In this document: in pieces, positions 1 to 64,000 of the stretch
How the letters are laid out: each line of letters opens with the position of its first letter
Numbering within the stretch: position 1 is the first letter of the stretch
NCBI RefSeq assembly: GCF_017901155.1
Contig: NZ_CP072800.1
Location: forward strand, 1,515,283-1,579,282
Length of the DNA stretch: 64,000 nt
Source: Candidatus Thiothrix anitrata
GTDB lineage: Bacteria; Pseudomonadota; Gammaproteobacteria; Thiotrichales; Thiotrichaceae
Direction of reading: 5' to 3'
The notes under the pieces: generated by a model
Seen by the model: the letters and a program-made list of their open reading frames with translations, nothing else
Databases searched by the model: none
What the model was told of the DNA's origin: nothing
Translations under genes and position numbers: made by a program

Positions 1-1
1 A

Positions 2-412
2 GTATTGACCGGTGGTGTTGACGCTAATGCTTTACACCGTCCAAAACGCTTCTTTGGTGCGGCGCGTAATATTGAAGAGGGTGGTAGTTTAACCATTATT
101 GCCACGGCTTTGATTGATACCGGTTCCAAAATGGACGAGGTTATCTACGAAGAATTCAAAGGTACGGGTAATATGGAAATCCACTTGGATCGCCGTATTG
201 CTGAAAAGCGCGTATTCCCAGCGATTAATATTAACCGCTCCGGTACACGTCGTGAAGAACTGTTAACCACGCAAGACGAGCTGCAAACGCTGTGGGTGTT
301 GCGTAAATTCTTGCATGGTATGGATGACTTGGAAGCAATGGAGTTGCTGTTCGACAAGTTGTCGAAGACTAAGACTAACAGTGAATTCTTTGACGTAATG
401 CGTCGGGGTTAA
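2..412 (+). CDS. rho: Transcription termination factor Rho (C-terminal part)
   Basis: The reading frame is open from the left edge, so only the last 136 residues are present. Rho is the hexameric RNA-dependent ATPase that ends transcription of untranslated RNA. The visible part covers the end of the RecA-like motor domain: the Q/R-loop stretch with [20 protein letters not shown], then [20 protein letters not shown], the arginine-finger region and the conserved [15 protein letters not shown] segment. The protein ends in VMRRG, as is normal for the family. It converges on hflX, with a shared hairpin terminator between the two genes. Confidence 0.97.
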
Positions 413-418
413 TAGGTG

Positions 419-439
419 GGGGCGTATCGCATACGCCCC
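419..439. terminator. Bidirectional terminator between rho and hflX
   Basis: A perfect 9-bp inverted repeat, GGGGCGTAT and ATACGCCCC with a 3-base loop, lies just after the rho stop codon and next to the hflX stop codon. There is no long T run, so it is a modest hairpin. It probably serves both converging genes. Confidence 0.7.
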
Positions 440-1720
440 TTACAGGTCGTCTAGCGACAGATTTTCTTCGCGAAGGTATTGTTCCAGTCGTCGCTGGTCG
501 ATGCTCACCTCAAGGCTGAAATCGCCCGTTTCGGTTACACTTTCCTGCTGAATCGCTTTATCGGTGTAAAGCTTGGCGCGTAAACGTGCGTGCTGTGGCT
601 TAAGGGTGAGCGTGCCTTTGAAAATGGTTCCAGCAAAGTATTCACCCAAGTATTCGAGCAAGGCTTCTAAACCGAGATTATTACTTGCGGATACATAAAT
701 GCGGGTGGGATTTGTGCCTGTGCCGACTTCAATGTGTGGCTCTTGTCCACCAAGATCAATTTTATTCATCACTTCGATTTGCGGGACGTGTTCCGCGCCA
801 ATTTCGGCAATGACTTTGTTGACCTGTTCGCGGTAAAGCTCTAGCTGATCATCGTGGCTATCAATAACGTGCAGTAGTAAATCCGCATCAATAGTTTCTT
901 GCAGGGTAGAACGGAATGCTGCGACTAAATCATGAGGCAGATGGCGAATAAAGCCTACGGTATCTGCGAGAATGATTTCACGCTGATTGGGTAGTTTTAC
1001 GCGCCGTAATGTGGGGTCTAGGGTGGCGAATAGCTGATTCGCGACGTAGACGTTGGCTTGAGTCAGAGCATTGAAGAGCGTGGATTTGCCCGCATTGGTA
1101 TAGCCCACCAGTGAAACGGTAGGAATTTCGGCTTTTTTGCGGGATTGCCGACCTTGCTCGCGCTGATTTTGGACTTTTTCGAGGCGTTTGGTGATTTGTT
1201 TGATGCGTTCGCCAATTAAACGGCGGTCGGTTTCAAGCTGGGTTTCACCGGGGCCGCGCAAACCAATACCACCTTTCTGGCGTTCAAGGTGAGTCCAGCC
1301 ACGAACTAAGCGCGTGGTTAGGTGCTTGAGTTGGGCTAATTCAACTTGCAATTTACCGTCGTGACTTTGGGCGCGTTGCGCAAAAATATCCAAAATCAAG
1401 CCCGTGCGATCCAGTACGCGGCATTGCAAAAGCTTTTCTAAATTGCGTTCTTGAGCGGGAGATAGGTTGTGATCAAAGATGACTAAGTTGGCATCATTCA
1501 ATTCACGCAACTGCCGAATCTCTTCAGCCTTACCTTCGCCGACAAAATAGCGTGGATCAGGATTTTGGCGAGTGCCTTTGATAAAGCCTACGACAGCAGC
1601 ACCCGCAGAGCGAGCGAGTTCGATAAACTCATTTTCATCTTGGGCGGATCTTGCCGATTTGAAACTGACTTGAACGAGGATGGCATTTTCGCCCCCTTGT
1701 GGGCGTTCAAACAGTTCCAA
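440..1720 (-). CDS. hflX: GTPase HflX
   Basis: HflX is a ribosome-associated GTPase that splits stalled 70S ribosomes, notably after heat stress. The 426-residue protein has the HflX N-terminal domain (about 1-185, with GPGETQLETDRR), then a G domain with G1 GYTNAGKST, G3 DTVGF and G4 NKID, and a C-terminal domain. Its length is typical. It begins 23 bp after hfq, so the two genes are probably cotranscribed in the classic miaA-hfq-hflX order. Confidence 0.96.
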   Translation of the reverse strand: MELFERPQGGENAILVQVSFKSARSAQDENEFIELARSAGAAVVGFIKGTRQNPDPRYFVGEGKAEEIRQLRELNDANLVIFDHNLSPAQERNLEKLLQCRVLDRTGLILDIFAQRAQSHDGKLQVELAQLKHLTTRLVRGWTHLERQKGGIGLRGPGETQLETDRRLIGERIKQITKRLEKVQNQREQGRQSRKKAEIPTVSLVGYTNAGKSTLFNALTQANVYVANQLFATLDPTLRRVKLPNQREIILADTVGFIRHLPHDLVAAFRSTLQETIDADLLLHVIDSHDDQLELYREQVNKVIAEIGAEHVPQIEVMNKIDLGGQEPHIEVGTGTNPTRIYVSASNNLGLEALLEYLGEYFAGTIFKGTLTLKPQHARLRAKLYTDKAIQQESVTETGDFSLEVSIDQRRLEQYLREENLSLDDL

Positions 1721-1743
1721 TCGGCAATATTCCTATGGTTGGC

Positions 1744-1974
1744 TTATTCTTCTGGAGCTAAAGCCAACTTAATCGGACGCGCAGGCACGATCGTGGAAAT
1801 AGCATGTTTATAAACCAATTGGCTGACAGTGTTACCCAGCAGGACAACGAATTGGTCAAATGACTCTACATGGCCTTGCAGCTTGATGCCGTTAACAAGG
1901 TAAATGGAGACTGGAATCCGTTCCTTTCTCAGAGCATTAAGGAAGGGTTCTTGTAATGTGTGCCCTTTCGACAT
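1744..1974 (-). CDS. hfq: RNA chaperone Hfq
   Basis: Hfq forms a hexameric Sm-like ring that pairs small RNAs with mRNAs. The protein is short (76 residues) and has almost no C-terminal tail beyond the Sm fold. The Sm1 part reads [19 protein letters not shown] and the Sm2 part [13 protein letters not shown]. The usual LKNTVSQ is LGNTVSQ here, a mild change. An AGGAG precedes the ATG. A 156-bp gap separates it from miaA, leaving room for its own promoter. Confidence 0.97.
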
Positions 1975-2130
1975 GAGCTTCTCCTAAAAATAATTCTCGG
2001 GTTTGTGGTTGTTTTAGTCTCACAACGTGTTAAGGGGTTGGTTGTGAGTCTGTCGCTTCTTTCCTTCGACGCTTAAAAGCTTAACAGCTTTATCGTCTCA
2101 CCAAAACGTCAGTTTATCGGACATATCCTT

Positions 2131-3057
2131 TTATCCGTCTATAAACGCTGAAACGTTGCTGATAAGCGATGGAAGGTTACATTCTTGTGGATTATACACG
2201 GAAATATCCTTTTCGGAACGTAACCAAGTCATTTGGCGTTTAGCAAGCTGCCGTGTCGCGACAATAGCACGATCACGCATTTGAGTGTAGTCCATTTTTC
2301 CATTTAGATAATCCCAAACTTGGCGGTAGCCAACGGCTCGCACCGCTGGTAAGTGAGTGTCGAGGTCACCGCGTTGCCATAATTGCCGTACTTCCTCGAT
2401 TAACCCTTGCGCTAACATCTGATCAAAACGTAACGCAAGGCGTTGGTGTAGCCATGCGCGGTCGTCGGGAATTAATGCAATTTTTAATAGCTGATAGGGG
2501 CAGGCATCGTGCCAAGCGGTTTGTTGTAATTCGGTGAGTGATTTGCCACTTAATTCATAAACCTCCAATGCACGTTGCAAACGTTGTGGGTCATTGGGAT
2601 GAATGCGTTGCGCGGCAACCGGGTCAATGCTGGCTAAACGCTCGTGTAACGCCTGCCAGCCGTATTGTACCGCTTCTGCTTCAAGGCGGGTGCGAATCGC
2701 GGGGTCAGCTTCAGGAAGGTCTGATAAGCCGTATTCAAGCGCACGAAAGTACAGCATTGTGCCGCCCACCAACAATGGAATCCGTCCTTGCGCAGTAATT
2801 TCAGCCATTTCACGCAAGGCATCGTTACGAAAGTCTGCTGCTGAGTAAGGTTGTGCGGGGTCAAGAAAGTCAATCAGGCGGTGCGGTGCATTTGCCAGCG
2901 TGGTTGCGTCAGGTTTGGCACTGCCAATGTCCATGCCACGATAAACCAGTGCGGAATCGACGCTAATAATCTCGACCGGGAAATGTTTGCGTAATTCCAC
3001 CGCGAGGTCAGTTTTGCCACTGCCCGTTGGCCCCATAATGCAGATGGCTTTCATCAT
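2131..3057 (-). CDS. miaA: tRNA dimethylallyltransferase MiaA
   Basis: MiaA adds a dimethylallyl group from DMAPP to A37 of tRNAs that read UNN codons. The start chosen is the ATG at 3057, which overlaps the mutL stop (ATGATG/TGA) and gives [19 protein letters not shown] with the P-loop at the very N-terminus. A longer upstream start would only read into mutL. Further family motifs are [18 protein letters not shown] (with the catalytic Asp) and [10 protein letters not shown]. The 308-residue length is normal. The gene is translationally coupled to mutL. Confidence 0.96.
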
Positions 3058-4874
3058 CGCCCTCGCAAGAATAGCTTGTCGATGTGATCCAGCGTCATAC
3101 TTGTCCACGTTGGACGACCATGATTGCATTGCCCGCTGCGTTCGGTGCGTTCCATATCGCGTAATAAAGCATTCATTTCGGGAATGCTGAGTTTACGGTT
3201 GGCACGTACTGAGCCGTGGCAAGCCATCGTAGCGAGAATTTCGTTCATGGCGTGTTGAATGCGATTGCTGGAGCCGTGGGTAATCAAATCAGCTAACACA
3301 TCGCGCACCAGTGCTTCCGCATCCGAGGCTTTTAACAAACTGGGCACGGCGCGGATCGTGAGTTTTTCCATACCTAAACGATCCAGCTCAAATCCCAAGG
3401 TGCGGAAGGTATCAGCATGTTGTTCGGCGTAATCGGCTTCTTTTTTGCTGACATTCACGGTGCTGGGAACCAGTAACGGTTGGGAGCGAATCGCGTCTTG
3501 CGCCATGCTTTGCTTGAGGTATTCGTAGGTAATGCGTTCGTGGGCGGCGTGCATATCGACGATGATTAAGCCGTCAGCGTTTTGCGCTAGGATGTAAATG
3601 CCGTGCAGTTGGGCGATAGCGTAGCCGAGTGGCGGGAGGTCGGTTGTTTCGGTGCTGTTTACTGGTGTGACGTTTTCGACAGGTTGGCAGAGCTGTTGAT
3701 AAACCGCCATTTGCTCACGCACAGGCATTTGCAAGCGCGGCTGATAGTGCGCCTGATAAACCGGACGTGAAGGGGTGCTCTCTTGCCCCTTCCCCCCTTG
3801 CGGGGGAAGGTTGGGATGGGGGGTATCCGGCACTTGTGCCGGAATCTGCACTGGCGCATCCACCTCATCGCCCGGTCGAATATCCGCCAAAGCCTGATGC
3901 AAGGTACGAAACAAAAAGTCGTGTACTAAACGACCTTCCCGAAACCGCACTTCCTGCTTGGTCGGGTGCGCATTAGCATCCACCAGTTGCGGATTTAGCT
4001 CTAAAAACAGCACGAAAGCCGGATGCCGCCCGTGGTACATCACGTCTTGGTAGGCTTGTTTCACTGCATGGCTAATCAAACGATCCCGCACATGACGGCT
4101 ATTGACGTAAAAATATTGCAGGTCTGCTTGCGAACGTGAAAACGTTGGCAACCCAACCCAGCCCCACAGACGTAAGCCAGCAGCTTCGTAATCCAGATAT
4201 AAACTTTGTTCCACAAATGCGCTGCCACAGATTTCTGCAATCCGGCGTTCTGCACCACTGCGATCATCGGCTGCGCGTAACCGTAAGGTGTTTTTTTGGT
4301 TGTGGTTAAGTTCAAAACTGACATCAAAGCGGCTGAGTGCGATGCGTCTTACCGTGTCTTCAATGTGCCCGAATTCGGTTTTTTCGGTTTTGAGGAATTT
4401 ACGGCGTGCGGGCGTGTTAAAAAATAAATCAGCGACATCGACGCTAGTACCGATAGCGTGTGCGCTGGGTTCAGGTGAGCCGAAAGCATCTTGCCCATCA
4501 CCGAACAATGACCAGCCATTTTCTGCCGTTTGGTGGCGAGAACTCAGTATCAGCCGTGAAACCGATGCGATACTGGGCAACGCTTCGCCGCGAAAACCGA
4601 GGCTACGCACTTGTTCCAGATCGTCAAGACTGGCAATTTTGCTGGTGGCGTGACGGCTTAACGCCAATGCCAACTCTTCGCAGGGAATGCCGCTGCCATT
4701 GTCGCGGATGCGAATGCGTTTGCTGCCGCCTTGCTCAATGTCGATCTCAATGCGGGTAGACCCCGCATCGAGCGCGTTTTCCAGCAATTCCTTGACCACG
4801 GAAGCAGGGCGTTCAACCACCTCGCCTGCGGCGATTTGGTTGATCAGGTGGCTGGGAAGCTGGCGTATCGGCAT
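3054..4874 (-). CDS. mutL: DNA mismatch repair protein MutL
   Basis: MutL links mismatch recognition by MutS to strand incision. The N-terminal GHKL ATPase shows [20 protein letters not shown] and [16 protein letters not shown]. The C-terminal dimerisation domain has [12 protein letters not shown], matching the endonuclease motif DQHAx2Ex4E with Gln replaced by Met, and a CNHGRP close to the CPHGRP metal motif. This suggests the nicking type of MutL, unlike the E. coli protein, but that is an inference. The linker carries an in-frame palindromic repeat (see the repeat entry). The ATG overlaps the upstream protease stop by one base (TAATG). Confidence 0.96.
3779..3829. repeat. GC-rich palindromic repeat inside the mutL linker
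   Basis: Nine-base arms CCTTCCCCC and GGGGGAAGG flank a 5-base loop at 3788-3810, followed by a further G-rich stretch. Read in the mutL frame it encodes [15 protein letters not shown]. That Pro/Gly peptide resembles the PHPNPLPQGEG-like peptide that small dispersed palindromic repeats encode in many proteobacteria. It lies in the disordered linker between the ATPase and dimerisation domains, where an insertion is tolerated. The link to a mobile repeat family is from memory and was not searched. Confidence 0.6.
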
Positions 4875-6718
4875 TAGCGTGCCGGAGGTGTGCTAGGCGG
4901 CATTGGTGTCGGAGCAGTAGGTGCAGTCGCCGCTGGTGGTGTAGCTGGGCTTGGCGGTGGCGTAACAACTACAGCCGGTGTTGGTGCTGCTTCCGGTTTG
5001 GCTGCGACGGGTGGCGTGGTTGGTGCTGTTGTTAGTGTCGGAGTGACAGCGGCTGGTGTAACTGCAGTGGTGGTGTTAACAGTGCTGCCTGCTGGTGCTT
5101 GTAAGTCTTTGGAGCGATCTGCACTAATACCGTATTGTTTGAGAATATCGGGTTGACGAGCTAGAGCTTCCTTGCGATCAATCACGATTTGGTAATCATC
5201 CGCGCCTTCGAGGGTGATGAAATCAGCGGTAGATGCTTGAATGCGCTCGAATAAGTCCCGGAAACTCTGAATTGTTACACTATCCATTTTCTCAATCAGA
5301 ATGCGGGAGTCCCGGTGATGATCTTTGTTGATGTCAGCGGGGAGAACCTGTGACAGGATGACGGCTTCTTTGCGTTGCTCATCCGGGGCTTCGTAGGTGA
5401 GTGCGCCAATGCGTGCTGGTGTGCCTTCCATTGCGTCGATCACGTCTTGGTTTAATGGCACGAACACAAAGCCGCCAAAGATGAAGTAGCTGGGTTGTTT
5501 GTCGTACTGGTTAGGTTTGACTAGTAGGTATTCTCTGCCTGGTTTGTCGAGTAACAAGCTGACATCTTGTGTCTGGCCTTGGCGAATGATTTTGAAGGTG
5601 ATGTTTTCGCCAATCTGATGCATGTCGATGTAATGGGTGTGGTCGATAAATTCGCCGGGGCGGAATTCAACCGTGCCATTGTTTTCGAGTTTGTGTCCGT
5701 CAATTTCGGTCACAATATCACCGATTTGAATTTTGCCGTCCGCCGGGGATTTTTTGTAAATTTTATGCACTAAAATCCCGGTTTGTTGGTCTTGCAAACC
5801 GTAGCGACGACGCATGGATGGGTTTTCCAGCGATTGTGTTAAGAAGCCGTGGAAGCCGTAACCGTCAACTTTGCCATCTTTCACGTCATTCAATACGTGG
5901 CGAATAATCGGGATGGGGATCATGTAACCAATGTTTTCGGTCAGGAAGTTGGATTGCATCGCAACCCCCACCACTTTGCCATCAGAAATCACCGGGCCGC
6001 CGCTGTTGCCGAAGTTAATTGCTGCGTCAACCTGCACTGCGATTAGGTTTTCGCCGGTATGCACGTAATTTTGTTTTTCGATGCGTGAAACCACCCCGCG
6101 CGTTACGCTCAAGGTGTTGCCGCCAATCGGGAAGCCGTACACTTCCACTTGTTGCTGCATTTTGGGTAGATCGCCCAGTTCCAATGCCGGAATGTCTTTG
6201 TAAGTGTCGACTGCTTTCGGGCGTACCAACGCTAGGTCAGATTCGTGGGAAACGTAGATAACTTCGGCTTCGTAGCGTTTGGTTTCGCCGTGACGCTGTA
6301 CTTCTAGGAATGTGGCATTCGCGATGACGTGAGCATTGGTTAAAATCAGATTGCCTTCAATCAGCAAGCCAGAGCCAGAGCCTTGGCGTGAATCGGAATT
6401 CCAGGGGGATAAAGTGTTGTGAACGTGTTGCACCACATGAATTTTGACCACCGCATTTTTGATTTTTTCGCGTGGGTCGTTACCGTCTTGGGTAACATCC
6501 ATTGGTTGTAATGCCGTGGTGGTAGCTGGAGCTGGTGCAGCATTCGCAGCAGGATTGGTTGCCGGAGCATTGGGTTGCGCAGGCGGTTCCCCGGCTGGCG
6601 TGGCGGGTTGGGTTGTTGCGTGAATAGCAGGGGCTAGGCCGATTTCTGCTAATAACTGATGTGATGTGCTAACCCCAAGGCAAGCGAGTGCCGTTGAAAG
6701 AATGATGGCATGGCGCAT
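4874..6718 (-). CDS. HtrA/Deg-like serine protease with PDZ domains
   Basis: A secreted trypsin-fold protease of 614 residues. An N-terminal signal peptide is followed by an Ala/Pro/Thr-rich stretch (about 35-75). The catalytic triad is His130 (LTNAHV), Asp161 (SDLALV) and Ser239 (GNSGGP), with spacing typical of HtrA. Two PDZ-like regions follow (about 285-400 and 410-530); the stretch near 530-560 with DRKEAL resembles plant Deg9/Deg10-type proteases more than DegP. The tail from about 565 is low-complexity Pro/Ala/Thr, possibly a flexible or wall-spanning linker. It takes the place upstream of mutL where many relatives carry amiB. Confidence 0.85.
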
Positions 6719-6914
6719 TTTAACGTGTCCTTTGAGAGATAATCATAGCCCAGAATGAGAGGGGACGGTAATTGTCAGAACTATAACGTATCCATTAATA
6801 GAGTGAAAACACTTTAATCTGACGGTAATGTATCGGTTTTTAAGGTGAAACTTGGTATTCTTGCGCGTTTGAGGCATAACCAATAAGCCAGATCAAAGAC
6901 AACAGGACGAAGCA

Positions 6915-9731
6915 ATGACGGACTACAAGCATACCCTTAACCTGCCAACCACGGATTTCCCCATGCGAGGTGATCTCGCCAAGCGTGAACCGGGAATGTT
7001 AGCGCAGTGGGAAAGTACCCAGCTTTATCAGCGTTTGCGCACTCATGCCGCAGGCCGCCCGTCTTTTATTTTGCACGATGGCCCACCGTATGCGAACGGT
7101 GCGATTCACATTGGTCATGCAGTTAATAAAATCCTCAAAGACATGATTGTGAAAAGCAAAACCCTGAGCGGTTTTGACGCGCCTTATGTGCCGGGGTGGG
7201 ATTGCCACGGCTTGCCGATTGAACTCAAGGTCGAAGCACTGTTAGGTAAAGTTGGCGATAAAGTGGATGCGCAGGCATTCCGTCAGGCGTGCCGTGCTTA
7301 CGCGACTGAACAAATTGATCAGCAGCGCAAGGATTTTAAACGCTTGGGCGTACTGGGTGATTGGGAAAATCCTTATCTGACGATGGACTTCCAAACTGAA
7401 GCCGACATTGTGCGGGCGTTGGGGCGTATTGCTGCCAATGGGCATTTGCTCAAGGGCGCAAAGCCGGTGCATTGGTGTACTGATTGCGGTTCGGCTTTGG
7501 CAGAAGCGGAAGTGGAATACGCGGACAAAACCTCGTTTTCGATTGATGTGCGTTTTAGCGTGGTTGATGAAGCCGCATGGTTGCAGCGCGTACCCGAAGC
7601 CGCAGGGCAGGGCGATTTGGCAGTGGTGATTTGGACGACTACGCCGTGGACATTGCCTGCAAACCAAGCGGTTGCGTTGAACCCGGAATTGATTTACGTG
7701 GTGGTGCAAACCCCATCTGAGCGTCTGGTATTGGCGGAAGCCTTGTACGAATCGGTGCTACAACGCGCCGAGATTGCTGAGGCCAACGTGATTGCACGTT
7801 GCGCGGGGAGTCAGTTAGAAGGCTTGTTGTTGCAGCATCCGTTTTATGCGCGTCATGTGCCGGTCATCTTGGGCGAACACGTTACCACGGATGCGGGTAC
7901 AGGCGCGGTACACACTGCACCGGGTCACGGGCAGGAAGACTTCGTGGTCGGTTTGAAATACGGCTTGCCGGTGGATAATCCGGTGGGTAGTGACGGTTGT
8001 TTCTTGCCGAATACCGAATTGTTTGCGGGTGAATCAGTGCATAAAGCCAATCCGCATGTGCTGGAAGTGCTGACTGAGCGCGGTAAGTTATTGAAAGCGG
8101 ATAAATTACGCCACAGTTACCCGCATTGCTGGCGGCATAAAACTCCGCTGATTTTCCGCGCAACTCCACAATGGTTTATCAGTCTTGATCAAAACGGTTT
8201 GCGGGCGCAGGCATTAGCCGCGATCCAAAACGTCAAGTGGATGCCGGATTGGGGTAAAGCGCGAATCGAAAGCATGGTACAAAACCGCCCGGATTGGTGT
8301 ATTTCCCGGCAGCGCACTTGGGGTGTGCCGATTGCGTTATTTGTCCATAAAGAAACCGGTGAATTACACCCACAAACCCCTGCTTTGATTGAAGCCATTG
8401 CGAACCGCATTGAACAGGGCGGCATTGATGCGTGGTTCCAAATGGAGCCGGAAGCCTTGCTGGGTAAGGATGCGGCACACTACGACAAGGTGAAAGATAC
8501 CTTAGATGTGTGGTTTGATTCCGGGGTGACGCACGCGGCGGTGCTGGAGCGTCGTGCCGGATTGCATTTCCCGGCGGATGTGTATTTGGAAGGTTCAGAT
8601 CAGCATCGGGGCTGGTTCCAGTCGTCATTATTATCGGCGATGGGGACGCGCGGCGAAGCACCGTATCGCACAGTATTAACCCACGGTTTCGTGGTGGATG
8701 CCAAGGGCGAGAAAATGTCCAAATCCAAGGGCAATATCGTCGCACCGCAAGAAGTTACCGGGAAGTTGGGGGCGGATATTTTACGCTTGTGGGTGGCTTC
8801 CACGGATTACAGTCGCGAAATGTCGGTTTCCGATGAAATTTTGAAGCGCACGGCGGATGCGTATCGGCGGATTCGTAATACCGCACGTTTCTTGCTGGCG
8901 AACCTGAATGATTTTGATCCTGCAACAGATACGGTAGCCGCGCACGATATGTTGCCGTTGGATCGTTGGGTGGTGGATCAGGCCGCGCAAGTGCAGGATA
9001 AAGTGCTGCTGGCGTATGAGCGGTTTCAGTTCCATTTAATTGCGCAAGAAGTGTTGAATTTCTGCACGGTGGAGCTGGGCAGTTTGTTCTTGGATATTAC
9101 CAAGGATCGTCAATACACCATGCAGGCGGGCAGTTTGGGACGGCGTTCTGCACAAACCGCCGCTTGGCATATTTTGCAGGCAATGGTGCGCTGGCTTGCA
9201 CCGGTATTGAGTTTTACGGCGGAGGAAATTTGGCAACACTTGCCGGGTGAAAAAGCCGAGTCAGTCTTGTTTGTACAGTGGTATGACGGTTTATTCCGCT
9301 TGGATGCTTCTGATAAATTATCCGCAAACGAGTGGAGTTACGTGTTTGCCTTGCGCGAATTGGTGAGCAAGCAGTTGGAAGAAGTGCGTGCTGCCGGGAA
9401 AATCGGTGCGGGTTTGAGTGCTGACGTGGATATTTATTACCGTCAGGCGGTGCGTGAACCTGGAACAGATCCGTTGGTTAAGCTGGGTGATGAATTGCGT
9501 TTTGTGTTGATTACTTCAGCCGCGCATTTGCACGATATTGCTGATGTGCCTGCGGATGCGATTGAAGTGCTGGATCATGTGTTTGTGCGGGTGCGTCCTT
9601 CCGAACATGCAAAATGTGTACGTTGCTGGCATCACCGTGACGATGTAGGTACTCATGCAGATCATCCTGAATTATGCGGGCGTTGCATTGAGAATGTGGA
9701 TGGTGCTGGGGAGGTGCGTGAGTATGCGTAG
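6915..9731 (+). CDS. ileS: Isoleucyl-tRNA synthetase
   Basis: Charges tRNA-Ile and edits misactivated valine. The 938-residue class I synthetase has the HIGH motif in [18 protein letters not shown], a CP1 editing domain ([13 protein letters not shown]), the KMSKS loop in [10 protein letters not shown] and an anticodon-binding region. The C-terminal zinc finger is CVRCW...CGRC. The length is that of bacterial IleRS. It overlaps the start of lspA (ATG inside the last codons), the standard ileS-lspA coupling. Confidence 0.98.
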
Positions 9732-10248
9732 TTTTCGTTCGCTTTCCGGCGATACTGGAATGCTCGGTTGGTTGTGGGTGACAGCACTGGTGATTGTGCT
9801 GGATCAGTTGACGAAATGGATGGCGGAAGTCGTATCTGGAATTCGCGCAGCCTGTGGCTATATTGCCGCATCTCAACATGACGTTGGCGTACAATTATGG
9901 CGCGGCATTCAGCTTTTTAGGTGATCAGGATGGCTGGCAACGCTGGTTTTTTGCGATTTTAGCCGTCGCAGTGTGCGGTCATTATTATCAATTGGTTACG
10001 TAAGCTCAGTAAAGCGCGGGTAGCTGATGGCGGCAGCATTGTCATTGGTACTGGGTGGTGCGATTGGCAACCTGATTGATCGCTTGATGTACGGTAAAGT
10101 TATTGACTTTATTGATGTTTATTTCGATATTCCATTCGTGATGGATAACTACCATTTCGCGACTTTTAACGTGGCGGATATTGCGATTACGTGTGGTGCG
10201 ATGGTTTTGGTATTTTTGAGTTTGTTCACCAACGATCTTGAATCTTGA
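9724..10248 (+). pseudogene. lspA: Lipoprotein signal peptidase, interrupted by three frame shifts
   Basis: LspA cleaves signal peptides of prolipoproteins in the inner membrane. The protein can be read as about 173 residues only by skipping one base near 9834, one near 9977 and one near 10032. The segments are then [20 protein letters not shown], then [20 protein letters not shown], then [15 protein letters not shown], then [20 protein letters not shown]. The catalytic aspartates (NLIDR and FNVADIA) lie in the intact last part. The three single-base insertions sum to three, so the start and end share a frame. LspA is normally essential, so sequencing error is at least as likely as real decay. 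Confidence 0.85.
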
Positions 10249-10263
10249 GAAACCACGGTGATT

Positions 10264-10294
10264 TAACCCTGCTCCCGTTTAAAGAGCAGGGTTT
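10264..10294. terminator. Bidirectional terminator between lspA and argH
   Basis: An 11-bp near-perfect hairpin, TAACCCTGCTC and GAGCAGGGTTT around a 9-base loop, lies between the converging lspA and argH. A- and T-rich flanks allow it to act in both directions. Confidence 0.8.
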
Positions 10295-10300
10295 CCAGCT

Positions 10301-11701
10301 TTAACCCAGTAATTCGCGTGCAGCCAGTACTTGTCGCTTGACTTGCGCTGGTGCTGTGCCGCCAAGGTGATCACGTGCGGCGACCGAGCCTTCAAGGGTT
10401 AATACCTCAAAGACATCAGCAGTGATAACTGCAGCGAAGCTTTGCAGCTCTTCCAAGTGCATTTCGCTTAAATCGCGTCCGGTTTCCACGCCGAGTGCAA
10501 CCGCTTTGCCAACGACTTCGTGGGCATCGCGGAATGGCAAACCTTTTCGTACTAAATAATCTGCCAAGTCTGTTGCAGTGGAAAAGCCTTTCATGGCAGA
10601 TTGGCGCATTTTGTCAGCTTTGGGTTGTACGTGCGGCATCATGTCAGCAAACGCCCGTAAGCTGCCTAATAGCGTATCTACAGTATCAAACAAGGGTTCT
10701 TTGTCTTCCTGATTGTCTTTGTTGTACGCCAGTGGCTGACCTTTCATCAGGGTTAACAGCGCGATTAAATGCCCGAAAACCCGCCCGCTTTTGCCGCGAA
10801 CCAGTTCAGGAACATCCGGGTTTTTCTTTTGCGGCATAATGGATGAGCCGGTGCAGAAACGGTCTGGCAAGCGGATAAAATCAAATTGCGCCGAAGTCCA
10901 CAGCACTAATTCTTCAGAAAAGCGCGACAGATGCATCATAATCAGCGATGCCGCTGAGGTGAATTCAATCGCGAAATCACGATCGCTCACTGCATCCAAG
11001 GAATTACGTGCAGGGCGTTCAAAGCCTAGTAATTGAGCGGTGTATTCGCGGTCAATCGGGTAGGTCGTGCCTGCCAATGCTGCCGCACCCAGTGGCATAA
11101 CGTTAATGCGTTTACGGCAATCTTGCAGCCGCTCGAAATCACGTTGCAGCATTTCAAACCATGCCAGCATGTGATGTCCAAAGGTAATGGGTTGCGCCAC
11201 CTGCAAGTGAGTAAAGCCGGGGAGGATGGTGTCAGCTTCGCGTTCTGCCAAGTCAACTAACGCACGTTGCAAACGGCGTAACTCGTGGCTAATGCCATCC
11301 ACTTGATCGCGCAACCACAAGCGCACGTCAGTGGCTACTTGGTCATTACGTGAGCGTCCGGTGTGCAGTTTTTTACCGGCAATGCCGATGCGGTCGGTAA
11401 GGCGTGCTTCCACATTCATGTGGACATCTTCCAGCGATACTTTCCATTCCAGTTGATTATTGTCGGCTAAGTGCTCGATTGCATCGAGGCCGCTCAGGAT
11501 TTGTTCAACTTCATTGGTGTTTAATAGCCCTACTTTGCCAAGCATTTGAGCATGAGCGCGGGAGCCTTGGATGTCGTGTTTGTACAAACGCTTATCAAAG
11601 TTAATGGATGCGGTGAATTCTTCGACGAAAGCGTCGGTGGATTCGCTAAAGCGTCCGCCCCAAGGTTTATCCTTGGCGGAATCGATTGGTTTTCCGTTCA
11701 T
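10301..11701 (-). CDS. argH: Argininosuccinate lyase
   Basis: Last step of arginine synthesis: cleaves argininosuccinate to arginine and fumarate. The 466-residue protein shows [10 protein letters not shown] at the N-terminus, [13 protein letters not shown] and the fumarase/aspartase superfamily signature [12 protein letters not shown] with its catalytic serine loop. The length is typical. It is transcribed away from algZ-algR, as in Pseudomonas. The 239-bp spacer on its 5' side must carry its promoter; I see no convincing ArgR box there. Confidence 0.97.
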
Positions 11702-11940
11702 GGGTTAATGTCTATTTTTCATCAAGTTGCCAAAAAAAGTTGCCAGACATTATCACATTGTGGAAGAATAAAAAATCTAAGCAGCAAGTGATGTCATCTG
11801 ACAGTAGTGATGCTTAGTATATAAGGAAATGCTCCGCCCGTAGTGGCAGATCAGGGAATAACAAAAAAAATAACTTTTAAACTGAAATCAAGCAGCTTAG
11901 TCCAACGCCCGTTGTACCGCTTCTTGGTTGAGAGCAATAA

Positions 11941-12993
11941 ATGCCAGCATTTAATGGAAAAATATTGAGCTATCTGCCGAACTTGTGCGTGCCGCAGGCG
12001 TTGTTACGCACAGTATTGGCTGCGGAGTTCTTAGCGATTATCTTGGCCTTGACTGTGGCATCAGACCTGAGTGATTTTTTCGTCAAGCTGGGGCTGCACT
12101 CGTTATTTGTGCAGTGGGTGGTGTTGGCTTCTACTTTTACGCTATGTCTGATTGGGCGGATTATTGTTAACCCGGAAACGCCACGGGCTACCGGTGTTGT
12201 GTTGGGTGTGGTGGCGTTGTTCACTTTATTGGCTTCGGTATTGGGGTTGGTATTGGCAGGCGGCCAAGGTGATTTGCTGGATAAACTGGCAGTCAGTGGT
12301 TTGTTTATTATCAAAAACTTGGTGATTGCTTTGGTGATTACCTTGGTATTGCTGCGCTATTTTTACATCCACAATCAGTGGGAAGCTACGGTCGAATCGG
12401 ATTCTGCCGCTAAGTACGATGCGTTGCAGGCACGGATGCGACCGCATTTTTTGTTTAATAGTTTAAACACGATTGCGCACTTGGTTCACAAGGATCCACA
12501 GCGTGCAGAAGATGCGTTATTGGATTTAGCCGATATTATGCGTCTAACACTCGACAAACGGTCGAGGATTTCTCTTCGGGAAGAGCTAGAGTTAACACTT
12601 GCCTATTTGCGTATGGAAGGTTTGCGTTTGGGAGAGAGACGCTTGCACGTTAAGTTGGATATGGATCGTAATAGTTTGCCGATGGAAATGGATATTCCGC
12701 CGTTTCTATTACAGCCATTGGTAGAAAATGCGGTGTACCACGGTATCCAGCCCCGTCAAGATGGTGGTTTGTTAACTGTCAGTCTTTACGATGCGGGTGG
12801 GCGTTTGGATGTGGCTGTGACAAACCCGTTGCCGCCAGCGGGTGTGAGTACGCATTCTAAGGGTAATCACATTGCCCAAGAAAATCTGGTGAACCGTTTG
12901 CGTCTAGCTTATGGTGATCGAGCCAATCTTAAAATACAAAAAAATCCTAATACGCAGCAGTACCGCGTCTCATTTTCCATCCCCAAGGAGTAG
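11941..12993 (+). CDS. algZ: Membrane sensor histidine kinase, AlgZ/LytS type
   Basis: A 350-residue kinase with about four transmembrane helices in residues 20-145 and no obvious periplasmic sensor. The cytoplasmic part is the His_kinase family found with LytTR regulators: ARMRPHFLFNSLNTIAHLVH carries the phospho-acceptor region and QPLVENAVYHGI belongs to the ATP-binding domain. It is followed 7 bp later by a LytTR regulator, and both are divergent from argH. That matches the argH/algZ-algR layout of Pseudomonas, where the pair controls alginate and twitching. The targets here cannot be read from the sequence. Confidence 0.85.
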   Translation: MPAFNGKILSYLPNLCVPQALLRTVLAAEFLAIILALTVASDLSDFFVKLGLHSLFVQWVVLASTFTLCLIGRIIVNPETPRATGVVLGVVALFTLLASVLGLVLAGGQGDLLDKLAVSGLFIIKNLVIALVITLVLLRYFYIHNQWEATVESDSAAKYDALQARMRPHFLFNSLNTIAHLVHKDPQRAEDALLDLADIMRLTLDKRSRISLREELELTLAYLRMEGLRLGERRLHVKLDMDRNSLPMEMDIPPFLLQPLVENAVYHGIQPRQDGGLLTVSLYDAGGRLDVAVTNPLPPAGVSTHSKGNHIAQENLVNRLRLAYGDRANLKIQKNPNTQQYRVSFSIPKE

Positions 12994-13000
12994 AAGAATT

Positions 13001-13747
13001 ATGACATTAAAAGTGTTGGTCGTTGATGATGAAGAATATGCCCGCGAACGGATTAAGGGGTTGTTGGCGACTCAGATGGATTATGCAGTTTGTGCCGAAG
13101 CCGAAAACGGGGTCGAGGCCGTGATGATGGCGGAACGCTATTTGCCTGACATAGTGTTAATGGATATTTCCATGCCAGCGATGGATGGATTGGAAGCAGC
13201 ACGTCATTTGTCAGGCATGGATAGCCCGCCAGCCGTCATATTCACCACAGCGTATGGTGAATATGCTTTAGAAGCATTCTCAACAAAAGCAACAGGGTAT
13301 CTTATGAAACCGATTAGACAAGAACAATTATTACAAAGTCTGGAACAAGCCCGTACCTTGAATCGTGCGCAACGTTTAGAAGCGTTGGAAGGGCGTGATA
13401 ACAGGAGTTTCCTGTCACGTAAGCACATTTGCGCACGGATGCGCGGCAACCTTGAGCTGATCCCTATTGAGGAGGTGGTTTATTTCCAGGCAGATCAAAA
13501 GTACGTCACAGTGCGTCACAAGAAAGGTGAGGTGATTATTGAGGAGTCTCTGAAATCCTTGGAAACTGATTTGGCTGACCGCTTTATTCGTATTCACCGA
13601 AACGCGCTCGTGGCGAAAACGGCTATTTCTGGCTTGTCTAAGTCATCCATTGGGCGCACCCAAGTGATTTTGGATAATGTGAAAGATCAGTTGGAAGTTA
13701 GTCGTCGTCATTTGGCGGAAGTGCGTCGTTTTGTCCGTAATCGTTGA
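13001..13747 (+). CDS. algR: LytTR-family response regulator, AlgR type
   Basis: A DNA-binding response regulator of 248 residues. A receiver domain (about 1-120) has the acidic pair DDEE and phospho-acceptor Asp55 in DIVLMDISMP. A LytTR DNA-binding domain follows (about 145-245, with FIRIHRNALVA). The start is the ATG at 13001, behind the AGGAG that closes algZ; this puts VLVVDDEE at the expected place. It is partnered with the kinase directly upstream. Confidence 0.9.
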   Translation: MTLKVLVVDDEEYARERIKGLLATQMDYAVCAEAENGVEAVMMAERYLPDIVLMDISMPAMDGLEAARHLSGMDSPPAVIFTTAYGEYALEAFSTKATGYLMKPIRQEQLLQSLEQARTLNRAQRLEALEGRDNRSFLSRKHICARMRGNLELIPIEEVVYFQADQKYVTVRHKKGEVIIEESLKSLETDLADRFIRIHRNALVAKTAISGLSKSSIGRTQVILDNVKDQLEVSRRHLAEVRRFVRNR

Positions 13748-13759
13748 TTATTCTCCTTT

Positions 13760-13790
13760 GAGGATGGTATGTGTGCCATCCTCACTTTTT
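13760..13790. terminator. Terminator between algR and the thioredoxin-like gene
   Basis: GAGGATGG and CCATCCTC form an 8-bp stem with an 8-base loop, followed on the plus strand by ACTTTTT. This is a good rho-independent terminator for algR, and the converging gene starts its stop codon a few bases later. Confidence 0.85.
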
Positions 13791-13794
13791 ATGG

Positions 13795-14295
13795 TTATTT
13801 CACAGTCGTGTGTGCTGTATTGATGGCATCCTCTAAATAAGCCCCGTAAAAATCAGGACTGGTGTAGCCTAACAGAGGTTCCGCAATGGCTTTTCCTGTT
13901 GAATCTAAAAAGAGTAGTGTCGGCGTGAGTGTTACGCCATGTTTGGCTGTAAAAGTATCGGCTTCCATGCGCTTTCCATCAAAGTCAGTAATCGTTTCAA
14001 CTTTACCTAAGCTGAAGCTGCGAATAATGACCCGCTCGTTGTAACCGGCATTTTTGCTCATGGGAATGAGGTATTCTGTTTCAAGTTGTCGACAGAAGGT
14101 GCAGTAGTCGGCACGGAACGCCAGCAGTAACGGCAGCTTTTTAGCATTCATCTCTTTGCCTAATGCTTGAAAATCGTATGTTTCCTCTAGTGTTGTGGCA
14201 TTTCCGCAAGCTCCGGTGAGTAATACTGTCAATATTGCAAATGTCGACAATATGCGTTGCAACGCTTTGTTAAGGGGCGATATAATGTGTTTCAT
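13795..14295 (-). CDS. Periplasmic thioredoxin-fold lipoprotein (SoxW-like)
   Basis: A 166-residue exported protein. A hydrophobic N-terminal segment ends in the lipobox-like LLTGAC (about residue 30), which suggests a lipoprotein anchored in the periplasm. The thioredoxin fold carries the redox pair in DYCTFCRQLE and a cis-Pro loop at LTPTLLFLD. This form resembles SoxW and related thioredoxins that keep sulfur-oxidation or cytochrome proteins reduced. That role is only inferred, since no sox gene is nearby. It stands alone between algR and the atp operon. Confidence 0.7.
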   Translation of the reverse strand: MKHIISPLNKALQRILSTFAILTVLLTGACGNATTLEETYDFQALGKEMNAKKLPLLLAFRADYCTFCRQLETEYLIPMSKNAGYNERVIIRSFSLGKVETITDFDGKRMEADTFTAKHGVTLTPTLLFLDSTGKAIAEPLLGYTSPDFYGAYLEDAINTAHTTVK

Positions 14296-14380
14296 CCAGC
14301 GGTTGACCCTATATTAGTATATCTTTATACTCCCCCGGATTAGCGAACAATGCTTCGTTAGCCAACAATTTGAGGAGCAG

Positions 14381-14731
14381 ATGCGCAACGTACTTATCAT
14401 TCAAGCAATCCTGATTTTGGCCGGTGTTGCTGTCTCACGGTACTATCAGGGTGATGCTGCGTTGCTTCCTGCATTCTATGGCGGAGCCATAGCTCTTGCC
14501 AATACTTTGCTACTTTCTCGGCGTGTCGCACAAGCGGGAGAAATAGCCAAAACGAACCCTGAGCGAAGTGTTTACGCGCTTTACTTTGGGGTCGTACAAC
14601 GTTTTGTATTTGTGCTGGTTGCGTTAGGTTTTGGGCTGGGTTATTTGCAGCTCACTCCCGTTCCCCTGCTGGGAACGTTTATGGTTGCGCAACTGGCTTA
14701 TATGCTGATGGGAACCCGCCACGTCGGGTGA
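14381..14731 (+). CDS. atpI: ATP synthase subunit I (AtpI-like)
   Basis: A small membrane protein (116 residues) with four predicted helices, first gene of the ATP synthase operon. AtpI-type proteins help assemble the c-ring. The sequence RYYQGDAALLPAFYGGAIAL matches the family feature of a small loop with Gly-Gly between helices 1 and 2. A GAGGAG lies just upstream of the ATG. The next gene, atpB, begins 42 bp later. Confidence 0.8.
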   Translation: MRNVLIIQAILILAGVAVSRYYQGDAALLPAFYGGAIALANTLLLSRRVAQAGEIAKTNPERSVYALYFGVVQRFVFVLVALGFGLGYLQLTPVPLLGTFMVAQLAYMLMGTRHVG

Positions 14732-14770
14732 TGCCAGCAAACGGTTTTTTAACTTTAGTGTACGGGGTGA

Positions 14771-15649
<879 letters not shown>

Positions 15650-15697
15650 GATTTTTTGATTTTACTTTTTAACTTTTAATTTTTCGGAGATTTCACA

Positions 15698-15985
15698 ATG
15701 GATGCAAATGCAATTGCTATGATCTATTCCTACACTGCTGTAGGCGTTGGCATTATCTTGGCTGCTGCTGGTCTGGGTTCAGCACTGGGCTGGGGTATGA
15801 TCTGTTCTAAATTCATCGAAGGCATCGCGCGTCAACCTGAAATGCGTGCGCAATTGACTGGTCAAATGTTGTTTACCGGTGGTTTGATGGAAGCATTCCC
15901 AATGATCGTTCTGGGTATCTCCATGTGGTTCATTTTTGCTAACCCGTTCATCGGCGCGGCTAAAGCAGCACTGGGCGCTGGTTAA
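15698..15985 (+). CDS. atpE: ATP synthase Fo subunit c
   Basis: Rotor ring subunit, 95 residues, two helices joined by the polar loop ARQPE. The ion-carrying residue is Glu65 in GGLMEAFPMI (E. coli has Asp). The residue after it is Ala rather than Ser/Thr, and the first helix lacks the sodium-type Gln, so a proton ring is the better reading. A GGAG precedes the ATG. Confidence 0.97.
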   Translation: MDANAIAMIYSYTAVGVGIILAAAGLGSALGWGMICSKFIEGIARQPEMRAQLTGQMLFTGGLMEAFPMIVLGISMWFIFANPFIGAAKAALGAG

Positions 15986-16028
15986 TTCCCCGATTGTTAA
16001 ACGTTGTTACTAACATTCGGAGGTTAAC

Positions 16029-16499
16029 ATGAACGTAACTGCAACCCTGATTGGTCAGATGATCGTTTTTTCGATCTTAATCTGGTTCGTCAAGAGTGTG
16101 CTGTGGGAGCCAATGCTGAAAGTGCTGGAAGACCGTAAAGCGCGTATCGCTGATGGTCTTGCTGCTGCTGAAAAAGGCAAGCACGAAGAGGAGCTGGCTC
16201 GTCAACACGCATTGGATGAGTTGAAAAAAGCCAAAGCTGAAGCTGCTGAAATCGTCGCACAAGCGCAAAAGCGTGCGTCTGAAATCGTGGACGAAGCCAA
16301 GAATGCTGCTGTGGAAGAAGCGGGTCGCGTAAAAGTGGCAGCTCAAGCAGACATCGAGCAGGAAGTTTCCCGCGCTCGTGAAAGTTTGCGTTCACAGGTG
16401 TCTGCACTGGCTGTTGCTGGGGCTGAGAAAATTCTTGGTCGCGAAGTGGATGCCAAAGCTCACGCTAAAGCATTGGATGAACTGGCTGCGCAAATTTAA
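16029..16499 (+). CDS. atpF: ATP synthase Fo subunit b
   Basis: Peripheral stalk: one N-terminal membrane helix (about residues 5-25) followed by a long charged helix rich in Ala, Glu and Lys that dimerises and reaches the delta subunit. The 156-residue length matches bacterial b subunits. It is spaced 43 bp from atpE and 11 bp from atpH within the operon. Confidence 0.96.
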   Translation: MNVTATLIGQMIVFSILIWFVKSVLWEPMLKVLEDRKARIADGLAAAEKGKHEEELARQHALDELKKAKAEAAEIVAQAQKRASEIVDEAKNAAVEEAGRVKVAAQADIEQEVSRARESLRSQVSALAVAGAEKILGREVDAKAHAKALDELAAQI

Positions 16500-16510
16500 G
16501 GTGGTGAACC

Positions 16511-17047
16511 ATGTCTGATTTGACAACCGCTGCCCGTCCTTACGCCCGTGCGGTGTTTGAGATGGCGCAGGAAGCCGGAAAGCTGACCGAATGGTCTGCT
16601 CAACTGGCAGCCATGTCTGCGGTCGTCGCGGCTGAAGGTTCATCTGCCTTGTTGGCTCATCCTCGCATGACCAAAGAGCAAAAAGCGGACGTATTCGGCG
16701 AGATTGCAGGCGATGCACTCGACGATCAAGGTCGCAATTTGCTCAAGGCACTGGCAGAACATGACCGATTTTCATTGTTGCCTGAAATTTCCACCCTCTT
16801 TGAACAAATGAAGGCGGAAGCGGAAGGTGCGATTGAAGCGGAAATTATTTCTGCACAGGAAATGAGCGATGACCAGCAGCAGACCATTGCTGCGGCACTC
16901 CAAAAACGCTTGGGACGTGAGATTAAGCTCGTCACTAAAGTTGACCCAGCCCTGATGGGTGGTGCGGTGATTCGCGCAGGTGACTTGGTGATTGACGGCT
17001 CAATCCAGAGCAGGCTGAAAGATATGAAGGCGGCGTTGGCGCGTTAA
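16511..17047 (+). CDS. atpH: ATP synthase F1 subunit delta
   Basis: Joins the peripheral stalk to the top of the F1 head. The 178-residue protein opens with TTAARPYARAVFEMAQ, the family's N-terminal helical start, and closes with the signature region KVDPALMGGAVIRAGDLVID. Length and position between atpF and atpA are standard. Confidence 0.96.
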   Translation: MSDLTTAARPYARAVFEMAQEAGKLTEWSAQLAAMSAVVAAEGSSALLAHPRMTKEQKADVFGEIAGDALDDQGRNLLKALAEHDRFSLLPEISTLFEQMKAEAEGAIEAEIISAQEMSDDQQQTIAAALQKRLGREIKLVTKVDPALMGGAVIRAGDLVIDGSIQSRLKDMKAALAR

Positions 17048-17074
17048 GCCCAGCCGATAATTGAGGAATAGCAT

Positions 17075-18616
17075 ATGCAACTTAACCCAACTGAAATCAG
17101 TGACCTGATTAAAAAGCGCATCAGCAGCTTTGAGTCTGGTGCTGAAGCTCGCACTGAGGGTACGGTTGTCTCCGTTACGGATGGTATCGTCCGCCTTCAC
17201 GGGCTTGGCGATGTAATGTCTGGCGAGATGATCGAATTCTCCAACGGTTCTTACGGTCTGGCATTGAATCTGGAGCGTGATTCTGTCGGTGCGGTTGTCT
17301 TAGGTGACTACAAAGGTATCACTGAAGGCGACACTGTAAAATGTACTGGTCGTATCTTAGAAGTACCCCACGGTCGTGGTTTGCTGGGTCGCGTTGTTGA
17401 CGCACTGGGTAACCCGATTGATGGTAAAGGCCCTGTCGACAACGACGGTTTCGCGCCGATTGAGCGCATGGCACCGGGCGTTATCGAACGTAAATCGGTT
17501 GACCAACCCATGCAAACCGGTGTGAAAGCACTGGATGCGATGGTTCCGGTCGGTCGTGGTCAACGGGAATTGATTATCGGCGACCGCCAAACCGGTAAAA
17601 CGGCTGTAGCAGTTGATGCGATCATTAACCAGAAAGGCAAAAACGTAAAATGTATTTACGTTGCTGTTGGTCAAAAAGCGTCTTCCGTTGCTAACGTGGT
17701 TCGCAAGCTGGAAGAATACGGCGCTCTGGAATACACCGTTGTGGTTGCTGCGACTGCGGCTGACCCAGCGTCCATGCAGTACCTCGCGCCTTACGCGGGT
17801 TGCACCATGGGTGAATATTTCCGTGACCGTGGTGAAGATGCGCTGATCGTGTATGACGATTTGACCAAGCAGGCTTGGGCTTACCGTCAAGTATCCTTGT
17901 TGCTGCGCCGCCCACCGGGTCGTGAAGCTTACCCTGGTGACGTTTTCTACCTGCACTCCCGTTTGCTGGAACGCGCTTCCCGCGTTAACGCTGAATACGT
18001 TGAAGCGTTCACCAACGGTGCTGTGAAAGGTCAGACTGGCTCATTGACTGCACTGCCAATCATCGAAACCCAAGGTGGTGACGTTTCTGCGTTCGTTCCG
18101 ACCAACGTTATCTCGATCACTGACGGTCAGATCTTCTTGGAAAGCGACCTGTTCAACGCGGGCATCCGTCCTGCGATCAATGCAGGTCTGTCAGTATCCC
18201 GCGTCGGTGGTTCTGCACAAACCAAGATCATCAAGAAACTCGGTGGTGGTGTGCGTCTGGCATTGGCGCAGTACCGTGAATTGGCAGCGTTCTCCCAGTT
18301 CGCATCCGACCTCGACGAAGGCACTCGTAAGTCTTTGGCGCGTGGTCAACGTGTTACTGAACTGATGAAACAGCCGCAATTCTCCCCGCTGTCCGTAGCA
18401 GAAATGGCTTTCTCGTTGTTTGCAGCTAACGAGGGTTTCCTCGATGACGTAGACGCGAAGAAAATCGTGGATTTTGAAGCAGCGATGCTGAGCTATCTGC
18501 GTTCTTCTGAGAAGGCACTGCTGGATAAGATCAACGAGAAAGGTGATTTCAACGACGAGATTGCTGGTGCGATGAAAACCGCGCTGGAAACTTTCAAGTC
18601 GAAAAACACTTGGTAA
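17075..18616 (+). CDS. atpA: ATP synthase F1 subunit alpha
   Basis: Regulatory nucleotide-binding subunit of the F1 hexamer, 513 residues. The P-loop is GDRQTGKTA and the family signature [17 protein letters not shown] carries the arginine finger. [14 protein letters not shown] is the typical N-terminus that docks to delta. Nothing unusual is seen. Confidence 0.98.
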
Positions 18617-18631
18617 TGGGAGGTTATTCCT

Positions 18632-19489
18632 ATGGCAGGTGGTAAAGAAATACTGAGCCAGATCAAGAGTATCGGCAATACCAAGAAGATCACCAAGGCA
18701 ATGGAGATGGTTGCTGCATCCAAAATGCGCCGTGCGCAAGACCGGATGAAAGCCAGCCGCCCCTATGCTGACAAAATGCGTCAAGTGGTAGGTCACTTGG
18801 CGAATGGTCATCTTGAGTATAAGCACCCTTACACGCAAGAGCGTGAAACGGTGAAGCGAGTTGGTTACATCATCATGTCCTCTGATCGGGGTTTGTGTGG
18901 TGGTTTGAACGTCAACTTGTTCAAGAAAGCCTTGCAGAGCATTGCCGAATGGAAAAAGCAGGATGTCGAAGTCGACATTTGCGTTTTCGGGGCAAAAGCG
19001 GCTGCGGCGTTCCGCCGTTATGGGATCGTTGCCCAAAAAACCCACATGGGCGATGCGCCCAAAGTGGCGGATATGGTCGGCACGATCAAGGTGATGCTGG
19101 ATGCTTACGAAGAAGGTCGGATTGATCGCCTTTTCTTGGTTGAGAATGAATTCGTTAACAGCATGACGCAAAAGCCGCAGGTGACACAGCTTGTCCCGGT
19201 GGTTGCTTCTGCCACGGATTCAATCAAGCACCATTGGGACTATCTCTACGAGCCTGAGTCGAAAGACGTGATTGATGCATTGATGCAGCGGTACATTGAA
19301 TCGCTGGTTTACCAAGGTGCTGTTGAAAACGTTGCCTGTGAAATGGCAGCGCGGATGGTCGCGATGAAGAGCGCGTCCGACAACGCCGGTAAAATGATTG
19401 GCGATTTGAAGCTGATCTACAACAAAGCGCGTCAGGCGGCGATTACTCAGGAAATTTCCGAGATTGTTGCGGGTGCTTCAGCGGTCTAA
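18632..19489 (+). CDS. atpG: ATP synthase F1 subunit gamma
   Basis: Central rotor shaft, 285 residues, built from N- and C-terminal helices. The N-terminal motif is [20 protein letters not shown] and the C-terminal motif is [20 protein letters not shown]. The length matches proteobacterial gamma. A long open frame on the opposite strand at 18191-19171 has no start signal or family likeness and is a shadow. Confidence 0.97.
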
Positions 19490-19526
19490 AGCTGTTACGG
19501 ATTTTAAATTTTTAGTGAGGTACTGA

Positions 19527-20906
<1,380 letters not shown>

Positions 20907-20915
20907 GGGGGCATC

Positions 20916-21344
20916 ATGGCGATGACATTTCATTTGGACGTAGTGACGGCAGAACAAGCACTGTTCTCCGGCACAGTCGAAGAAGTGATTGCACCGGGTG
21001 CAATGGGTGACTTAGGCATTATGCCGCGTCACTCGCAGTTGATTTCCAAGCTGCGTGCAGGCGAATTACAGTACAGAACGACCGAAGGCGCGATGGCATC
21101 GCTGTTCGTCTCCGGCGGTGTACTGGAAGTTCAGCCACACGTCGTGACGGTATTGGCTGACACCGGGATGCGTGCGGAAGACCTCGATGAGGCTGCCGCC
21201 CGCGAAGCGATGAAGCAAGCCACCGACGCGCTGCAAGGCAAAGACCCGGAAGACCTCGATTATGAGGCGATCCAGTCCGAGCTAGAAGCGGCGAAGGCGC
21301 AGATCGAAATGCTGCACCGGATTGGTAAAATGCGCGGTCACTGA
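20916..21344 (+). CDS. atpC: ATP synthase F1 subunit epsilon
   Basis: Rotor and inhibitory subunit, 142 residues: an N-terminal beta sandwich (about 1-85, LDVVTAEQALFSGTVEEVIA and GDLGIMPRHSQLI) and a C-terminal two-helix domain (about 95-140). It is the last gene of the operon, 9 bp after atpD, and is followed by a strong terminator. Confidence 0.96.
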   Translation: MAMTFHLDVVTAEQALFSGTVEEVIAPGAMGDLGIMPRHSQLISKLRAGELQYRTTEGAMASLFVSGGVLEVQPHVVTVLADTGMRAEDLDEAAAREAMKQATDALQGKDPEDLDYEAIQSELEAAKAQIEMLHRIGKMRGH

Positions 21345-21366
21345 GTTTGACGCAAGTCCGCAAAAA

Positions 21367-21397
21367 ACAGAAAGGCTGCCTAGTGCAGCCTTTCTGT
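21367..21397 (+). terminator. Terminator of the atp operon
   Basis: A perfect 13-bp stem, ACAGAAAGGCTGC and GCAGCCTTTCTGT, with a 5-base loop, 23 bp after the atpC stop. It is preceded by six A and followed by TATCGG. It separates the atp operon from the next gene set. Confidence 0.9.
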
Positions 21398-21507
21398 TAT
21401 CGGTGATTTTACGAAAGTAAGTAACACACCAAATATCTGAAAAAGTAGAGCGTGCGTCATCTACGTGCTAACTTAGCTTCACCCCATAACAACATAAGAC
21501 AATAATA

Positions 21508-21993
21508 ATGATGACAGTAGCAGAAGAGCTGGAGTTCACCCCCCCAGTACAAGACAAGAACCTCGATATGGTGCGCAACATTCTATTCGGTGAGCAGGCG
21601 CGTGACAGCGAGCGGCGTTTGGCGAATTTGGAGCGTTTCGTTAAGGTTTGGACCAATTCCGTGCGTGATGATATTCGTAAAAGTCACGACAGCCTAAACC
21701 ACGAATTACACCTTGTTCACGATCTGTTAGCCGAAGAGTCGCGGGCGCGGATTGCGGATGCGGGCGTGTCACGTAAAAATTACGAGCAAACTGGCAAAAG
21801 CATCGAAAGCTTATTCCGGCAATTGCAGCATACCCAAGATGCGTTTTCGCAACGTCTGGAACAGCAGCGCGAAGATTTGCTCAATGAACTGAAACAAGCC
21901 GCCGAACAGTTACGTCAGGATAAGATTGACCGCAAAGCCCTCGCGACCTTGCTGGATAATGTTAGCCGTCAACTGTCGATTGATCCGGTGTAA
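21508..21993 (+). CDS. Coiled-coil protein of the small-GTPase operon
   Basis: Not recognised as a named family. The 161-residue protein is soluble, almost entirely helical and strongly charged. It has heptad-like stretches at about 35-80 and 90-150 (SLFRQLQHTQDAFSQRLEQQ) and no signal peptide or membrane helix. The N-terminal part reads LDMVRNILFGEQARDSERRL. It is followed 3 bp later by the OmpA-domain gene and then the GTPase, so it probably acts as scaffold or effector in the same system. A second Met lies one codon into the protein, so the exact start is uncertain. Confidence 0.75.
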   Translation: MMTVAEELEFTPPVQDKNLDMVRNILFGEQARDSERRLANLERFVKVWTNSVRDDIRKSHDSLNHELHLVHDLLAEESRARIADAGVSRKNYEQTGKSIESLFRQLQHTQDAFSQRLEQQREDLLNELKQAAEQLRQDKIDRKALATLLDNVSRQLSIDPV

Positions 21994-21996
21994 ATC

Positions 21997-23493
21997 ATGA
22001 CGGGGACACCCGACGTTGAGCAGTTACGCCGCTTACTTTTCGGTAAGGATTACGACGCACTGCTGGCACTCAAGGAACAGTTTGAGCATTCCGACAAGTA
22101 CAGTGCCAGTGTCGCCGGGATTATTTCTGAGGCGTTGGCGTTGCGTGGCAGTCAAGACGATTCACTGTCGGCGGCATTAGCTCCGACGGTGGAGCTGGCG
22201 TTAACCAGTTCCATCAGCAATAACCCCAAACGCATTGCCGACATGCTGTACCCGGTGATGGGGCCTGCGATTCGCAAGTCCATTAACCAAGCCTTGAGCG
22301 AAGCTTTAGAAAACCTCAATCAGGTGCTGGAAAACAGTCTGTCGTTGCGTTCGTGGAAATGGCGGTTTGATGCATGGCGTACCGGGCAAAGTTACGCCAA
22401 AGTCGCGCTGTTACACACGTTGGTGTATCAGGTGGAACAGGTGTTTTTGATCCACCGTGAAAGTGGTTTACTGCTGCAACACGTTGAGTCCCCGCAAGCG
22501 ATCAGCAAAGACCCGGAAATGGTATCGGGAATGTTGACCGCAATTCAGGATTTTATTGCCGACTCGTTTGCGGTCAATCAGGCCGATACCTTGCGCACCC
22601 TGAGTTTAGGTGGGTTAACTGTGGTGATTGAACACGGCCCGCAAGCAGTGCTGGCAATGGTGGTGCGCGGCACTGTGCCGAGTGAATTACACGCCTTGTT
22701 ACTGGAAACGTCTGAGGCGATTCACCGCCAATACGCCGCTGCGTTTAAAGCGTATGACGGTGACATCCGCTTGTTTGCCAATGCCAATAACTTATTGAGT
22801 GATTGCCTGAAGTCTCAACAGCAGCGTAAATCACAAGGTTCACCTTGGTTGGCGTGGCTATTGCTGGCAACGGTGTTAGCTGGTGTGGTTTTCTGGCTGT
22901 ATACGGCATATCAGGCGGGGCAGGCACAGCAACAGCAGGCCGAACAAGCGCGACAGACGCAGCAACAAGCGATGCAAACCTTGGATGAGCGTTTGCAACA
23001 ATTACAAACTAATACCAGCGATTTGCAACAGTCCCTGCGTACTTTGTCCGACGAACAGCGGCAACAAAACACCCAGCGTCGTCAAGAGATTGAGCAAAAA
23101 ACCCAGCAACGCAGCGACGACGAACGCACGCTTGCGGGTTTGACGCGCGAAATCGAAGCCAGCAATTATCCATTTACTTCGGGTAGTTCCGAGGTGGCGT
23201 TAGACGAAATCAGTTTGGTTAAACTCGGTAAGTCAATTCAGCGTTTGGTGAGTACGGCGCAGCGCGTCGGTAAAATTCCTCAAGTAATGATTGTGGGCAA
23301 TGCGGATCAAACCGGCAACGAAACCATTAACCAGAAATTAGCACAACAACGCGCCGAGAATTTACGTGATGCACTGGTACGCAATGGCGTTCCGGCATTC
23401 GCGGTGGTGGCTTATAGCGCGGCGCAAGCAGGGCAGCCCGCGACTTTACAGAAGAACGAACGCAGCACCCGCTACCGTGTGGGGCTATTTTAG
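21997..23493 (+). CDS. Inner-membrane-anchored OmpA-domain protein
   Basis: A 498-residue protein in three parts. Residues 1-280 are cytoplasmic; a stretch near 145-255 (QVEQVFLIHRESGLLL, GMLTAIQDFIADSF, IEHGPQAVLAMVVRG) looks like a longin/roadblock-type alpha-beta domain, the fold that often binds small GTPases. One transmembrane helix follows (about 287-307, PWLAWLLLATVLAGVVFWLY). Then comes a Gln-rich coiled coil (310-380) and a C-terminal OmpA domain (about 390-498, VMIVGNADQTGNETIN) that should bind peptidoglycan. The arrangement would tie a cytoplasmic GTPase to the cell wall. The roadblock assignment is my reading and is unproven. Confidence 0.75.
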   Translation: MTGTPDVEQLRRLLFGKDYDALLALKEQFEHSDKYSASVAGIISEALALRGSQDDSLSAALAPTVELALTSSISNNPKRIADMLYPVMGPAIRKSINQALSEALENLNQVLENSLSLRSWKWRFDAWRTGQSYAKVALLHTLVYQVEQVFLIHRESGLLLQHVESPQAISKDPEMVSGMLTAIQDFIADSFAVNQADTLRTLSLGGLTVVIEHGPQAVLAMVVRGTVPSELHALLLETSEAIHRQYAAAFKAYDGDIRLFANANNLLSDCLKSQQQRKSQGSPWLAWLLLATVLAGVVFWLYTAYQAGQAQQQQAEQARQTQQQAMQTLDERLQQLQTNTSDLQQSLRTLSDEQRQQNTQRRQEIEQKTQQRSDDERTLAGLTREIEASNYPFTSGSSEVALDEISLVKLGKSIQRLVSTAQRVGKIPQVMIVGNADQTGNETINQKLAQQRAENLRDALVRNGVPAFAVVAYSAAQAGQPATLQKNERSTRYRVGLF

Positions 23494-23502
23494 GGGTTTA
23501 CT

Positions 23503-24006
23503 ATGATTCAAAAAAAAATCTGTCTGCTTGGCTCGTTTTCTGTCGGCAAGACTAGCCTGATTAGCCGTTACGTGAATAGTTTGTTCAGTGATCGTTACCT
23601 CACCACCGTCGGGGTTAAAATCGACAAGAAGCAACTCACTTTAAACGGTAAAGAGTTATCGCTGGTGATTTGGGATATTGCGGGTGAAGACGATTTCACC
23701 AATATCCGCACCGCTTACCTGCGTGGGATGGCGGGTTACATTATTGTGATTGACGGTACGCGCCAAAATTCGTGGGAAGTGGCGTTGTCGATCAATACGC
23801 TGGTCAAAGCGAATGTGGGCGAGTTACCGATGGTATTCGCGCTGAATAAAGCTGACCTTAAAGCGCAGTGGCAAGTGGAAGCGCAACAGATTCGTGCTCT
23901 CGAACAAACTGGCTACCCCGTGTTAGAAACCAGTGCCAAACTCGGTTTAGGCGTGGACGAGGTTTTCACCCAATTAGCGCAACAATGGGGAATTAGCCAT
24001 GACTAA
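23503..24006 (+). CDS. Rab/Ras-like small GTPase
   Basis: A single-domain small GTPase, 167 residues, close in pattern to eukaryotic Rab proteins. It has G1 GSFSVGKTS, switch I Thr in YLTTVGVK, G3 WDIAGED, G4 NKAD and G5 ETSAK. The position of the catalytic Gln (AGQE in Rab) is Glu here, which may slow intrinsic hydrolysis and make it depend on a partner. There is no lipidation Cys at the C-terminus. It follows the OmpA-domain gene by 9 bp and overlaps the HD-GYP gene, so the operon is tight. Confidence 0.92.
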   Translation: MIQKKICLLGSFSVGKTSLISRYVNSLFSDRYLTTVGVKIDKKQLTLNGKELSLVIWDIAGEDDFTNIRTAYLRGMAGYIIVIDGTRQNSWEVALSINTLVKANVGELPMVFALNKADLKAQWQVEAQQIRALEQTGYPVLETSAKLGLGVDEVFTQLAQQWGISHD

Positions 24007-25057
24007 TTTGCTATCTGCCATTTACGATTCGCTCAATATCGTGGTGTTCGTGCATGAGCGCGACAGCGATTTCACCTTGCACGCAGCAGCACCGGATTGG
24101 CTGGTATTTTTCCTCGGTAAGTCATCCTGCCCGCAGACTTGTGCGTTACCGGATGTTTTCCCGTACTTAACGTGCTTTATGGACGACGCGCAACAACACT
24201 GGGATGCGAAACAAGCCTTTCCGCTGACCTCCGGTTCATGGATTGAAACCGACGCACTGGGCAATGAACTCGCACTCGAAGCCACTGCCCTGTGGGTGGA
24301 TAATCAAGCGGTATTGCTACTGCAAAATTTAGGCGAAAAATACCGCCAAGAAGTCAGCCGTTTACAGCAAGTACGCAACGGTTTACTGACCCAAGAAAAG
24401 CTCGAAAACGAAGTGCAAAAGCGCACCCTCAAAATCAAACAGCGTGAAGAAGAAATCGCTATCAAGCTGGTGAGTTTAACCAGTTACCGCGATGAAGAAA
24501 CCGGAGCGCATGTGCGCCGTATCGGGCTTTATGCTGCGGCAATGGCAAAAGCCCTGAATTGGCCTGCGCAACAAATTGACGACATTCGGATTGCCGCACC
24601 CATGCACGATTTGGGCAAAATTGGCATTCCCGACCGCATTTTGCTTAAAAAGGGCAAGCTCACCGATGCGGAATTTTCGATTATGAAACGTCATACCGAA
24701 ATCGGTGCGAAAATGCTCAACGATTCCAATATTCCCGCGCTCGACATGGCGGCGGAGATTGCGTTGTGCCACCACGAAAAATGGAATGGCACAGGCTATC
24801 CGCGTGAAATCCAAGGCGAGGAAATTCCCATTACGGCACGGATTACCTCGATTGTGGATATTTATGACGCGCTAGTGCATGAGCGGGTTTACAAAAAAGC
24901 CATGTCGGAAAAAGACGCGATTGCGCTGATGGAAAGCATGGCGGGTTCGCACCTTGATCCGACATTATTTGAGGTGTTTTTAGGGCTGTTGCCAGTGATG
25001 CGCCGCATCCGCACCGAAGTACACGAGCTGGATGACTTGATGGTGTCGTGTTTGTAG
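23999..25057 (+). CDS. HD-GYP domain protein (probable c-di-GMP phosphodiesterase)
   Basis: A cytoplasmic 352-residue protein. Residues 1-115 form a PAS-like sensor domain, about 115-155 a coiled coil, and 155-345 an HD-GYP domain. The metal and signature residues are present: HDLGKIGIPD (HD), HHEKWNGTGYP (the GYP signature) and DIYDALVHERVYKKA. It would hydrolyse cyclic di-GMP. The ATG lies inside the GTPase gene (8-bp overlap), so the two are coupled. The GTPase may be the switch and this enzyme the output. Confidence 0.9.
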   Translation: MTNLLSAIYDSLNIVVFVHERDSDFTLHAAAPDWLVFFLGKSSCPQTCALPDVFPYLTCFMDDAQQHWDAKQAFPLTSGSWIETDALGNELALEATALWVDNQAVLLLQNLGEKYRQEVSRLQQVRNGLLTQEKLENEVQKRTLKIKQREEEIAIKLVSLTSYRDEETGAHVRRIGLYAAAMAKALNWPAQQIDDIRIAAPMHDLGKIGIPDRILLKKGKLTDAEFSIMKRHTEIGAKMLNDSNIPALDMAAEIALCHHEKWNGTGYPREIQGEEIPITARITSIVDIYDALVHERVYKKAMSEKDAIALMESMAGSHLDPTLFEVFLGLLPVMRRIRTEVHELDDLMVSCL

Positions 25058-25105
25058 GCTAGAGCGTGGCTTAGGTGCTAAGGAAGCACCTGCCGTGTGT
25101 ATTTT

Positions 25106-27733
25106 TCAGTGAATCAAGTTCATGAGTGTCTGCAATAACACATTGGGTTCAAACGGTTTCGCCACATGCGCATTCATCCCCACCGCCAAACAACGTTCTT
25201 TTTCTTCGCGCATCGCATTTGCCGTCAACGCGATAATCGGCATGGCAGCGTAACGGGCATCAGTACGCACCATGCGGGCGGCTTCGTAACCATCCATCAC
25301 CGGCATTTGAATATCCATCAATACCACGTCATACGCGGGTGATGTGCTGGCAAAGATTTTCTCCACACCCTCTTGACCGTTATCCGCACACTCCACTATC
25401 GCCCCGTATTGGGTGAGGATCTCAGAAGCAATCAACTGGTTAATCGGGTTATCTTCCACCACCAAGATACGCTTATCCCGTAACGGCAGCGCGGCAACCG
25501 GAGGTGTGGCTTCTAGCGCATGTGTTTGGCTAACCGCAGGCGACAGCGCATGTGGCAAGGTAAGCGTGACGGTGAAACGCGACCCTTGCCCCAGTTCACT
25601 GCTCACCGTGACCTCACCACCCATTAAATCCAGTAAGCGTTTCACAATACTCAAACCCAAGCCCGTGCCACCGTAACGGCGCGTGGTCGAATCATCCGCT
25701 TGCGAAAATTCCTGAAACAAGCCATTCACCGCCACACTATCCATGCCGATACCGCTATCTTCGATGCAAAAGCGCAAGCGACTGCTGTTCGCCCCACGTT
25801 CCAACTCATCGACGTACAACGCCACATGCCCTTGACTGGTAAATTTCACCCCATTGGTGAGCAAGTTGGTGAGTATTTGTTCCAAACGCAAGGCATCGCC
25901 CAAGAAAAAGCCCTGTTCTCCTTCCAAATGCGGGCTACGTAACTCAAATAATAACCCAATGCTTTTTTCCTGCGCATGTTGACGCTGCAACGTTAGCGTA
26001 TTATTGACCACATCTTCTAAACGGAAGGGAGCCATTTCCAGCGTTAATTTGCCCGCTTCGATCTTGGAAAAATCAAGGATGTCATTGATGATACGTAACA
26101 ACGATTGCGCAGCGTGCTGTATTTCAACCACATAATCGTGCTGCCGCTGGTTGAGGTTACTGCCCAGTGCCAAATGGCTCATGCCAATAATCGCATTCAT
26201 GGGGGTGCGGATTTCGTGACTCATATTGGCGAGAAATAAGCTTTTGGCTTTGCTGGCTTCTTCCGCTTTCGCTGCCATCGCGAGAGAATGTTCGGTGGCT
26301 TGCGCCAGTTTCAAATTGGTTTCCCGCAACGCCACTTCTGAGCGATGCCGTATCACCGCCGCACCAACCGATGCGGCCATCGACGTGAGGATTGCCTGAT
26401 CTTCCAGCCCCCAATGGTAATCAATGTGGCAGTTATCAAAACCGATAAAGCCCCAAAAACGCCCCTCCACGTTCACGGGTACAACCATCAACGACACAAT
26501 ATCCTGCGCTTCGAGAATGGCACGTTCCGTCTCAGGAAACGTAGCCACTAAACCCGATACCGCTCTCCCCTCTGACAATGTGTCAAACCAGCGCGGAAAC
26601 AAGCCGTCAAACGACAAGTATTGTAACTCAGGGTTATCAATTTGGATGCTAATACCGTTACGTACCCATTCGTAACGCTGGCTCATGAAACGTTCACCCG
26701 TAAGTGGGTCAACGTGGTATTCAAATAAATACACCCGATCCTGTTTGGTAGCATTCCCCACCGCAGCCAATGCCTGTTGCATGGCTTCATTGATGCAGGG
26801 TTCAAATAACAATGCCTGCATCGCAATCGCCACCGCTTCAAACAAGGCATCCTTGCGCAACAATAACTCTTCAGCTTGTTTACGCTCAGTAATATCGCGC
26901 CCAGTTTCGAGAATGTATTCGGGTCGCCCTTGCGCATCCCGAATCAGACGGTGACTGCTATTACACCAATAGTGCGAACCGTTTTTGCGGATAACATCAA
27001 GATTCACCTCGAAGGCAATCTCACACTGCGGGTCGGCTAATTTCTCTGGGGTTAAATTTTCCGCCACTAATTGTTGGAGTCGCGTCAGGGATTCGGGGGT
27101 CATCAAATCATCAAAGGGGAGACAACGAAACTCCTCCGCACTATAGCCCGTGCGCTGATACAGCGAAGGCGTGGCGTACAACACACTCATATCGAGATTG
27201 AGCACGCCGATGTAGTCGTGCATGTTCTCGGTAATCAAATTAAACAGGCGGGTTTGCTCGCGAGCTTCTGCTTCAGCCTGTTTACGTTTGGTCACATCGC
27301 GCACATCGACCACCAATTTGCCACCGTCTTCATGGCGGTTCAGCGAAGCCATGAACCAGCGTGTTTCACCCTGAAGCATCAAGGGGTATTCGTAACGACG
27401 GTTTTCCCCGGTGCGGCGCACATAGTCGGCGCATTCCAAGTAAGGTTCACTGGCATCAGGCGGCAACACTGCCGTAATGGGTTTGCCGAGGAAGGCTTCG
27501 GGCGGCATCAGTAACAACTCAGGGGAGCGACACTGAACATCTAACAAGCAATTTTCAGCATCTATCAGGAAAATCAAATCACTCATGGACGATACCAAGG
27601 TCTGGTAACGTTCCTCGCTGCGCTGGAGAGCCTGACGTGTTTGCGCCAACAATACCCGCAAGGCGTGCGGATCATCGGGCAAATCATCCGCCGCCAATAA
27701 TGCTGCGGCGTGAGTATCTGAATAACAATTCAT
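25106..27733 (-). CDS. Hybrid sensor histidine kinase (PAS-PAS-GAF-HK-REC)
   Basis: A soluble 875-residue hybrid kinase with no transmembrane helix. In order: PAS 1 (about 40-150), PAS 2 with PAC (about 160-285, YILETGRDITERK), GAF (about 295-460), HisKA with phospho-acceptor His506 (NMSHEIRTPMN), HATPase (GGTGLGLSIVKRLLDLMGG) and a receiver domain with Asp807 (DVVLMDIQMP). There is no Hpt domain, so an outside phosphotransfer partner is needed. It converges on the HD-GYP gene, and whether the two share a pathway cannot be told. No haem- or flavin-binding signature stands out in the PAS domains. Confidence 0.9.
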   Translation of the reverse strand: MNCYSDTHAAALLAADDLPDDPHALRVLLAQTRQALQRSEERYQTLVSSMSDLIFLIDAENCLLDVQCRSPELLLMPPEAFLGKPITAVLPPDASEPYLECADYVRRTGENRRYEYPLMLQGETRWFMASLNRHEDGGKLVVDVRDVTKRKQAEAEAREQTRLFNLITENMHDYIGVLNLDMSVLYATPSLYQRTGYSAEEFRCLPFDDLMTPESLTRLQQLVAENLTPEKLADPQCEIAFEVNLDVIRKNGSHYWCNSSHRLIRDAQGRPEYILETGRDITERKQAEELLLRKDALFEAVAIAMQALLFEPCINEAMQQALAAVGNATKQDRVYLFEYHVDPLTGERFMSQRYEWVRNGISIQIDNPELQYLSFDGLFPRWFDTLSEGRAVSGLVATFPETERAILEAQDIVSLMVVPVNVEGRFWGFIGFDNCHIDYHWGLEDQAILTSMAASVGAAVIRHRSEVALRETNLKLAQATEHSLAMAAKAEEASKAKSLFLANMSHEIRTPMNAIIGMSHLALGSNLNQRQHDYVVEIQHAAQSLLRIINDILDFSKIEAGKLTLEMAPFRLEDVVNNTLTLQRQHAQEKSIGLLFELRSPHLEGEQGFFLGDALRLEQILTNLLTNGVKFTSQGHVALYVDELERGANSSRLRFCIEDSGIGMDSVAVNGLFQEFSQADDSTTRRYGGTGLGLSIVKRLLDLMGGEVTVSSELGQGSRFTVTLTLPHALSPAVSQTHALEATPPVAALPLRDKRILVVEDNPINQLIASEILTQYGAIVECADNGQEGVEKIFASTSPAYDVVLMDIQMPVMDGYEAARMVRTDARYAAMPIIALTANAMREEKERCLAVGMNAHVAKPFEPNVLLQTLMNLIH

Positions 27734-27828
27734 GCAGTTCCCTAGCAGTGCTTATGATTGTAATGGGTAACAGCACGTAGCATATCGCCCTAAACGCTAG
27801 GTTTCCACTTCATCCGATAAACTTGCGA

Positions 27829-28977
27829 TCAATACGGCAAATGCAGGTAAATCTCTTCCTCGTTTTCCATCATGTGAATCGCGTCATCCAGTGGTAGCTG
27901 CCGGGGGTTTTCCGGGCTGCTCGCGTTGATCTTTTCAAACAGGGCATCCTGTTCCAGCAAGTAACGCTCACCGTTCGCCAGTTGCACATACGCTGCCCAA
28001 GGGATGAACTTGGTCAGAACAAAGGTCTGCTCCGGTGAGGGGGAAATGTCGACATGCAGCCCTGCAAGGTACACAAGATTACGCCCGCGATAGTTTTTAT
28101 CCTGTGAAATGCTGCGGTAAGCGCGGTCAAATTCCGCTTGAGTATTGGCTTGCGCGGCGGTCAACATCGGTTCGGCAGAAGTGACAATCCAAGGCATCGC
28201 GCCAATCAGGTTTTGTTCGAGCTGGCGGCTACCATCCACGTCTTCGCGCAAGCTGGTGTGGAATGTAAAATATTCCGGCAACAGTGCGTCTCCAATAGGC
28301 TGACGGTCTCCTACCTTGAAAAACCAGCTCATGTGTTGGCAGAAGGTTTGCGTTGCTACAAAGGTGCGCGACGTGCTCTGGATCGACAGCGGAATCATTT
28401 CACCGTCGAGGCTGTGTTCCACAATCTTTTCCAAATGCAACACCAAGCTGCGTTCCCGGCTGAGTGACAGGTATTGATTATCTAGCGTCACGCGGCAATG
28501 GTCAGAGCGCATGTCAACACAAATATTGCGGCTGGCGTATTCGTATTCATGCAGATACCAGTCAATAGTAGCGTGGATTTTGCCGCAATTGCTGGAACAG
28601 CGGTGGTTAGCAGACTGAATACGCCGGTATGTGCCAAACGTATAGGTTTCAGGGTCATAACCGACGTGGCTGGCATGAACAATCACCAGATCTTTACCGT
28701 GATGGGCGTGCGGGCCATGACGGTCACACGCCATAATGCCGCCGACCTGCCCATGATTAAAGGGGAAGGTACCGAAATGCTTTGCCAGCAAAATGATCGG
28801 GTAGCCTTGGCTTTCGTCCGAGCAAAACGCCCGTGAGGGCATAATTTTTCCCGGTTCAAAGCCTAACTCAAGACACCAATTATACAGGCGCGGTACGAAA
28901 CTGCTGTAACGAAACCAGTAGTCTTCCATGCGGAAATGACCGAGGCTGGCTTGCACGTTCTGATGGACGTTGTACAT
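27829..28977 (-). CDS. LciB-like (theta-type) carbonic anhydrase
   Basis: A 382-residue protein I read as a member of the limiting-CO2-inducible B/C family, a beta-CA-like fold. The matching pieces are CSDES (Cys ligand), FNHGQVGGIMACDRHGPH, HASHVGYDPE (His ligand) and SSNCGKI (Cys ligand); spacing and order agree with algal LCIB. The C-terminal 200 residues lie outside the recognised domain. It is the last gene of the cbbLS-QO operon, 79 bp after cbbO. An anhydrase here would hydrate CO2 or dehydrate bicarbonate near the free RuBisCO. Family assignment is from motif pattern only. Confidence 0.72.
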   Translation of the reverse strand: MYNVHQNVQASLGHFRMEDYWFRYSSFVPRLYNWCLELGFEPGKIMPSRAFCSDESQGYPIILLAKHFGTFPFNHGQVGGIMACDRHGPHAHHGKDLVIVHASHVGYDPETYTFGTYRRIQSANHRCSSNCGKIHATIDWYLHEYEYASRNICVDMRSDHCRVTLDNQYLSLSRERSLVLHLEKIVEHSLDGEMIPLSIQSTSRTFVATQTFCQHMSWFFKVGDRQPIGDALLPEYFTFHTSLREDVDGSRQLEQNLIGAMPWIVTSAEPMLTAAQANTQAEFDRAYRSISQDKNYRGRNLVYLAGLHVDISPSPEQTFVLTKFIPWAAYVQLANGERYLLEQDALFEKINASSPENPRQLPLDDAIHMMENEEEIYLHLPY

Positions 28978-29056
28978 GAGGAGAGGCTTCCAGTAATGAC
29001 AAGAATGTTAAAGTGGCGACATTATCAAAAAATAATGCGCTGCACAAAGTAGTGCT

Positions 29057-31402
29057 TTACTTCGTCAAACTCGCAAACAACACCGGCAACTGCTCCGGCA
29101 AGCGATCCACATGGTCAATCACCGTGTAATTATTCTGGCCGAAAATCCGTTTCACATAATCATCGGCGTGCGGGTCGAGCGTCAGGCAATAGGTTTGCAC
29201 ACCTGTGGCGTACAACTCCTCCACCGCCTTTTTTGCGTCGAAACGCAAATGCTGCGGGTCACGCTCGTCAATATCGGCGGGTTCGCCATCCGTCACCAGC
29301 AGCACCAGCTTGCGGCGTTCCGGTTGCTTGTACAAATGGTGCGCAGCATGACGCAACGCCGCACCCATGCGCGTGGAAAGCCCACCTTTCATCCCCGCCA
29401 AGCGCGATTTCGCCTCATCATCAAAATGCTGGTTGAAATCTTTCAGGCGGAAATACTGCACATCATGCCGCCCATCCGAGGCAAAGCCGTGAATCGCATA
29501 CGGGTCGCCAATGCCCTCAATCGCCGTCGCCACCAGCGTGGAAGCTTCGCGGGTCAATTGCAGCACGGTTTTATCCGAACCCTTCATGGCCTCATTCGTG
29601 GATTCCGACAAATCCAGCAGCACCACAACAGCCAAGTCACGGTTTTTAATCACGTTACGCATGGTAATGCGCGGGTTGGGTTGTTCACCCATACGCAGTG
29701 AAATCATCGCATCCACTGCTGCATTAATATCGATTTCATCGCCATCTTCCAGCCCACGCTGGCGTTGCACGCCTTCGGGGGTCAGCAAGTCGATAATCTG
29801 CTTGATGCGGTGCGCCACCGGACGATAAGCATCAATAATGGCGAGAATATCATCAGGATCACCGCGTTGCTGACGCTTTTCGTACACAGTCACCCAATCC
29901 GGGCGGTGCAACTGAATGTGGTAATCCCATTCGTGATAATGGAATGGCTCAGAAACTGGCTCTTTGCCCCACATTTCATTGAAGGTTTTGGTGTTATCGG
30001 TCAAATCGTCTTCATACGGACGCATTTCGGTGGAACACGTCCAGATTTCCTGCGCGTCATCGCCCGCGAGTTCGCAATCAACCTCGTTCGCCATCATCAT
30101 TACATTGACCTGACGGCGCACCTGCCGCTGGCTGGCGGGGACGTATTCAAAGCCCACATCCCACGTCATTTCTTCCATCGTCCAAACGTAACGGTTGTCA
30201 TCGCGGTAAGGAATGCGGATGCGCTCCAGAATCCGCAAACTCGGCACTTCCCGTCGCCCCGCAAACAGGTTGTAAAGTTCGACACCCATCAACCACGAGA
30301 ACTGCCCGTCATCCTGCTTTTCCGCAATATTGGCGTGGAATTTCGCCACGAAGGCGCTGATTGCCTCATCACCTTTACCCGTGACTTGCTCATCCAGCAA
30401 CATCAGCGCGATGTTTTCCAGCAAACGCATGGTCGGGTGTTCCACCGCCCCGTCATAATCAGCCGTCAACAGCCGACTCCACAAGGTTTTTAGCCCCGGA
30501 AACGCTTGCGTGGCTTTGTATTCGACCCGCGCATCTTCCATAAAGCCGATGAAAAACAATTGCGCAGGGCTAAGCTGTTCCGCCGACAATGCTTTGCGGG
30601 TATACATCAAGTGCGCAGCCATGTGCGCGGCGGTAGCACGGTACAATTCCAGCCCCGGAATATCGCCAACATCATCCACCGCATCTGGCATGTGAAAAAC
30701 ACGGTGTTCAATGTAAGGGCGGAAATCGGTGTAATCCGCCCCCGTCGGACGCAGGAAAAAGTCACGCGCCCACAACGCCCGCAGGTAAAAATTCAGTTTG
30801 CGCTGGGTTTTGACGAACAACACCCCACGGCGTTCTTTCTGCAAAGTAGCACGGCTATCCGCCGATTCCAGATCAAAGTATTTGGTGAGGTTATTGAAGT
30901 CACGCCGGTAGGCTTGCGCCCCAAAATTCGCCCAGCGACGCAAGCCGCTCAAGGTGAGTTTGGAAAGCAATTCATCCATGTGATTCAGCATCGGGCGTAA
31001 ACCCCGTGCTGCGGTGGAAGCAAACTGATGAATAAAAGTCAGGTAGCCGCGCACCAGTTCCGCATCCCCCAAATGCCGCGACGCCGTAGGCAGACTGGAA
31101 AGCATCAGCGTAATCACTTCGCCCGACACCATCGACGACAGTTTCATCGCGGAGGTGACCACATCGGGAATAATGTCTTCGCCGCATTCTTTGGCAACCA
31201 GTGGCATTTCCTGCAAATACGTGATGAGCAAGTCTTCGCCGCGACCAAGTTTCTGAATGGCTTTTGCACCGTCCAGATAATCGAGCAATCCGGCTGGCGA
31301 CATCACCCGCGTGGCTTCTTGGTACGAACCATCGAGGACATCACGCACCCGTGGCGTTATTTTTTCGAGGAATTCCCGATACTCTTCAAGATGGATTGCC
31401 AT
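29057..31402 (-). CDS. cbbO: RuBisCO activation protein CbbO
   Basis: Adaptor of the CbbQ/CbbO RuBisCO activase. The 781-residue protein has a long helical N-terminal region and a C-terminal von Willebrand factor A domain (about 590-781) whose MIDAS motif is LLDLSESTNEA (DxSxS), with VTDGEPADID further on. CbbO binds RuBisCO through the VWA domain and the CbbQ hexamer through the rest; CbbQ then pulls inhibitory sugar phosphates from the active site. The gene starts 18 bp after cbbQ. A decayed copy of its 3' end lies at 50754-50881. Confidence 0.95.
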   Translation of the reverse strand: MAIHLEEYREFLEKITPRVRDVLDGSYQEATRVMSPAGLLDYLDGAKAIQKLGRGEDLLITYLQEMPLVAKECGEDIIPDVVTSAMKLSSMVSGEVITLMLSSLPTASRHLGDAELVRGYLTFIHQFASTAARGLRPMLNHMDELLSKLTLSGLRRWANFGAQAYRRDFNNLTKYFDLESADSRATLQKERRGVLFVKTQRKLNFYLRALWARDFFLRPTGADYTDFRPYIEHRVFHMPDAVDDVGDIPGLELYRATAAHMAAHLMYTRKALSAEQLSPAQLFFIGFMEDARVEYKATQAFPGLKTLWSRLLTADYDGAVEHPTMRLLENIALMLLDEQVTGKGDEAISAFVAKFHANIAEKQDDGQFSWLMGVELYNLFAGRREVPSLRILERIRIPYRDDNRYVWTMEEMTWDVGFEYVPASQRQVRRQVNVMMMANEVDCELAGDDAQEIWTCSTEMRPYEDDLTDNTKTFNEMWGKEPVSEPFHYHEWDYHIQLHRPDWVTVYEKRQQRGDPDDILAIIDAYRPVAHRIKQIIDLLTPEGVQRQRGLEDGDEIDINAAVDAMISLRMGEQPNPRITMRNVIKNRDLAVVVLLDLSESTNEAMKGSDKTVLQLTREASTLVATAIEGIGDPYAIHGFASDGRHDVQYFRLKDFNQHFDDEAKSRLAGMKGGLSTRMGAALRHAAHHLYKQPERRKLVLLVTDGEPADIDERDPQHLRFDAKKAVEELYATGVQTYCLTLDPHADDYVKRIFGQNNYTVIDHVDRLPEQLPVLFASLTK

Positions 31403-31420
31403 AGTTGCCTACCGTTTGGT

Positions 31421-32233
31421 TTACCCAAAGAACGTCTGTACCGCTGCATTCAGCGTATCCCGCATATCGGGGTCGTCGGTCAACGGTGTCACCATCGTCA
31501 TTGAGCAGGCAGCCAGCGGGGTAACGCCTTTGTTGATCAATTGTCCTGCGTACACCAGCAAACGGGTGGAAATGCCTTCATCCAGCCCGTGACCTTTCAA
31601 GTTACGCGCACGGTGGGCAATCTGAACCAGTTTCGCCGCCGTCTTCTCATCCACACCCGATTCTTTGGAAACGATAGCGATTTCAATCGCTTCACGCGGG
31701 TAATCAAAATCCAGCGCACCGAAACGTTGCTTGGTGGATTGCTTTAAATCCTTCATCAAGCTTTGATAGCCGGGGTTGTAGGAAATCACCAATTGAAAAT
31801 CGGGATGCGCTTCGATCAGCTCGCCCTTTTTGTCCAGCGGCAAGGTGCGGCGGTGGTCGGTCAGCGGGTGAATGACGACCGTGGTATCTTGCCGCGCCTC
31901 GACGATTTCATCCAGATAGCAAATCGCACCCATACGGGCAGCGGTTGCCAAGGGGCCGTCTTGCCATTTCGTGCCGTCTTTGTCGAGCAGGAAACGTCCT
32001 ACCAAGTCAGAGGCAGTCATGTCTTCATTACATGCCACGGTGATCAGCGGGCGTTTCAAGCGCCATGCCATGTGTTCGACGAAGCGCGATTTGCCACAAC
32101 CCGTGGGGCCTTTGAGCATCATCGGCATCCGGGCACTGTAAGCGGCTTCGTAAAGTGCAATTTCATCGCCAACGGCTTCGTAGTATGGCTCGTGTTTAAC
32201 GGTGTATTGGTTTGGGTCAACGGATGCAGACAT
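31421..32233 (-). CDS. cbbQ: RuBisCO activase ATPase CbbQ
   Basis: MoxR-type AAA+ ATPase, 270 residues, that works as a hexamer with CbbO. Walker A is [10 protein letters not shown] and Walker B is [32 protein letters not shown] holds sensor 1 and the arginine finger. It lies in the order cbbL-cbbS-small gene-cbbQ-cbbO. A close paralogue lies at 57182-57991, differing mostly at the N-terminus and in scattered positions. Confidence 0.96.
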   Translation of the reverse strand: MSASVDPNQYTVKHEPYYEAVGDEIALYEAAYSARMPMMLKGPTGCGKSRFVEHMAWRLKRPLITVACNEDMTASDLVGRFLLDKDGTKWQDGPLATAARMGAICYLDEIVEARQDTTVVIHPLTDHRRTLPLDKKGELIEAHPDFQLVISYNPGYQSLMKDLKQSTKQRFGALDFDYPREAIEIAIVSKESGVDEKTAAKLVQIAHRARNLKGHGLDEGISTRLLVYAGQLINKGVTPLAACSMTMVTPLTDDPDMRDTLNAAVQTFFG

Positions 32234-32263
32234 GGCTAATCCTCTTGAAATTCTGTGAAGTTT

Positions 32264-32578
32264 TTAATCTTCGTCGTCGGTTTCGTGTTCGCCCGACCAG
32301 CCTACCGCACGTGCTTTAGCGATAGCGGTATCATGAATGTGTTGGTGGCGTGCTGCCAACTCAGGGGGAAGGCGACTGACCAAGCAGCCGTATTTGTCCC
32401 ACTCGGCATTAACCTTTTGCAGCAAAGCGTCAATCCCGGCTAGGTTCCAATTTTGACAAGTTTCCGTTTCGGGAATCAGGCCGAAGACCCATGCATCGCG
32501 GATAATCTTACCAATAGTGGTCATGCCACCGTTGATGTCGTTGTCGATGCCAACGTAACGGTCGGGTTTTGTAGCCAT
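32264..32578 (-). CDS. Small conserved protein linked to cbb genes
   Basis: Not recognised. A 104-residue soluble acidic protein with a core TIGKIIRDAWVFGLIPETE, followed by an amphipathic region and SRLPPELAARHQHIH. A clear paralogue lies at 52688-52987, next to csoS1D and the decayed cbbO. One copy therefore accompanies each RuBisCO locus, between the RuBisCO or shell genes and cbbQ/O. That placement suggests a role with RuBisCO or its activase, but no function is known to me. It starts 30 bp before cbbQ and is separated from cbbS by a hairpin. Confidence 0.85.
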   Translation of the reverse strand: MATKPDRYVGIDNDINGGMTTIGKIIRDAWVFGLIPETETCQNWNLAGIDALLQKVNAEWDKYGCLVSRLPPELAARHQHIHDTAIAKARAVGWSGEHETDDED

Positions 32579-32604
32579 GAAACGGTACTCCTCTAGCGAT
32601 TAAT

Positions 32605-32631
32605 GTGGGGGGTATTGTATACACCCCCCAC
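32605..32631 (-). other. Intercistronic hairpin after cbbS
   Basis: A perfect 9-bp stem, GTGGGGGGT and ACCCCCCAC, with a 9-base loop lies in the 71-bp gap between cbbS and the small downstream gene. No T run follows on the minus strand, so it more likely stabilises the cbbLS mRNA or partly attenuates read-through. This would keep RuBisCO above activase levels. Confidence 0.6.
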
Positions 32632-32649
32632 ACACTGTCACCTAATCAA

Positions 32650-33006
32650 TTAGACAGTTTTACCCCGGTAAATAACCATCGAAGCACCCGCACATTGTGC
32701 GTAGTTATCCAGACCCAGCAAACGCACATGGTTATGTGGGTGTGCTGCGTGGCAGTTTTCGAGTTCTGCTAGGATGGTGTCAACGTTGGTTTCGCCGAAC
32801 ATAGGCAGTTTCCACATGTACCAGTAGCTGCCGGAAGCATTTTCTGGTTCAGTGTGTTCGATGGAAGGGTTCCAGCCTTTGTTAACGATGTATTGGATTT
32901 GCTTGCGCGTTTGATCCGCATCCATCGCTGGCAGGTAAGAGAAAGTTTCAAACTTGCGGCTGTCTGCATTGCTCAAGCTTGATTTGTAGTCTTGCATATC
33001 ACTCAT
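32650..33006 (-). CDS. cbbS: RuBisCO small subunit, form IAq
   Basis: Small subunit of L8S8 RuBisCO, 118 residues. Compared with the second copy in this window it carries six extra residues near the N-terminus ([14 protein letters not shown] against QTVKYETF). That insertion is the known mark of the non-carboxysomal IAq type. The core is [20 protein letters not shown] and [12 protein letters not shown]. It begins 33 bp after cbbL. Confidence 0.96.
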
Positions 33007-33039
33007 GTGATGTACTCCAAAATTAGGTTAAAGAATCAA

Positions 33040-34461
33040 TTACTTGTGCGAAACGTCAAGTTTGTCAACGGTGTCGAACTCGAACTTGATTTCTTTCCAT
33101 GTTTCCATAGCGATCTTCAGTTCAGGGCTGGACTTCGCGGCATTAACCAGGATGTCTTTACCTTCTTTCTCAATTTCGCGACCCATGTTACGTGCTTCAA
33201 CGCACGCTTCAACCGCGACACGGTTAGCAGCAGCGCCCGCCGCGTTACCCCACGGGTGACCTAATGTACCGCCACCGAATTGCAGTACGGAATCATCACC
33301 GAAGATGTTAACCAGTGCTGGCATGTGCCATACGTGGATACCACCGGAAGCGACCGGCAATACGCCAGGCATGGAACCCCAGTCTTGGTCGAAGAAAATA
33401 CCGCGTGAACGGTCTTCTTTGATGTAGCTGTCACGCATAATGTCGATCCAGCCCAAGGTTGCTTCGCGGTCGCCTTCCAACTTACCAACAACCGTACCGG
33501 AGTGCAGGTGGTCGCCGCCGGATAGACGCAAAATTTTGGTCAGCACGCGGAAGTGGATACCGTGGTGCGGGTTGCGGTCGAGTACCGCGTGCATCGCACG
33601 GTGGATGTGCAACAACATGCCGTTGTTTTGGCACCATTGCGCCAACTGGGTGTTTGCTGACCAACCGCCAGTGATGTAGTCGTGCATAATGATCGGCGCA
33701 CCGATTTCTTTCGCGTATTCTGCACGGCGCATCATTTCATCAGCCGTCGGTGCAGTCACGTTCAGGTAGTGACCTTTGCGCTCGCCGGTTTCGGCTTCAG
33801 CTTTGTGGATCGCTTCCATTACGAAGTCAAAACGGTGTCTCCAACGCATGAATGGCTGGCTGTTAACGTTTTCATCGTCTTTGGTGAAGTCCAGACCGCC
33901 GCGCAGACCTTCGTAGCACGCACGACCGTAGTTTTTAGCAGACAAACCCAGTTTAGGCTTGATGGTGCAACCCAACATCGGACGACCGTACTTGTTGAGG
34001 ATGTCACGTTCAACCTGAATACCTTGTGGTGGACCGTTACACGTCATGACGTAAGCGATAGGGAAGCGGATGTCTTCCAGACGCAGTGCACGCAAGGCTT
34101 TGAAACCGAATACGTTACCAACCAAAGAGGTCATGACGTTGACGACAGAGCCTTCTTCAAACAGGTCGATTGGGTATGCGACGAATGCGTAGAAGCACGT
34201 GTCATCGCCAGGTACGTCTTCGATAGCGTAAGCGCGGCCTTTGTAGTAGTCCAGATCAGTCAATAGGTCAGTCCAAACGGTAGTCCATGTGCCGGTGGAT
34301 GATTCTGCGGCTACTGCTGCGGCGACTTCTTCACGTGGAACACCTGCCTGTGGTGTAACTTTGAAGCAAGCCAGGATGTCGGTGTCTTTCGGAGTGTAAT
34401 CCGGCATCCAGTAGGTTTCGCGGTATTCTTTGACGCCCGCGCTGTAATTCTTAACTGCCAT
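33040..34461 (-). CDS. cbbL: RuBisCO large subunit, form IA (IAq, non-carboxysomal)
   Basis: Catalytic subunit fixing CO2 onto ribulose bisphosphate, 473 residues. The ATG at 34461 follows a GGAGG at good spacing and gives [18 protein letters not shown], the usual start; a longer frame upstream has no support. Catalytic pieces are intact: [11 protein letters not shown], the carbamylated Lys in [11 protein letters not shown] and loop 6 [11 protein letters not shown]. The neighbours cbbQ and cbbO, and the absence of shell genes, mark it as the free cytosolic enzyme. It is divergent from cbbR across a 162-bp control region. Confidence 0.97.
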
Positions 34462-34580
34462 GAAGTGTGCCTCCAACGAGGTTATAAGAAAAAAGTAATT
34501 TTGCCTAAACAACAAGCACTGCTTGCTGACGGGGCATAGTATTACAAAAATCATGTATAATTGAAACTCAATAATGATAT

Positions 34581-34611
34581 GCTAAAACATAAGTAAAGAT
34601 GATGTTTTAGC
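34581..34611. promoter_or_regulatory. Candidate CbbR operator
   Basis: A perfect inverted repeat, GCTAAAACAT and ATGTTTTAGC with an 11-base spacer, lies 12 bp before the cbbR start and 120 bp before cbbL. The symmetry and the place between divergent cbbR and cbbL fit a LysR-type recognition site. It would let CbbR limit its own expression and activate cbbL. Direct proof of binding is lacking. Confidence 0.6.
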
Positions 34612-34623
34612 AAGGGTAAACCC

Positions 34624-35541
34624 GTGGCTTATTCACTTAGTCAAATCCGTATTTTTGAAGCTGTTGCCCAGTATGAAAGCTACACCCGTGCGGCAGAAAA
34701 GCTCTACATGACCCAACCCGCCGTTTCCATGCAAATAAAGCAGATGGAAGATGAAAGCGGTTTGGCACTGTTTGAGCGGCAGGGCAAAAAGATGTGCCTT
34801 ACCCCAATTGGCAAGGAAGTGTTGCACTACGCCAGCCGCGTGTTGCAAGCGCACAATGACATGCTGGGCGCAATGGAAGAACTGAAAGGCGCGAAAGGCG
34901 GGCATTTGGTGGTTTCCGTTGCCACTACTGCCAATTATTTCGTGACCCAACTCTTGGCGGAATTTTCTCGCCAACAGCAGGACATCAATATCACACTGGA
35001 TGTCACCAATCGCCACACCTTGTTGGATCAGTTGGAAAATCACGAACCGGATATGGTCATCATGGGTGAGCCGCCCAAAGGTCACGGTTTGCAATCCGAG
35101 CGATTGATGGCAAACCCGCTAGTGGTGATTGCAGCACCGAACCATCCGCTGGTGGGTGTTGAACGCCAGCTTTTGCTGAGTGATGTCTTGGCGGAACGCT
35201 TTATCGTGCGCGAAAAAGGATCAGGGACACGCAGCGCGATTGAGCGTCACCTGCATAAACACAATGCCAGTTGCAAAAATACGCTGGAAATGCGCAGCAA
35301 TGAAACCATCAAACATGCCGTTGAAGCAGGGTTGGGATTGGGAATTGTGTCGTTGCACACGATTCAGCCAGAACTGGATAGTGGACGGCTGGTGATGTTG
35401 CCAGTGGAAAACTTCCCAATTCGTCGCCATTGGCATGTGGTAATGCGCAAGGGCAAACGACTGTCACCAATTGCACGAGAATTCAAACGCTTTGTTATGA
35501 GCGAAGCACCGCGTTTCGTCAGAAACCTAGCGGCAACGTAA
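34624..35541 (+). CDS. cbbR: LysR-type regulator CbbR (copy 1)
   Basis: A 305-residue LysR regulator: winged helix-turn-helix at residues 1-65 (YTRAAEKLYMTQPAVSMQIK) and a periplasmic-binding-protein-like sensor domain (about 90-295). It starts at GTG, right after the candidate operator. Divergence from cbbL is the classic CbbR position. CbbR proteins sense metabolites such as RuBP, PEP or NADPH. The C-terminal half closely matches the third copy at 56224-57138 (GLGLGIVSLHTIQPE in both). Confidence 0.93.
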   Translation: MAYSLSQIRIFEAVAQYESYTRAAEKLYMTQPAVSMQIKQMEDESGLALFERQGKKMCLTPIGKEVLHYASRVLQAHNDMLGAMEELKGAKGGHLVVSVATTANYFVTQLLAEFSRQQQDINITLDVTNRHTLLDQLENHEPDMVIMGEPPKGHGLQSERLMANPLVVIAAPNHPLVGVERQLLLSDVLAERFIVREKGSGTRSAIERHLHKHNASCKNTLEMRSNETIKHAVEAGLGLGIVSLHTIQPELDSGRLVMLPVENFPIRRHWHVVMRKGKRLSPIAREFKRFVMSEAPRFVRNLAAT

Positions 35542-35694
35542 TGACTTTGTGGGGTGTTGTGCTGAGCTTTGTTGTTGATTTTTCCCATTAGTCTTGGTTT
35601 ATCCTACACATTAGGTATGATTTATTCTATTCATCACGGACTTATCGGTGTATTATCGCCCGCTTATATTCTTCCTGACCTAAGCGTGGACTGC

Positions 35695-37161
35695 ATGGAT
35701 CCGCTAATCCTTTTATTGCTATTGCCTGCTGTAGGGGCGGGGGTTGTGGCTTTATTGCCCGATCAACGCCCACACTTGATCCGTCATACGGCGATTGGTG
35801 TCGCAGTCGTGACCCTGCTGTACGCCTTCAGTCTGCTTGCCAATTTTTCGTTTGATAATCCGCAAATTCAATTTTATAGCTATCATGTTTGGAATGAACG
35901 GCTAGGCACATCATTTGCGGTGGGCGTGGATGGTTTGTCATTACCGCTGGTTTTGCTGACCACGGTGCTGGTGCTGATGGCGTTATTGGCTTCGCACATG
36001 ATCAACCACCATGTCAAAGGCTATTACCTGCTGATGTTGCTGTTGGAAGCCGCCACGCTGGGGGTCTTCATGGCGCAGGATTGGGGTTTGTTCTACGTCT
36101 TTTGGGAGCTGGTGCTGATTCCGCTGTTTTTCCTGATTGACCGCTGGGGTGGTAAAAACCGTCAGACGGCTGCCTTGAATTTTGTGTTGTATACGATGGG
36201 TGGCTCGGTCTTCATGTTGTTGGCGTTGCTGGTGCTATTTGATGCCACGCCGTCACACAGTTTCAGTTTTGCAGCAATGGCAGAAGGTGCAAAACACTTA
36301 TCTGCCAATGAACAAGTGCTGATTTTCCTCGGCTTATTGATCGGCTTCGGGGTAAAAATGCCCATTTTCCCCTTACACGGCTGGCTACCGTTGGCGCACG
36401 TGGAAGCCCCTAGTCCGGTGAGTATTTTGCTGTCGGGAATTTTGTTGAAAATGGGGTCGTATGGCTTGTTACGGGCAGTGGGTATTCTGCCAAGTGCTGC
36501 CGTTTTTCTGCAAACGACGCTGTTTGTTATTGGCGTAATCGGCTTGCTGTATGGCGGTTTGCTGGCATGGCGGCAAAGCGATATGAAAAAGATGATTGCC
36601 TATTCCTCGGTCAGTCACATGGGCGTGGTGATGATTGGTATTGCCACCCTGAATGTTCAGGGCATTACCGGCGCGGTTTATCAAATGGTTGCCCACGGTT
36701 TAGTGGCAGGCGCAACCTTCATGCTGATTGGCTTGCTGTATGAGCGCACCCACACCCGCGACATTAACGATTACGGCTCACTGATTAACGTGACCCCACG
36801 TTTTGCCTTCCTGATCATTATGGCATTCGTGGGCGGGGTGGGTTTGCCGAGCACGGCGGGTTTTGTGGCGGAATTGCACGTACTGATCGGCGGTTTCCAG
36901 ACGTGGGGTTGGGCAATTGTGCTGTTGTCGCTGGGGGTGTTGATTACGGCAACTTATAGCATTCGTACTGTGAAACATTTGTATACCGGTCCGGTGCGGC
37001 TGGATATGCAACAAGTGGAAGACTTGCGCCCCTTGGAAATGGTCGCAGCGGGTAGCTTGATTGTCGGCACGATGTTGTTGGGCTTTTACCCCGCACCGCT
37101 GCTGGATATGATGCAAGTGTCGGTGCAACATTTTGTGGCGGCAATAGGGTTGTTGCAGTGA
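35695..37161 (+). CDS. NuoM-like membrane subunit of the DAB operon (first)
   Basis: A membrane protein of 488 residues with about 14 helices, related to complex I subunit NuoM and Mrp antiporters. The ATG at 35695 gives MDPLILLLLLPAVGAG, the normal NuoM start; an earlier ATG would add an untypical leader. The pumping residues are kept: Glu in FYVFWELVLIP (helix 5), Lys in FGVKMPIFPLHGW (helix 7) and Lys in LLKMGSYGLLR (helix 8). It stands at the head of the DAB operon and its stop overlaps dabA. It probably adds ion transport to the carbon pump. It is not part of a nuo operon. Confidence 0.85.
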   Translation: MDPLILLLLLPAVGAGVVALLPDQRPHLIRHTAIGVAVVTLLYAFSLLANFSFDNPQIQFYSYHVWNERLGTSFAVGVDGLSLPLVLLTTVLVLMALLASHMINHHVKGYYLLMLLLEAATLGVFMAQDWGLFYVFWELVLIPLFFLIDRWGGKNRQTAALNFVLYTMGGSVFMLLALLVLFDATPSHSFSFAAMAEGAKHLSANEQVLIFLGLLIGFGVKMPIFPLHGWLPLAHVEAPSPVSILLSGILLKMGSYGLLRAVGILPSAAVFLQTTLFVIGVIGLLYGGLLAWRQSDMKKMIAYSSVSHMGVVMIGIATLNVQGITGAVYQMVAHGLVAGATFMLIGLLYERTHTRDINDYGSLINVTPRFAFLIIMAFVGGVGLPSTAGFVAELHVLIGGFQTWGWAIVLLSLGVLITATYSIRTVKHLYTGPVRLDMQQVEDLRPLEMVAAGSLIVGTMLLGFYPAPLLDMMQVSVQHFVAAIGLLQ

Positions 37162-40100
37162 GTGTGCCCGAACATTCCCAACAGCATTCACACGATTTTC
37201 ACCACCTGCTGGCGCATCTGGAGCACATTTTGCCGGGTCAAGCTCCGCTACGCGACTTTGTGCATCACAACACCCTGCACGGATTGCAGCACCTGCCATT
37301 TCCACAGGCACTTAAAACCGCTCATGAGATAACCGGCACTTACGGTTATTGGCCAGCGGAAAAATTTCGGGAGCAATTTCAGCGGGGACGCATTAATACG
37401 AGTGACTTACGGGCGGTATTGGCAGCGGATGCGGCCCTTGCCAGTGAGGAACGGGTTTTCACCCACAGTACCGGCAATGTGTGTCGAGGGGATATTTACC
37501 AAACGGCGCTAACCTGCCCCATCAAGCCCATTGCCCCCAGCCAGTTTGTGTGGGAAGTAGAAGAAAACAAGGTTCTGGATCGCGATGGCGAGCGCTGGGC
37601 GGCGTGTTTGGCAGCGTTGCAATTGGATCACGCTTTACTGCATTCTGAAGACCTGCTGAATTTCACCCCGCAACGCGCAGCACGGTTGTTTGCCGCGCAG
37701 CTTGAAGATCAGGCAGAAGACATCGGTGCACGGGTAACGCATGAGGCGCATGAGTTGTTGTTACATCTCATCTTGCAAGTGGGTGAAAACTTCACGTTGC
37801 GCGGTTTGTTACAGGCGGTGACAGGTGAGGACATCCTGCACGATATGCGTCCACTGCTGGTGCGTCAGGTCGCTGCTTGGTTGGATCAAGGCATGTCAGC
37901 ATGGCATAACGGTACGGCGGGTGCTAATTTTTTCACGGCTTGGCGCACTGCCAGTCACCATGATTCATTACCGGAGCTGGAAGATTTACCCGACTGGCAG
38001 GAACACCTGTATTCCCTGCCCGATAATGCCGCTGATGCGATTGTCGCGGAATTGCAGCGCATCGGCATTCCGCAAGAGTACTGGGATGGCTATCTGGAAC
38101 GCTTGGCATTGGAACTGCCCGGTTGGTCGGGAATGTTCCTGTGGCGGCATTTCCACCCCGATTACGTCAAAACAGCGGCTGAACACACCGATATGCTCGA
38201 TTACCTCGCGGTACGTTTGAGCATGGAGCACTTGTTCGCACGGCGTTTATGCCGCCGCATCTGGCTGATGGAAGCCAATTTGGGCGATATTCGCGGGCGT
38301 TTCCGCCGCCATCCGGCCGAATTTCTGGTGCGCTATTACACCTTTAACCGCCAGTTGCCGGAATACTTGCTCACCCCGGCACAGCAACTGATGTACCACC
38401 GCCGCCCACGGGTGTACGACGAGCAGCCGTGGGAATTGCTGGCACACCAGATTTGGACGTGGGCGCAAGTTAACGCGGGAAGTGATGAGTTCTCCGCTTA
38501 CAATCACGGCTGGCGTTTGTTTCGCTTAATGCAGCAGTTGCAAGTGGACGCAAGCAGTATCCGCAACCTCACCGCCACGCAAATCCAGACCATTTTCACC
38601 TGTTTGGAAACGCTGGACGACGAACAAAGCGGTTTCCTGTGGTTACAGGCGTATGAACGCCATTACCGCGAGCAAATTTTCAATGCACTGCTCAATAACC
38701 ACGGGCGCGGGATGTGGGAGCAGCGTGAGCAACGCCCGCAAGCACAAGTGGTGTTTTGCATGGATGAGCGCGAGGAAGGCATTCGCCGCCATCTGGAAGA
38801 ATTGAACCCACAAATTGAAACCCTTGGTGCAGCGGCATTTTTCAACCTGCCGATGAACTGGCAAGGGCTGGACGATAACAGTGTCACCAAACTCTGTCCC
38901 GTGCCAGTCACACCCGTGCATTTGGTGCGCGAAATTCCGGCGGATGAGGCTGCCGCATTACGCCATACTCATGCGCGACGCACCCAGTGGCGCAAACGGT
39001 TATTTGCCGGTTTGAATCACGTCACCCGCCACCATCTCTTGCTGGGAACGCTCAGCCAGCTTGCCCTCGCGCCGTTTTCGCTGGGAGTATTGCTGGGTAA
39101 ATCGTACCTGCCCTTAGGGTTCGGGCAATGGGTCAAAAAACTGAGCCGCAAGGTGGATATGCCGATTCCAACCAAGCTGGAATTTATTGCCTTGCAAACG
39201 GATGCGGAACGCTCCAGCCAACACAACCAGATGGGCTTTACCGACACAGAACAGGCAGAAAAAGTCGGTGGTTTCCTGCGCACGATTGGCTTGACGGCGG
39301 GTTTCGCGCCACTGGTGGTGATCATGGGGCATGGCTCAAGCAGCCAAAATAATCCCCATGCGGCGGCTTACGAATGCGGCGCGTGCAGCGGTCGCCATAG
39401 CGGGCCAAACGCGCGGGTCTTTGCGGCAATGGCAAACCGCTCGGAAATCCGTGAGCTATTGGCACAGCAAGGCATTCAAATTCCGGCAGACACGTGGTTT
39501 GTGGGGGCAGAACACGACACCTGCGATGAACACATTCCTTGGTATGACACCGATAAAGTGCCAACAGCTTTACGGGATCAACTCTCCCGTTTGCAAGCAG
39601 CACTGGTTGAGGCTGCCCGCCATTCCGCCCACGAACGTTGCCGCAAGCTGGCATCTGCCCCACGCAAACCCACCTTGGATCAGGCATCACGGCACATTGC
39701 CGGACGGGCATTCGATTACAGCCAAGCCCGCCCGGAACTGGGTCATGCCACCAATGCCAGTGCCTTGATCGGGCGGCGTTCCGCAACCCGTGGCAGTTTC
39801 CTTGATCGGCGTTGCTTCCTGATTTCCTACGACTGCACCCGTGACCCTGACGGCAGGATTTTGGAAAACATCCTGCTGAATGCGGGACCAGTGGGCGCAG
39901 GGATCAACCTCGAATATTACTTTTCCACCGTCAATAACGAACGTTACGGCGCAGGCACGAAAATCACCCACAACCTCACCGGTTTGTTCGGGGTGATGGA
40001 AGGGGTGTTCAGCGATTTACGCACCGGTTTGCCGCAACAGATGATCGAAATCCACGAACCCATGCGCCTGCTGGTGGTGGTGGAGGCAAAAACAGCCGTG

Positions 40101-40352
40101 GTTGGCGAGATTTATGCGCGGCAAGCGCCCTTGCAGGAACTGATCGGTGGCGGCTGGTTGCAGGTGGCAGTGAAAGACCCGGATGCGGCAAGCATTGATT
40201 TGTTTGTGCCGGGGACGGGGTTTGTGCGTTGGGAAGGTAAACGCACCGAGTTGCCCACCGTGCAGCGTTCCGTGGAATGGTATGCGGGGGATTATGGGCA
40301 TTTATCGCCTGCGTTGGTGACGGCGAATACACGTGAGGCGCAATATGCCTAA
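37158..40352 (+). CDS. dabA: DAB inorganic carbon pump subunit DabA (copy 1)
   Basis: DabA (DUF2309) is a peripheral zinc protein with a beta-carbonic-anhydrase-like active site. With DabB it is thought to hydrate CO2 one way, driven by an ion gradient. The 1064 residues exceed the roughly 830 of Halothiobacillus DabA2. The zinc-site pattern is complete: Cys534 and Asp536 in FCMDER, His725 in MGHGSS and Cys740 in YECGACSG. The His-to-Cys spacing of 15 equals that of the characterised protein. It starts at GTG overlapping the NuoM-like stop. Confidence 0.95.
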   Translation: MSVPEHSQQHSHDFHHLLAHLEHILPGQAPLRDFVHHNTLHGLQHLPFPQALKTAHEITGTYGYWPAEKFREQFQRGRINTSDLRAVLAADAALASEERVFTHSTGNVCRGDIYQTALTCPIKPIAPSQFVWEVEENKVLDRDGERWAACLAALQLDHALLHSEDLLNFTPQRAARLFAAQLEDQAEDIGARVTHEAHELLLHLILQVGENFTLRGLLQAVTGEDILHDMRPLLVRQVAAWLDQGMSAWHNGTAGANFFTAWRTASHHDSLPELEDLPDWQEHLYSLPDNAADAIVAELQRIGIPQEYWDGYLERLALELPGWSGMFLWRHFHPDYVKTAAEHTDMLDYLAVRLSMEHLFARRLCRRIWLMEANLGDIRGRFRRHPAEFLVRYYTFNRQLPEYLLTPAQQLMYHRRPRVYDEQPWELLAHQIWTWAQVNAGSDEFSAYNHGWRLFRLMQQLQVDASSIRNLTATQIQTIFTCLETLDDEQSGFLWLQAYERHYREQIFNALLNNHGRGMWEQREQRPQAQVVFCMDEREEGIRRHLEELNPQIETLGAAAFFNLPMNWQGLDDNSVTKLCPVPVTPVHLVREIPADEAAALRHTHARRTQWRKRLFAGLNHVTRHHLLLGTLSQLALAPFSLGVLLGKSYLPLGFGQWVKKLSRKVDMPIPTKLEFIALQTDAERSSQHNQMGFTDTEQAEKVGGFLRTIGLTAGFAPLVVIMGHGSSSQNNPHAAAYECGACSGRHSGPNARVFAAMANRSEIRELLAQQGIQIPADTWFVGAEHDTCDEHIPWYDTDKVPTALRDQLSRLQAALVEAARHSAHERCRKLASAPRKPTLDQASRHIAGRAFDYSQARPELGHATNASALIGRRSATRGSFLDRRCFLISYDCTRDPDGRILENILLNAGPVGAGINLEYYFSTVNNERYGAGTKITHNLTGLFGVMEGVFSDLRTGLPQQMIEIHEPMRLLVVVEAKTAVVGEIYARQAPLQELIGGGWLQVAVKDPDAASIDLFVPGTGFVRWEGKRTELPTVQRSVEWYAGDYGHLSPALVTANTREAQYA

Positions 40353-41907
40353 CGAATTACTCCTATTAATCCCCGGTTTCCCCTTTCTCGCCGCTATCTG
40401 GATTGTCCTCGGCTTCATCTTCGGCTGGAACCGGGGCGAAAAAGGTGAACGTGAAACGGCTTTTGTTGCCGTTACTGCCAACACCCTGAGCCTGCTGATC
40501 ATGTTGGGATTGGCGGTTTACGATTTCACCCACGGCGCACCGGGCTATGTCGCGTTGTTTCCTTGGCTGCAAAGCGGTACGTATCAGGTTTTCTTCAGCC
40601 TAATGCTGGATACCCTAAGCTTAAGTTTCGGGGTGGTAATGGCGACCATCAACCTGCTGGTGGTGCGCTTTGCGGTCAATTACCTGCACCGTGAAGCCGG
40701 TTTCCAGCGGTTTTTCATTGTGATGTCGCTGTTTTCCTGCGCGATGTTGCTGATTGTATTATCAGGCAGTGCCTTGCTGGGCTTTATTGGCTGGGAAATG
40801 GCAGGCATCAGTTCCTACATGCTGATTGCTTACGCATGGCAGCGCGACACCGCGACCGAAGGCGCAACCCGTGCGTTTGTCACTAACCGTTTCGGCGATA
40901 CCGGCTATTTGTTCGGGATGTTCATTGCCTTTACCGCGCTGGGCAGCACCGAGTGGAATGTCTTGCTGCAAGATCATGCTGACAAAAACATTTCCGGCAT
41001 GGTGCTGGGCATTATGACATTGGGCTTCATGCTGGCGGCACTGGTGAAATCCTCGCAGTTTCCGTTCAGTGCGTGGATTACCCGTGCGCTGGAAGGCCCG
41101 ACCCCATCGAGTGCGGTATTTTACGGCGCGGTAATGGTTCATGCCGGTATTTACCTATTGCTGCGCCTTGAACCCTTGATCGAACAAGTGCCGCTGCTGG
41201 GTAATATGCTGCTGCTGATCGGCAGTTTAACCGTGTTGTATGGCTGGTTGGGGGTGCAGGTGCAAACCGACATTAAAAGCTCACTGATCTTTTCCACCCA
41301 ACAGCAAACCGGCTTGATGCTGATTGCTATCGGCTTGGGCTGGTATACCGTCGCCGCGATTCACATGGGGCTGCACGCGATGTGGCGGGCGTATCAGTTC
41401 CTGCATTCGCCGTCTTTTCTGCAACAAACCGGCTGGCAAGCGGCAAAACCTGTCCCTGCGTGGTTACGCAAACAGCATTGGCTGTATACCGCTGCCCTCC
41501 AGCGTTTCTGGTTGGTGCCACTGGAAAACTGGTTGCTGGTGCGCCCGACCGAAGCACTGGCACGCGAGGCGCAAGCCTTCGATTCCCGCGTGATTGACCG
41601 CATGACCGGCACGCCTTCACACAGCAATATGCTAACCACCTTGGCGGAACTGCAAGCCTTCCAGCAAGGCAAGTTGCGGCTGGAAAGCGGCATTGGCAAA
41701 GGCTCAGGTGTACTCGGCAAACTGATGCAGTGGGTCGCCGAACAAATGGAGTGGTTGGAAGACCGGCTTTTGTTGAAAAAAGGTGGCGGCGCACTGGGCG
41801 AACGCTTGCGTCAGTTGGGGGAAAACCTCGATCTGGTGGAGGAATTGCTCTCCCAACCGCGCTACCTGATGGTAGTGATAGCGGCAACCATCGCCGTTAT
41901 TTTGTAG
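40345..41907 (+). CDS. dabB: DAB inorganic carbon pump membrane subunit DabB (copy 1)
   Basis: An integral membrane subunit (520 residues) related to NuoL/MrpA but shorter. It should supply the cation flow that drives DabA. The ATG at 40345 lies inside the last codons of dabA. The ion-path residues are present: Glu in GFIGWEMAGISS, Lys in ALVKSSQFPFSAWI and Lys in QTDIKSSLIFST. The last 150 residues form a soluble helical tail (about 360-500) as in other DabB. It is followed 13 bp later by the second dabA. Confidence 0.93.
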   Translation: MPNELLLLIPGFPFLAAIWIVLGFIFGWNRGEKGERETAFVAVTANTLSLLIMLGLAVYDFTHGAPGYVALFPWLQSGTYQVFFSLMLDTLSLSFGVVMATINLLVVRFAVNYLHREAGFQRFFIVMSLFSCAMLLIVLSGSALLGFIGWEMAGISSYMLIAYAWQRDTATEGATRAFVTNRFGDTGYLFGMFIAFTALGSTEWNVLLQDHADKNISGMVLGIMTLGFMLAALVKSSQFPFSAWITRALEGPTPSSAVFYGAVMVHAGIYLLLRLEPLIEQVPLLGNMLLLIGSLTVLYGWLGVQVQTDIKSSLIFSTQQQTGLMLIAIGLGWYTVAAIHMGLHAMWRAYQFLHSPSFLQQTGWQAAKPVPAWLRKQHWLYTAALQRFWLVPLENWLLVRPTEALAREAQAFDSRVIDRMTGTPSHSNMLTTLAELQAFQQGKLRLESGIGKGSGVLGKLMQWVAEQMEWLEDRLLLKKGGGALGERLRQLGENLDLVEELLSQPRYLMVVIAATIAVIL

Positions 41908-41920
41908 GAAAACACCGATA

Positions 41921-44900
41921 ATGACTCACCACAATCAGGCACATACCGACCCATTGGCGCAGTTGCGTGAAGCGATTGCGGCGCTGGATACGGTATTACC
42001 CATACAAGCACCGTTGCAGGATTTTGTGCATTTTAATCCCCTGATGCATTACGAACACCTGCCGTTCGAGCAGGCATTGCGGGCAGCCCATGCCGATAGC
42101 GGTTCACTCGGCTATTTGCCTGCCAGTGAATACCGGCGTTTTTTCCGTGCCGGGCGTATTACCCGTCATGATTTATTGACGGTGTTAGCGGAAGAGCCGG
42201 ACAAATGGGCAGACCGGGAACTGTATGTCAGCGCACTGAGCAATGATGTTAAGGCAATCAGTTTCCAACAAATGCGCTGGCAAGTGGAAGAAAACCATGC
42301 ATTAGAGCGTTTTCAAAGCGATGTAGCCTTTGAGCAGCGCGACAAACTGCTGGCAAACAGCGGGCAGACGGAAGCCGAGGCGATTCAGGCATTGTGGGAA
42401 ACGTGTTTGCAAAAGCTGGAGCTGGATTACGCCTTGCCCCACCCCGAAACCATGTTCAATTTACCCTTGAGTGACCTTAACAGCGTGTGGGATCGCCTCA
42501 AGCAGCAAGAGCAATACGGGCAAACCATTGCCGATGCGGAAACGTTTATTCACGCCGAAAGCCGTCACCTGTTACACCAGTTGCTGGATGAAGTCGGCAC
42601 ACGGATTACTGTGCGTGGTTTGTTGTGCCAACTCGCTGACGTTGATGTACTGGAACAAATGCTGCCCTTGCTGGATCGCCATTTCGCCAGTTGGCTGGAT
42701 CAGGGCATTGCAGCGATGAATCCCCAAGCAAACGGTTTTTACGCTTATTGGCGCGAAGCCACTCTACATGACATCACCCTATCGCTGCACGGGCTGGATA
42801 ACTGGGCAGACCATATCGAATCCCTGCACCCTGACCCATTGGAAACCATTCACCAAGAATTGATGCGCTTGGGCATCGAAAAAGCGGATTGGGCGGGCTA
42901 CCTGCGAACCTTGGCGTTGGAATTACCGGGTTGGTCGGGAATGTTCAACTGGCGAGCTAAAAACCCGCACTATTATGGGCTAACCACCCCCGTGAGTCTG
43001 GAAGATTACCTTGCGGTGCGGCTGGTGCTGGAACACCTGTACTGCCGCCATTTCACCAGTGAACACTGGCAGATCAATGCCAGTCTGCCCAATATTCGTG
43101 GTTACTTCCATCAGCATCAGGATGAGTTTTTCGTCCGTTATCACGCCTACAACAGCAATTTGCCTGAATACCTGCAACACATTGCCCAGCAATTCCTCAA
43201 TACCGAGGAAGACGTGCAGCCACACGAATGGCACCAACTGGCGCACCAGATTCTTACTTGGAAACTTGCCCCGGAAACCATCCTGCCCATGGGAACGGAC
43301 ATTTACCGCAAGGCATGGCGGCTGTTCCACCTAGCGCAACACATGGCTCTGGATGCCAAGGCAGTGGCACAACTGGAACGGACGCGGATTGAACACATGC
43401 TGGCAATCCTCGAAGCACTCGATGACCCGCATACCAGTGGCTATTTGTGGTTACGCGCTTACGAACACCACTACCAAGAAGAAATATTCAGCGCGATTTT
43501 AAACAAGGAAACCGCGCCAGCACTGTCTGCCCCGCCCGCCGCGCAACTGATTTTCTGTATGGATGATCGTGAAGAAAGCGTTCGCCGCCATCTGGAAGAA
43601 ATCGCCCCGGATATAGAAACCCTTGGCGCAGCCGGTGTCTTCGGCTTACCCAACAACTGGCATTCACTTGACGCACCGCGCCCGCTGAAACTGGCACAGC
43701 CGGTGGTCACTGCGGTTCACGAACTCCACGAAACGCCGACCGCAACCGCACAGCAACGCCTGCCCAACCATGTACGCCGCTTGCGTTTACTGAATTCACT
43801 CAAACACCTTAAAAATCACCGGATGCGCCACAGCATTTGGGGCACGGCATTAAGCCTGCCGCTACTAGTCCCGTTTGCCATCTTGGAAATGCTAGGGCGC
43901 AGTGTCATGCCCGCCACTTACCAACGCTTGCTGAGCAAGGTACAACGGCGTAGCAGCGTGCCATTGCAGACACGTGTGGCGTACACAGCGACACAAGTAC
44001 TGGAATGCCCAAGCGGTGATCACAACCAAATCGGTTTCAGTGCCGATGAAAAAGTGGCAAAAGTAGCCGCTTTTCTCAAGCTGACCGGCTTTACCAGCGG
44101 TTTTTCCCCGTTGGTCGTACTGATGGCGCACCGCTCGCATCACCTGAATAACCCGCACATACTCGGCTACGGCTGTGGCGCGTGCAGCGGGCGTTTCGGG
44201 GGACCAAATGCCCGCGCCTTTGCAAGCATGGCTAATGAAGCGGTGGTAAGGGCGCAACTCGATGCCCAACACGGTATTCACATCCCTGCAAGCTGCTGGT
44301 TCATTGCCAGCGAACACGATACCAGCAGCGATGACATCGACTGGTTTGATACCGACCTGATTCCGGCAAGCCACCAAGCCGTGTTCCAACGGGTGTGTGC
44401 CGTGACCGAGCAAGCAGCACAGCACTCGGCACAAGAACGTTGCCGGAAATTTGCTTCTGCCAACCATCGGTTTAGCCCACAACAAGCCAAACACCATGTG
44501 GAAGGGCGTGCTGCCTCCCCCGATCAGGTGAGGGCAGAACTGGGGCATCAAGGCTGTGCGGTTGCGTTTATCGGGCGGCGCGAACTCAGCAAGGGCATTT
44601 TCTGGGATCGGCGTTCCTTCCTGATTTCCTATGACCCGCACAACGATCCTGACGGTAAATTGCTGGAAGCGCAGTTGCAAGGCAATGGCGTCGTCGGGGT
44701 CGGCATCCAAATGGATTATTACTTTTCGCGGATGCAAAACGGTTACTTCGGCTCAGGCAGCAAAGCCACCCACAATCTGACCGGCTTGTTCGGGGTGATG
44801 GAAGGGGGAGCCAGCGATTTGCGTACCGGGCTTGCCCAGCAGATGGTGGAATTGCACGAGCCGATGCGCTTGTTAGCCATTGTGGAAGCCGACATTGCTA

Positions 44901-45145
44901 CCTTGGTGGCCATTTACCAGCGTCATGACTATTTGCGTTTATTGCTGGATAACGGTTGGGTGTTACTGGCAGCGAAACCGCCGGAACGTCAGGAAATTCA
45001 CCTGTTCCAGCCCGGCAAGGGGTTTGTGCACTGGCAAGGCGCAGTGCAGCCATTGCCCAAGGTAGCCTCATCGCGTGACTGGTACGCGGATCATGATCGG
45101 TATTTGCCGCCAGCGGCGATTCAGCGGGAGGTGGCTCATGCCTGA
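41921..45145 (+). CDS. dabA: DAB inorganic carbon pump subunit DabA (copy 2)
   Basis: A second full DabA of 1074 residues in the same operon, clearly diverged from copy 1. The zinc-site residues are Cys546 and Asp548 (FCMDDREES), His737 (LMAHRSHH) and Cys752 (YGCGACSG), again 15 apart. The gene is not a recent duplication, because alignment with copy 1 shows substitutions throughout. It therefore likely has a distinct partner or affinity. It overlaps the second dabB. Confidence 0.95.
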   Translation: MTHHNQAHTDPLAQLREAIAALDTVLPIQAPLQDFVHFNPLMHYEHLPFEQALRAAHADSGSLGYLPASEYRRFFRAGRITRHDLLTVLAEEPDKWADRELYVSALSNDVKAISFQQMRWQVEENHALERFQSDVAFEQRDKLLANSGQTEAEAIQALWETCLQKLELDYALPHPETMFNLPLSDLNSVWDRLKQQEQYGQTIADAETFIHAESRHLLHQLLDEVGTRITVRGLLCQLADVDVLEQMLPLLDRHFASWLDQGIAAMNPQANGFYAYWREATLHDITLSLHGLDNWADHIESLHPDPLETIHQELMRLGIEKADWAGYLRTLALELPGWSGMFNWRAKNPHYYGLTTPVSLEDYLAVRLVLEHLYCRHFTSEHWQINASLPNIRGYFHQHQDEFFVRYHAYNSNLPEYLQHIAQQFLNTEEDVQPHEWHQLAHQILTWKLAPETILPMGTDIYRKAWRLFHLAQHMALDAKAVAQLERTRIEHMLAILEALDDPHTSGYLWLRAYEHHYQEEIFSAILNKETAPALSAPPAAQLIFCMDDREESVRRHLEEIAPDIETLGAAGVFGLPNNWHSLDAPRPLKLAQPVVTAVHELHETPTATAQQRLPNHVRRLRLLNSLKHLKNHRMRHSIWGTALSLPLLVPFAILEMLGRSVMPATYQRLLSKVQRRSSVPLQTRVAYTATQVLECPSGDHNQIGFSADEKVAKVAAFLKLTGFTSGFSPLVVLMAHRSHHLNNPHILGYGCGACSGRFGGPNARAFASMANEAVVRAQLDAQHGIHIPASCWFIASEHDTSSDDIDWFDTDLIPASHQAVFQRVCAVTEQAAQHSAQERCRKFASANHRFSPQQAKHHVEGRAASPDQVRAELGHQGCAVAFIGRRELSKGIFWDRRSFLISYDPHNDPDGKLLEAQLQGNGVVGVGIQMDYYFSRMQNGYFGSGSKATHNLTGLFGVMEGGASDLRTGLAQQMVELHEPMRLLAIVEADIATLVAIYQRHDYLRLLLDNGWVLLAAKPPERQEIHLFQPGKGFVHWQGAVQPLPKVASSRDWYADHDRYLPPAAIQREVAHA

Positions 45146-46691
45146 TGTGTTGTTATTACTGATTCCCGGTCTGCCATTGCTGGCCTTTGGCGTGATCGGG
45201 TTATTGACGTTGTTTCGTTGGAACAAAGGGGATGCCGGTGAACGCTTAAGCGCACGCATTGCCTTGGGTGTGGGGCTTGTCAGCCTGTTGCTGGTATTGT
45301 GGGCAGATGTTGCCTATTTCGCCAGCCCTGCGCCGCATGTGCCGCTCTTGCCCTGGTTACATAGCGGGGTGTACATCACCAGTATCAGCATGACGGTGGA
45401 TGGTTTAAGCCTGACGTTTGCCACGCTGATTGCCGTCATCACGCTGTTGGTGACGCGGTTTTCGGTCAATTATTTGCATCGGGAAGCCGGTTTCCAACGC
45501 TTTTTCATGGTATTGATGCTGTTTGTGGCGGCGATGCAATTGATTGCCTTGTCGGGTAGTGCGATTTTGGCGTTTGTCGGCTGGGAATTGGCAGGGGTGA
45601 GTTCGTTCCTGTTGATTGCTTACAACTGGCAGAGCCGGGTTGCTACGGCAAATGCTGTCAGGGCTTTCGTCACCAACCGCATCGGCGATGTCGGTTTTTT
45701 GCTGGGGATGTTCATGGCGTTTAGCCTGTTCCACAGTACCGAATGGGATGTGATGCTCGTGCCGCAACCGCTGGAATCCGGTTTGCTCATCGGCGTGATG
45801 ACACTGGGGTTCATGGCAGCGGCACTGGTGAAATCGGCACAGTTTCCGTTTTCGGGGTGGATTACGCGGGCATTGGAAGGCCCTACGCCATCGAGTACGG
45901 TGTTTTACGGTTCGATTATGGTTCATGCGGGCATTTTCCTGTTGCTGCGCATCCACCCCTTATTGGAACAAGCCCCCCTATTGCAATACCTGTTGTTGCT
46001 GTTGGGTGGTTTGACGGTGTTGTTTGGTTGGTTGGGTGGTTTGGCGCAAACGGACATTAAAACCTCGCTGATGTTTTCGACGTTGGCGCAAACCGGCTTG
46101 ATGCTGGTAAGCATTGGGCTGGGTTGGTATACATTGGCATTGGTGCATCTGGTGTTACATGCTGTGTGGCGGGCTTACCAGTTTTTGCACTCCCCCTCAT
46201 TTGCCTTGCATACCCAGTGGCAGGCTGCCCCGCGAGCACCGGCATGGTTACGCAAACAACGCTGGCTGCATAATGCTGCCTTGCAACGTTTCTGGTTAGA
46301 CCCGATGGCGGATTGGTTACTGGTGAAGCCAACACTGGCGTTATCACAGGAAACCCAAGTGTTTGACGGGCAGATTCTGGACAAGCTCAGCGGCACACCG
46401 GGGCATTGCTGCGGGATTTCAACCCTTGCGGATATGCAGGCCATGCAGCAAGGGCAAAAACGCTTGGAAAACGCTATCGGTACAGGTTCCGGGTTGCTGG
46501 GCAAGCTGATGCAGTGGGTGGCAGAAAAACTGGAGTGGTTTGAGCAGCGCCTGTTACTACAACGCGGGGCTGGTCAGGCGCAAGCCTTACTGGCTGCGTT
46601 AAGTCGTTATCAGGACAGGATTGAAGGTTTGCTCAGCCAGCCGCGCTATCTGGTGCTGTTGGTAGTGGTGACGCTGGTCGTGATTTTTTAG
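45138..46691 (+). CDS. dabB: DAB inorganic carbon pump membrane subunit DabB (copy 2)
   Basis: A 517-residue partner of the second DabA. The ATG at 45138 overlaps the dabA stop and gives MPDVLLLLIPGLPLL, matching the start of copy 1. Ion-path residues are kept: Glu in FVGWELAGVSSF and Lys in ALVKSAQFPFSGWI. Loop features match copy 1 (ALEGPTPSS). The soluble helical tail is also kept (LLGKLMQWVAEKLEWFEQRL). Confidence 0.93.
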   Translation: MPDVLLLLIPGLPLLAFGVIGLLTLFRWNKGDAGERLSARIALGVGLVSLLLVLWADVAYFASPAPHVPLLPWLHSGVYITSISMTVDGLSLTFATLIAVITLLVTRFSVNYLHREAGFQRFFMVLMLFVAAMQLIALSGSAILAFVGWELAGVSSFLLIAYNWQSRVATANAVRAFVTNRIGDVGFLLGMFMAFSLFHSTEWDVMLVPQPLESGLLIGVMTLGFMAAALVKSAQFPFSGWITRALEGPTPSSTVFYGSIMVHAGIFLLLRIHPLLEQAPLLQYLLLLLGGLTVLFGWLGGLAQTDIKTSLMFSTLAQTGLMLVSIGLGWYTLALVHLVLHAVWRAYQFLHSPSFALHTQWQAAPRAPAWLRKQRWLHNAALQRFWLDPMADWLLVKPTLALSQETQVFDGQILDKLSGTPGHCCGISTLADMQAMQQGQKRLENAIGTGSGLLGKLMQWVAEKLEWFEQRLLLQRGAGQAQALLAALSRYQDRIEGLLSQPRYLVLLVVVTLVVIF

Positions 46692-46700
46692 GAGTGGGAC

Positions 46701-48236
46701 ATGACATTTACTGAAATCCCTAGCCAAACCCCATTATTGGGGATGCTGCAATTGCTACCGCTCATTACCGGGCTAATTCTGGTCAAGGTACGTGGGGAAG
46801 CGGCGGTTACTTTGGGAAGTATTGGCGCACTGGCACAAATGCTGTTGGCGGTGATGCTGTATATCCGTTTTGATACCCAGCAGCCTGCCGGGGTCATGCA
46901 GTTTGCCGAGAGCTTTCCAATCGTTGGGGCATTTCACTACCACGCCGCCGTCGATGGGATTGGTGTGCTATTTGTGTTGCTGACCAGTTTGATTAGCTTG
47001 CTCAGCATTGTATTTATTCTGGTACGTCGCCTGCATGAAAGCTCGATTTTGGCAGTGATGATGGTGATTCAGGCAATTATTACTAGCCAGTTTGTGACCG
47101 TGGATTTGTTGTGGTTCACACTAATGTCGGCATTGGAAGTCTTGCTGATTGCTTATATCACCAAACGCTGGCCGACATTCCACGATATTCAGCCAACACT
47201 GGCGCGTTACCTGCAATTCATGGCGGTGGGAATTGCCTTGCTGGTATTTGGCACTTTGGTATTGGGCTGGAATTATGCTGATGCCAATGACGGACGCTGG
47301 AGTTTCAGCCTGTACGAATTGGCGCAACTGGGCTTTGAGCCGGGCAGTGTGGTGGCGACGCTGGTATTTTTCGCGCTGTTTTACGGGTTGGGAGTGCGAA
47401 TTCCGTTATTCCCGCTGCATGGTTGGCTGCCGAGTTTCATGCACCACGGCAATGTGGCAGTCGCCCCGATTTATTTGCTGGGTTTGAAAGTGGGCATTTA
47501 CGGTTTGCTACGCTTTGTAATGCCGATCGTGCCTCACGCGGTGTGGGAATGGCATACGATTGCGGTGATTTTTGCCAGCACCGGGGTATTCTATGCCGCG
47601 TTTCTGGCAATGCGTGAGCGTAATTTGCGGCGTTTACTGGCGTTTGCCGTGGTCAGTCATACCGGGATTTTGACGATTGGCTTGTTTAGCCTGCACCACA
47701 TGGCATTTCAGGGGGCAATCCTGCTGGCGTTGAATTTTGGTCTGGCGATTTCAGGGCTAATCCTGATGACTGGGATGGTGTGGCAACGCACCCGCACAAC
47801 CAATCTTGATAAACTGGGTGGCTTGTTTGATTACATTCCGGTGGTAGGTTTGGCGTTTTTGGTGGCAGGTTTGGCCGTGGTGGGGATGCCGGGAACACCG
47901 GGCTTTGATGCTGTGCATTTTGTGTTGGAAGGGTCGATCAAGCGTTTCGGGGCATTGGTAACAGTGGCAGCAGCCTTGGGTAACTTGGTGGCGGCTGGGT
48001 TTTTATTGCGTTCGTTTCAGCGGGCGTTTTTGGCACAATCGGGGGGCAATACCAGTCGTTGGGATACCAGCCCCGTACATCCTGAGGAAACCCTGATGGC
48101 GGGTATTGTGATTACGGTGACGGTGGTCGCCGGTTTCTATTCCGCACCTTGGTTGGAGTTGATTGAACAACCTGTCAACGGTTTAAGCAGTTTATTTGCG
48201 GCAATGAGTGGCGATGCGCCCGCAGGAGGTCACTGA
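46701..48236 (+). CDS. NuoM/N-like membrane subunit with altered pump residues
   Basis: A 511-residue membrane protein of the complex I/Mrp antiporter family. Compared with its operon mates, the helix-5 Glu position (WEL) is Ala in LMSALEVLLIAY, with a Glu two residues further on. The helix-7 Lys (GVKMP) is Arg in LGVRIPLFPLHGW. The helix-8 Lys remains (LGLKVGIYGLLR). It may be a structural or modified-channel subunit. It begins 9 bp after dabB and its stop abuts the next gene. Confidence 0.82.
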   Translation: MTFTEIPSQTPLLGMLQLLPLITGLILVKVRGEAAVTLGSIGALAQMLLAVMLYIRFDTQQPAGVMQFAESFPIVGAFHYHAAVDGIGVLFVLLTSLISLLSIVFILVRRLHESSILAVMMVIQAIITSQFVTVDLLWFTLMSALEVLLIAYITKRWPTFHDIQPTLARYLQFMAVGIALLVFGTLVLGWNYADANDGRWSFSLYELAQLGFEPGSVVATLVFFALFYGLGVRIPLFPLHGWLPSFMHHGNVAVAPIYLLGLKVGIYGLLRFVMPIVPHAVWEWHTIAVIFASTGVFYAAFLAMRERNLRRLLAFAVVSHTGILTIGLFSLHHMAFQGAILLALNFGLAISGLILMTGMVWQRTRTTNLDKLGGLFDYIPVVGLAFLVAGLAVVGMPGTPGFDAVHFVLEGSIKRFGALVTVAAALGNLVAAGFLLRSFQRAFLAQSGGNTSRWDTSPVHPEETLMAGIVITVTVVAGFYSAPWLELIEQPVNGLSSLFAAMSGDAPAGGH

Positions 48237-49714
48237 TGGCAATTTTAACCAGTGTGGAATTTCCCTTGCTAAGCTTGTTGTTGCTGCTGTTGCCCTTAGG
48301 GGCAGTCTTGACCGCCGTGTTTCCGGGGCGTGAAGCGCGTTGGGCAGCACTGACGACTGCGGTACTGGCGTTACTGGTAACGCTGGTGATTGTCGGGCAG
48401 TTCGATACCCAACAGGTCGGCTTCCAATTGGTGGAAAAGACCCCTTGGATGGCAGACTTGGGTATCCATTACCTGCTGGGGGTGGATGGCTTGTCGATCC
48501 TGTTCCTGCCGTTTACCGCACTGCTGTTCATCGCGGTGATCTTGGCGTCGTGGAATGCGATCCGCACCTTGCCGCGTTTGTATTTCGCGCTATTGCTGGT
48601 GTTGGAATGCACCATCATGGGCATTTTTACCGCACTGGATACTATCCTGTTTTTCCTGTTCTGGGAACTGACGCTGTTACCGTTGTTCTTCCTGATCAGC
48701 TTGTGGGGCAATGGTGCCAACCGGCGTTATGCAGGGGTGAAATACAGCCTGTTCATGCTGGCAGGGGGCTTGCCGCTGCTGATCGGCTTTGTGGTGCTGG
48801 CAATGCATAACCCCGGCGGCATGAGCTTTTCCTATATCGACTTGCTGCAAGGAAGCCGTGATTACGGGGTGCAGGTGACGGTGTTTTTCCTGCTGCTGCT
48901 GGGGTTTGGGGTGAAAATTCCGCTGTTCCCGCTGCATACCTGGCTGCCGTTGGTGGCACAGGAAGGTCCTGCAACTACCGTGGCATTGCTGACCGGCTTG
49001 AAAGTGGGCGCGTATGGTTTGCTGCGCTTTGCCTTGCCTCTTGCACCGGATGCCGCACGCGAATTCCAATGGGTGTTGGTGGGCTTGGGGATGATCGGCG
49101 TGCTGTATGGCGCAGTCGCGGCATTGAGCCAAACCAGTTTGCGGCGGATGCTGGCGTTTTCCTCACTCAGCCACGTGGGGCTGGTGGTGCTGGGGATTGC
49201 GGCGTTCAGTGTGCAAGGGGTGCAAGGGGCAGTGTTTCAGTTGCTGAATTTCACCCTGGTCGCGGGTGGTCTGTTTCTGATTACCGGCTTTTTGCATCAG
49301 CGCACCGGCTCGACCGAAGTATTGAGCTTGGGCGGGGTGGCGAAATCCATGCCCTTGCTGGCATCGCTGTTCTTCTTCCTCGGTCTGGCGGGGATCGGGA
49401 TGCCTGCCACCAGCGGCTTTCCGGCTGAATTCCTGCTGATTGTCAGCGTGTTGGAAACCCATACCGGCGCGGGTCTGGTGGTGCTGTTTGTGGTGGTGCT
49501 GGGGGCGGCGTATTTCCTCAATTTCTTCCGCAAGGCATTTTTAGGGGAAACGCGCCACGACATTATCCGCGATGCACCGGATTTGAAACCGCGTGAACTG
49601 GCAGTGTTGCTGGTGCTGGTCTTGGTGGTGCTGGTGTTCGGGTTCTATCCGCAAGCGATTTTGGATGTGACGGAAACCAGCAGCCAGTATTGGGTGAGTT
49701 TGATGTTGCCCTGA
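48236..49714 (+). CDS. NuoM-like membrane subunit of the DAB operon (last)
   Basis: A 492-residue NuoM-type protein with a full set of pump residues: Glu in FFLFWELTLLPLFF, Lys in FGVKIPLFPLHTW and Lys in TGLKVGAYGLLR. It starts with the last base of the previous stop (TGATGG), so translation is coupled. It closes the seven-gene operon. A canonical nuo cluster would also carry nuoK, nuoJ and nuoN and the hydrophilic arm, all absent here. So it serves the carbon pump rather than NADH oxidation. Confidence 0.85.
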   Translation: MAILTSVEFPLLSLLLLLLPLGAVLTAVFPGREARWAALTTAVLALLVTLVIVGQFDTQQVGFQLVEKTPWMADLGIHYLLGVDGLSILFLPFTALLFIAVILASWNAIRTLPRLYFALLLVLECTIMGIFTALDTILFFLFWELTLLPLFFLISLWGNGANRRYAGVKYSLFMLAGGLPLLIGFVVLAMHNPGGMSFSYIDLLQGSRDYGVQVTVFFLLLLGFGVKIPLFPLHTWLPLVAQEGPATTVALLTGLKVGAYGLLRFALPLAPDAAREFQWVLVGLGMIGVLYGAVAALSQTSLRRMLAFSSLSHVGLVVLGIAAFSVQGVQGAVFQLLNFTLVAGGLFLITGFLHQRTGSTEVLSLGGVAKSMPLLASLFFFLGLAGIGMPATSGFPAEFLLIVSVLETHTGAGLVVLFVVVLGAAYFLNFFRKAFLGETRHDIIRDAPDLKPRELAVLLVLVLVVLVFGFYPQAILDVTETSSQYWVSLMLP

Positions 49715-49833
49715 GTTTGCTATACTGAGCCGTCGACATCAAAGCATGTGAGGAACCTTTCCAGCTTAACAATGCTCCTGATTTCATTGGTTGAATATAG
49801 CAACCTGATGTTACCGGTGCTACCATCGTTCAC

Positions 49834-50256
49834 ATGAAAATTATTCTGGATACCAACATTTTCCTCGGTGCGTGCATCGGTCAAGGCAGTGCAAATAAGC
49901 TGGTCATGCGTTGCTTGCAAGGTGATTTTGTGCCTCTTATGGGGGCAGCGTTGCTGGCAGAATATGAAGATATTTTAGGGCGTGAACATTTGTTTGGTAA
50001 TGCTCGCTTGAGTCAGGCAGAGCGCGAAGAGTTGTTGGACATCTTTTTGGATCACTGCCAATGGACACGCATTTACTATGCTTGGCGACCTAATTTACGT
50101 GATGAGGGCGACAATCATTTGGTTGAATTAGCAGTTGCTGGGAATGCACGGTATCTGGTGACTTACAATTTGAGGGATTTCAAGAATATGGAATTGAAGT
50201 TTCCTGAAATTCGTATCTGTTCGCCTGAGCAATTTTTTGAAGAGGTGAAAGTATGA
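49834..50256 (+). CDS. PIN-domain toxin
   Basis: A 140-residue PIN-fold ribonuclease of the toxin-antitoxin type. The first acidic residue is in MKIILDTNIFLGA, a second in AEYEDIL, and a third group in DEGDNHLVELA. The order is toxin first, antitoxin second, with a 4-bp overlap; this is usual for this PIN subgroup with ribbon-helix-helix partners. It marks the left edge of the accessory islet between the DAB operon and csoS1D. Confidence 0.85.
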   Translation: MKIILDTNIFLGACIGQGSANKLVMRCLQGDFVPLMGAALLAEYEDILGREHLFGNARLSQAEREELLDIFLDHCQWTRIYYAWRPNLRDEGDNHLVELAVAGNARYLVTYNLRDFKNMELKFPEIRICSPEQFFEEVKV

Positions 50257-50468
50257 GCGCAATTACTTTACGTTTGCCCGATGATAAACACCAACGCCTA
50301 AAAATACTGGCTGAGCAGCGTGGTACAAGTATCAACCAACTGCTGAACGAAATGGCTACACTGTTGCTGGCAGATTTTGATGCAGAAACTCGCTTTCGGC
50401 TACGGGCAGAACGCGGACGTGGCAAGACTGAGCACGGGCTAGAATTGCTGCGCAAAGCGATGGGGTAG
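50253..50468 (+). CDS. Ribbon-helix-helix antitoxin
   Basis: A 71-residue protein opening with ITLRLPDDKHQRLKILAEQ and then GTSINQLLNEMATLL, a typical Arc/CopG-type ribbon-helix-helix. The charged tail (RFRLRAERGRGKTEHG) should wrap and block the PIN toxin. The ATG overlaps the toxin stop, so both are made together. It probably represses its own promoter upstream of 49834. Confidence 0.85.
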   Translation: MSAITLRLPDDKHQRLKILAEQRGTSINQLLNEMATLLLADFDAETRFRLRAERGRGKTEHGLELLRKAMG

Positions 50469-50472
50469 CAAT

Positions 50473-50751
50473 ATGAAAAATTTTTATTATTTTACAACAG
50501 CCAGCATTTTAGTATTTATTTCTGGATGCAGTGTGTCGCCCGGAGAAATGAAATCAACAGGTTCTTTGATTCTTGCTGTGATAGTTTTTCTAGCAATACC
50601 AGGTTTCGCTGTTGTATACATACTCGACTGGATAAGCAGAAAGCACAAAGAATGGGATAACGTGATAGGTTTTCATGCTGTAATGTGGGGAGTCGCTATA
50701 ATTATTGCGGTAATGGCATTAATTGCCAAGGAAATGGGATTTCTGCATTAA
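50473..50751 (+). CDS. Small lipoprotein-like membrane protein
   Basis: Unrecognised, 92 residues. The N-terminus has a signal-like stretch ending in a lipobox-like FISGC (Cys at about 19). Two membrane helices follow (about 31-53 and 66-86). The gene is clearly AT-rich compared with its neighbours (codons AAA, TTT, ATT), a sign of foreign origin. It starts 4 bp after the antitoxin, and its stop lies next to the cbbO remnant on the other strand. Confidence 0.6.
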   Translation: MKNFYYFTTASILVFISGCSVSPGEMKSTGSLILAVIVFLAIPGFAVVYILDWISRKHKEWDNVIGFHAVMWGVAIIIAVMALIAKEMGFLH

Positions 50752-50753
50752 AC

Positions 50754-50881
50754 TCATTCCGGCAACCGCTGCACATTATCCACCACGGTAACGCGCTTGC
50801 CGAAAATATCCCGCACATAGTCGGATCAAGGCTAATGCAACGCCCTTCTCGTCGAGTGCCGTCATCGCAGTGTTTGGTATC
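50754..50881 (-). pseudogene. Decayed 3' end of a second cbbO
   Basis: Read on the minus strand, the sequence gives DYVRDIFGKRVTVVDNVQRL, then PE and a stop. This aligns with the end of intact CbbO, DDYVKRIFGQNNYTVIDHVD followed by RLPE. Further upstream, in shifted frames, come CISLDP (CbbO: CLTLDP) and ALDEKGV (CbbO: ELYATGV). The pieces are joined by at least two small deletions, so the gene is dead. The sequence stops near 50882, at the edge of the ATPase gene's leader. cbbQ2 at 57182 therefore has no intact cbbO beside it. Confidence 0.85.
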
Positions 50882-50940
50882 CCCTCCCGTCTCCGCTATA
50901 CTTGACAGCAGAATTTCACACAAGGAACGGAGCATTTCCC

Positions 50941-52050
50941 GTGTTGCAACGCCTGTACGCCCACAATTATAAATGCCTAGAGAACTTCGAGATGGTCACT
51001 AGGGATTTATCATCCGCACTGCTGATCGGAAAAAATGGTGTTGGAAAATCAACTATCCGCTCCGTTCTGGAGATTTTCCAGAAGATAGGGCGCGGTCAGA
51101 ACAGAGTGAGGGAGTTGGTCGGCGCAAAAGATTTTGCCCACGGAAAAAAAGACACCCCCATCAGGCTTGAGCTGGAAGTGTTGCTTGATGAAAAAATCTA
51201 CCATTACACCCTTGCTTTTGAATTGCCGCAGAACTTTAAAGAATTCCGTATCTTTGAGGAAAAGTTGGCGGTTGATGGCAATGCCATTTATGCCAGAAAA
51301 GAAGCCAAAGTCACCCTCTATGCGGGGTCACGCAACAAAGAAGCCCAGTTTCTGGTTGATTGGCATCTAGTTGCCTTACCTGTCATTCAGGAGCAGTCAA
51401 CCGCTGACCCCATCCATATCTTCAAAAACTGGCTAAGCAATATGGTGATATTGTCCCCCATCCCCATGCTAATGAATGGCACATCGGCGGGTGAGACATT
51501 GGAGCCTGAACTGACAGGCGTAAATTTCGGGGAATGGTTTTCAGGCGTGTTGTCGAGTTACCCGGCAGCCTACACCACTGCTTATGAATACCTGAAAGAT
51601 GTCATGCCTGACATACAAGACATCCAGAACAAACTGATTGGCGAAGATGCCAAAAGCATGGTCATCCAATTCAAAGCAAACAACACCAGCATTAAAGTCA
51701 GTTTTCGGGATTTGTCGGATGGTGAGAAATGCTTCTTTATTTGCGCCCTGATCCTAGCAGCCAACAAATCCTACGGGCCGATTTTCTGCTTTTGGGATGA
51801 GCCAGACAATTACATTTCCTTGTCTGAAGTTGGTCATTTTATTGGAACATTACGTTCCTCATTCCAAGGTGGTAGCCAAATTCTGGTAACATCACATAAT
51901 CCAGAAGCTATTCGTCGCTTTTCCAATGAAAATACATTTGTGTTAGACAGAAAAAGCCATCTGGAACCTACCCGAATTAAATTGCTTGATGAAATACCAG
52001 TGCAGGGCGATTTGATTGATTCCCTGATTTGCGGCGATGTAGTGATATGA
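50941..52050 (+). CDS. AAA/ABC-type ATPase (OLD/RecF-like), probable defence protein
   Basis: A 369-residue ATPase. The GTG at 50941 is chosen because AAGGAACGGAGC sits just before it and the protein then opens with LQRLYAHNYKCLENF, the usual start of this family. Walker A is GKNGVGKST (about 30-38), the ABC-type signature is LSDGEK, Walker B is CFWDEPDNY and the switch His is in SHNPEA. It overlaps the next gene by ATGA. Such ATPases paired with a Toprim-like nuclease occur in several phage-defence systems. Which one, if any, is unknown. Confidence 0.8.
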   Translation: MLQRLYAHNYKCLENFEMVTRDLSSALLIGKNGVGKSTIRSVLEIFQKIGRGQNRVRELVGAKDFAHGKKDTPIRLELEVLLDEKIYHYTLAFELPQNFKEFRIFEEKLAVDGNAIYARKEAKVTLYAGSRNKEAQFLVDWHLVALPVIQEQSTADPIHIFKNWLSNMVILSPIPMLMNGTSAGETLEPELTGVNFGEWFSGVLSSYPAAYTTAYEYLKDVMPDIQDIQNKLIGEDAKSMVIQFKANNTSIKVSFRDLSDGEKCFFICALILAANKSYGPIFCFWDEPDNYISLSEVGHFIGTLRSSFQGGSQILVTSHNPEAIRRFSNENTFVLDRKSHLEPTRIKLLDEIPVQGDLIDSLICGDVVI

Positions 52051-52550
52051 GCGTCAATGAAAATAAGCCGCATCTTTATGTATTGCCGGAAGATGATGCT
52101 AACCGCCAAATCATCAATGGCTTTGCCGGATGTATCCGTGACAGGTACAGCCGCTCGTTTCAGGTTCTGCCCATCGCCAGAGGTTGGAGCAATGTGGTAG
52201 AAAAATTTGAAACCCAACATATCGCCAAAATGCGTAGAAACACCAATACACATTTAGCACTTATCCTTGATTTTGATGATCGTTTGGGGGATTTCAGAAA
52301 TCGCCTGAATGACATCAGGGCAATCATTCCAGATGACCTGAAGGATAGGGTTTTTATCTTTGGTGTTTTGTCTGAGCCGGAGAATCTACGCTCCTCAACC
52401 CGGAAAAGTTTTGAGAAATTGGGGGAAACACTAGCCAAGGAATGCGCTATGGAACGGTATGAGCTATGGCAACATCGCCTATTGGTACACAACCAAAGTG
52501 AGTTGGAGAGAATTCACCCTTTCATAAAGAGCAATATTCTACCCGATTAG
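52047..52550 (+). CDS. Toprim-like partner of the ATPase
   Basis: A 167-residue protein, not matched to a family with certainty. The pattern fits a Toprim fold: a Glu after the first strand in HLYVLPEDDANRQII and a DxD-type pair in LALILDFDDRLGD, followed by the helix-rich C-terminal half. Toprim enzymes cut nucleic acids with metal. It is translated from an ATG overlapping the ATPase stop, so the two form one unit. No homologue in this window. A hairpin terminator lies about 65 bp downstream. Confidence 0.6.
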   Translation: MSVNENKPHLYVLPEDDANRQIINGFAGCIRDRYSRSFQVLPIARGWSNVVEKFETQHIAKMRRNTNTHLALILDFDDRLGDFRNRLNDIRAIIPDDLKDRVFIFGVLSEPENLRSSTRKSFEKLGETLAKECAMERYELWQHRLLVHNQSELERIHPFIKSNILPD

Positions 52551-52615
52551 TGCGAACTCTTATGATCACCCCGTCAACGTAGCAAACACCTGCGTTATTT
52601 CCCCAAAAAAGTGGG

Positions 52616-52645
52616 TAAAAAGGGCGTATGCAATACGCACTTTTC
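52616..52645. terminator. Terminator between the defence-like pair and the csoS1D unit
   Basis: GCGTAT and ATACGC around a 3-base loop, flanked by AAAAA on the left and TTTT on the right. This is a bidirectional terminator between converging genes. The stem is close to the one at 419-439. Confidence 0.75.
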
Positions 52646-52687
52646 ACGGTTGCACCGAGTCATGGATGTTGTTTCGCGCATGTTGCC

Positions 52688-52987
52688 TTAATCGTCGTCG
52701 CCCAGCTCGTTATCCCAGCCATTGGCTTTTGCCTCACTAATCGCACGGCTATGCAAGTCGCTGTGCCGCTGCTGCAATTCCGGCGGCAAACGGCTCGGTA
52801 AATGCCCGTATTTCATCCACTCTGTATGGACGTTTTCATACAGGTTTTGCAGCATCCCGGCACTCCAGCCAGCGCACTGCTCGGTTTCGGGCAGCAAACC
52901 AAACACCCAAGCATCACGTATCAGTCGCCCGACCGGACTCATGCCAAATTGTGAATCGTTATCCAAACCTTCGTATTTTCCGTTCAT
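52688..52987 (-). CDS. Small conserved protein linked to carboxysome genes (paralogue)
   Basis: Unrecognised, 99 residues. It is the paralogue of the 104-residue protein at 32264-32578; shared core RLIRDAWVFGLLPETEQC and PSRLPPELQQRHSDLHSRA. The ATG at 52987 is chosen because it gives MNGKYEGLDNDSQFG, which aligns with the start of the other copy. It follows csoS1D by 16 bp. In the ancestral order it probably preceded the second cbbO, now decayed. Confidence 0.82.
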   Translation of the reverse strand: MNGKYEGLDNDSQFGMSPVGRLIRDAWVFGLLPETEQCAGWSAGMLQNLYENVHTEWMKYGHLPSRLPPELQQRHSDLHSRAISEAKANGWDNELGDDD

Positions 52988-53003
52988 GGTATGTCTGCCT
53001 GTA

Positions 53004-53633
53004 TTAATGTGTAGCCCGTGAATTGATATTGGCAACGGCTTGTTCCGCCGCACTTAGGGCTTGCGCCATTTCCGCCTCACTGCCCATCATGATCAGTCGC
53101 CCGAATGCGCCATAGGCTTTCACATCGACCAAGGTGACGTGGGCGGCTTTTTCGGCTTCGTTGGCAACGTAAACGATGTAACCGGCGGGTTCGGTTTCAA
53201 AAATGAACATGCTTTTGCCCGGTTGTAGCATCGAGCCGTGACGCATTTGCCGGTTAATTAGGGTGGCGTGGTCGGGGGTAATGGCACGGATGATTTCTTT
53301 CCAAGCGACGCGGCACGCCATGCGGCTTTCGACATCGGCATGGATTTCACGCAAGACCGCCTCACCTGCCGTGGTGACTTCACTCTGGTTGCGGTAGTGA
53401 ACTTCCATTGAACCAAAGGCGCGTTCCACTACCTGTTGACCGAGACGTACATTGCTGGCTTTGAGGGCAATGTCGCTAAGACGGTGGACAGCCATGCCCG
53501 GTGCGACTTCAATCCACAAACAGGCATCGCCAGGAATCGGCAAGAACCCCTGTGAAGACGTTCCCAAATAGGAGGCAAGCTGGGGTTGCAGCGAGTCAAT
53601 GAAGGAGTACACACGTAAGGTCACATTATTCAT
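53004..53633 (-). CDS. csoS1D: Carboxysome shell protein CsoS1D (tandem BMC)
   Basis: A 209-residue protein built of two BMC domains (about 1-100 and 105-205), forming a pseudohexameric shell tile with a gated pore. Tell-tale pieces are [49 protein letters not shown] (the Glu-Arg pair likely at the pore) and [18 protein letters not shown]. It lacks the N-terminal extension seen in cyanobacterial versions. It is set apart from the cso operon (5.2 kb away, opposite strand) and lies 11 bp after the LysR gene at 53645. Confidence 0.88.
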
Positions 53634-53644
53634 CGGTATCAGGC

Positions 53645-54634
53645 TCAGGGCTTAGGGTCAATCGGCGACATCAGGTTTACATGATGGGCGGGTAAATGTA
53701 AGCGAGTGTTGTTAATGTCTTCCCACATCCGTGCCCCGTCTTGCAGCAGGAAATCGAGAAAACGTTTGGAGGTGTTGGAAAGTTTTTTGCCTTTCAGGTG
53801 TACCGCATACCATTGGCGCATCAGCGGGAAGTGTTGTACATCCAAAACGGCGAGCAATCCGGCTTCCAGTTCGAGCCGCAAATTATGCCATGACAATACG
53901 GAAATGCCCAAACCTGCCATGACGGCTTGCTTGATGGCTTCGCTGCTGCCCAGTTCCATGTAGATATTGGCTTCCAGCCCGTGTTCAGCAAACAGGCGAA
54001 TACGGGCAGCGCGTGTGCCAGAACCTTCTTCGCGTGACAAAAAACGCTCCTGGGCAATACGTTCCAAGGTGATATTAGGCACACCAACCAAAGGGTGATT
54101 GGGCGGAGCAATGACTACAATAGGATTATCCAGAAAATATTCAGCAGCCAATTCCAGATTACTGCTGGTAGGAACCGTGCCCATGATGACAAGATCATCC
54201 AGATTGTCTTCCAAACGGCGGATAACTTTGGCTTGATTGGTAATGGTCAGGCGTGGTTCCACCCGTGGGTAATCTTTGAGGAATGCACCCAGCAAATGTG
54301 GCATGAAATACTTGGCAGTGGTAATGGCGGAAATGTTCAACGGGCCTTTCACACCCTCTTCCATGCCAATCATGTCTTCGTTGAGTACCCGCAAACGCTC
54401 TAAAACATCACGGCAGGCCTCAAATAATTCACGCCCGGCATCGGTGAGAAACAAACGTTTACCTATTTGTTCCGTCAGCGGGATGCCAACACTCTCCTCC
54501 AACCGTTTAACCTGAATAGACACCGCCGGTTGGGTCAGGTGCAATTCTTCCGCTGCGCGGGTAAAGGACAAATGCTTGCCTACACTGTAAAACAGGCGCA
54601 ACTGGTGTAGGGTGATATGGCGTAGGTTCATCAT
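53645..54634 (-). CDS. cbbR: LysR-type regulator, CbbR/CmpR-like (copy 2)
   Basis: A 329-residue LysR regulator with helix-turn-helix [20 protein letters not shown] and sensor domain. It is more distant from the other two copies than they are from each other. It reads into csoS1D, and it is divergent from the sbtA operon, so it is the likely regulator of both. A shared motif ahead of the sbtA and cso operons (54694 and 58761) makes it a candidate for controlling the carboxysome too. Two Met codons open the frame. Confidence 0.9.
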
Positions 54635-54693
54635 TAAGTCCGCTTTATCGAGAGCATTTACATTTACTTTGGTTAATCCAACTAATATTAACG

Positions 54694-54728
54694 ATTAACT
54701 TTAGTTCATTGTCAAGCTAATTTATAGT
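54694..54728 (+). promoter_or_regulatory. sbtA operon promoter with shared upstream block
   Basis: ATTAACTTTAGTT at 54694-54706 is followed after 16 bases by TATAGT at 54723-54728. The same 13-mer with the same 16-base spacing recurs at 58761-58795 ahead of cbbL2. TATAGT fits a -10 box, and the 13-mer covers the -35 and possibly an activator site. Confidence 0.65.
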
Positions 54729-54771
54729 ATGTCGCAACTACAACACGATGATCAACAAGAGGCAGATTGAG

Positions 54772-54969
54772 ATGGAAAATGTATCACCACAAAAATCGTT
54801 AGTCCTAGGCTTTGAACCGGCAGTATTGGCGGTGCTACTGGTATTTGTGTTGCTGTTTTCTGCCATTTTACCGCGTGCATGGCCACTGATCGTGGGTGTG
54901 ATTGGCTTGGGTTTAATCATCCGCAGGGGTATTCTCTGGTACGAGAGGCGTCAAAGGAGTGATTTATGA
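54772..54969 (+). CDS. Small two-helix membrane protein before sbtA
   Basis: Unrecognised, 65 residues. An AGAGG lies 9 bases before the ATG at 54772, which is preferred over an earlier ATG at 54748. Two hydrophobic segments (about 15-32 and 35-48, AVLAVLLVFVLLFSAIL and PLIVGVIGLGLII) and a basic tail IRRGILWYERRQRSDL. It overlaps sbtA by ATGA. It may be an accessory subunit of the bicarbonate transporter. Confidence 0.7.
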   Translation: MENVSPQKSLVLGFEPAVLAVLLVFVLLFSAILPRAWPLIVGVIGLGLIIRRGILWYERRQRSDL

Positions 54970-55910
54970 GTCTTGAGCCTGTCGTTTTATTTTTCGTACT
55001 GGGTCTTGCTGCGGGATTATTACGTTCTGATTTGAAAATTCCCGGTAGTATTTACGATGCGCTTTCCATCTACCTGCTGTTGGCTATCGGGCTGAAGGGA
55101 GGGGTCAAACTGGCGGAACAAGCCACGCCGGGGATGTTGCTGGATGGTGTGTTGATTATCGGTGCAGCCATCCTGATACCGTTGGTGGCTTTTCCGATTT
55201 TGCGTTACCTCGGTAAGTTGAAACGTGCGGATGCGGCTTCGATTGCTGCACATTACGGCTCAGTCAGTGTGGTGACGTTTTCCATCGGTGTGGCATTTCT
55301 GGCGCAAGCCGCACAGGAGTACGAGGGCTACCTGATTGTGTTTCTGGTATTACTGGAAGTGCCTGCCTTGGTGATTGGGGTGATGTTGGCTCGCTATGGT
55401 GCAGGGCAGGTGCGTTGGGGGCGGATGTTGCATGAGGTATTTTTCGGCAAGAGTATTTTTCTGCTGTTAGGTGGGATGATTATTGGCTATGTCGCCGGGC
55501 CTCAAGGCATTGCACCACTGGATAACGTGTTTTTTGATTTGTTCAAAGGTGCGTTAGCGATCTTTTTGCTAGAAATGGGGTTGGTAGCCGCCGGTAGACT
55601 AGCCGATTTGCGTGCTTATGGGGTATTTTTAATAGGCTTTGGGATTGTGATGCCGATATTGTCTGCTTCATTAGGCACTGCGGTGGGCTGGATGTTGGGT
55701 TTATCGGTCGGTGGTACGATGTTGTTGGCGGCGTTGTATGCCAGTGCGTCTTACATTGCCGCACCTGCCGCTATGCGGATAGCTGTCCCTGAGGCGAACC
55801 CCGGATTATCTATCGGTGCGGCACTGGGTGTGACCTTTCCGTTCAATATTCTGATAGGAATCCCCCTGTATTACTGGATGGCACAAACCATCCATCAGAT
55901 TGGAGCGTAA
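54966..55910 (+). CDS. sbtA: Sodium-dependent bicarbonate transporter SbtA
   Basis: A 314-residue membrane protein with about ten helices, SbtA family (two inverted five-helix repeats). Characteristic stretches are KIPGSIYDALSIYLLLAIGL KGG in repeat 1 and the GSVSVVTFSIG loop of the sodium/bicarbonate site. It would import bicarbonate with sodium. It is followed 3 bp later by a PII-like protein, the normal SbtA partner, and is under the same promoter as the small membrane protein. Confidence 0.92.
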   Translation: MSLEPVVLFFVLGLAAGLLRSDLKIPGSIYDALSIYLLLAIGLKGGVKLAEQATPGMLLDGVLIIGAAILIPLVAFPILRYLGKLKRADAASIAAHYGSVSVVTFSIGVAFLAQAAQEYEGYLIVFLVLLEVPALVIGVMLARYGAGQVRWGRMLHEVFFGKSIFLLLGGMIIGYVAGPQGIAPLDNVFFDLFKGALAIFLLEMGLVAAGRLADLRAYGVFLIGFGIVMPILSASLGTAVGWMLGLSVGGTMLLAALYASASYIAAPAAMRIAVPEANPGLSIGAALGVTFPFNILIGIPLYYWMAQTIHQIGA

Positions 55911-55913
55911 AAC

Positions 55914-56216
55914 GTGTCTGACCAGAACCAACGCTTGCTGACAATTGTGTGTGAATCCATGCTGGAATCTTTCCTGCAAGAGGAGTTGCCCCGTTTAGGG
56001 GCGAGCGGCTATACGGTGACGGATGCTCGTGGCGCGGGTCGGCATGGGCGGCGTGGTGGTGCTTGGGCAAAAGAGAGCAATATCAAGGTCGATATTGTCT
56101 GTGATGCCGAGGTTGCCCAGCGGGTGGTGGATCACATTAACCGCGAGTACAAACAACATTATGCACTGGTGATGTATTCTACCGATGCCACCATGCATTG
56201 CGTTTCAGCAAGGTAG
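55914..56216 (+). CDS. sbtB: PII-like regulator of SbtA (SbtB-like)
   Basis: A 100-residue PII-fold protein, starting at GTG. GYTVTDARGAGRHGRRGG is the strand and T-loop region, and NIKVDIVCDAEVAQRVVDHI the following strand-helix. It matches SbtB in the order of these pieces. Cyanobacterial SbtB often carries a C-terminal redox-linked CGPxGC tail; this one ends in TMHCVSAR without it. SbtB binds adenine nucleotides such as cAMP and AMP and gates SbtA. Ligand binding here is inferred from the family. Confidence 0.8.
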   Translation: MSDQNQRLLTIVCESMLESFLQEELPRLGASGYTVTDARGAGRHGRRGGAWAKESNIKVDIVCDAEVAQRVVDHINREYKQHYALVMYSTDATMHCVSAR

Positions 56217-56223
56217 AAGATTC

Positions 56224-57138
56224 GTGCCTTATTCACTGAGTCAGTTACGGGTATTTGAAGCGGTGGCACGCCAGGGCAATTACACCCGTGCGGCTGAGCA
56301 GTTAAACATGACCCAGCCTGCCGTTTCCATGCAGATACAGCAATTTGAGGAAGCGGTGGGCATCCCATTATTGGAGCGCAAGAACAAACGCAGCGTCCCT
56401 ACGATGGCGGGTGCGGAAATCCTGCAATACACCAGTCAGGTATTACAAGCCTACAACGATTTACGCGCCGTGATTGACCGCCAGAGAGGCAGTGCACATA
56501 AGCGTTTAACCCTGTCAGTCACCAGCAGTGCCAGCTATTTGGTATCACAAGTGTTACAGGCATTTTCCCAGACACAACCTGATCTTGAGGTAAGTCTGGA
56601 TGTTGCTGACCACAAAACGCTGTTGGCACAATTTGAGAATCATGAGCCAGATTTCGCCGTAATGGGCGAACCGCCACGCAGCCGGGGCTTGCATTCAGAA
56701 CGCTTGCTGGAAAATCCCCTCGTGGTAATTGCTTCCGCACAACACCCTTTTGCACACCAAACACAACTGAGTTTGGATGCGGTACTGGCGCAACGTTTCG
56801 TGATCCGCGAACAGGGTTCGGGAACCCGTGCCAGCATTGAACGTCATCTACGTGCACACGGCAAGAGCCATAGCCAAACCCTCGAAATGCGCAGCCACGA
56901 AAACGTTAAACACGCTGTCGCTGCGGGCTTGGGGTTGGGAATTGTTTCGCTGCATACGATTCAGCCAGAAATCGACAGTGGACGCCTAGTGGTGCTGGAT
57001 GTGGAGCATTTCCCCATCAATCTGCATTGGTACATTGTGATGCGCAAGGGCAAACAACTGTCCCCCTTGGCCAATGCGTTCAAACAATTTGTCATGGCGG
57101 AAGCGGCGCGGTTTATCCACTGGCAAGAACCGCTGTAA
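56224..57138 (+). CDS. cbbR: LysR-type regulator CbbR (copy 3)
   Basis: A 304-residue LysR protein. The GTG at 56224 is chosen because it gives VPYSLSQLRVFEAVARQ, aligning with VAYSLSQIRIFEAVAQY of copy 1; the upstream ATG lies inside the preceding gene. Helix-turn-helix YTRAAEQLNMTQPAVSMQIQ. It is a paralogue of copy 1 and lies 43 bp before cbbQ2. It may control cbbQ2 and the cso operon. Confidence 0.9.
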   Translation: MPYSLSQLRVFEAVARQGNYTRAAEQLNMTQPAVSMQIQQFEEAVGIPLLERKNKRSVPTMAGAEILQYTSQVLQAYNDLRAVIDRQRGSAHKRLTLSVTSSASYLVSQVLQAFSQTQPDLEVSLDVADHKTLLAQFENHEPDFAVMGEPPRSRGLHSERLLENPLVVIASAQHPFAHQTQLSLDAVLAQRFVIREQGSGTRASIERHLRAHGKSHSQTLEMRSHENVKHAVAAGLGLGIVSLHTIQPEIDSGRLVVLDVEHFPINLHWYIVMRKGKQLSPLANAFKQFVMAEAARFIHWQEPL

Positions 57139-57181
57139 TGACGCACCTGCCGAACTGATTTTGCATTTTTAAGGAACAGGA

Positions 57182-57991
57182 ATGATGAACGACCTAATTG
57201 AACAATACACCGTCAAACGTGAACCATTTTACCGCCCTGTCGCCAATGAGGTGGAATTGTTTGACGCCGCTTACAGTGCGCGGATGCCGGTTATGCTTAA
57301 AGGGCCTACGGGCTGTGGCAAATCCCGCTTTGTCGAATATGTGGCATACCGGCTGCGGCGTCCGCTGATTACCGTGGCGTGTAACGAAGACATGACCGCT
57401 TCCGATCTGGTTGGGCGTTTTCTATTGGATAAAGACGGCACGAAATGGCAAGACGGCCCGCTAACAATGGCAGCGCGGATGGGCGCAATCTGCTATTTGG
57501 ATGAAGTGGTCGAAGCACGTCAGGATACCACCGTGGTTATCCACCCACTCACCGACCATCGCCGCCAGTTGCCGTTGGATAAAAAAGGTGAAATGGTCGA
57601 AGCCCACCCCGATTTCCAGATAGTGATTTCCTACAACCCCGGCTACCAAAGTCTGATGAAGGATTTGAAACAATCCACCAAACAGCGTTTTGCGGCACTG
57701 GATTTTGACTACCCTGAAGCGACGATCGAAACCGACATCGTGGCGCGTGAAACCGGCGTGGATATTAAAACGGCGGAAAAACTGGTACAAATTGCCCACC
57801 GTGCGCGTAACCTCAAAGGGCACGGCTTGGATGAAGGTATTTCCACCCGCTTGCTGGTATACGCTGGGCAATTGATTGTGAAAGGGGTAAACCCGCTGGC
57901 AGCGTGTTCCATGACGCTGGTGCGCCCGCTGACCGATGACCCGGATATGCGTGATACCTTGGATGCGGCGGTCAATACTTTCTTTGGTTGA
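57182..57991 (+). CDS. cbbQ: RuBisCO activase ATPase CbbQ (copy 2)
   Basis: A 269-residue AAA+ ATPase, nearly the same as copy 1 ([25 protein letters not shown]). Copy 2 would serve the carboxysomal RuBisCO, as CbbQ is found with carboxysomes in Halothiobacillus. Its normal partner cbbO is missing: only a decayed piece remains at 50754-50881. It may use the CbbO from the first locus. Two Met codons open the frame. Confidence 0.94.
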
Positions 57992-58049
57992 GAAATAACC
58001 TTCAGGCAAAAAGGTTTCCTACAAAAACACTAGCGTGCTCCGCAAAATA

Positions 58050-58084
58050 CGGCATTCAGTGGCGGATTCTGCCCCTGAATGCCG
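58050..58084 (+). other. Hairpin between cbbQ2 and tsaC
   Basis: CGGCATTCAG and CTGAATGCCG form a perfect 10-bp stem with a 15-base loop. No T run follows on the plus strand, so it is a weak terminator or an mRNA-stabilising structure ahead of tsaC. Confidence 0.55.
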
Positions 58085-58114
58085 TTAAGTGTATTGGTTA
58101 GGAGAAAGGCAGTG

Positions 58115-58678
58115 ATGAGTGTTGTTGGTCATGATATTGCGGCTGCCTGTCAGGCAGTGCAACAGGGTAAGGTTATTGCTTACCCGACAGAAGCGGTGTT
58201 TGGCTTAGGCTGCGACCCTGCCAATCTTGAGGCTGTACAGCGTATTCTCACGCTTAAACAACGCCCCGCACACAAAGGGCTGATTCTGATTACTGCTGAT
58301 TTGCAACAGCTTGAGCCGTGGTTATTGCCGTTAGCACCTGCGTTACTGGAACAAGTCTTACCTACCTGGCCGGGATCAGTGACATGGCTGCTGCCGGTGC
58401 GCCCTGAGGTTTCCCCGCTGATTCGGGGTGAACATGACACACTGGCAGTGCGGGTCACAGCGCATCCTGTTTGCCGGGAATTGTGCCAAGGTCTGGGGCA
58501 TCCGCTCATTTCCACCAGTGCCAACCTGAATGGGCAAGAACCTGCCCGCAGCGTGACAGAAATCCTCCAGCAATTTGACCAACAACTGGGGTTTGTTTTG
58601 GATGCGCCCTTGGGTGGTCAATTACAACCAACCCAAATTCGTGACGGGCGTACTGGGCAGATTATTCGCCCTAGTTAA
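58115..58678 (+). CDS. tsaC: Threonylcarbamoyl-AMP synthase TsaC
   Basis: Makes threonylcarbamoyl-AMP from threonine, bicarbonate and ATP for tRNA t6A37. The 187-residue YrdC-fold protein has AYPTEAVFGLGCDP, the KxR in LKQRP and the SxN in STSANLNGQ. The ATG at 58115 is preceded by GGAGAAAGG. It is the short TsaC type without a Sua5 domain. It is a housekeeping gene set within the carbon cluster; it happens to use bicarbonate, which may be coincidence. Confidence 0.93.
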   Translation: MSVVGHDIAAACQAVQQGKVIAYPTEAVFGLGCDPANLEAVQRILTLKQRPAHKGLILITADLQQLEPWLLPLAPALLEQVLPTWPGSVTWLLPVRPEVSPLIRGEHDTLAVRVTAHPVCRELCQGLGHPLISTSANLNGQEPARSVTEILQQFDQQLGFVLDAPLGGQLQPTQIRDGRTGQIIRPS

Positions 58679-58760
58679 ATACCAAAGTCCCAATGAACCA
58701 TAAACTTTGTTTAATCTCAACCATTAACATTAACAAGAGTTTATGAAAACAATTTTTACA

Positions 58761-58795
58761 ATTAACTTTAGTTGATCGTTCGCCTTGCTTATAGT
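58761..58795 (+). promoter_or_regulatory. Carboxysome operon promoter with shared upstream block
   Basis: ATTAACTTTAGTT (58761-58773), 16 bases, then TATAGT (58790-58795). The block and the spacing equal those before the sbtA operon. Further upstream lie AT-rich repeats of ATTAAC (58724-58735). The cbbL2 start is 65 bp downstream. Confidence 0.68.
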
Positions 58796-58860
58796 TGCCG
58801 CATCTGACGCACCGAGGTCAGAGCAAGATTCCCTAGAGCAACTTCTGCAAGGAGAAGATG

Positions 58861-60279
58861 ATGGCAAAGAAATACGAAGCCGGGGTGAAGGAATACCGGC
58901 AAACCTATTGGCAGCCTGATTATATTCCGTTGGATACGGATATTCTGGCGTGCTTCAAGATCACCCCACAAGCGGGTATTGACCGTGAAGAAGCGGCTGC
59001 GGCGGTTGCGGCAGAGTCTTCCACCGGTACTTGGACAACGGTGTGGACAGACTTGCTGACCGACATGGATTACTACCGTGGTCGTGCGTACATGATCGAA
59101 GATGTACCGGGCGACGACACCTGCTTCTATGCCTTCATCGCTTACCCAATTGACCTGTTTGAAGAAGGTTCGGTCGTCAACGTATTCACCTCATTGGTGG
59201 GTAACGTATTCGGCTTCAAAGCGATCCGCGCTTTGCGTCTTGAAGACGTGCGCTTCCCGATTGCTTACGTAAAAACCTGTAATGGCCCACCACACGGCAT
59301 CCAGGTTGAACGTGACAAGATGAACAAATACGGTCGCCCAATGCTGGGTTGCACCATCAAGCCTAAGCTGGGTCTGTCTGCGAAGAACTACGGTCGTGCG
59401 GTATACGAATGCTTGCGCGGTGGTCTGGACTTCACCAAAGACGACGAAAACATCAACTCACAGCCGTTCATGCGCTGGCGTGACCGCTTCCTGTTCGTGC
59501 AAGACGCGATTGAAACCGCAGAAGCCCAAACTGGCGAGCGCAAAGGTCACTACCTGAACGTTACTGCACCTTCTCCTGAAGAAATGTATGAGCGTGCTGA
59601 ATTTGCCAAAGAAATCGGCTCACCGATTATCATGCACGACTTCCTGACTGGCGGGATGACGGCTAACACCGGTCTGGCACGCTGGTGCCGTAAGAACGGC
59701 GTATTGCTGCACATCCACCGTGCGATGCACGCGGTACTCGACCGTAACCCGCACCACGGTATCCATTTCCGCGTGTTGACCAAAGCACTGCGTTTGTCCG
59801 GTGGCGACCACCTGCATACCGGTACTGTCGTGGGCAAGCTGGAAGGCGACCGCGCTTCTACGTTGGGCTGGATCGACCTGTTACGTGAATCTTACGTCCC
59901 CGAAGACCGTTCACGCGGCATCTTCTTCGACCAAGACTGGGGTTCAATGCCTGGCGCATTCGCAGTTGCATCCGGTGGTATCCACGTTTGGCACATGCCT
60001 GCACTGGTGAACATCTTCGGTGATGAATCTGTTCTGCAATTCGGTGGCGGCACACTGGGCCACCCATGGGGCAACGCGGCAGGTGCTGCGGCTAACCGTG
60101 TTGCATTGGAAGCGTGCGTTGAAGCGCGTAACCGTGGTGTTGAACTGGAGCGTAACGGTAAGGAAATCCTCACCAAAGCTGCGCAGTCTAGTCCTGAACT
60201 CAAGATCGCCATGGAAACATGGAAAGAAATCAAGTTTGAGTTCGACACCGTTGACAAACTTGATGTTCAGAACCGCTAA
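58861..60279 (+). CDS. cbbL: RuBisCO large subunit, form IA (IAc, carboxysomal)
   Basis: A 472-residue large subunit, the first gene of the alpha-carboxysome operon. The second ATG (58861) gives [17 protein letters not shown], as in carboxysomal enzymes; GGAG lies before it. Catalytic parts are intact ([33 protein letters not shown]). It differs clearly from copy 1 across the sequence, and is followed by cbbS and csoS2, so this is the packaged enzyme. Confidence 0.97.
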
Positions 60280-60296
60280 TCACAGGAGTTGTAACC

Positions 60297-60626
60297 ATGG
60301 CTGATTCTCAGGATTACAAACAAACCGTCAAGTACGAAACCTTTTCTTACTTGCCTGCGTTGACGGCTGACCAAACCCGTCAGCAAATTCAATACATTGT
60401 GTCACAGGGCTGGAACCCTGCTATCGAACACGTGGAACCCTCACGTTCCCACAAGTACTACTGGTTCATGTGGAAGCTGCCCATGTTCGGTGAGCAAAGC
60501 GTTGACCGTATTCTGTCAGAACTCGAAGCGTGCCATCGGGAATACCCCAACCACCACGTGCGTTTGATCGGTTACGACAACTACACCCAAAGCCAAGGCA
60601 CATCCTTTGTTGTGTACCGCGCCTAA
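60297..60626 (+). CDS. cbbS: RuBisCO small subunit, form IAc
   Basis: A 109-residue small subunit, lacking the six-residue N-terminal insertion of the IAq copy. The core is [20 protein letters not shown] and [14 protein letters not shown]. It starts 17 bp after cbbL2 and 22 bp before csoS2. Confidence 0.97.
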
Positions 60627-60648
60627 CGACTGACAGGGAGGAGACACC

Positions 60649-63201
60649 ATGCCAGCACAACCTGCAAACAGCGCGGAAAAAGCCCGCGAAGCAGCCGCCG
60701 CACGTCGGCGGGCTGCTGCCCAGCGCAGTGCCGGTCAGTCACGCCCGGTAGCTGCTGTTAAAGCAGCACCTGTGGCATCCGCCCAACCTGAAACTGTACA
60801 AGCTGCCCCTGCGGCAGCTTATGCAGCCCCGTCTACTCCTATTGTTGTCAGCAATGCCAGTGCGAACAAAGCGCGGGAAGCGGCTGAACGCCGCCGTATC
60901 GCCGCCCAACGCAGTGGTGCACAAGCCCGGCAGCGTTCACGCCCAACAGTAGCTCCCGTACCTGCGGTTGCCGCTTACCCCACCAGCACTGCTTTGGAAG
61001 ACAATCTAGGCAGTCTGTTTGGCAGTGAGCCGGTGACAGAAGAAGCGATGGATGCATTGTGCGAAATGGTCGAAGCTGACCCGAACGCTTTAGGTGTGAG
61101 TGGCAACAGTGTCCGTGCCATTTGCCGTAACCGTCGCCAACAACTGGCGACGCAAGGCAAGGCCGCTGCACCCCGTCGTCCCGGTAGCCGCCAGAACGGT
61201 CGTAACCCACGTATGGGTGTTGTACCGCAAGGGCGCGAGGCTGCTCGCCAGCATCGTGTACAAGCAGCACGCGGGCAACGTCCTGATGCACCGGCAGCAC
61301 CACGCCCTACCGGGCGGATGCGTCCGCAGCGTGTTCCCCCCAAGGTCGAGATTGACGAGACCCTGTTGGGAAACGCAGTGACCGGTACTCAGGTTAGCCG
61401 TATTACGGATAATACGGTGACTGGGGCTGAAGCCGGTACGTGCCGCGCAGTGACAGGAACGGAATACTTGGGTGCTGACCATTTCGACACCATTTGCGGG
61501 ACACGTCCTGAACCGAATCCGCCGAAAGTCGGGTTAACAGTAACAGGTGGCGGTCTGGCAGTTTCTGGTACCGAAGTCGGTCGTTCAAAGAAAGTGACGG
61601 GTGATGAAAGTGGTAGTTGCCGTGCAGTGACGGGTACCGAATACCTAGGGCTTGAGCAATTCTCAGCGTTTTGTGAAAACAAAGGCTTGACGACTCGCGC
61701 TCCCAAAGTGGTAGCGGGTACGACGGCACGCAAGCAGTTAACGGTAACGGGTGTGGATGAAGCACGCCTGCAACCTGTCACCGGCAATGAGTCGGGTGCG
61801 GGACGCAGCGTTACGGGTTCGCAATACTCGGATGCCGGTGCTTCACGCCTGACGATCAATGGCCCACAGAAAGTTGCCTTAACGCACACCGTCGCCGGTC
61901 GTGAAGTGACAGGCACCGAAGTGGGACGTTCGATCAAGGTAACGGGTGATGAATACGGCAGTTGCCGCCCGGTAACGGGTACGGAATACGTGTCCAGCGA
62001 GCAATTCCAATCCATTTGCAATACGCAAGCACCAGCGCGTTCTGCCAAAGTCGGAGAGGACAACAGCCAGAAAGGGCAGCGTATTACGGGTAATCTCGTG
62101 AATCGTACTGAAAAAGTCACAGGAAACGAGGCAACCGCAGTGGGTAAAGTAACAGGTTCTCAGTACGGCGATAGCCAAGTGCCAAGCCGTGCACCGACCA
62201 AAGCCTACCCAATGCAAACCCTCGCGGGTCGTAGCTTGACCGGAAATGCGGTTGACCATAGCCCAAAGCTCACCGGTGATGATCGTGGCGGCTGCTTGCC
62301 CGTCACCGGTACTGAATACTACGGCAAGGAACATTTTGCCGGGTATTGTGCAAGCGAACCGCCACCAGCACCTGCCAAAGTGCACGTAGGCATGACCCAG
62401 CAAGGGCAAACCGTCTCCGGCATTTCGCTGATGACGTCCGAGCATGTCACGGGAAATGAATACGGCGCACAACAACACGTCAGTGGTACACCGTACCTGA
62501 GCGTCGTTGAGCAGGTATCACATCACCCTGCGAACGGTCACGACCACCCTCATGACCACGATCACGGTGATGGCTCACACGGCTTCTGCTGTGATGAGTG
62601 CGCGGCTGATCATTCACTGAAAGTGAAAATTGCGCAGGCGCGGCGCATGTTGCCACCGCCTCCGGTGATGTGCCACGGCTGTGCAGACAGTGCGGTAGCG
62701 GAAATGAAGCAGGTTGCCCAACAAGCGGCAGCAGGTTTCAGCATCCAGTCACCGGCACGGGCAGCATTGGGACGTGTCACCGGCAATGCTTACGAAGGTG
62801 CAGGGCGCATTACCGGCCCCGGCAATCGTGGCAACCAGACCGTTTCCGGCACACCGGAATTCCGTTACCAGCAGCCAGCAGCAGCCACTGTTGCCAGCGA
62901 ACCGGTAGCGGTCAGTGCCGAACCGGCAGCCTCACGAGTGACAGGTGACGGGCGTGACAACCTCCGTATCACCGGTGGTGACTGGGGTCGCAGCCAACGC
63001 ATGACAGGTACAGAAGGGGCATGGGCGCAAAACCGTAACCCGACTTTACGTGGATCGCAGCAAGCCATGGCAATGGTGAATGCACACGCCAACAAGTCAC
63101 TGGAACGTCCCGAAGCACCACCTATCGCGAAAGTGACGGGTAGCAGCGGGAACAGTGGCAAGGGTGCGCTGATCACCGTTTCCGGTGGGGCAAGAGGTTA
63201 G
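60649..63201 (+). CDS. csoS2: Carboxysome assembly scaffold CsoS2
   Basis: An 850-residue disordered scaffold that gathers RuBisCO and binds the shell. The N-region (1-225) has basic helices that bind RuBisCO, such as KAREAAAARRRAAAQRS and KAREAAERRRIAAQRS. The M-region has six repeats with VTGTEY or VTGSQY near residues 268, 327, 388, 442, 501 and 552; four carry Cys pairs. The C-region (600-850) ends in GALITVSGGARG, which anchors to the shell. An unusual His- and Cys-rich insert lies at about 625-680 (HDHPHDHDHGD, CCDEC, CHGC). Frameshift signal: no clear slippery heptamer is seen, so a single long form is likely. Confidence 0.95.
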   Translation: MPAQPANSAEKAREAAAARRRAAAQRSAGQSRPVAAVKAAPVASAQPETVQAAPAAAYAAPSTPIVVSNASANKAREAAERRRIAAQRSGAQARQRSRPTVAPVPAVAAYPTSTALEDNLGSLFGSEPVTEEAMDALCEMVEADPNALGVSGNSVRAICRNRRQQLATQGKAAAPRRPGSRQNGRNPRMGVVPQGREAARQHRVQAARGQRPDAPAAPRPTGRMRPQRVPPKVEIDETLLGNAVTGTQVSRITDNTVTGAEAGTCRAVTGTEYLGADHFDTICGTRPEPNPPKVGLTVTGGGLAVSGTEVGRSKKVTGDESGSCRAVTGTEYLGLEQFSAFCENKGLTTRAPKVVAGTTARKQLTVTGVDEARLQPVTGNESGAGRSVTGSQYSDAGASRLTINGPQKVALTHTVAGREVTGTEVGRSIKVTGDEYGSCRPVTGTEYVSSEQFQSICNTQAPARSAKVGEDNSQKGQRITGNLVNRTEKVTGNEATAVGKVTGSQYGDSQVPSRAPTKAYPMQTLAGRSLTGNAVDHSPKLTGDDRGGCLPVTGTEYYGKEHFAGYCASEPPPAPAKVHVGMTQQGQTVSGISLMTSEHVTGNEYGAQQHVSGTPYLSVVEQVSHHPANGHDHPHDHDHGDGSHGFCCDECAADHSLKVKIAQARRMLPPPPVMCHGCADSAVAEMKQVAQQAAAGFSIQSPARAALGRVTGNAYEGAGRITGPGNRGNQTVSGTPEFRYQQPAAATVASEPVAVSAEPAASRVTGDGRDNLRITGGDWGRSQRMTGTEGAWAQNRNPTLRGSQQAMAMVNAHANKSLERPEAPPIAKVTGSSGNSGKGALITVSGGARG

Positions 63202-63212
63202 GAGGTTTATAG

Positions 63213-64000
63213 GTGAACAGCCGTCAAGCCCAGCAAGCATTGCGTATGGCAAGCCGAACTCAAGGCAAGCAGCCAATGTTACGCAAGGCAACACGCCAAC
63301 CAGCTCCGGCTGTCTTGGCAGTGGAGTCGGGTGCGCGGTTAACACCTGTGGCAAACGGGGCAGCGGTGAGTTATCACCGCCACCCGTTGGCTAACCAACA
63401 CGCCAATGCCCGTTTGGCGCATTGTGAAGAAAGTGTTAAAGGGCGTTTTGATGCCATTATTCCGGCACTGCAAGCCATCGCTGGTTTGCATCTGGGGGAA
63501 GGTTTCAGCGCACAGGCACAAGCGATTGCACAAGCCCAACTGGGCTACCGCTTGCCGGAACGCATCCTCAACGATGCCTGGATTAGCGGTGTGGACATGA
63601 AAGCCCTGTATGCGTATTGCGCGTTTCAGGCATTGAAATTGGCAACCGAACAGTTTGCCAATGATTTACGCCAACAGGTGGAAGCGGTGCAGGATACCCG
63701 CAACTTCTTCCTCGACTGTGGCTTTCACGCGGTGGACATCAGCCCCTGTGCCGATGGTCGCCTCAAAGGTTTGATGCGCTACATTTTGCGTCTGCCTTTG
63801 ACTTCGTTTACCCGGCGCAAGGCGTATGCCGGGGCATTATTCGACGTGGAAACGGACGTGCGCCACTGGATGGCAACCGAATTACGCCGTTTCCGCGAAG
63901 GTGTGCCAACCACCGTCGATGCAGGGACTCGTTACTTGAAAATCGCGGTGTATCACACCAGTAGCAGTTCCCCCTGCCATGAGGGATGTGCTGCCCACGG
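63213..64000 (+). CDS. csoSCA: Carboxysomal carbonic anhydrase CsoSCA (N-terminal part)
   Basis: Cut by the right edge: 262 residues are present. The enzyme dehydrates bicarbonate to CO2 inside the carboxysome. The GTG at 63213 follows GGAGG by 7 bases. The zinc ligands are in place: Cys179 in SPCADGR with Asp181 and Arg183, His248 in YHTSS and Cys259 in HEGC. The spacing 69 and 80 equals that between Cys173, His242 and Cys253 of Halothiobacillus CsoSCA. A basic N-terminal stretch (about 1-40) probably binds RuBisCO. Confidence 0.95.
   Translation, partial: MNSRQAQQALRMASRTQGKQPMLRKATRQPAPAVLAVESGARLTPVANGAAVSYHRHPLANQHANARLAHCEESVKGRFDAIIPALQAIAGLHLGEGFSAQAQAIAQAQLGYRLPERILNDAWISGVDMKALYAYCAFQALKLATEQFANDLRQQVEAVQDTRNFFLDCGFHAVDISPCADGRLKGLMRYILRLPLTSFTRRKAYAGALFDVETDVRHWMATELRRFREGVPTTVDAGTRYLKIAVYHTSSSSPCHEGCAAH

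Follow-up and report, generated by a model that had tools for sequence, protein, structure and literature searches.

An operon of seven genes in Candidatus Thiothrix anitrata is a widespread, little-studied version of the bacterial CO2-uptake pump in a sulfur bacterium, and on balance it appears to encode a five-subunit DAB-type CO2 pump (M1, DabA, DabB, M2 and M3), for which two interchangeable DabA/DabB heads are present here. This reading is built on gene order, clades, residues, missing segments and one fusion, as found in the sequences.

Gene content and organization of the operon

The host genome belongs to the genus of Thiothrix fructosivorans. Within the window, i.e. the whole stretch of 64,000 nucleotides that was analysed, seven intact genes are located on the + strand (35695-49714) in the order M1-DabA1-DabB1-DabA2-DabB2-M2-M3, directly downstream of a LysR-type gene that is divergent from cbbL:

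34624-35541, + strand: LysR-type regulator, presumably CbbR by position (LysR Pfam domains)
35695-37161, + strand: M1, NuoM-like, 488 aa (PF00361, 251 bits; TIGR01972, 492 bits; own clade)
37158-40352, + strand: DabA1, beta-CA-like subunit, 1064 aa (PF10070, 804 bits; residues; AF2 model)
40345-41907, + strand: DabB1, NuoL-type TM1-11 core without TM12-14 (PF00361/PF00662; AF2 model; Foldseek; hydropathy)
41921-45145, + strand: DabA2, DabA paralogue, 1074 aa (PF10070, 677 bits; tree; residues)
45138-46691, + strand: DabB2, second DabB (PF00361/PF00662; tree)
46701-48236, + strand: M2, divergent NuoM-like, 511 aa (PF00361, 121 bits; tree; residues)
48236-49714, + strand: M3, NuoM-like, 492 aa (PF00361, 212 bits; own clade; residues)

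Gene calls and Pfam agree with the original prediction of two DabA, two DabB and three NuoM-like proteins, PF10070 (DabA) being found on both large proteins and PF00361 on the remaining five. The two DabA/DabB pairs are diverged, as had been claimed (44% identity between DabA1 and DabA2, 60% between DabB1 and DabB2). With the DabB starts corrected to the ATG codons at 40345 (DabB1) and 45138 (DabB2), each DabA gene overlaps its DabB gene by 8 bp (ATGCCTAA and ATGCCTGA); M1 and DabA1 overlap by 4 bp and M2 and M3 by 1 bp, and gaps of 13 bp and 9 bp separate DabB1 from DabA2 and DabB2 from M2. Among the seven operon genes Pfam identified only PF10070 and PF00361-family domains, and no redox or quinone subunits, no small Mrp subunits (B/C/E/F/G) and no CupA or CupS. 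A PF10070 search found no further DabA in the host genome, and nine PF00361 stretches located elsewhere on it belong to one nuoL/M/N locus and two loci looking Mrp-like, all named from their neighbours and lengths.

Conservation of a five-gene unit

The order M1-DabA-DabB-M2-M3 was found in 55 of 80 named loci, and 17 of the remaining 25 are cut by contig ends; L218 displays a different gene order. These loci were collected by searching with M2 and are therefore no independent sample for this protein. In the class sample, 13 genomes possess a DabA of the five-gene type, and all of them also carry M1, DabB, M2 and M3 (in G233 a contig end leaves part of M1, and in G094 the operon is spread over two contigs); a fourteenth genome, G051, is divergent and broken by contig ends. 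In none of 68 other DabA regions (L093-L160), which extend to at most 19.9 kb and are often truncated at contig ends, was M1, M2 or M3 the best match. Among 13 genomes of the host genus, nine have the seven-gene form and four have M1-A2-B2-M2-M3; the DabA/DabB pairs therefore act like cassettes that can stand in for one another within a NuoM-like frame.

The genes are also kept where the operon is broken. Five Methylococcales genomes carry M1-DabA and DabB-M2-M3 at separate sites, both retained, and one of them (G278) has an intact operon as well. An in-frame fusion of DabB and M2 is found in G068 and G199, which belong to one other genus; M1 and M3 are unlinked but kept in both. A further DabB-M2 fusion, in L214, was rejected as a probable frame error, because the usual DabB tail and stop sit in another frame and M3 is also broken. 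Two alignments of the L214 fusion placed its paralogous halves on one another.

As judged from gene content, the conserved unit is one of five genes, with one DabA and one DabB. The original prediction of a larger multi-subunit pump gains from the conserved order, the co-retention after operon splits and the DabB-M2 fusion in one genus, but its seven-subunit form, with two pumps in one machine, was not borne out as the natural unit, given the single DabA and DabB of the conserved set and the four genus genomes with A2/B2 alone. Taken as a whole, that interpretation is partly supported.

DabA and DabB

The DabA-DabB pair was compared with DAB2 of Halothiobacillus neapolitanus (DabA2-DabB2; PDB 9rd0, 9rd8 and 9rd9), which is described as a vectorial CO2 hydratase (PMC13144422). 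The zinc ligands Cys351, His524 and Cys539 of H. neapolitanus DabA2, together with Asp353, have equivalents in all 55 aligned DabA rows, which include both operon copies, so the zinc sites are complete in both, as first proposed; Arg355 of the Asp-Arg dyad is present in 54 of the 55. The finger position differs: Glu444, reported as essential in DAB2 (PMC13144422), is Glu in 9/9 classic DabA and in 0/43 DabA of the five-gene type, of which four have Asp. All 14 rows of the A2 type have an acid within ten columns of this position. DabA1 retains the zinc ligands and the dyad, has no acid near the finger position and carries His at the position of Leu658, which is His in 42/43 five-gene-type DabA versus Leu in 9/9 classic DabA. 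DAB2 still supports growth when this leucine is substituted, and its position is Gln or His in canonical beta-CAs (PMC13144422). The AF2 model of DabA1 displays two finger helices (596-625 and 627-650); a Foldseek search with this model gave no match at E <= 0.001, in a library that extends to April 2026 and from which the DAB2 entries are perhaps absent.

According to the tree, DabA2 represents a second DabA type that is distributed across the family. An origin of the seven genes by recent tandem duplication was rejected for DabA, because the A2 lineage is older and family-wide; for DabB2 such an origin is plausible from its placement in one starred group with the DabB1 of the host genus and one near relative.

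DabB of the five-gene type is a shortened NuoL-type protein lacking TM12-14, based on AF2 model, Foldseek and hydropathy. In DabB1 the TM1-11 core is followed by a C-terminal part of ~150 residues, mostly non-membrane, with one terminal hydrophobic segment. The core matches NuoL over ~360 residues (Foldseek, rmsd 2.0), and the two tails match weakly (14.7%). The last ~150 residues contain one hydrophobic segment in 19/22 rows and none in 3/22, and the C-terminal part of 7/8 classic DabB contains three or more hydrophobic windows. The complex-I ion-pair set Glu/Arg/Asp/Lys is found in 23/24 five-gene-type DabB rows versus 0/8 classic DabB, and Ser316 is replaced by Ala in 8/24. The NuoL-like DabB adjoins DabA, the exceptions among relatives being lone or split DabA.

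It seems unlikely that A1B1 and A2B2 act as ordinary DAB pumps of two subunits each, with M1-M3 as a separate antiporter encoded in the same operon. Such an arrangement would agree with both intact zinc sites and with DAB2, in which a PF10070/PF00361 pair works alone (PMC13144422), and a counter-example to the linkage is found in G070 (78% complete): its DabA falls outside the five-gene clade but close to it and carries no acid around the finger position, its DabB also lacks TM12-14, and one canonical-level NuoM and none of M1-M3 were found. This genome either has M genes in its unsequenced part or shows that a DabA/DabB pair of this kind can do without the arm. The ordinary-pump explanation is opposed by the absence of what probably forms the half-channel of DAB2, namely the DabB segment and the finger Glu, by the DabB-M2 fusion, by the retention of all five genes through operon breaks, and by the lack of any other Mrp-type subunit in the operon.

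The NuoM-like proteins

The original prediction was to fall if the NuoM-like proteins grouped with canonical nuo genes; in the phylogeny they do not, as M1, M2 and M3 each form a separate clade (starred support of 100, 100 and 99, respectively). Only M1 joins the canonical NuoM rows in one fork (support 91, unstarred). M1 keeps the complex I antiporter-like residues TM5 Glu, TM7 Lys, TM8 Lys and TM12 Glu, and M3 keeps the full antiporter-type set. M2 has lost the canonical TM5 and TM12 Glu, has Arg for the TM7 Lys and retains the TM8 Lys; both glutamates are absent from the canonical positions in 21 rows. Acids shifted by two residues are found as Glu after the TM5 site in 9/10 printed rows and as Asp or Glu before the TM12 site in 10/10, and with these M2 may still conduct. 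The earlier count of five ion-pump-like subunits was overstated, in that the two DabB proteins are of a shortened NuoL type and the pump glutamates are missing from their canonical positions in M2.

Could this arm be an alternative tip of complex I, with M1-M3, DabB and DabA docked on a NuoN/H core to give a CO2 pump driven by electrons, just as in NDH-1MS? Eight of 30 genomes with the set lack a NuoH of canonical strength (none in four; 117-127 bits in four), in comparison with 398-426 bits in the other 22; these eight include G051 (99% complete) and Methylomonas lenta (G287), in which the five-gene operon is intact. Despite the fork of M1 with canonical NuoM and the parallel with NdhD3, NdhF3 and CupA (PMC6981117), we regard this alternative as very improbable, and docking on complex I as a general rule is unlikely.

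Genomic context

The operon adjoins the LysR gene and a RuBisCO locus. Two genes examined as carboxysome candidates were rejected on their Pfam assignments: the product of 29057-31402 is a VWA protein, named CbbO from its position, and that of 27829-28977 is LCIB-like. Among 27 genomes with the five-gene set, eight of which are without stated completeness, no BMC shell gene was found in 24, and no RuBisCO was found in eight.

Sodium has been argued as the coupling ion for MpsAB. A reverse or reversible pump, in which the bicarbonate/CO2 chemistry of DabA drives ions out via several channels, or one coupled to sodium, would fit the eight genomes in which RuBisCO was not found, some of unknown completeness, and the His at the Leu658 position in 42/43 rows, a position that is Gln or His in canonical beta-CAs (PMC13144422). 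Export of several ions by DabA-family operons with multiple membrane subunits was proposed by the COGNAT authors in 2017 (PMC5700660). However, DAB2 accumulates DIC from CO2 (PMC13144422), and the operon studied here lies beside the LysR gene and RuBisCO locus; we consider a reverse or sodium-coupled pump rather improbable.

Proposed mechanism

In the five-subunit pump, DabA would bind CO2 at its zinc site in the cytoplasm and hydrate it there to bicarbonate. DabB, of which only the NuoL TM1-11 half is kept, would anchor DabA through the finger helices, M1 and M3 would take over the proton connection with the outside, which is no longer present in DabB and DabA, and M2 would be a connector with altered charges beside DabB. 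Inward proton flow through the arm, relayed sideways to DabB, would power hydration in one direction only, in the manner of DAB2, except that each head would be served by more than one proton channel; there would be no redox module. The DabA/DabB head has lost part of its own proton channel, and for this reason it may need the NuoM-like arm. We infer that the five proteins form one complex, as well as the direction, the coupling to protons rather than sodium, and the lateral coupling.

More tentatively, the set may define a class of vectorial carbonic anhydrases whose head gave up its outer half-channel (DabB TM12-14 and finger Glu) and relies on the three NuoM-like proteins as an arm, DabB retaining the ion-pair gating of complex I. 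Such an enzyme would be a CO2 pump of complex-I-like build that moves several protons without redox chemistry and has exchangeable heads, and it would serve mainly bacteria that have no carboxysomes. If true, this would show the recruitment of complex-I-type antiporter subunits to power a non-redox reaction, bear on whether CO2 pumps can be geared to different numbers of protons per bicarbonate, and represent a system that supplies bicarbonate to bacteria lacking carboxysomes. Because M1, M2 and M3 differ in channel residues, tests by single substitutions and by removal of genes are feasible.

Comparison with known systems

With DAB2 the operon shares a PF10070 DabA having the same zinc ligands, Asp-Arg dyad and finger helices (here in the model) and a PF00361 DabB with a NuoL-like cytoplasmic half-channel. 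DabB of DAB2 has 15 TM helices, TM12-14 among them (PMC13144422), in contrast to the DabB studied here, which lacks these three and has Glu at Ile151, Tyr at His260 and Arg at Lys347; DabA here lacks Glu at the Glu444 position and has His at Leu658, and the operon adds three NuoM-like subunits. DAB1 is a DAC of three subunits, in which a small membrane protein joins DabA1 and DabB1 (PMC13144422). It likewise has a DabA-DabB core, often near RuBisCO genes, but its DabA and DabB form separate clades, and no M1-M3 gene is present in the 3-gene loci, which were assigned from a ~700 bp gap between the DabA and DabB genes. Three genomes of the host genus (G289, G309 and G315) contain a further high-scoring DabA; that of G309, the only one of the three in the tree, groups with the 3-gene type.

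Complex I having duplicated NuoM, which Chadwick is said to have described in 2018, likewise has additional copies of NuoM in an arm of the complex I type; it is reportedly a redox enzyme with no DabA. Complex I with duplicated NuoM is also mentioned in PMC7784846.

The presence of NuoM genes in DabA-family operons was already noted in 2017: among the COG3002/COG1009/COG1008 operons of COGNAT, those with ybcC (DabA family) located upstream of the nuoL homologue frequently contain nuoM genes, and movement of several ions was suggested for a function unknown at that time (PMC5700660). The passages on these operons differ from the present description in that they mention neither a fixed set of five genes nor the clades and residues of the subunits, the fusion or the missing half-channel.

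The cyanobacterial NDH-1MS (NdhD3-NdhF3-CupA) also has a cytoplasmic zinc subunit that hydrates CO2 on a NuoL-type beside a NuoM-type subunit, with lateral proton coupling proposed; it is redox-driven via a quinone module, and its CupA has a fold unlike known carbonic anhydrases (PMC6981117). The quinone module is absent from the operon described here, for which our best reading is a five-subunit proton-driven CO2 hydratase, its missing half-channel supplied by the NuoM-like arm, as a redox-free analogue of NDH-1MS.

The operon and its genomic neighbourhood

The following features of the window are relevant here:

27829-28977, - strand: LCIB/LCIC-like carbonic-anhydrase-family protein (24.8 bits, cut-off 25)
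35695-49714, + strand: M1-DabA1-DabB1-DabA2-DabB2-M2-M3 (seven genes, Pfam)
49834-52550, directly after the operon: PIN-domain gene, and a small gene overlapped by an AAA_21 ATPase gene
53004-53633: BMC-domain protein
54966-55907: SbtA bicarbonate transporter

All junctions of the seven-gene operon are overlaps or gaps of at most 13 bp. A LysR-type regulator gene lies immediately upstream. Oriented the opposite way are a RuBisCO large-subunit gene, cbbS (a name given from its position) and the genes of an AAA protein of the CbbQ type and of a VWA protein. The operon adjoins this RuBisCO locus; a second RuBisCO, with csoS2 next after it, lies 9 kb away. The region that holds this second large subunit (53004-63201) also carries two LysR genes and a second CbbQ-type gene, and forms another CO2-concentrating locus within a span of about 10 kb. 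The cluster at 49834-52550 looks like one of the toxin/defence type. A PF10070 search of the organism's own genome (single contig, 3.55 Mb) found no further DabA. Of 137 loci scanned, 7 have a homologue of the LCIB/LCIC-like protein next to the operon (loci L077 and L226 being one genome); the L210 copy passes the cut-off with 33 bits, and the L077 copy gives no match.

A conserved unit of five genes

Ten M2 orthologues were aligned and used to scan named genomes, and the best 80 of at least 558 relatives were kept. The order M1-DabA-DabB-M2-M3 was found in 55 of these 80 loci, 51 of them plain and four modified (L169, seven-gene; L172, with an additional reversed DabA; L207, with one more NuoM-like gene; and L214, whose frames are disrupted); contig ends truncate 17 further loci. 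Six of the eight exceptions are Methylococcales loci limited to DabB-M2-M3, and the other two are L173 (M1-DabB-M2-M3) and L218 (M1-M3-DabB-M2, next to a contig end). The conserved unit is therefore five genes, M1-DabA-DabB-M2-M3. Some of the 80 loci come from genomes that were also sampled separately (L169 = G340/L317; L226 = L077/G131; L173 = G335). The L173 record is titled Aquificaceae bacterium MAG 28, and its DabA place and score match those of G335, which belongs to the window's own family by genome search; the title is probably wrong.

Among the matches listed, the closest named relative is Thiothrix fructosivorans, with an M2 79% identical and the same seven genes; it falls in the window's genus, as genomes G340 and G281 agree in their DabA places. 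Record titles further include Thiotrichaceae, Sulfuricella, Thiobacillus, Accumulibacter, Rhodocyclaceae, Magnetococcales, Methylococcaceae, Nitrosomonas and Nitrotoga. In the phylum sample, M2 was present at E <= 1e-110 in 35 of 398 genomes.

Co-retention, splits and fusions

DabA was found in 68 of 274 genomes of the class sample. Thirteen have DabA of the five-gene type, and M1, DabB, M2 and M3 are present in all thirteen, although a contig end leaves G233 with a 109-aa fragment of M1, in G094 the set lies on two contigs, and the sole DabA of G074 is of the A2 type and sits on a separate contig. In a fourteenth, divergent genome (G051) contig ends break the operon. A further 68 DabA regions were fetched (L093-L160), many of them truncated by contig ends, and none had M1, M2 or M3 as best match; two of them (L108 and L141) hold other NuoL/M-type genes. 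In L108 (genome G025, 2874-14781) a divergent DabA comes last in a same-direction series of four small ORFs and genes of the NuoM, NuoL and Mrp/NuoN types, which looks like a whole Mrp-type operon (gene names inferred), DabA possibly being linked here to an Mrp antiporter.

Of the six Methylococcales genomes whose locus is limited to DabB-M2-M3, five (G276-G280) hold M1-DabA elsewhere, and G278 carries an intact operon besides the split one; the sixth (L229) yielded no more than a fragment of DabA. DabB and M2 form a single 1045-aa ORF in G068 and G199 (one genus), where M1 and M3 are present but unlinked. An apparent DabB-M2 fusion in L214 is doubtful, as the usual DabB tail and stop sit in another frame. 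Two genomes speak against co-retention: G215 (77% complete) has M2-M3 and no DabA was found, and G070 (78% complete; locus L094) has a DabA-DabB pair, its DabA just outside the five-gene clade and its DabB likewise without TM12-14, and no M1-M3 genes were found.

Probable alternative DabA/DabB heads

The seven-gene order occurs in 9 of the 13 genomes of the genus, including the organism's own, and the other four (G296, G309, G315 and G321) have M1-A2-B2-M2-M3. In two of the nine, a large gene sits between DabA1 and DabB1 (L299 6719-10738 and L300 9545-13189; 1339 and 1214 aa), P-loop NTPase-like by its GKPGSGKST motif and adjoined by a small repeat-rich ORF. The A2 type forms a clade in the DabA tree (14 rows, 100*) and occurs in other genera of the family as a DabA that lacks its own DabB; DabB1 and DabB2 of the genus and one relative's DabB form a single group (9 rows, 100*). 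The DabA/DabB pairs therefore look like alternative heads for a common NuoM-like frame. G074 and G335 (69% complete), both with an A2-type DabA, possess M1-DabB-M2-M3, and no A1 was found. Lone A2-type DabA genes were also observed in family relatives (L076, L309, L311 and L312), with no DabB in the fetched region.

Three distinct NuoM-like proteins

A tree of 154 PF00361 proteins (built by a quick method, with SH-aLRT support only and some duplicate rows) places M1 (17 rows, 100*), M2 (21 rows including the L085 and L214 parts, 100*) and M3 (19 rows, 99*) each in a clade of its own. The three proteins, which the original prediction had set apart as extra subunits, thus do not group with canonical nuo genes. 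M2 and M3 fall in one group (99*) that includes the G051 gene, and canonical NuoM (16 rows, 100*), four more NuoM-type rows and M1 meet at an unresolved fork (91).

M1 keeps the TM5 Glu, TM7 Lys and TM12 Glu in 16 of 17 rows each and the TM8 Lys in all 17; M3 keeps the first two and the TM8 Lys in 19/19 and the TM12 Glu in 17/19. M2 has TM5 Glu and TM12 Glu in none of 21 rows, TM7 Lys replaced by Arg in 21/21 and TM8 Lys in 21/21; acids two residues off the lost Glu sites were seen in 9 and 10 of ten M2 rows.

The DabA/DabB core compared with DAB2

Residue functions were taken from the DAB2 study (PMC13144422). The 55 DabA rows comprised 43 of the five-gene kind (5 A1, 9 A2, 23 five-gene, 4 lone and 2 split), 9 classic ones and 3 of other kinds. 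All 55 have the zinc ligands and Asp353, and 54 have Arg355. Glu444, described there as required in DAB2, is Glu in 9/9 classic DabA, but in 0/43 of the five-gene kind (Asp in 4/43); 25 of the 43, including DabA1, have no acid within ten columns, and all 14 A2-type rows have one near this position. Leu658 of DAB2 is His in 42/43. The finger helices are retained in the DabA1 AF2 model (pLDDT 81).

DabB of the five-gene kind differs from that of DAB2 at Ile151 (Glu, 24/24), His260 (Tyr, 23/24) and Lys347 (Arg, 24/24), and conserves Ser256, Lys310 and His343 (24/24 each), His339 (22/24) and Ser316 (16/24). The complex I lateral-transfer gating set Glu/Arg/Asp/Lys is full in 23/24 rows versus 0/8 classic DabB. 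The DabB profile matches NuoL over TM1-11 only (probability 100, columns 3-362), and the AF2 model (pLDDT 82) superimposes on NuoL over ~360 residues (rmsd 2.0). The final ~150 residues contain one hydrophobic segment in 19/22 rows and none in 3/22, whereas 7/8 classic DabB have three or more hydrophobic windows there.

Proposed mechanism and comparison with known systems

The probable outer half-channel of DAB2 is described as DabB TM12-13 plus the finger bearing Glu444 (PMC13144422). The five-gene kind has lost TM12-13, and its finger Glu is gone or moved; it retains the zinc site, the greater part of the inner half-channel and the ion pairs that gate complex I, and is accompanied by three additional antiporter-like proteins. 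On the simplest reading, M1 and M3 would carry protons and hand them sideways, with M2 sitting next to DabB, as the DabB-M2 fusion suggests. The energy source would be the proton motive force, because the operon is without a redox subunit and NuoH of canonical strength is absent from 8 of 30 genomes, among them Methylomonas lenta with an intact operon. We infer the direction and proton ratio of the pump; more than one proton per CO2, if true, would allow steeper accumulation or function at low driving force. G070 cautions that a similar DabA/DabB pair may function without the M1-M3 arm.

Among 27 genomes carrying the set, RuBisCO was found in 19 and BMC shell genes in 3, all three of the window's genus; the set is therefore not bound to carboxysomes, and its role is probably a more general supply of bicarbonate.

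In the literature searched, key subscription papers being outside reach, no account of a five-subunit set was found; one-, two- and three-subunit forms are mentioned in PMC13144422. In 2017 the COGNAT paper (PMC5700660) described DabA-family genes upstream of a nuoL homologue as often accompanied by nuoM genes, its authors guessing that such operons translocate several ions.
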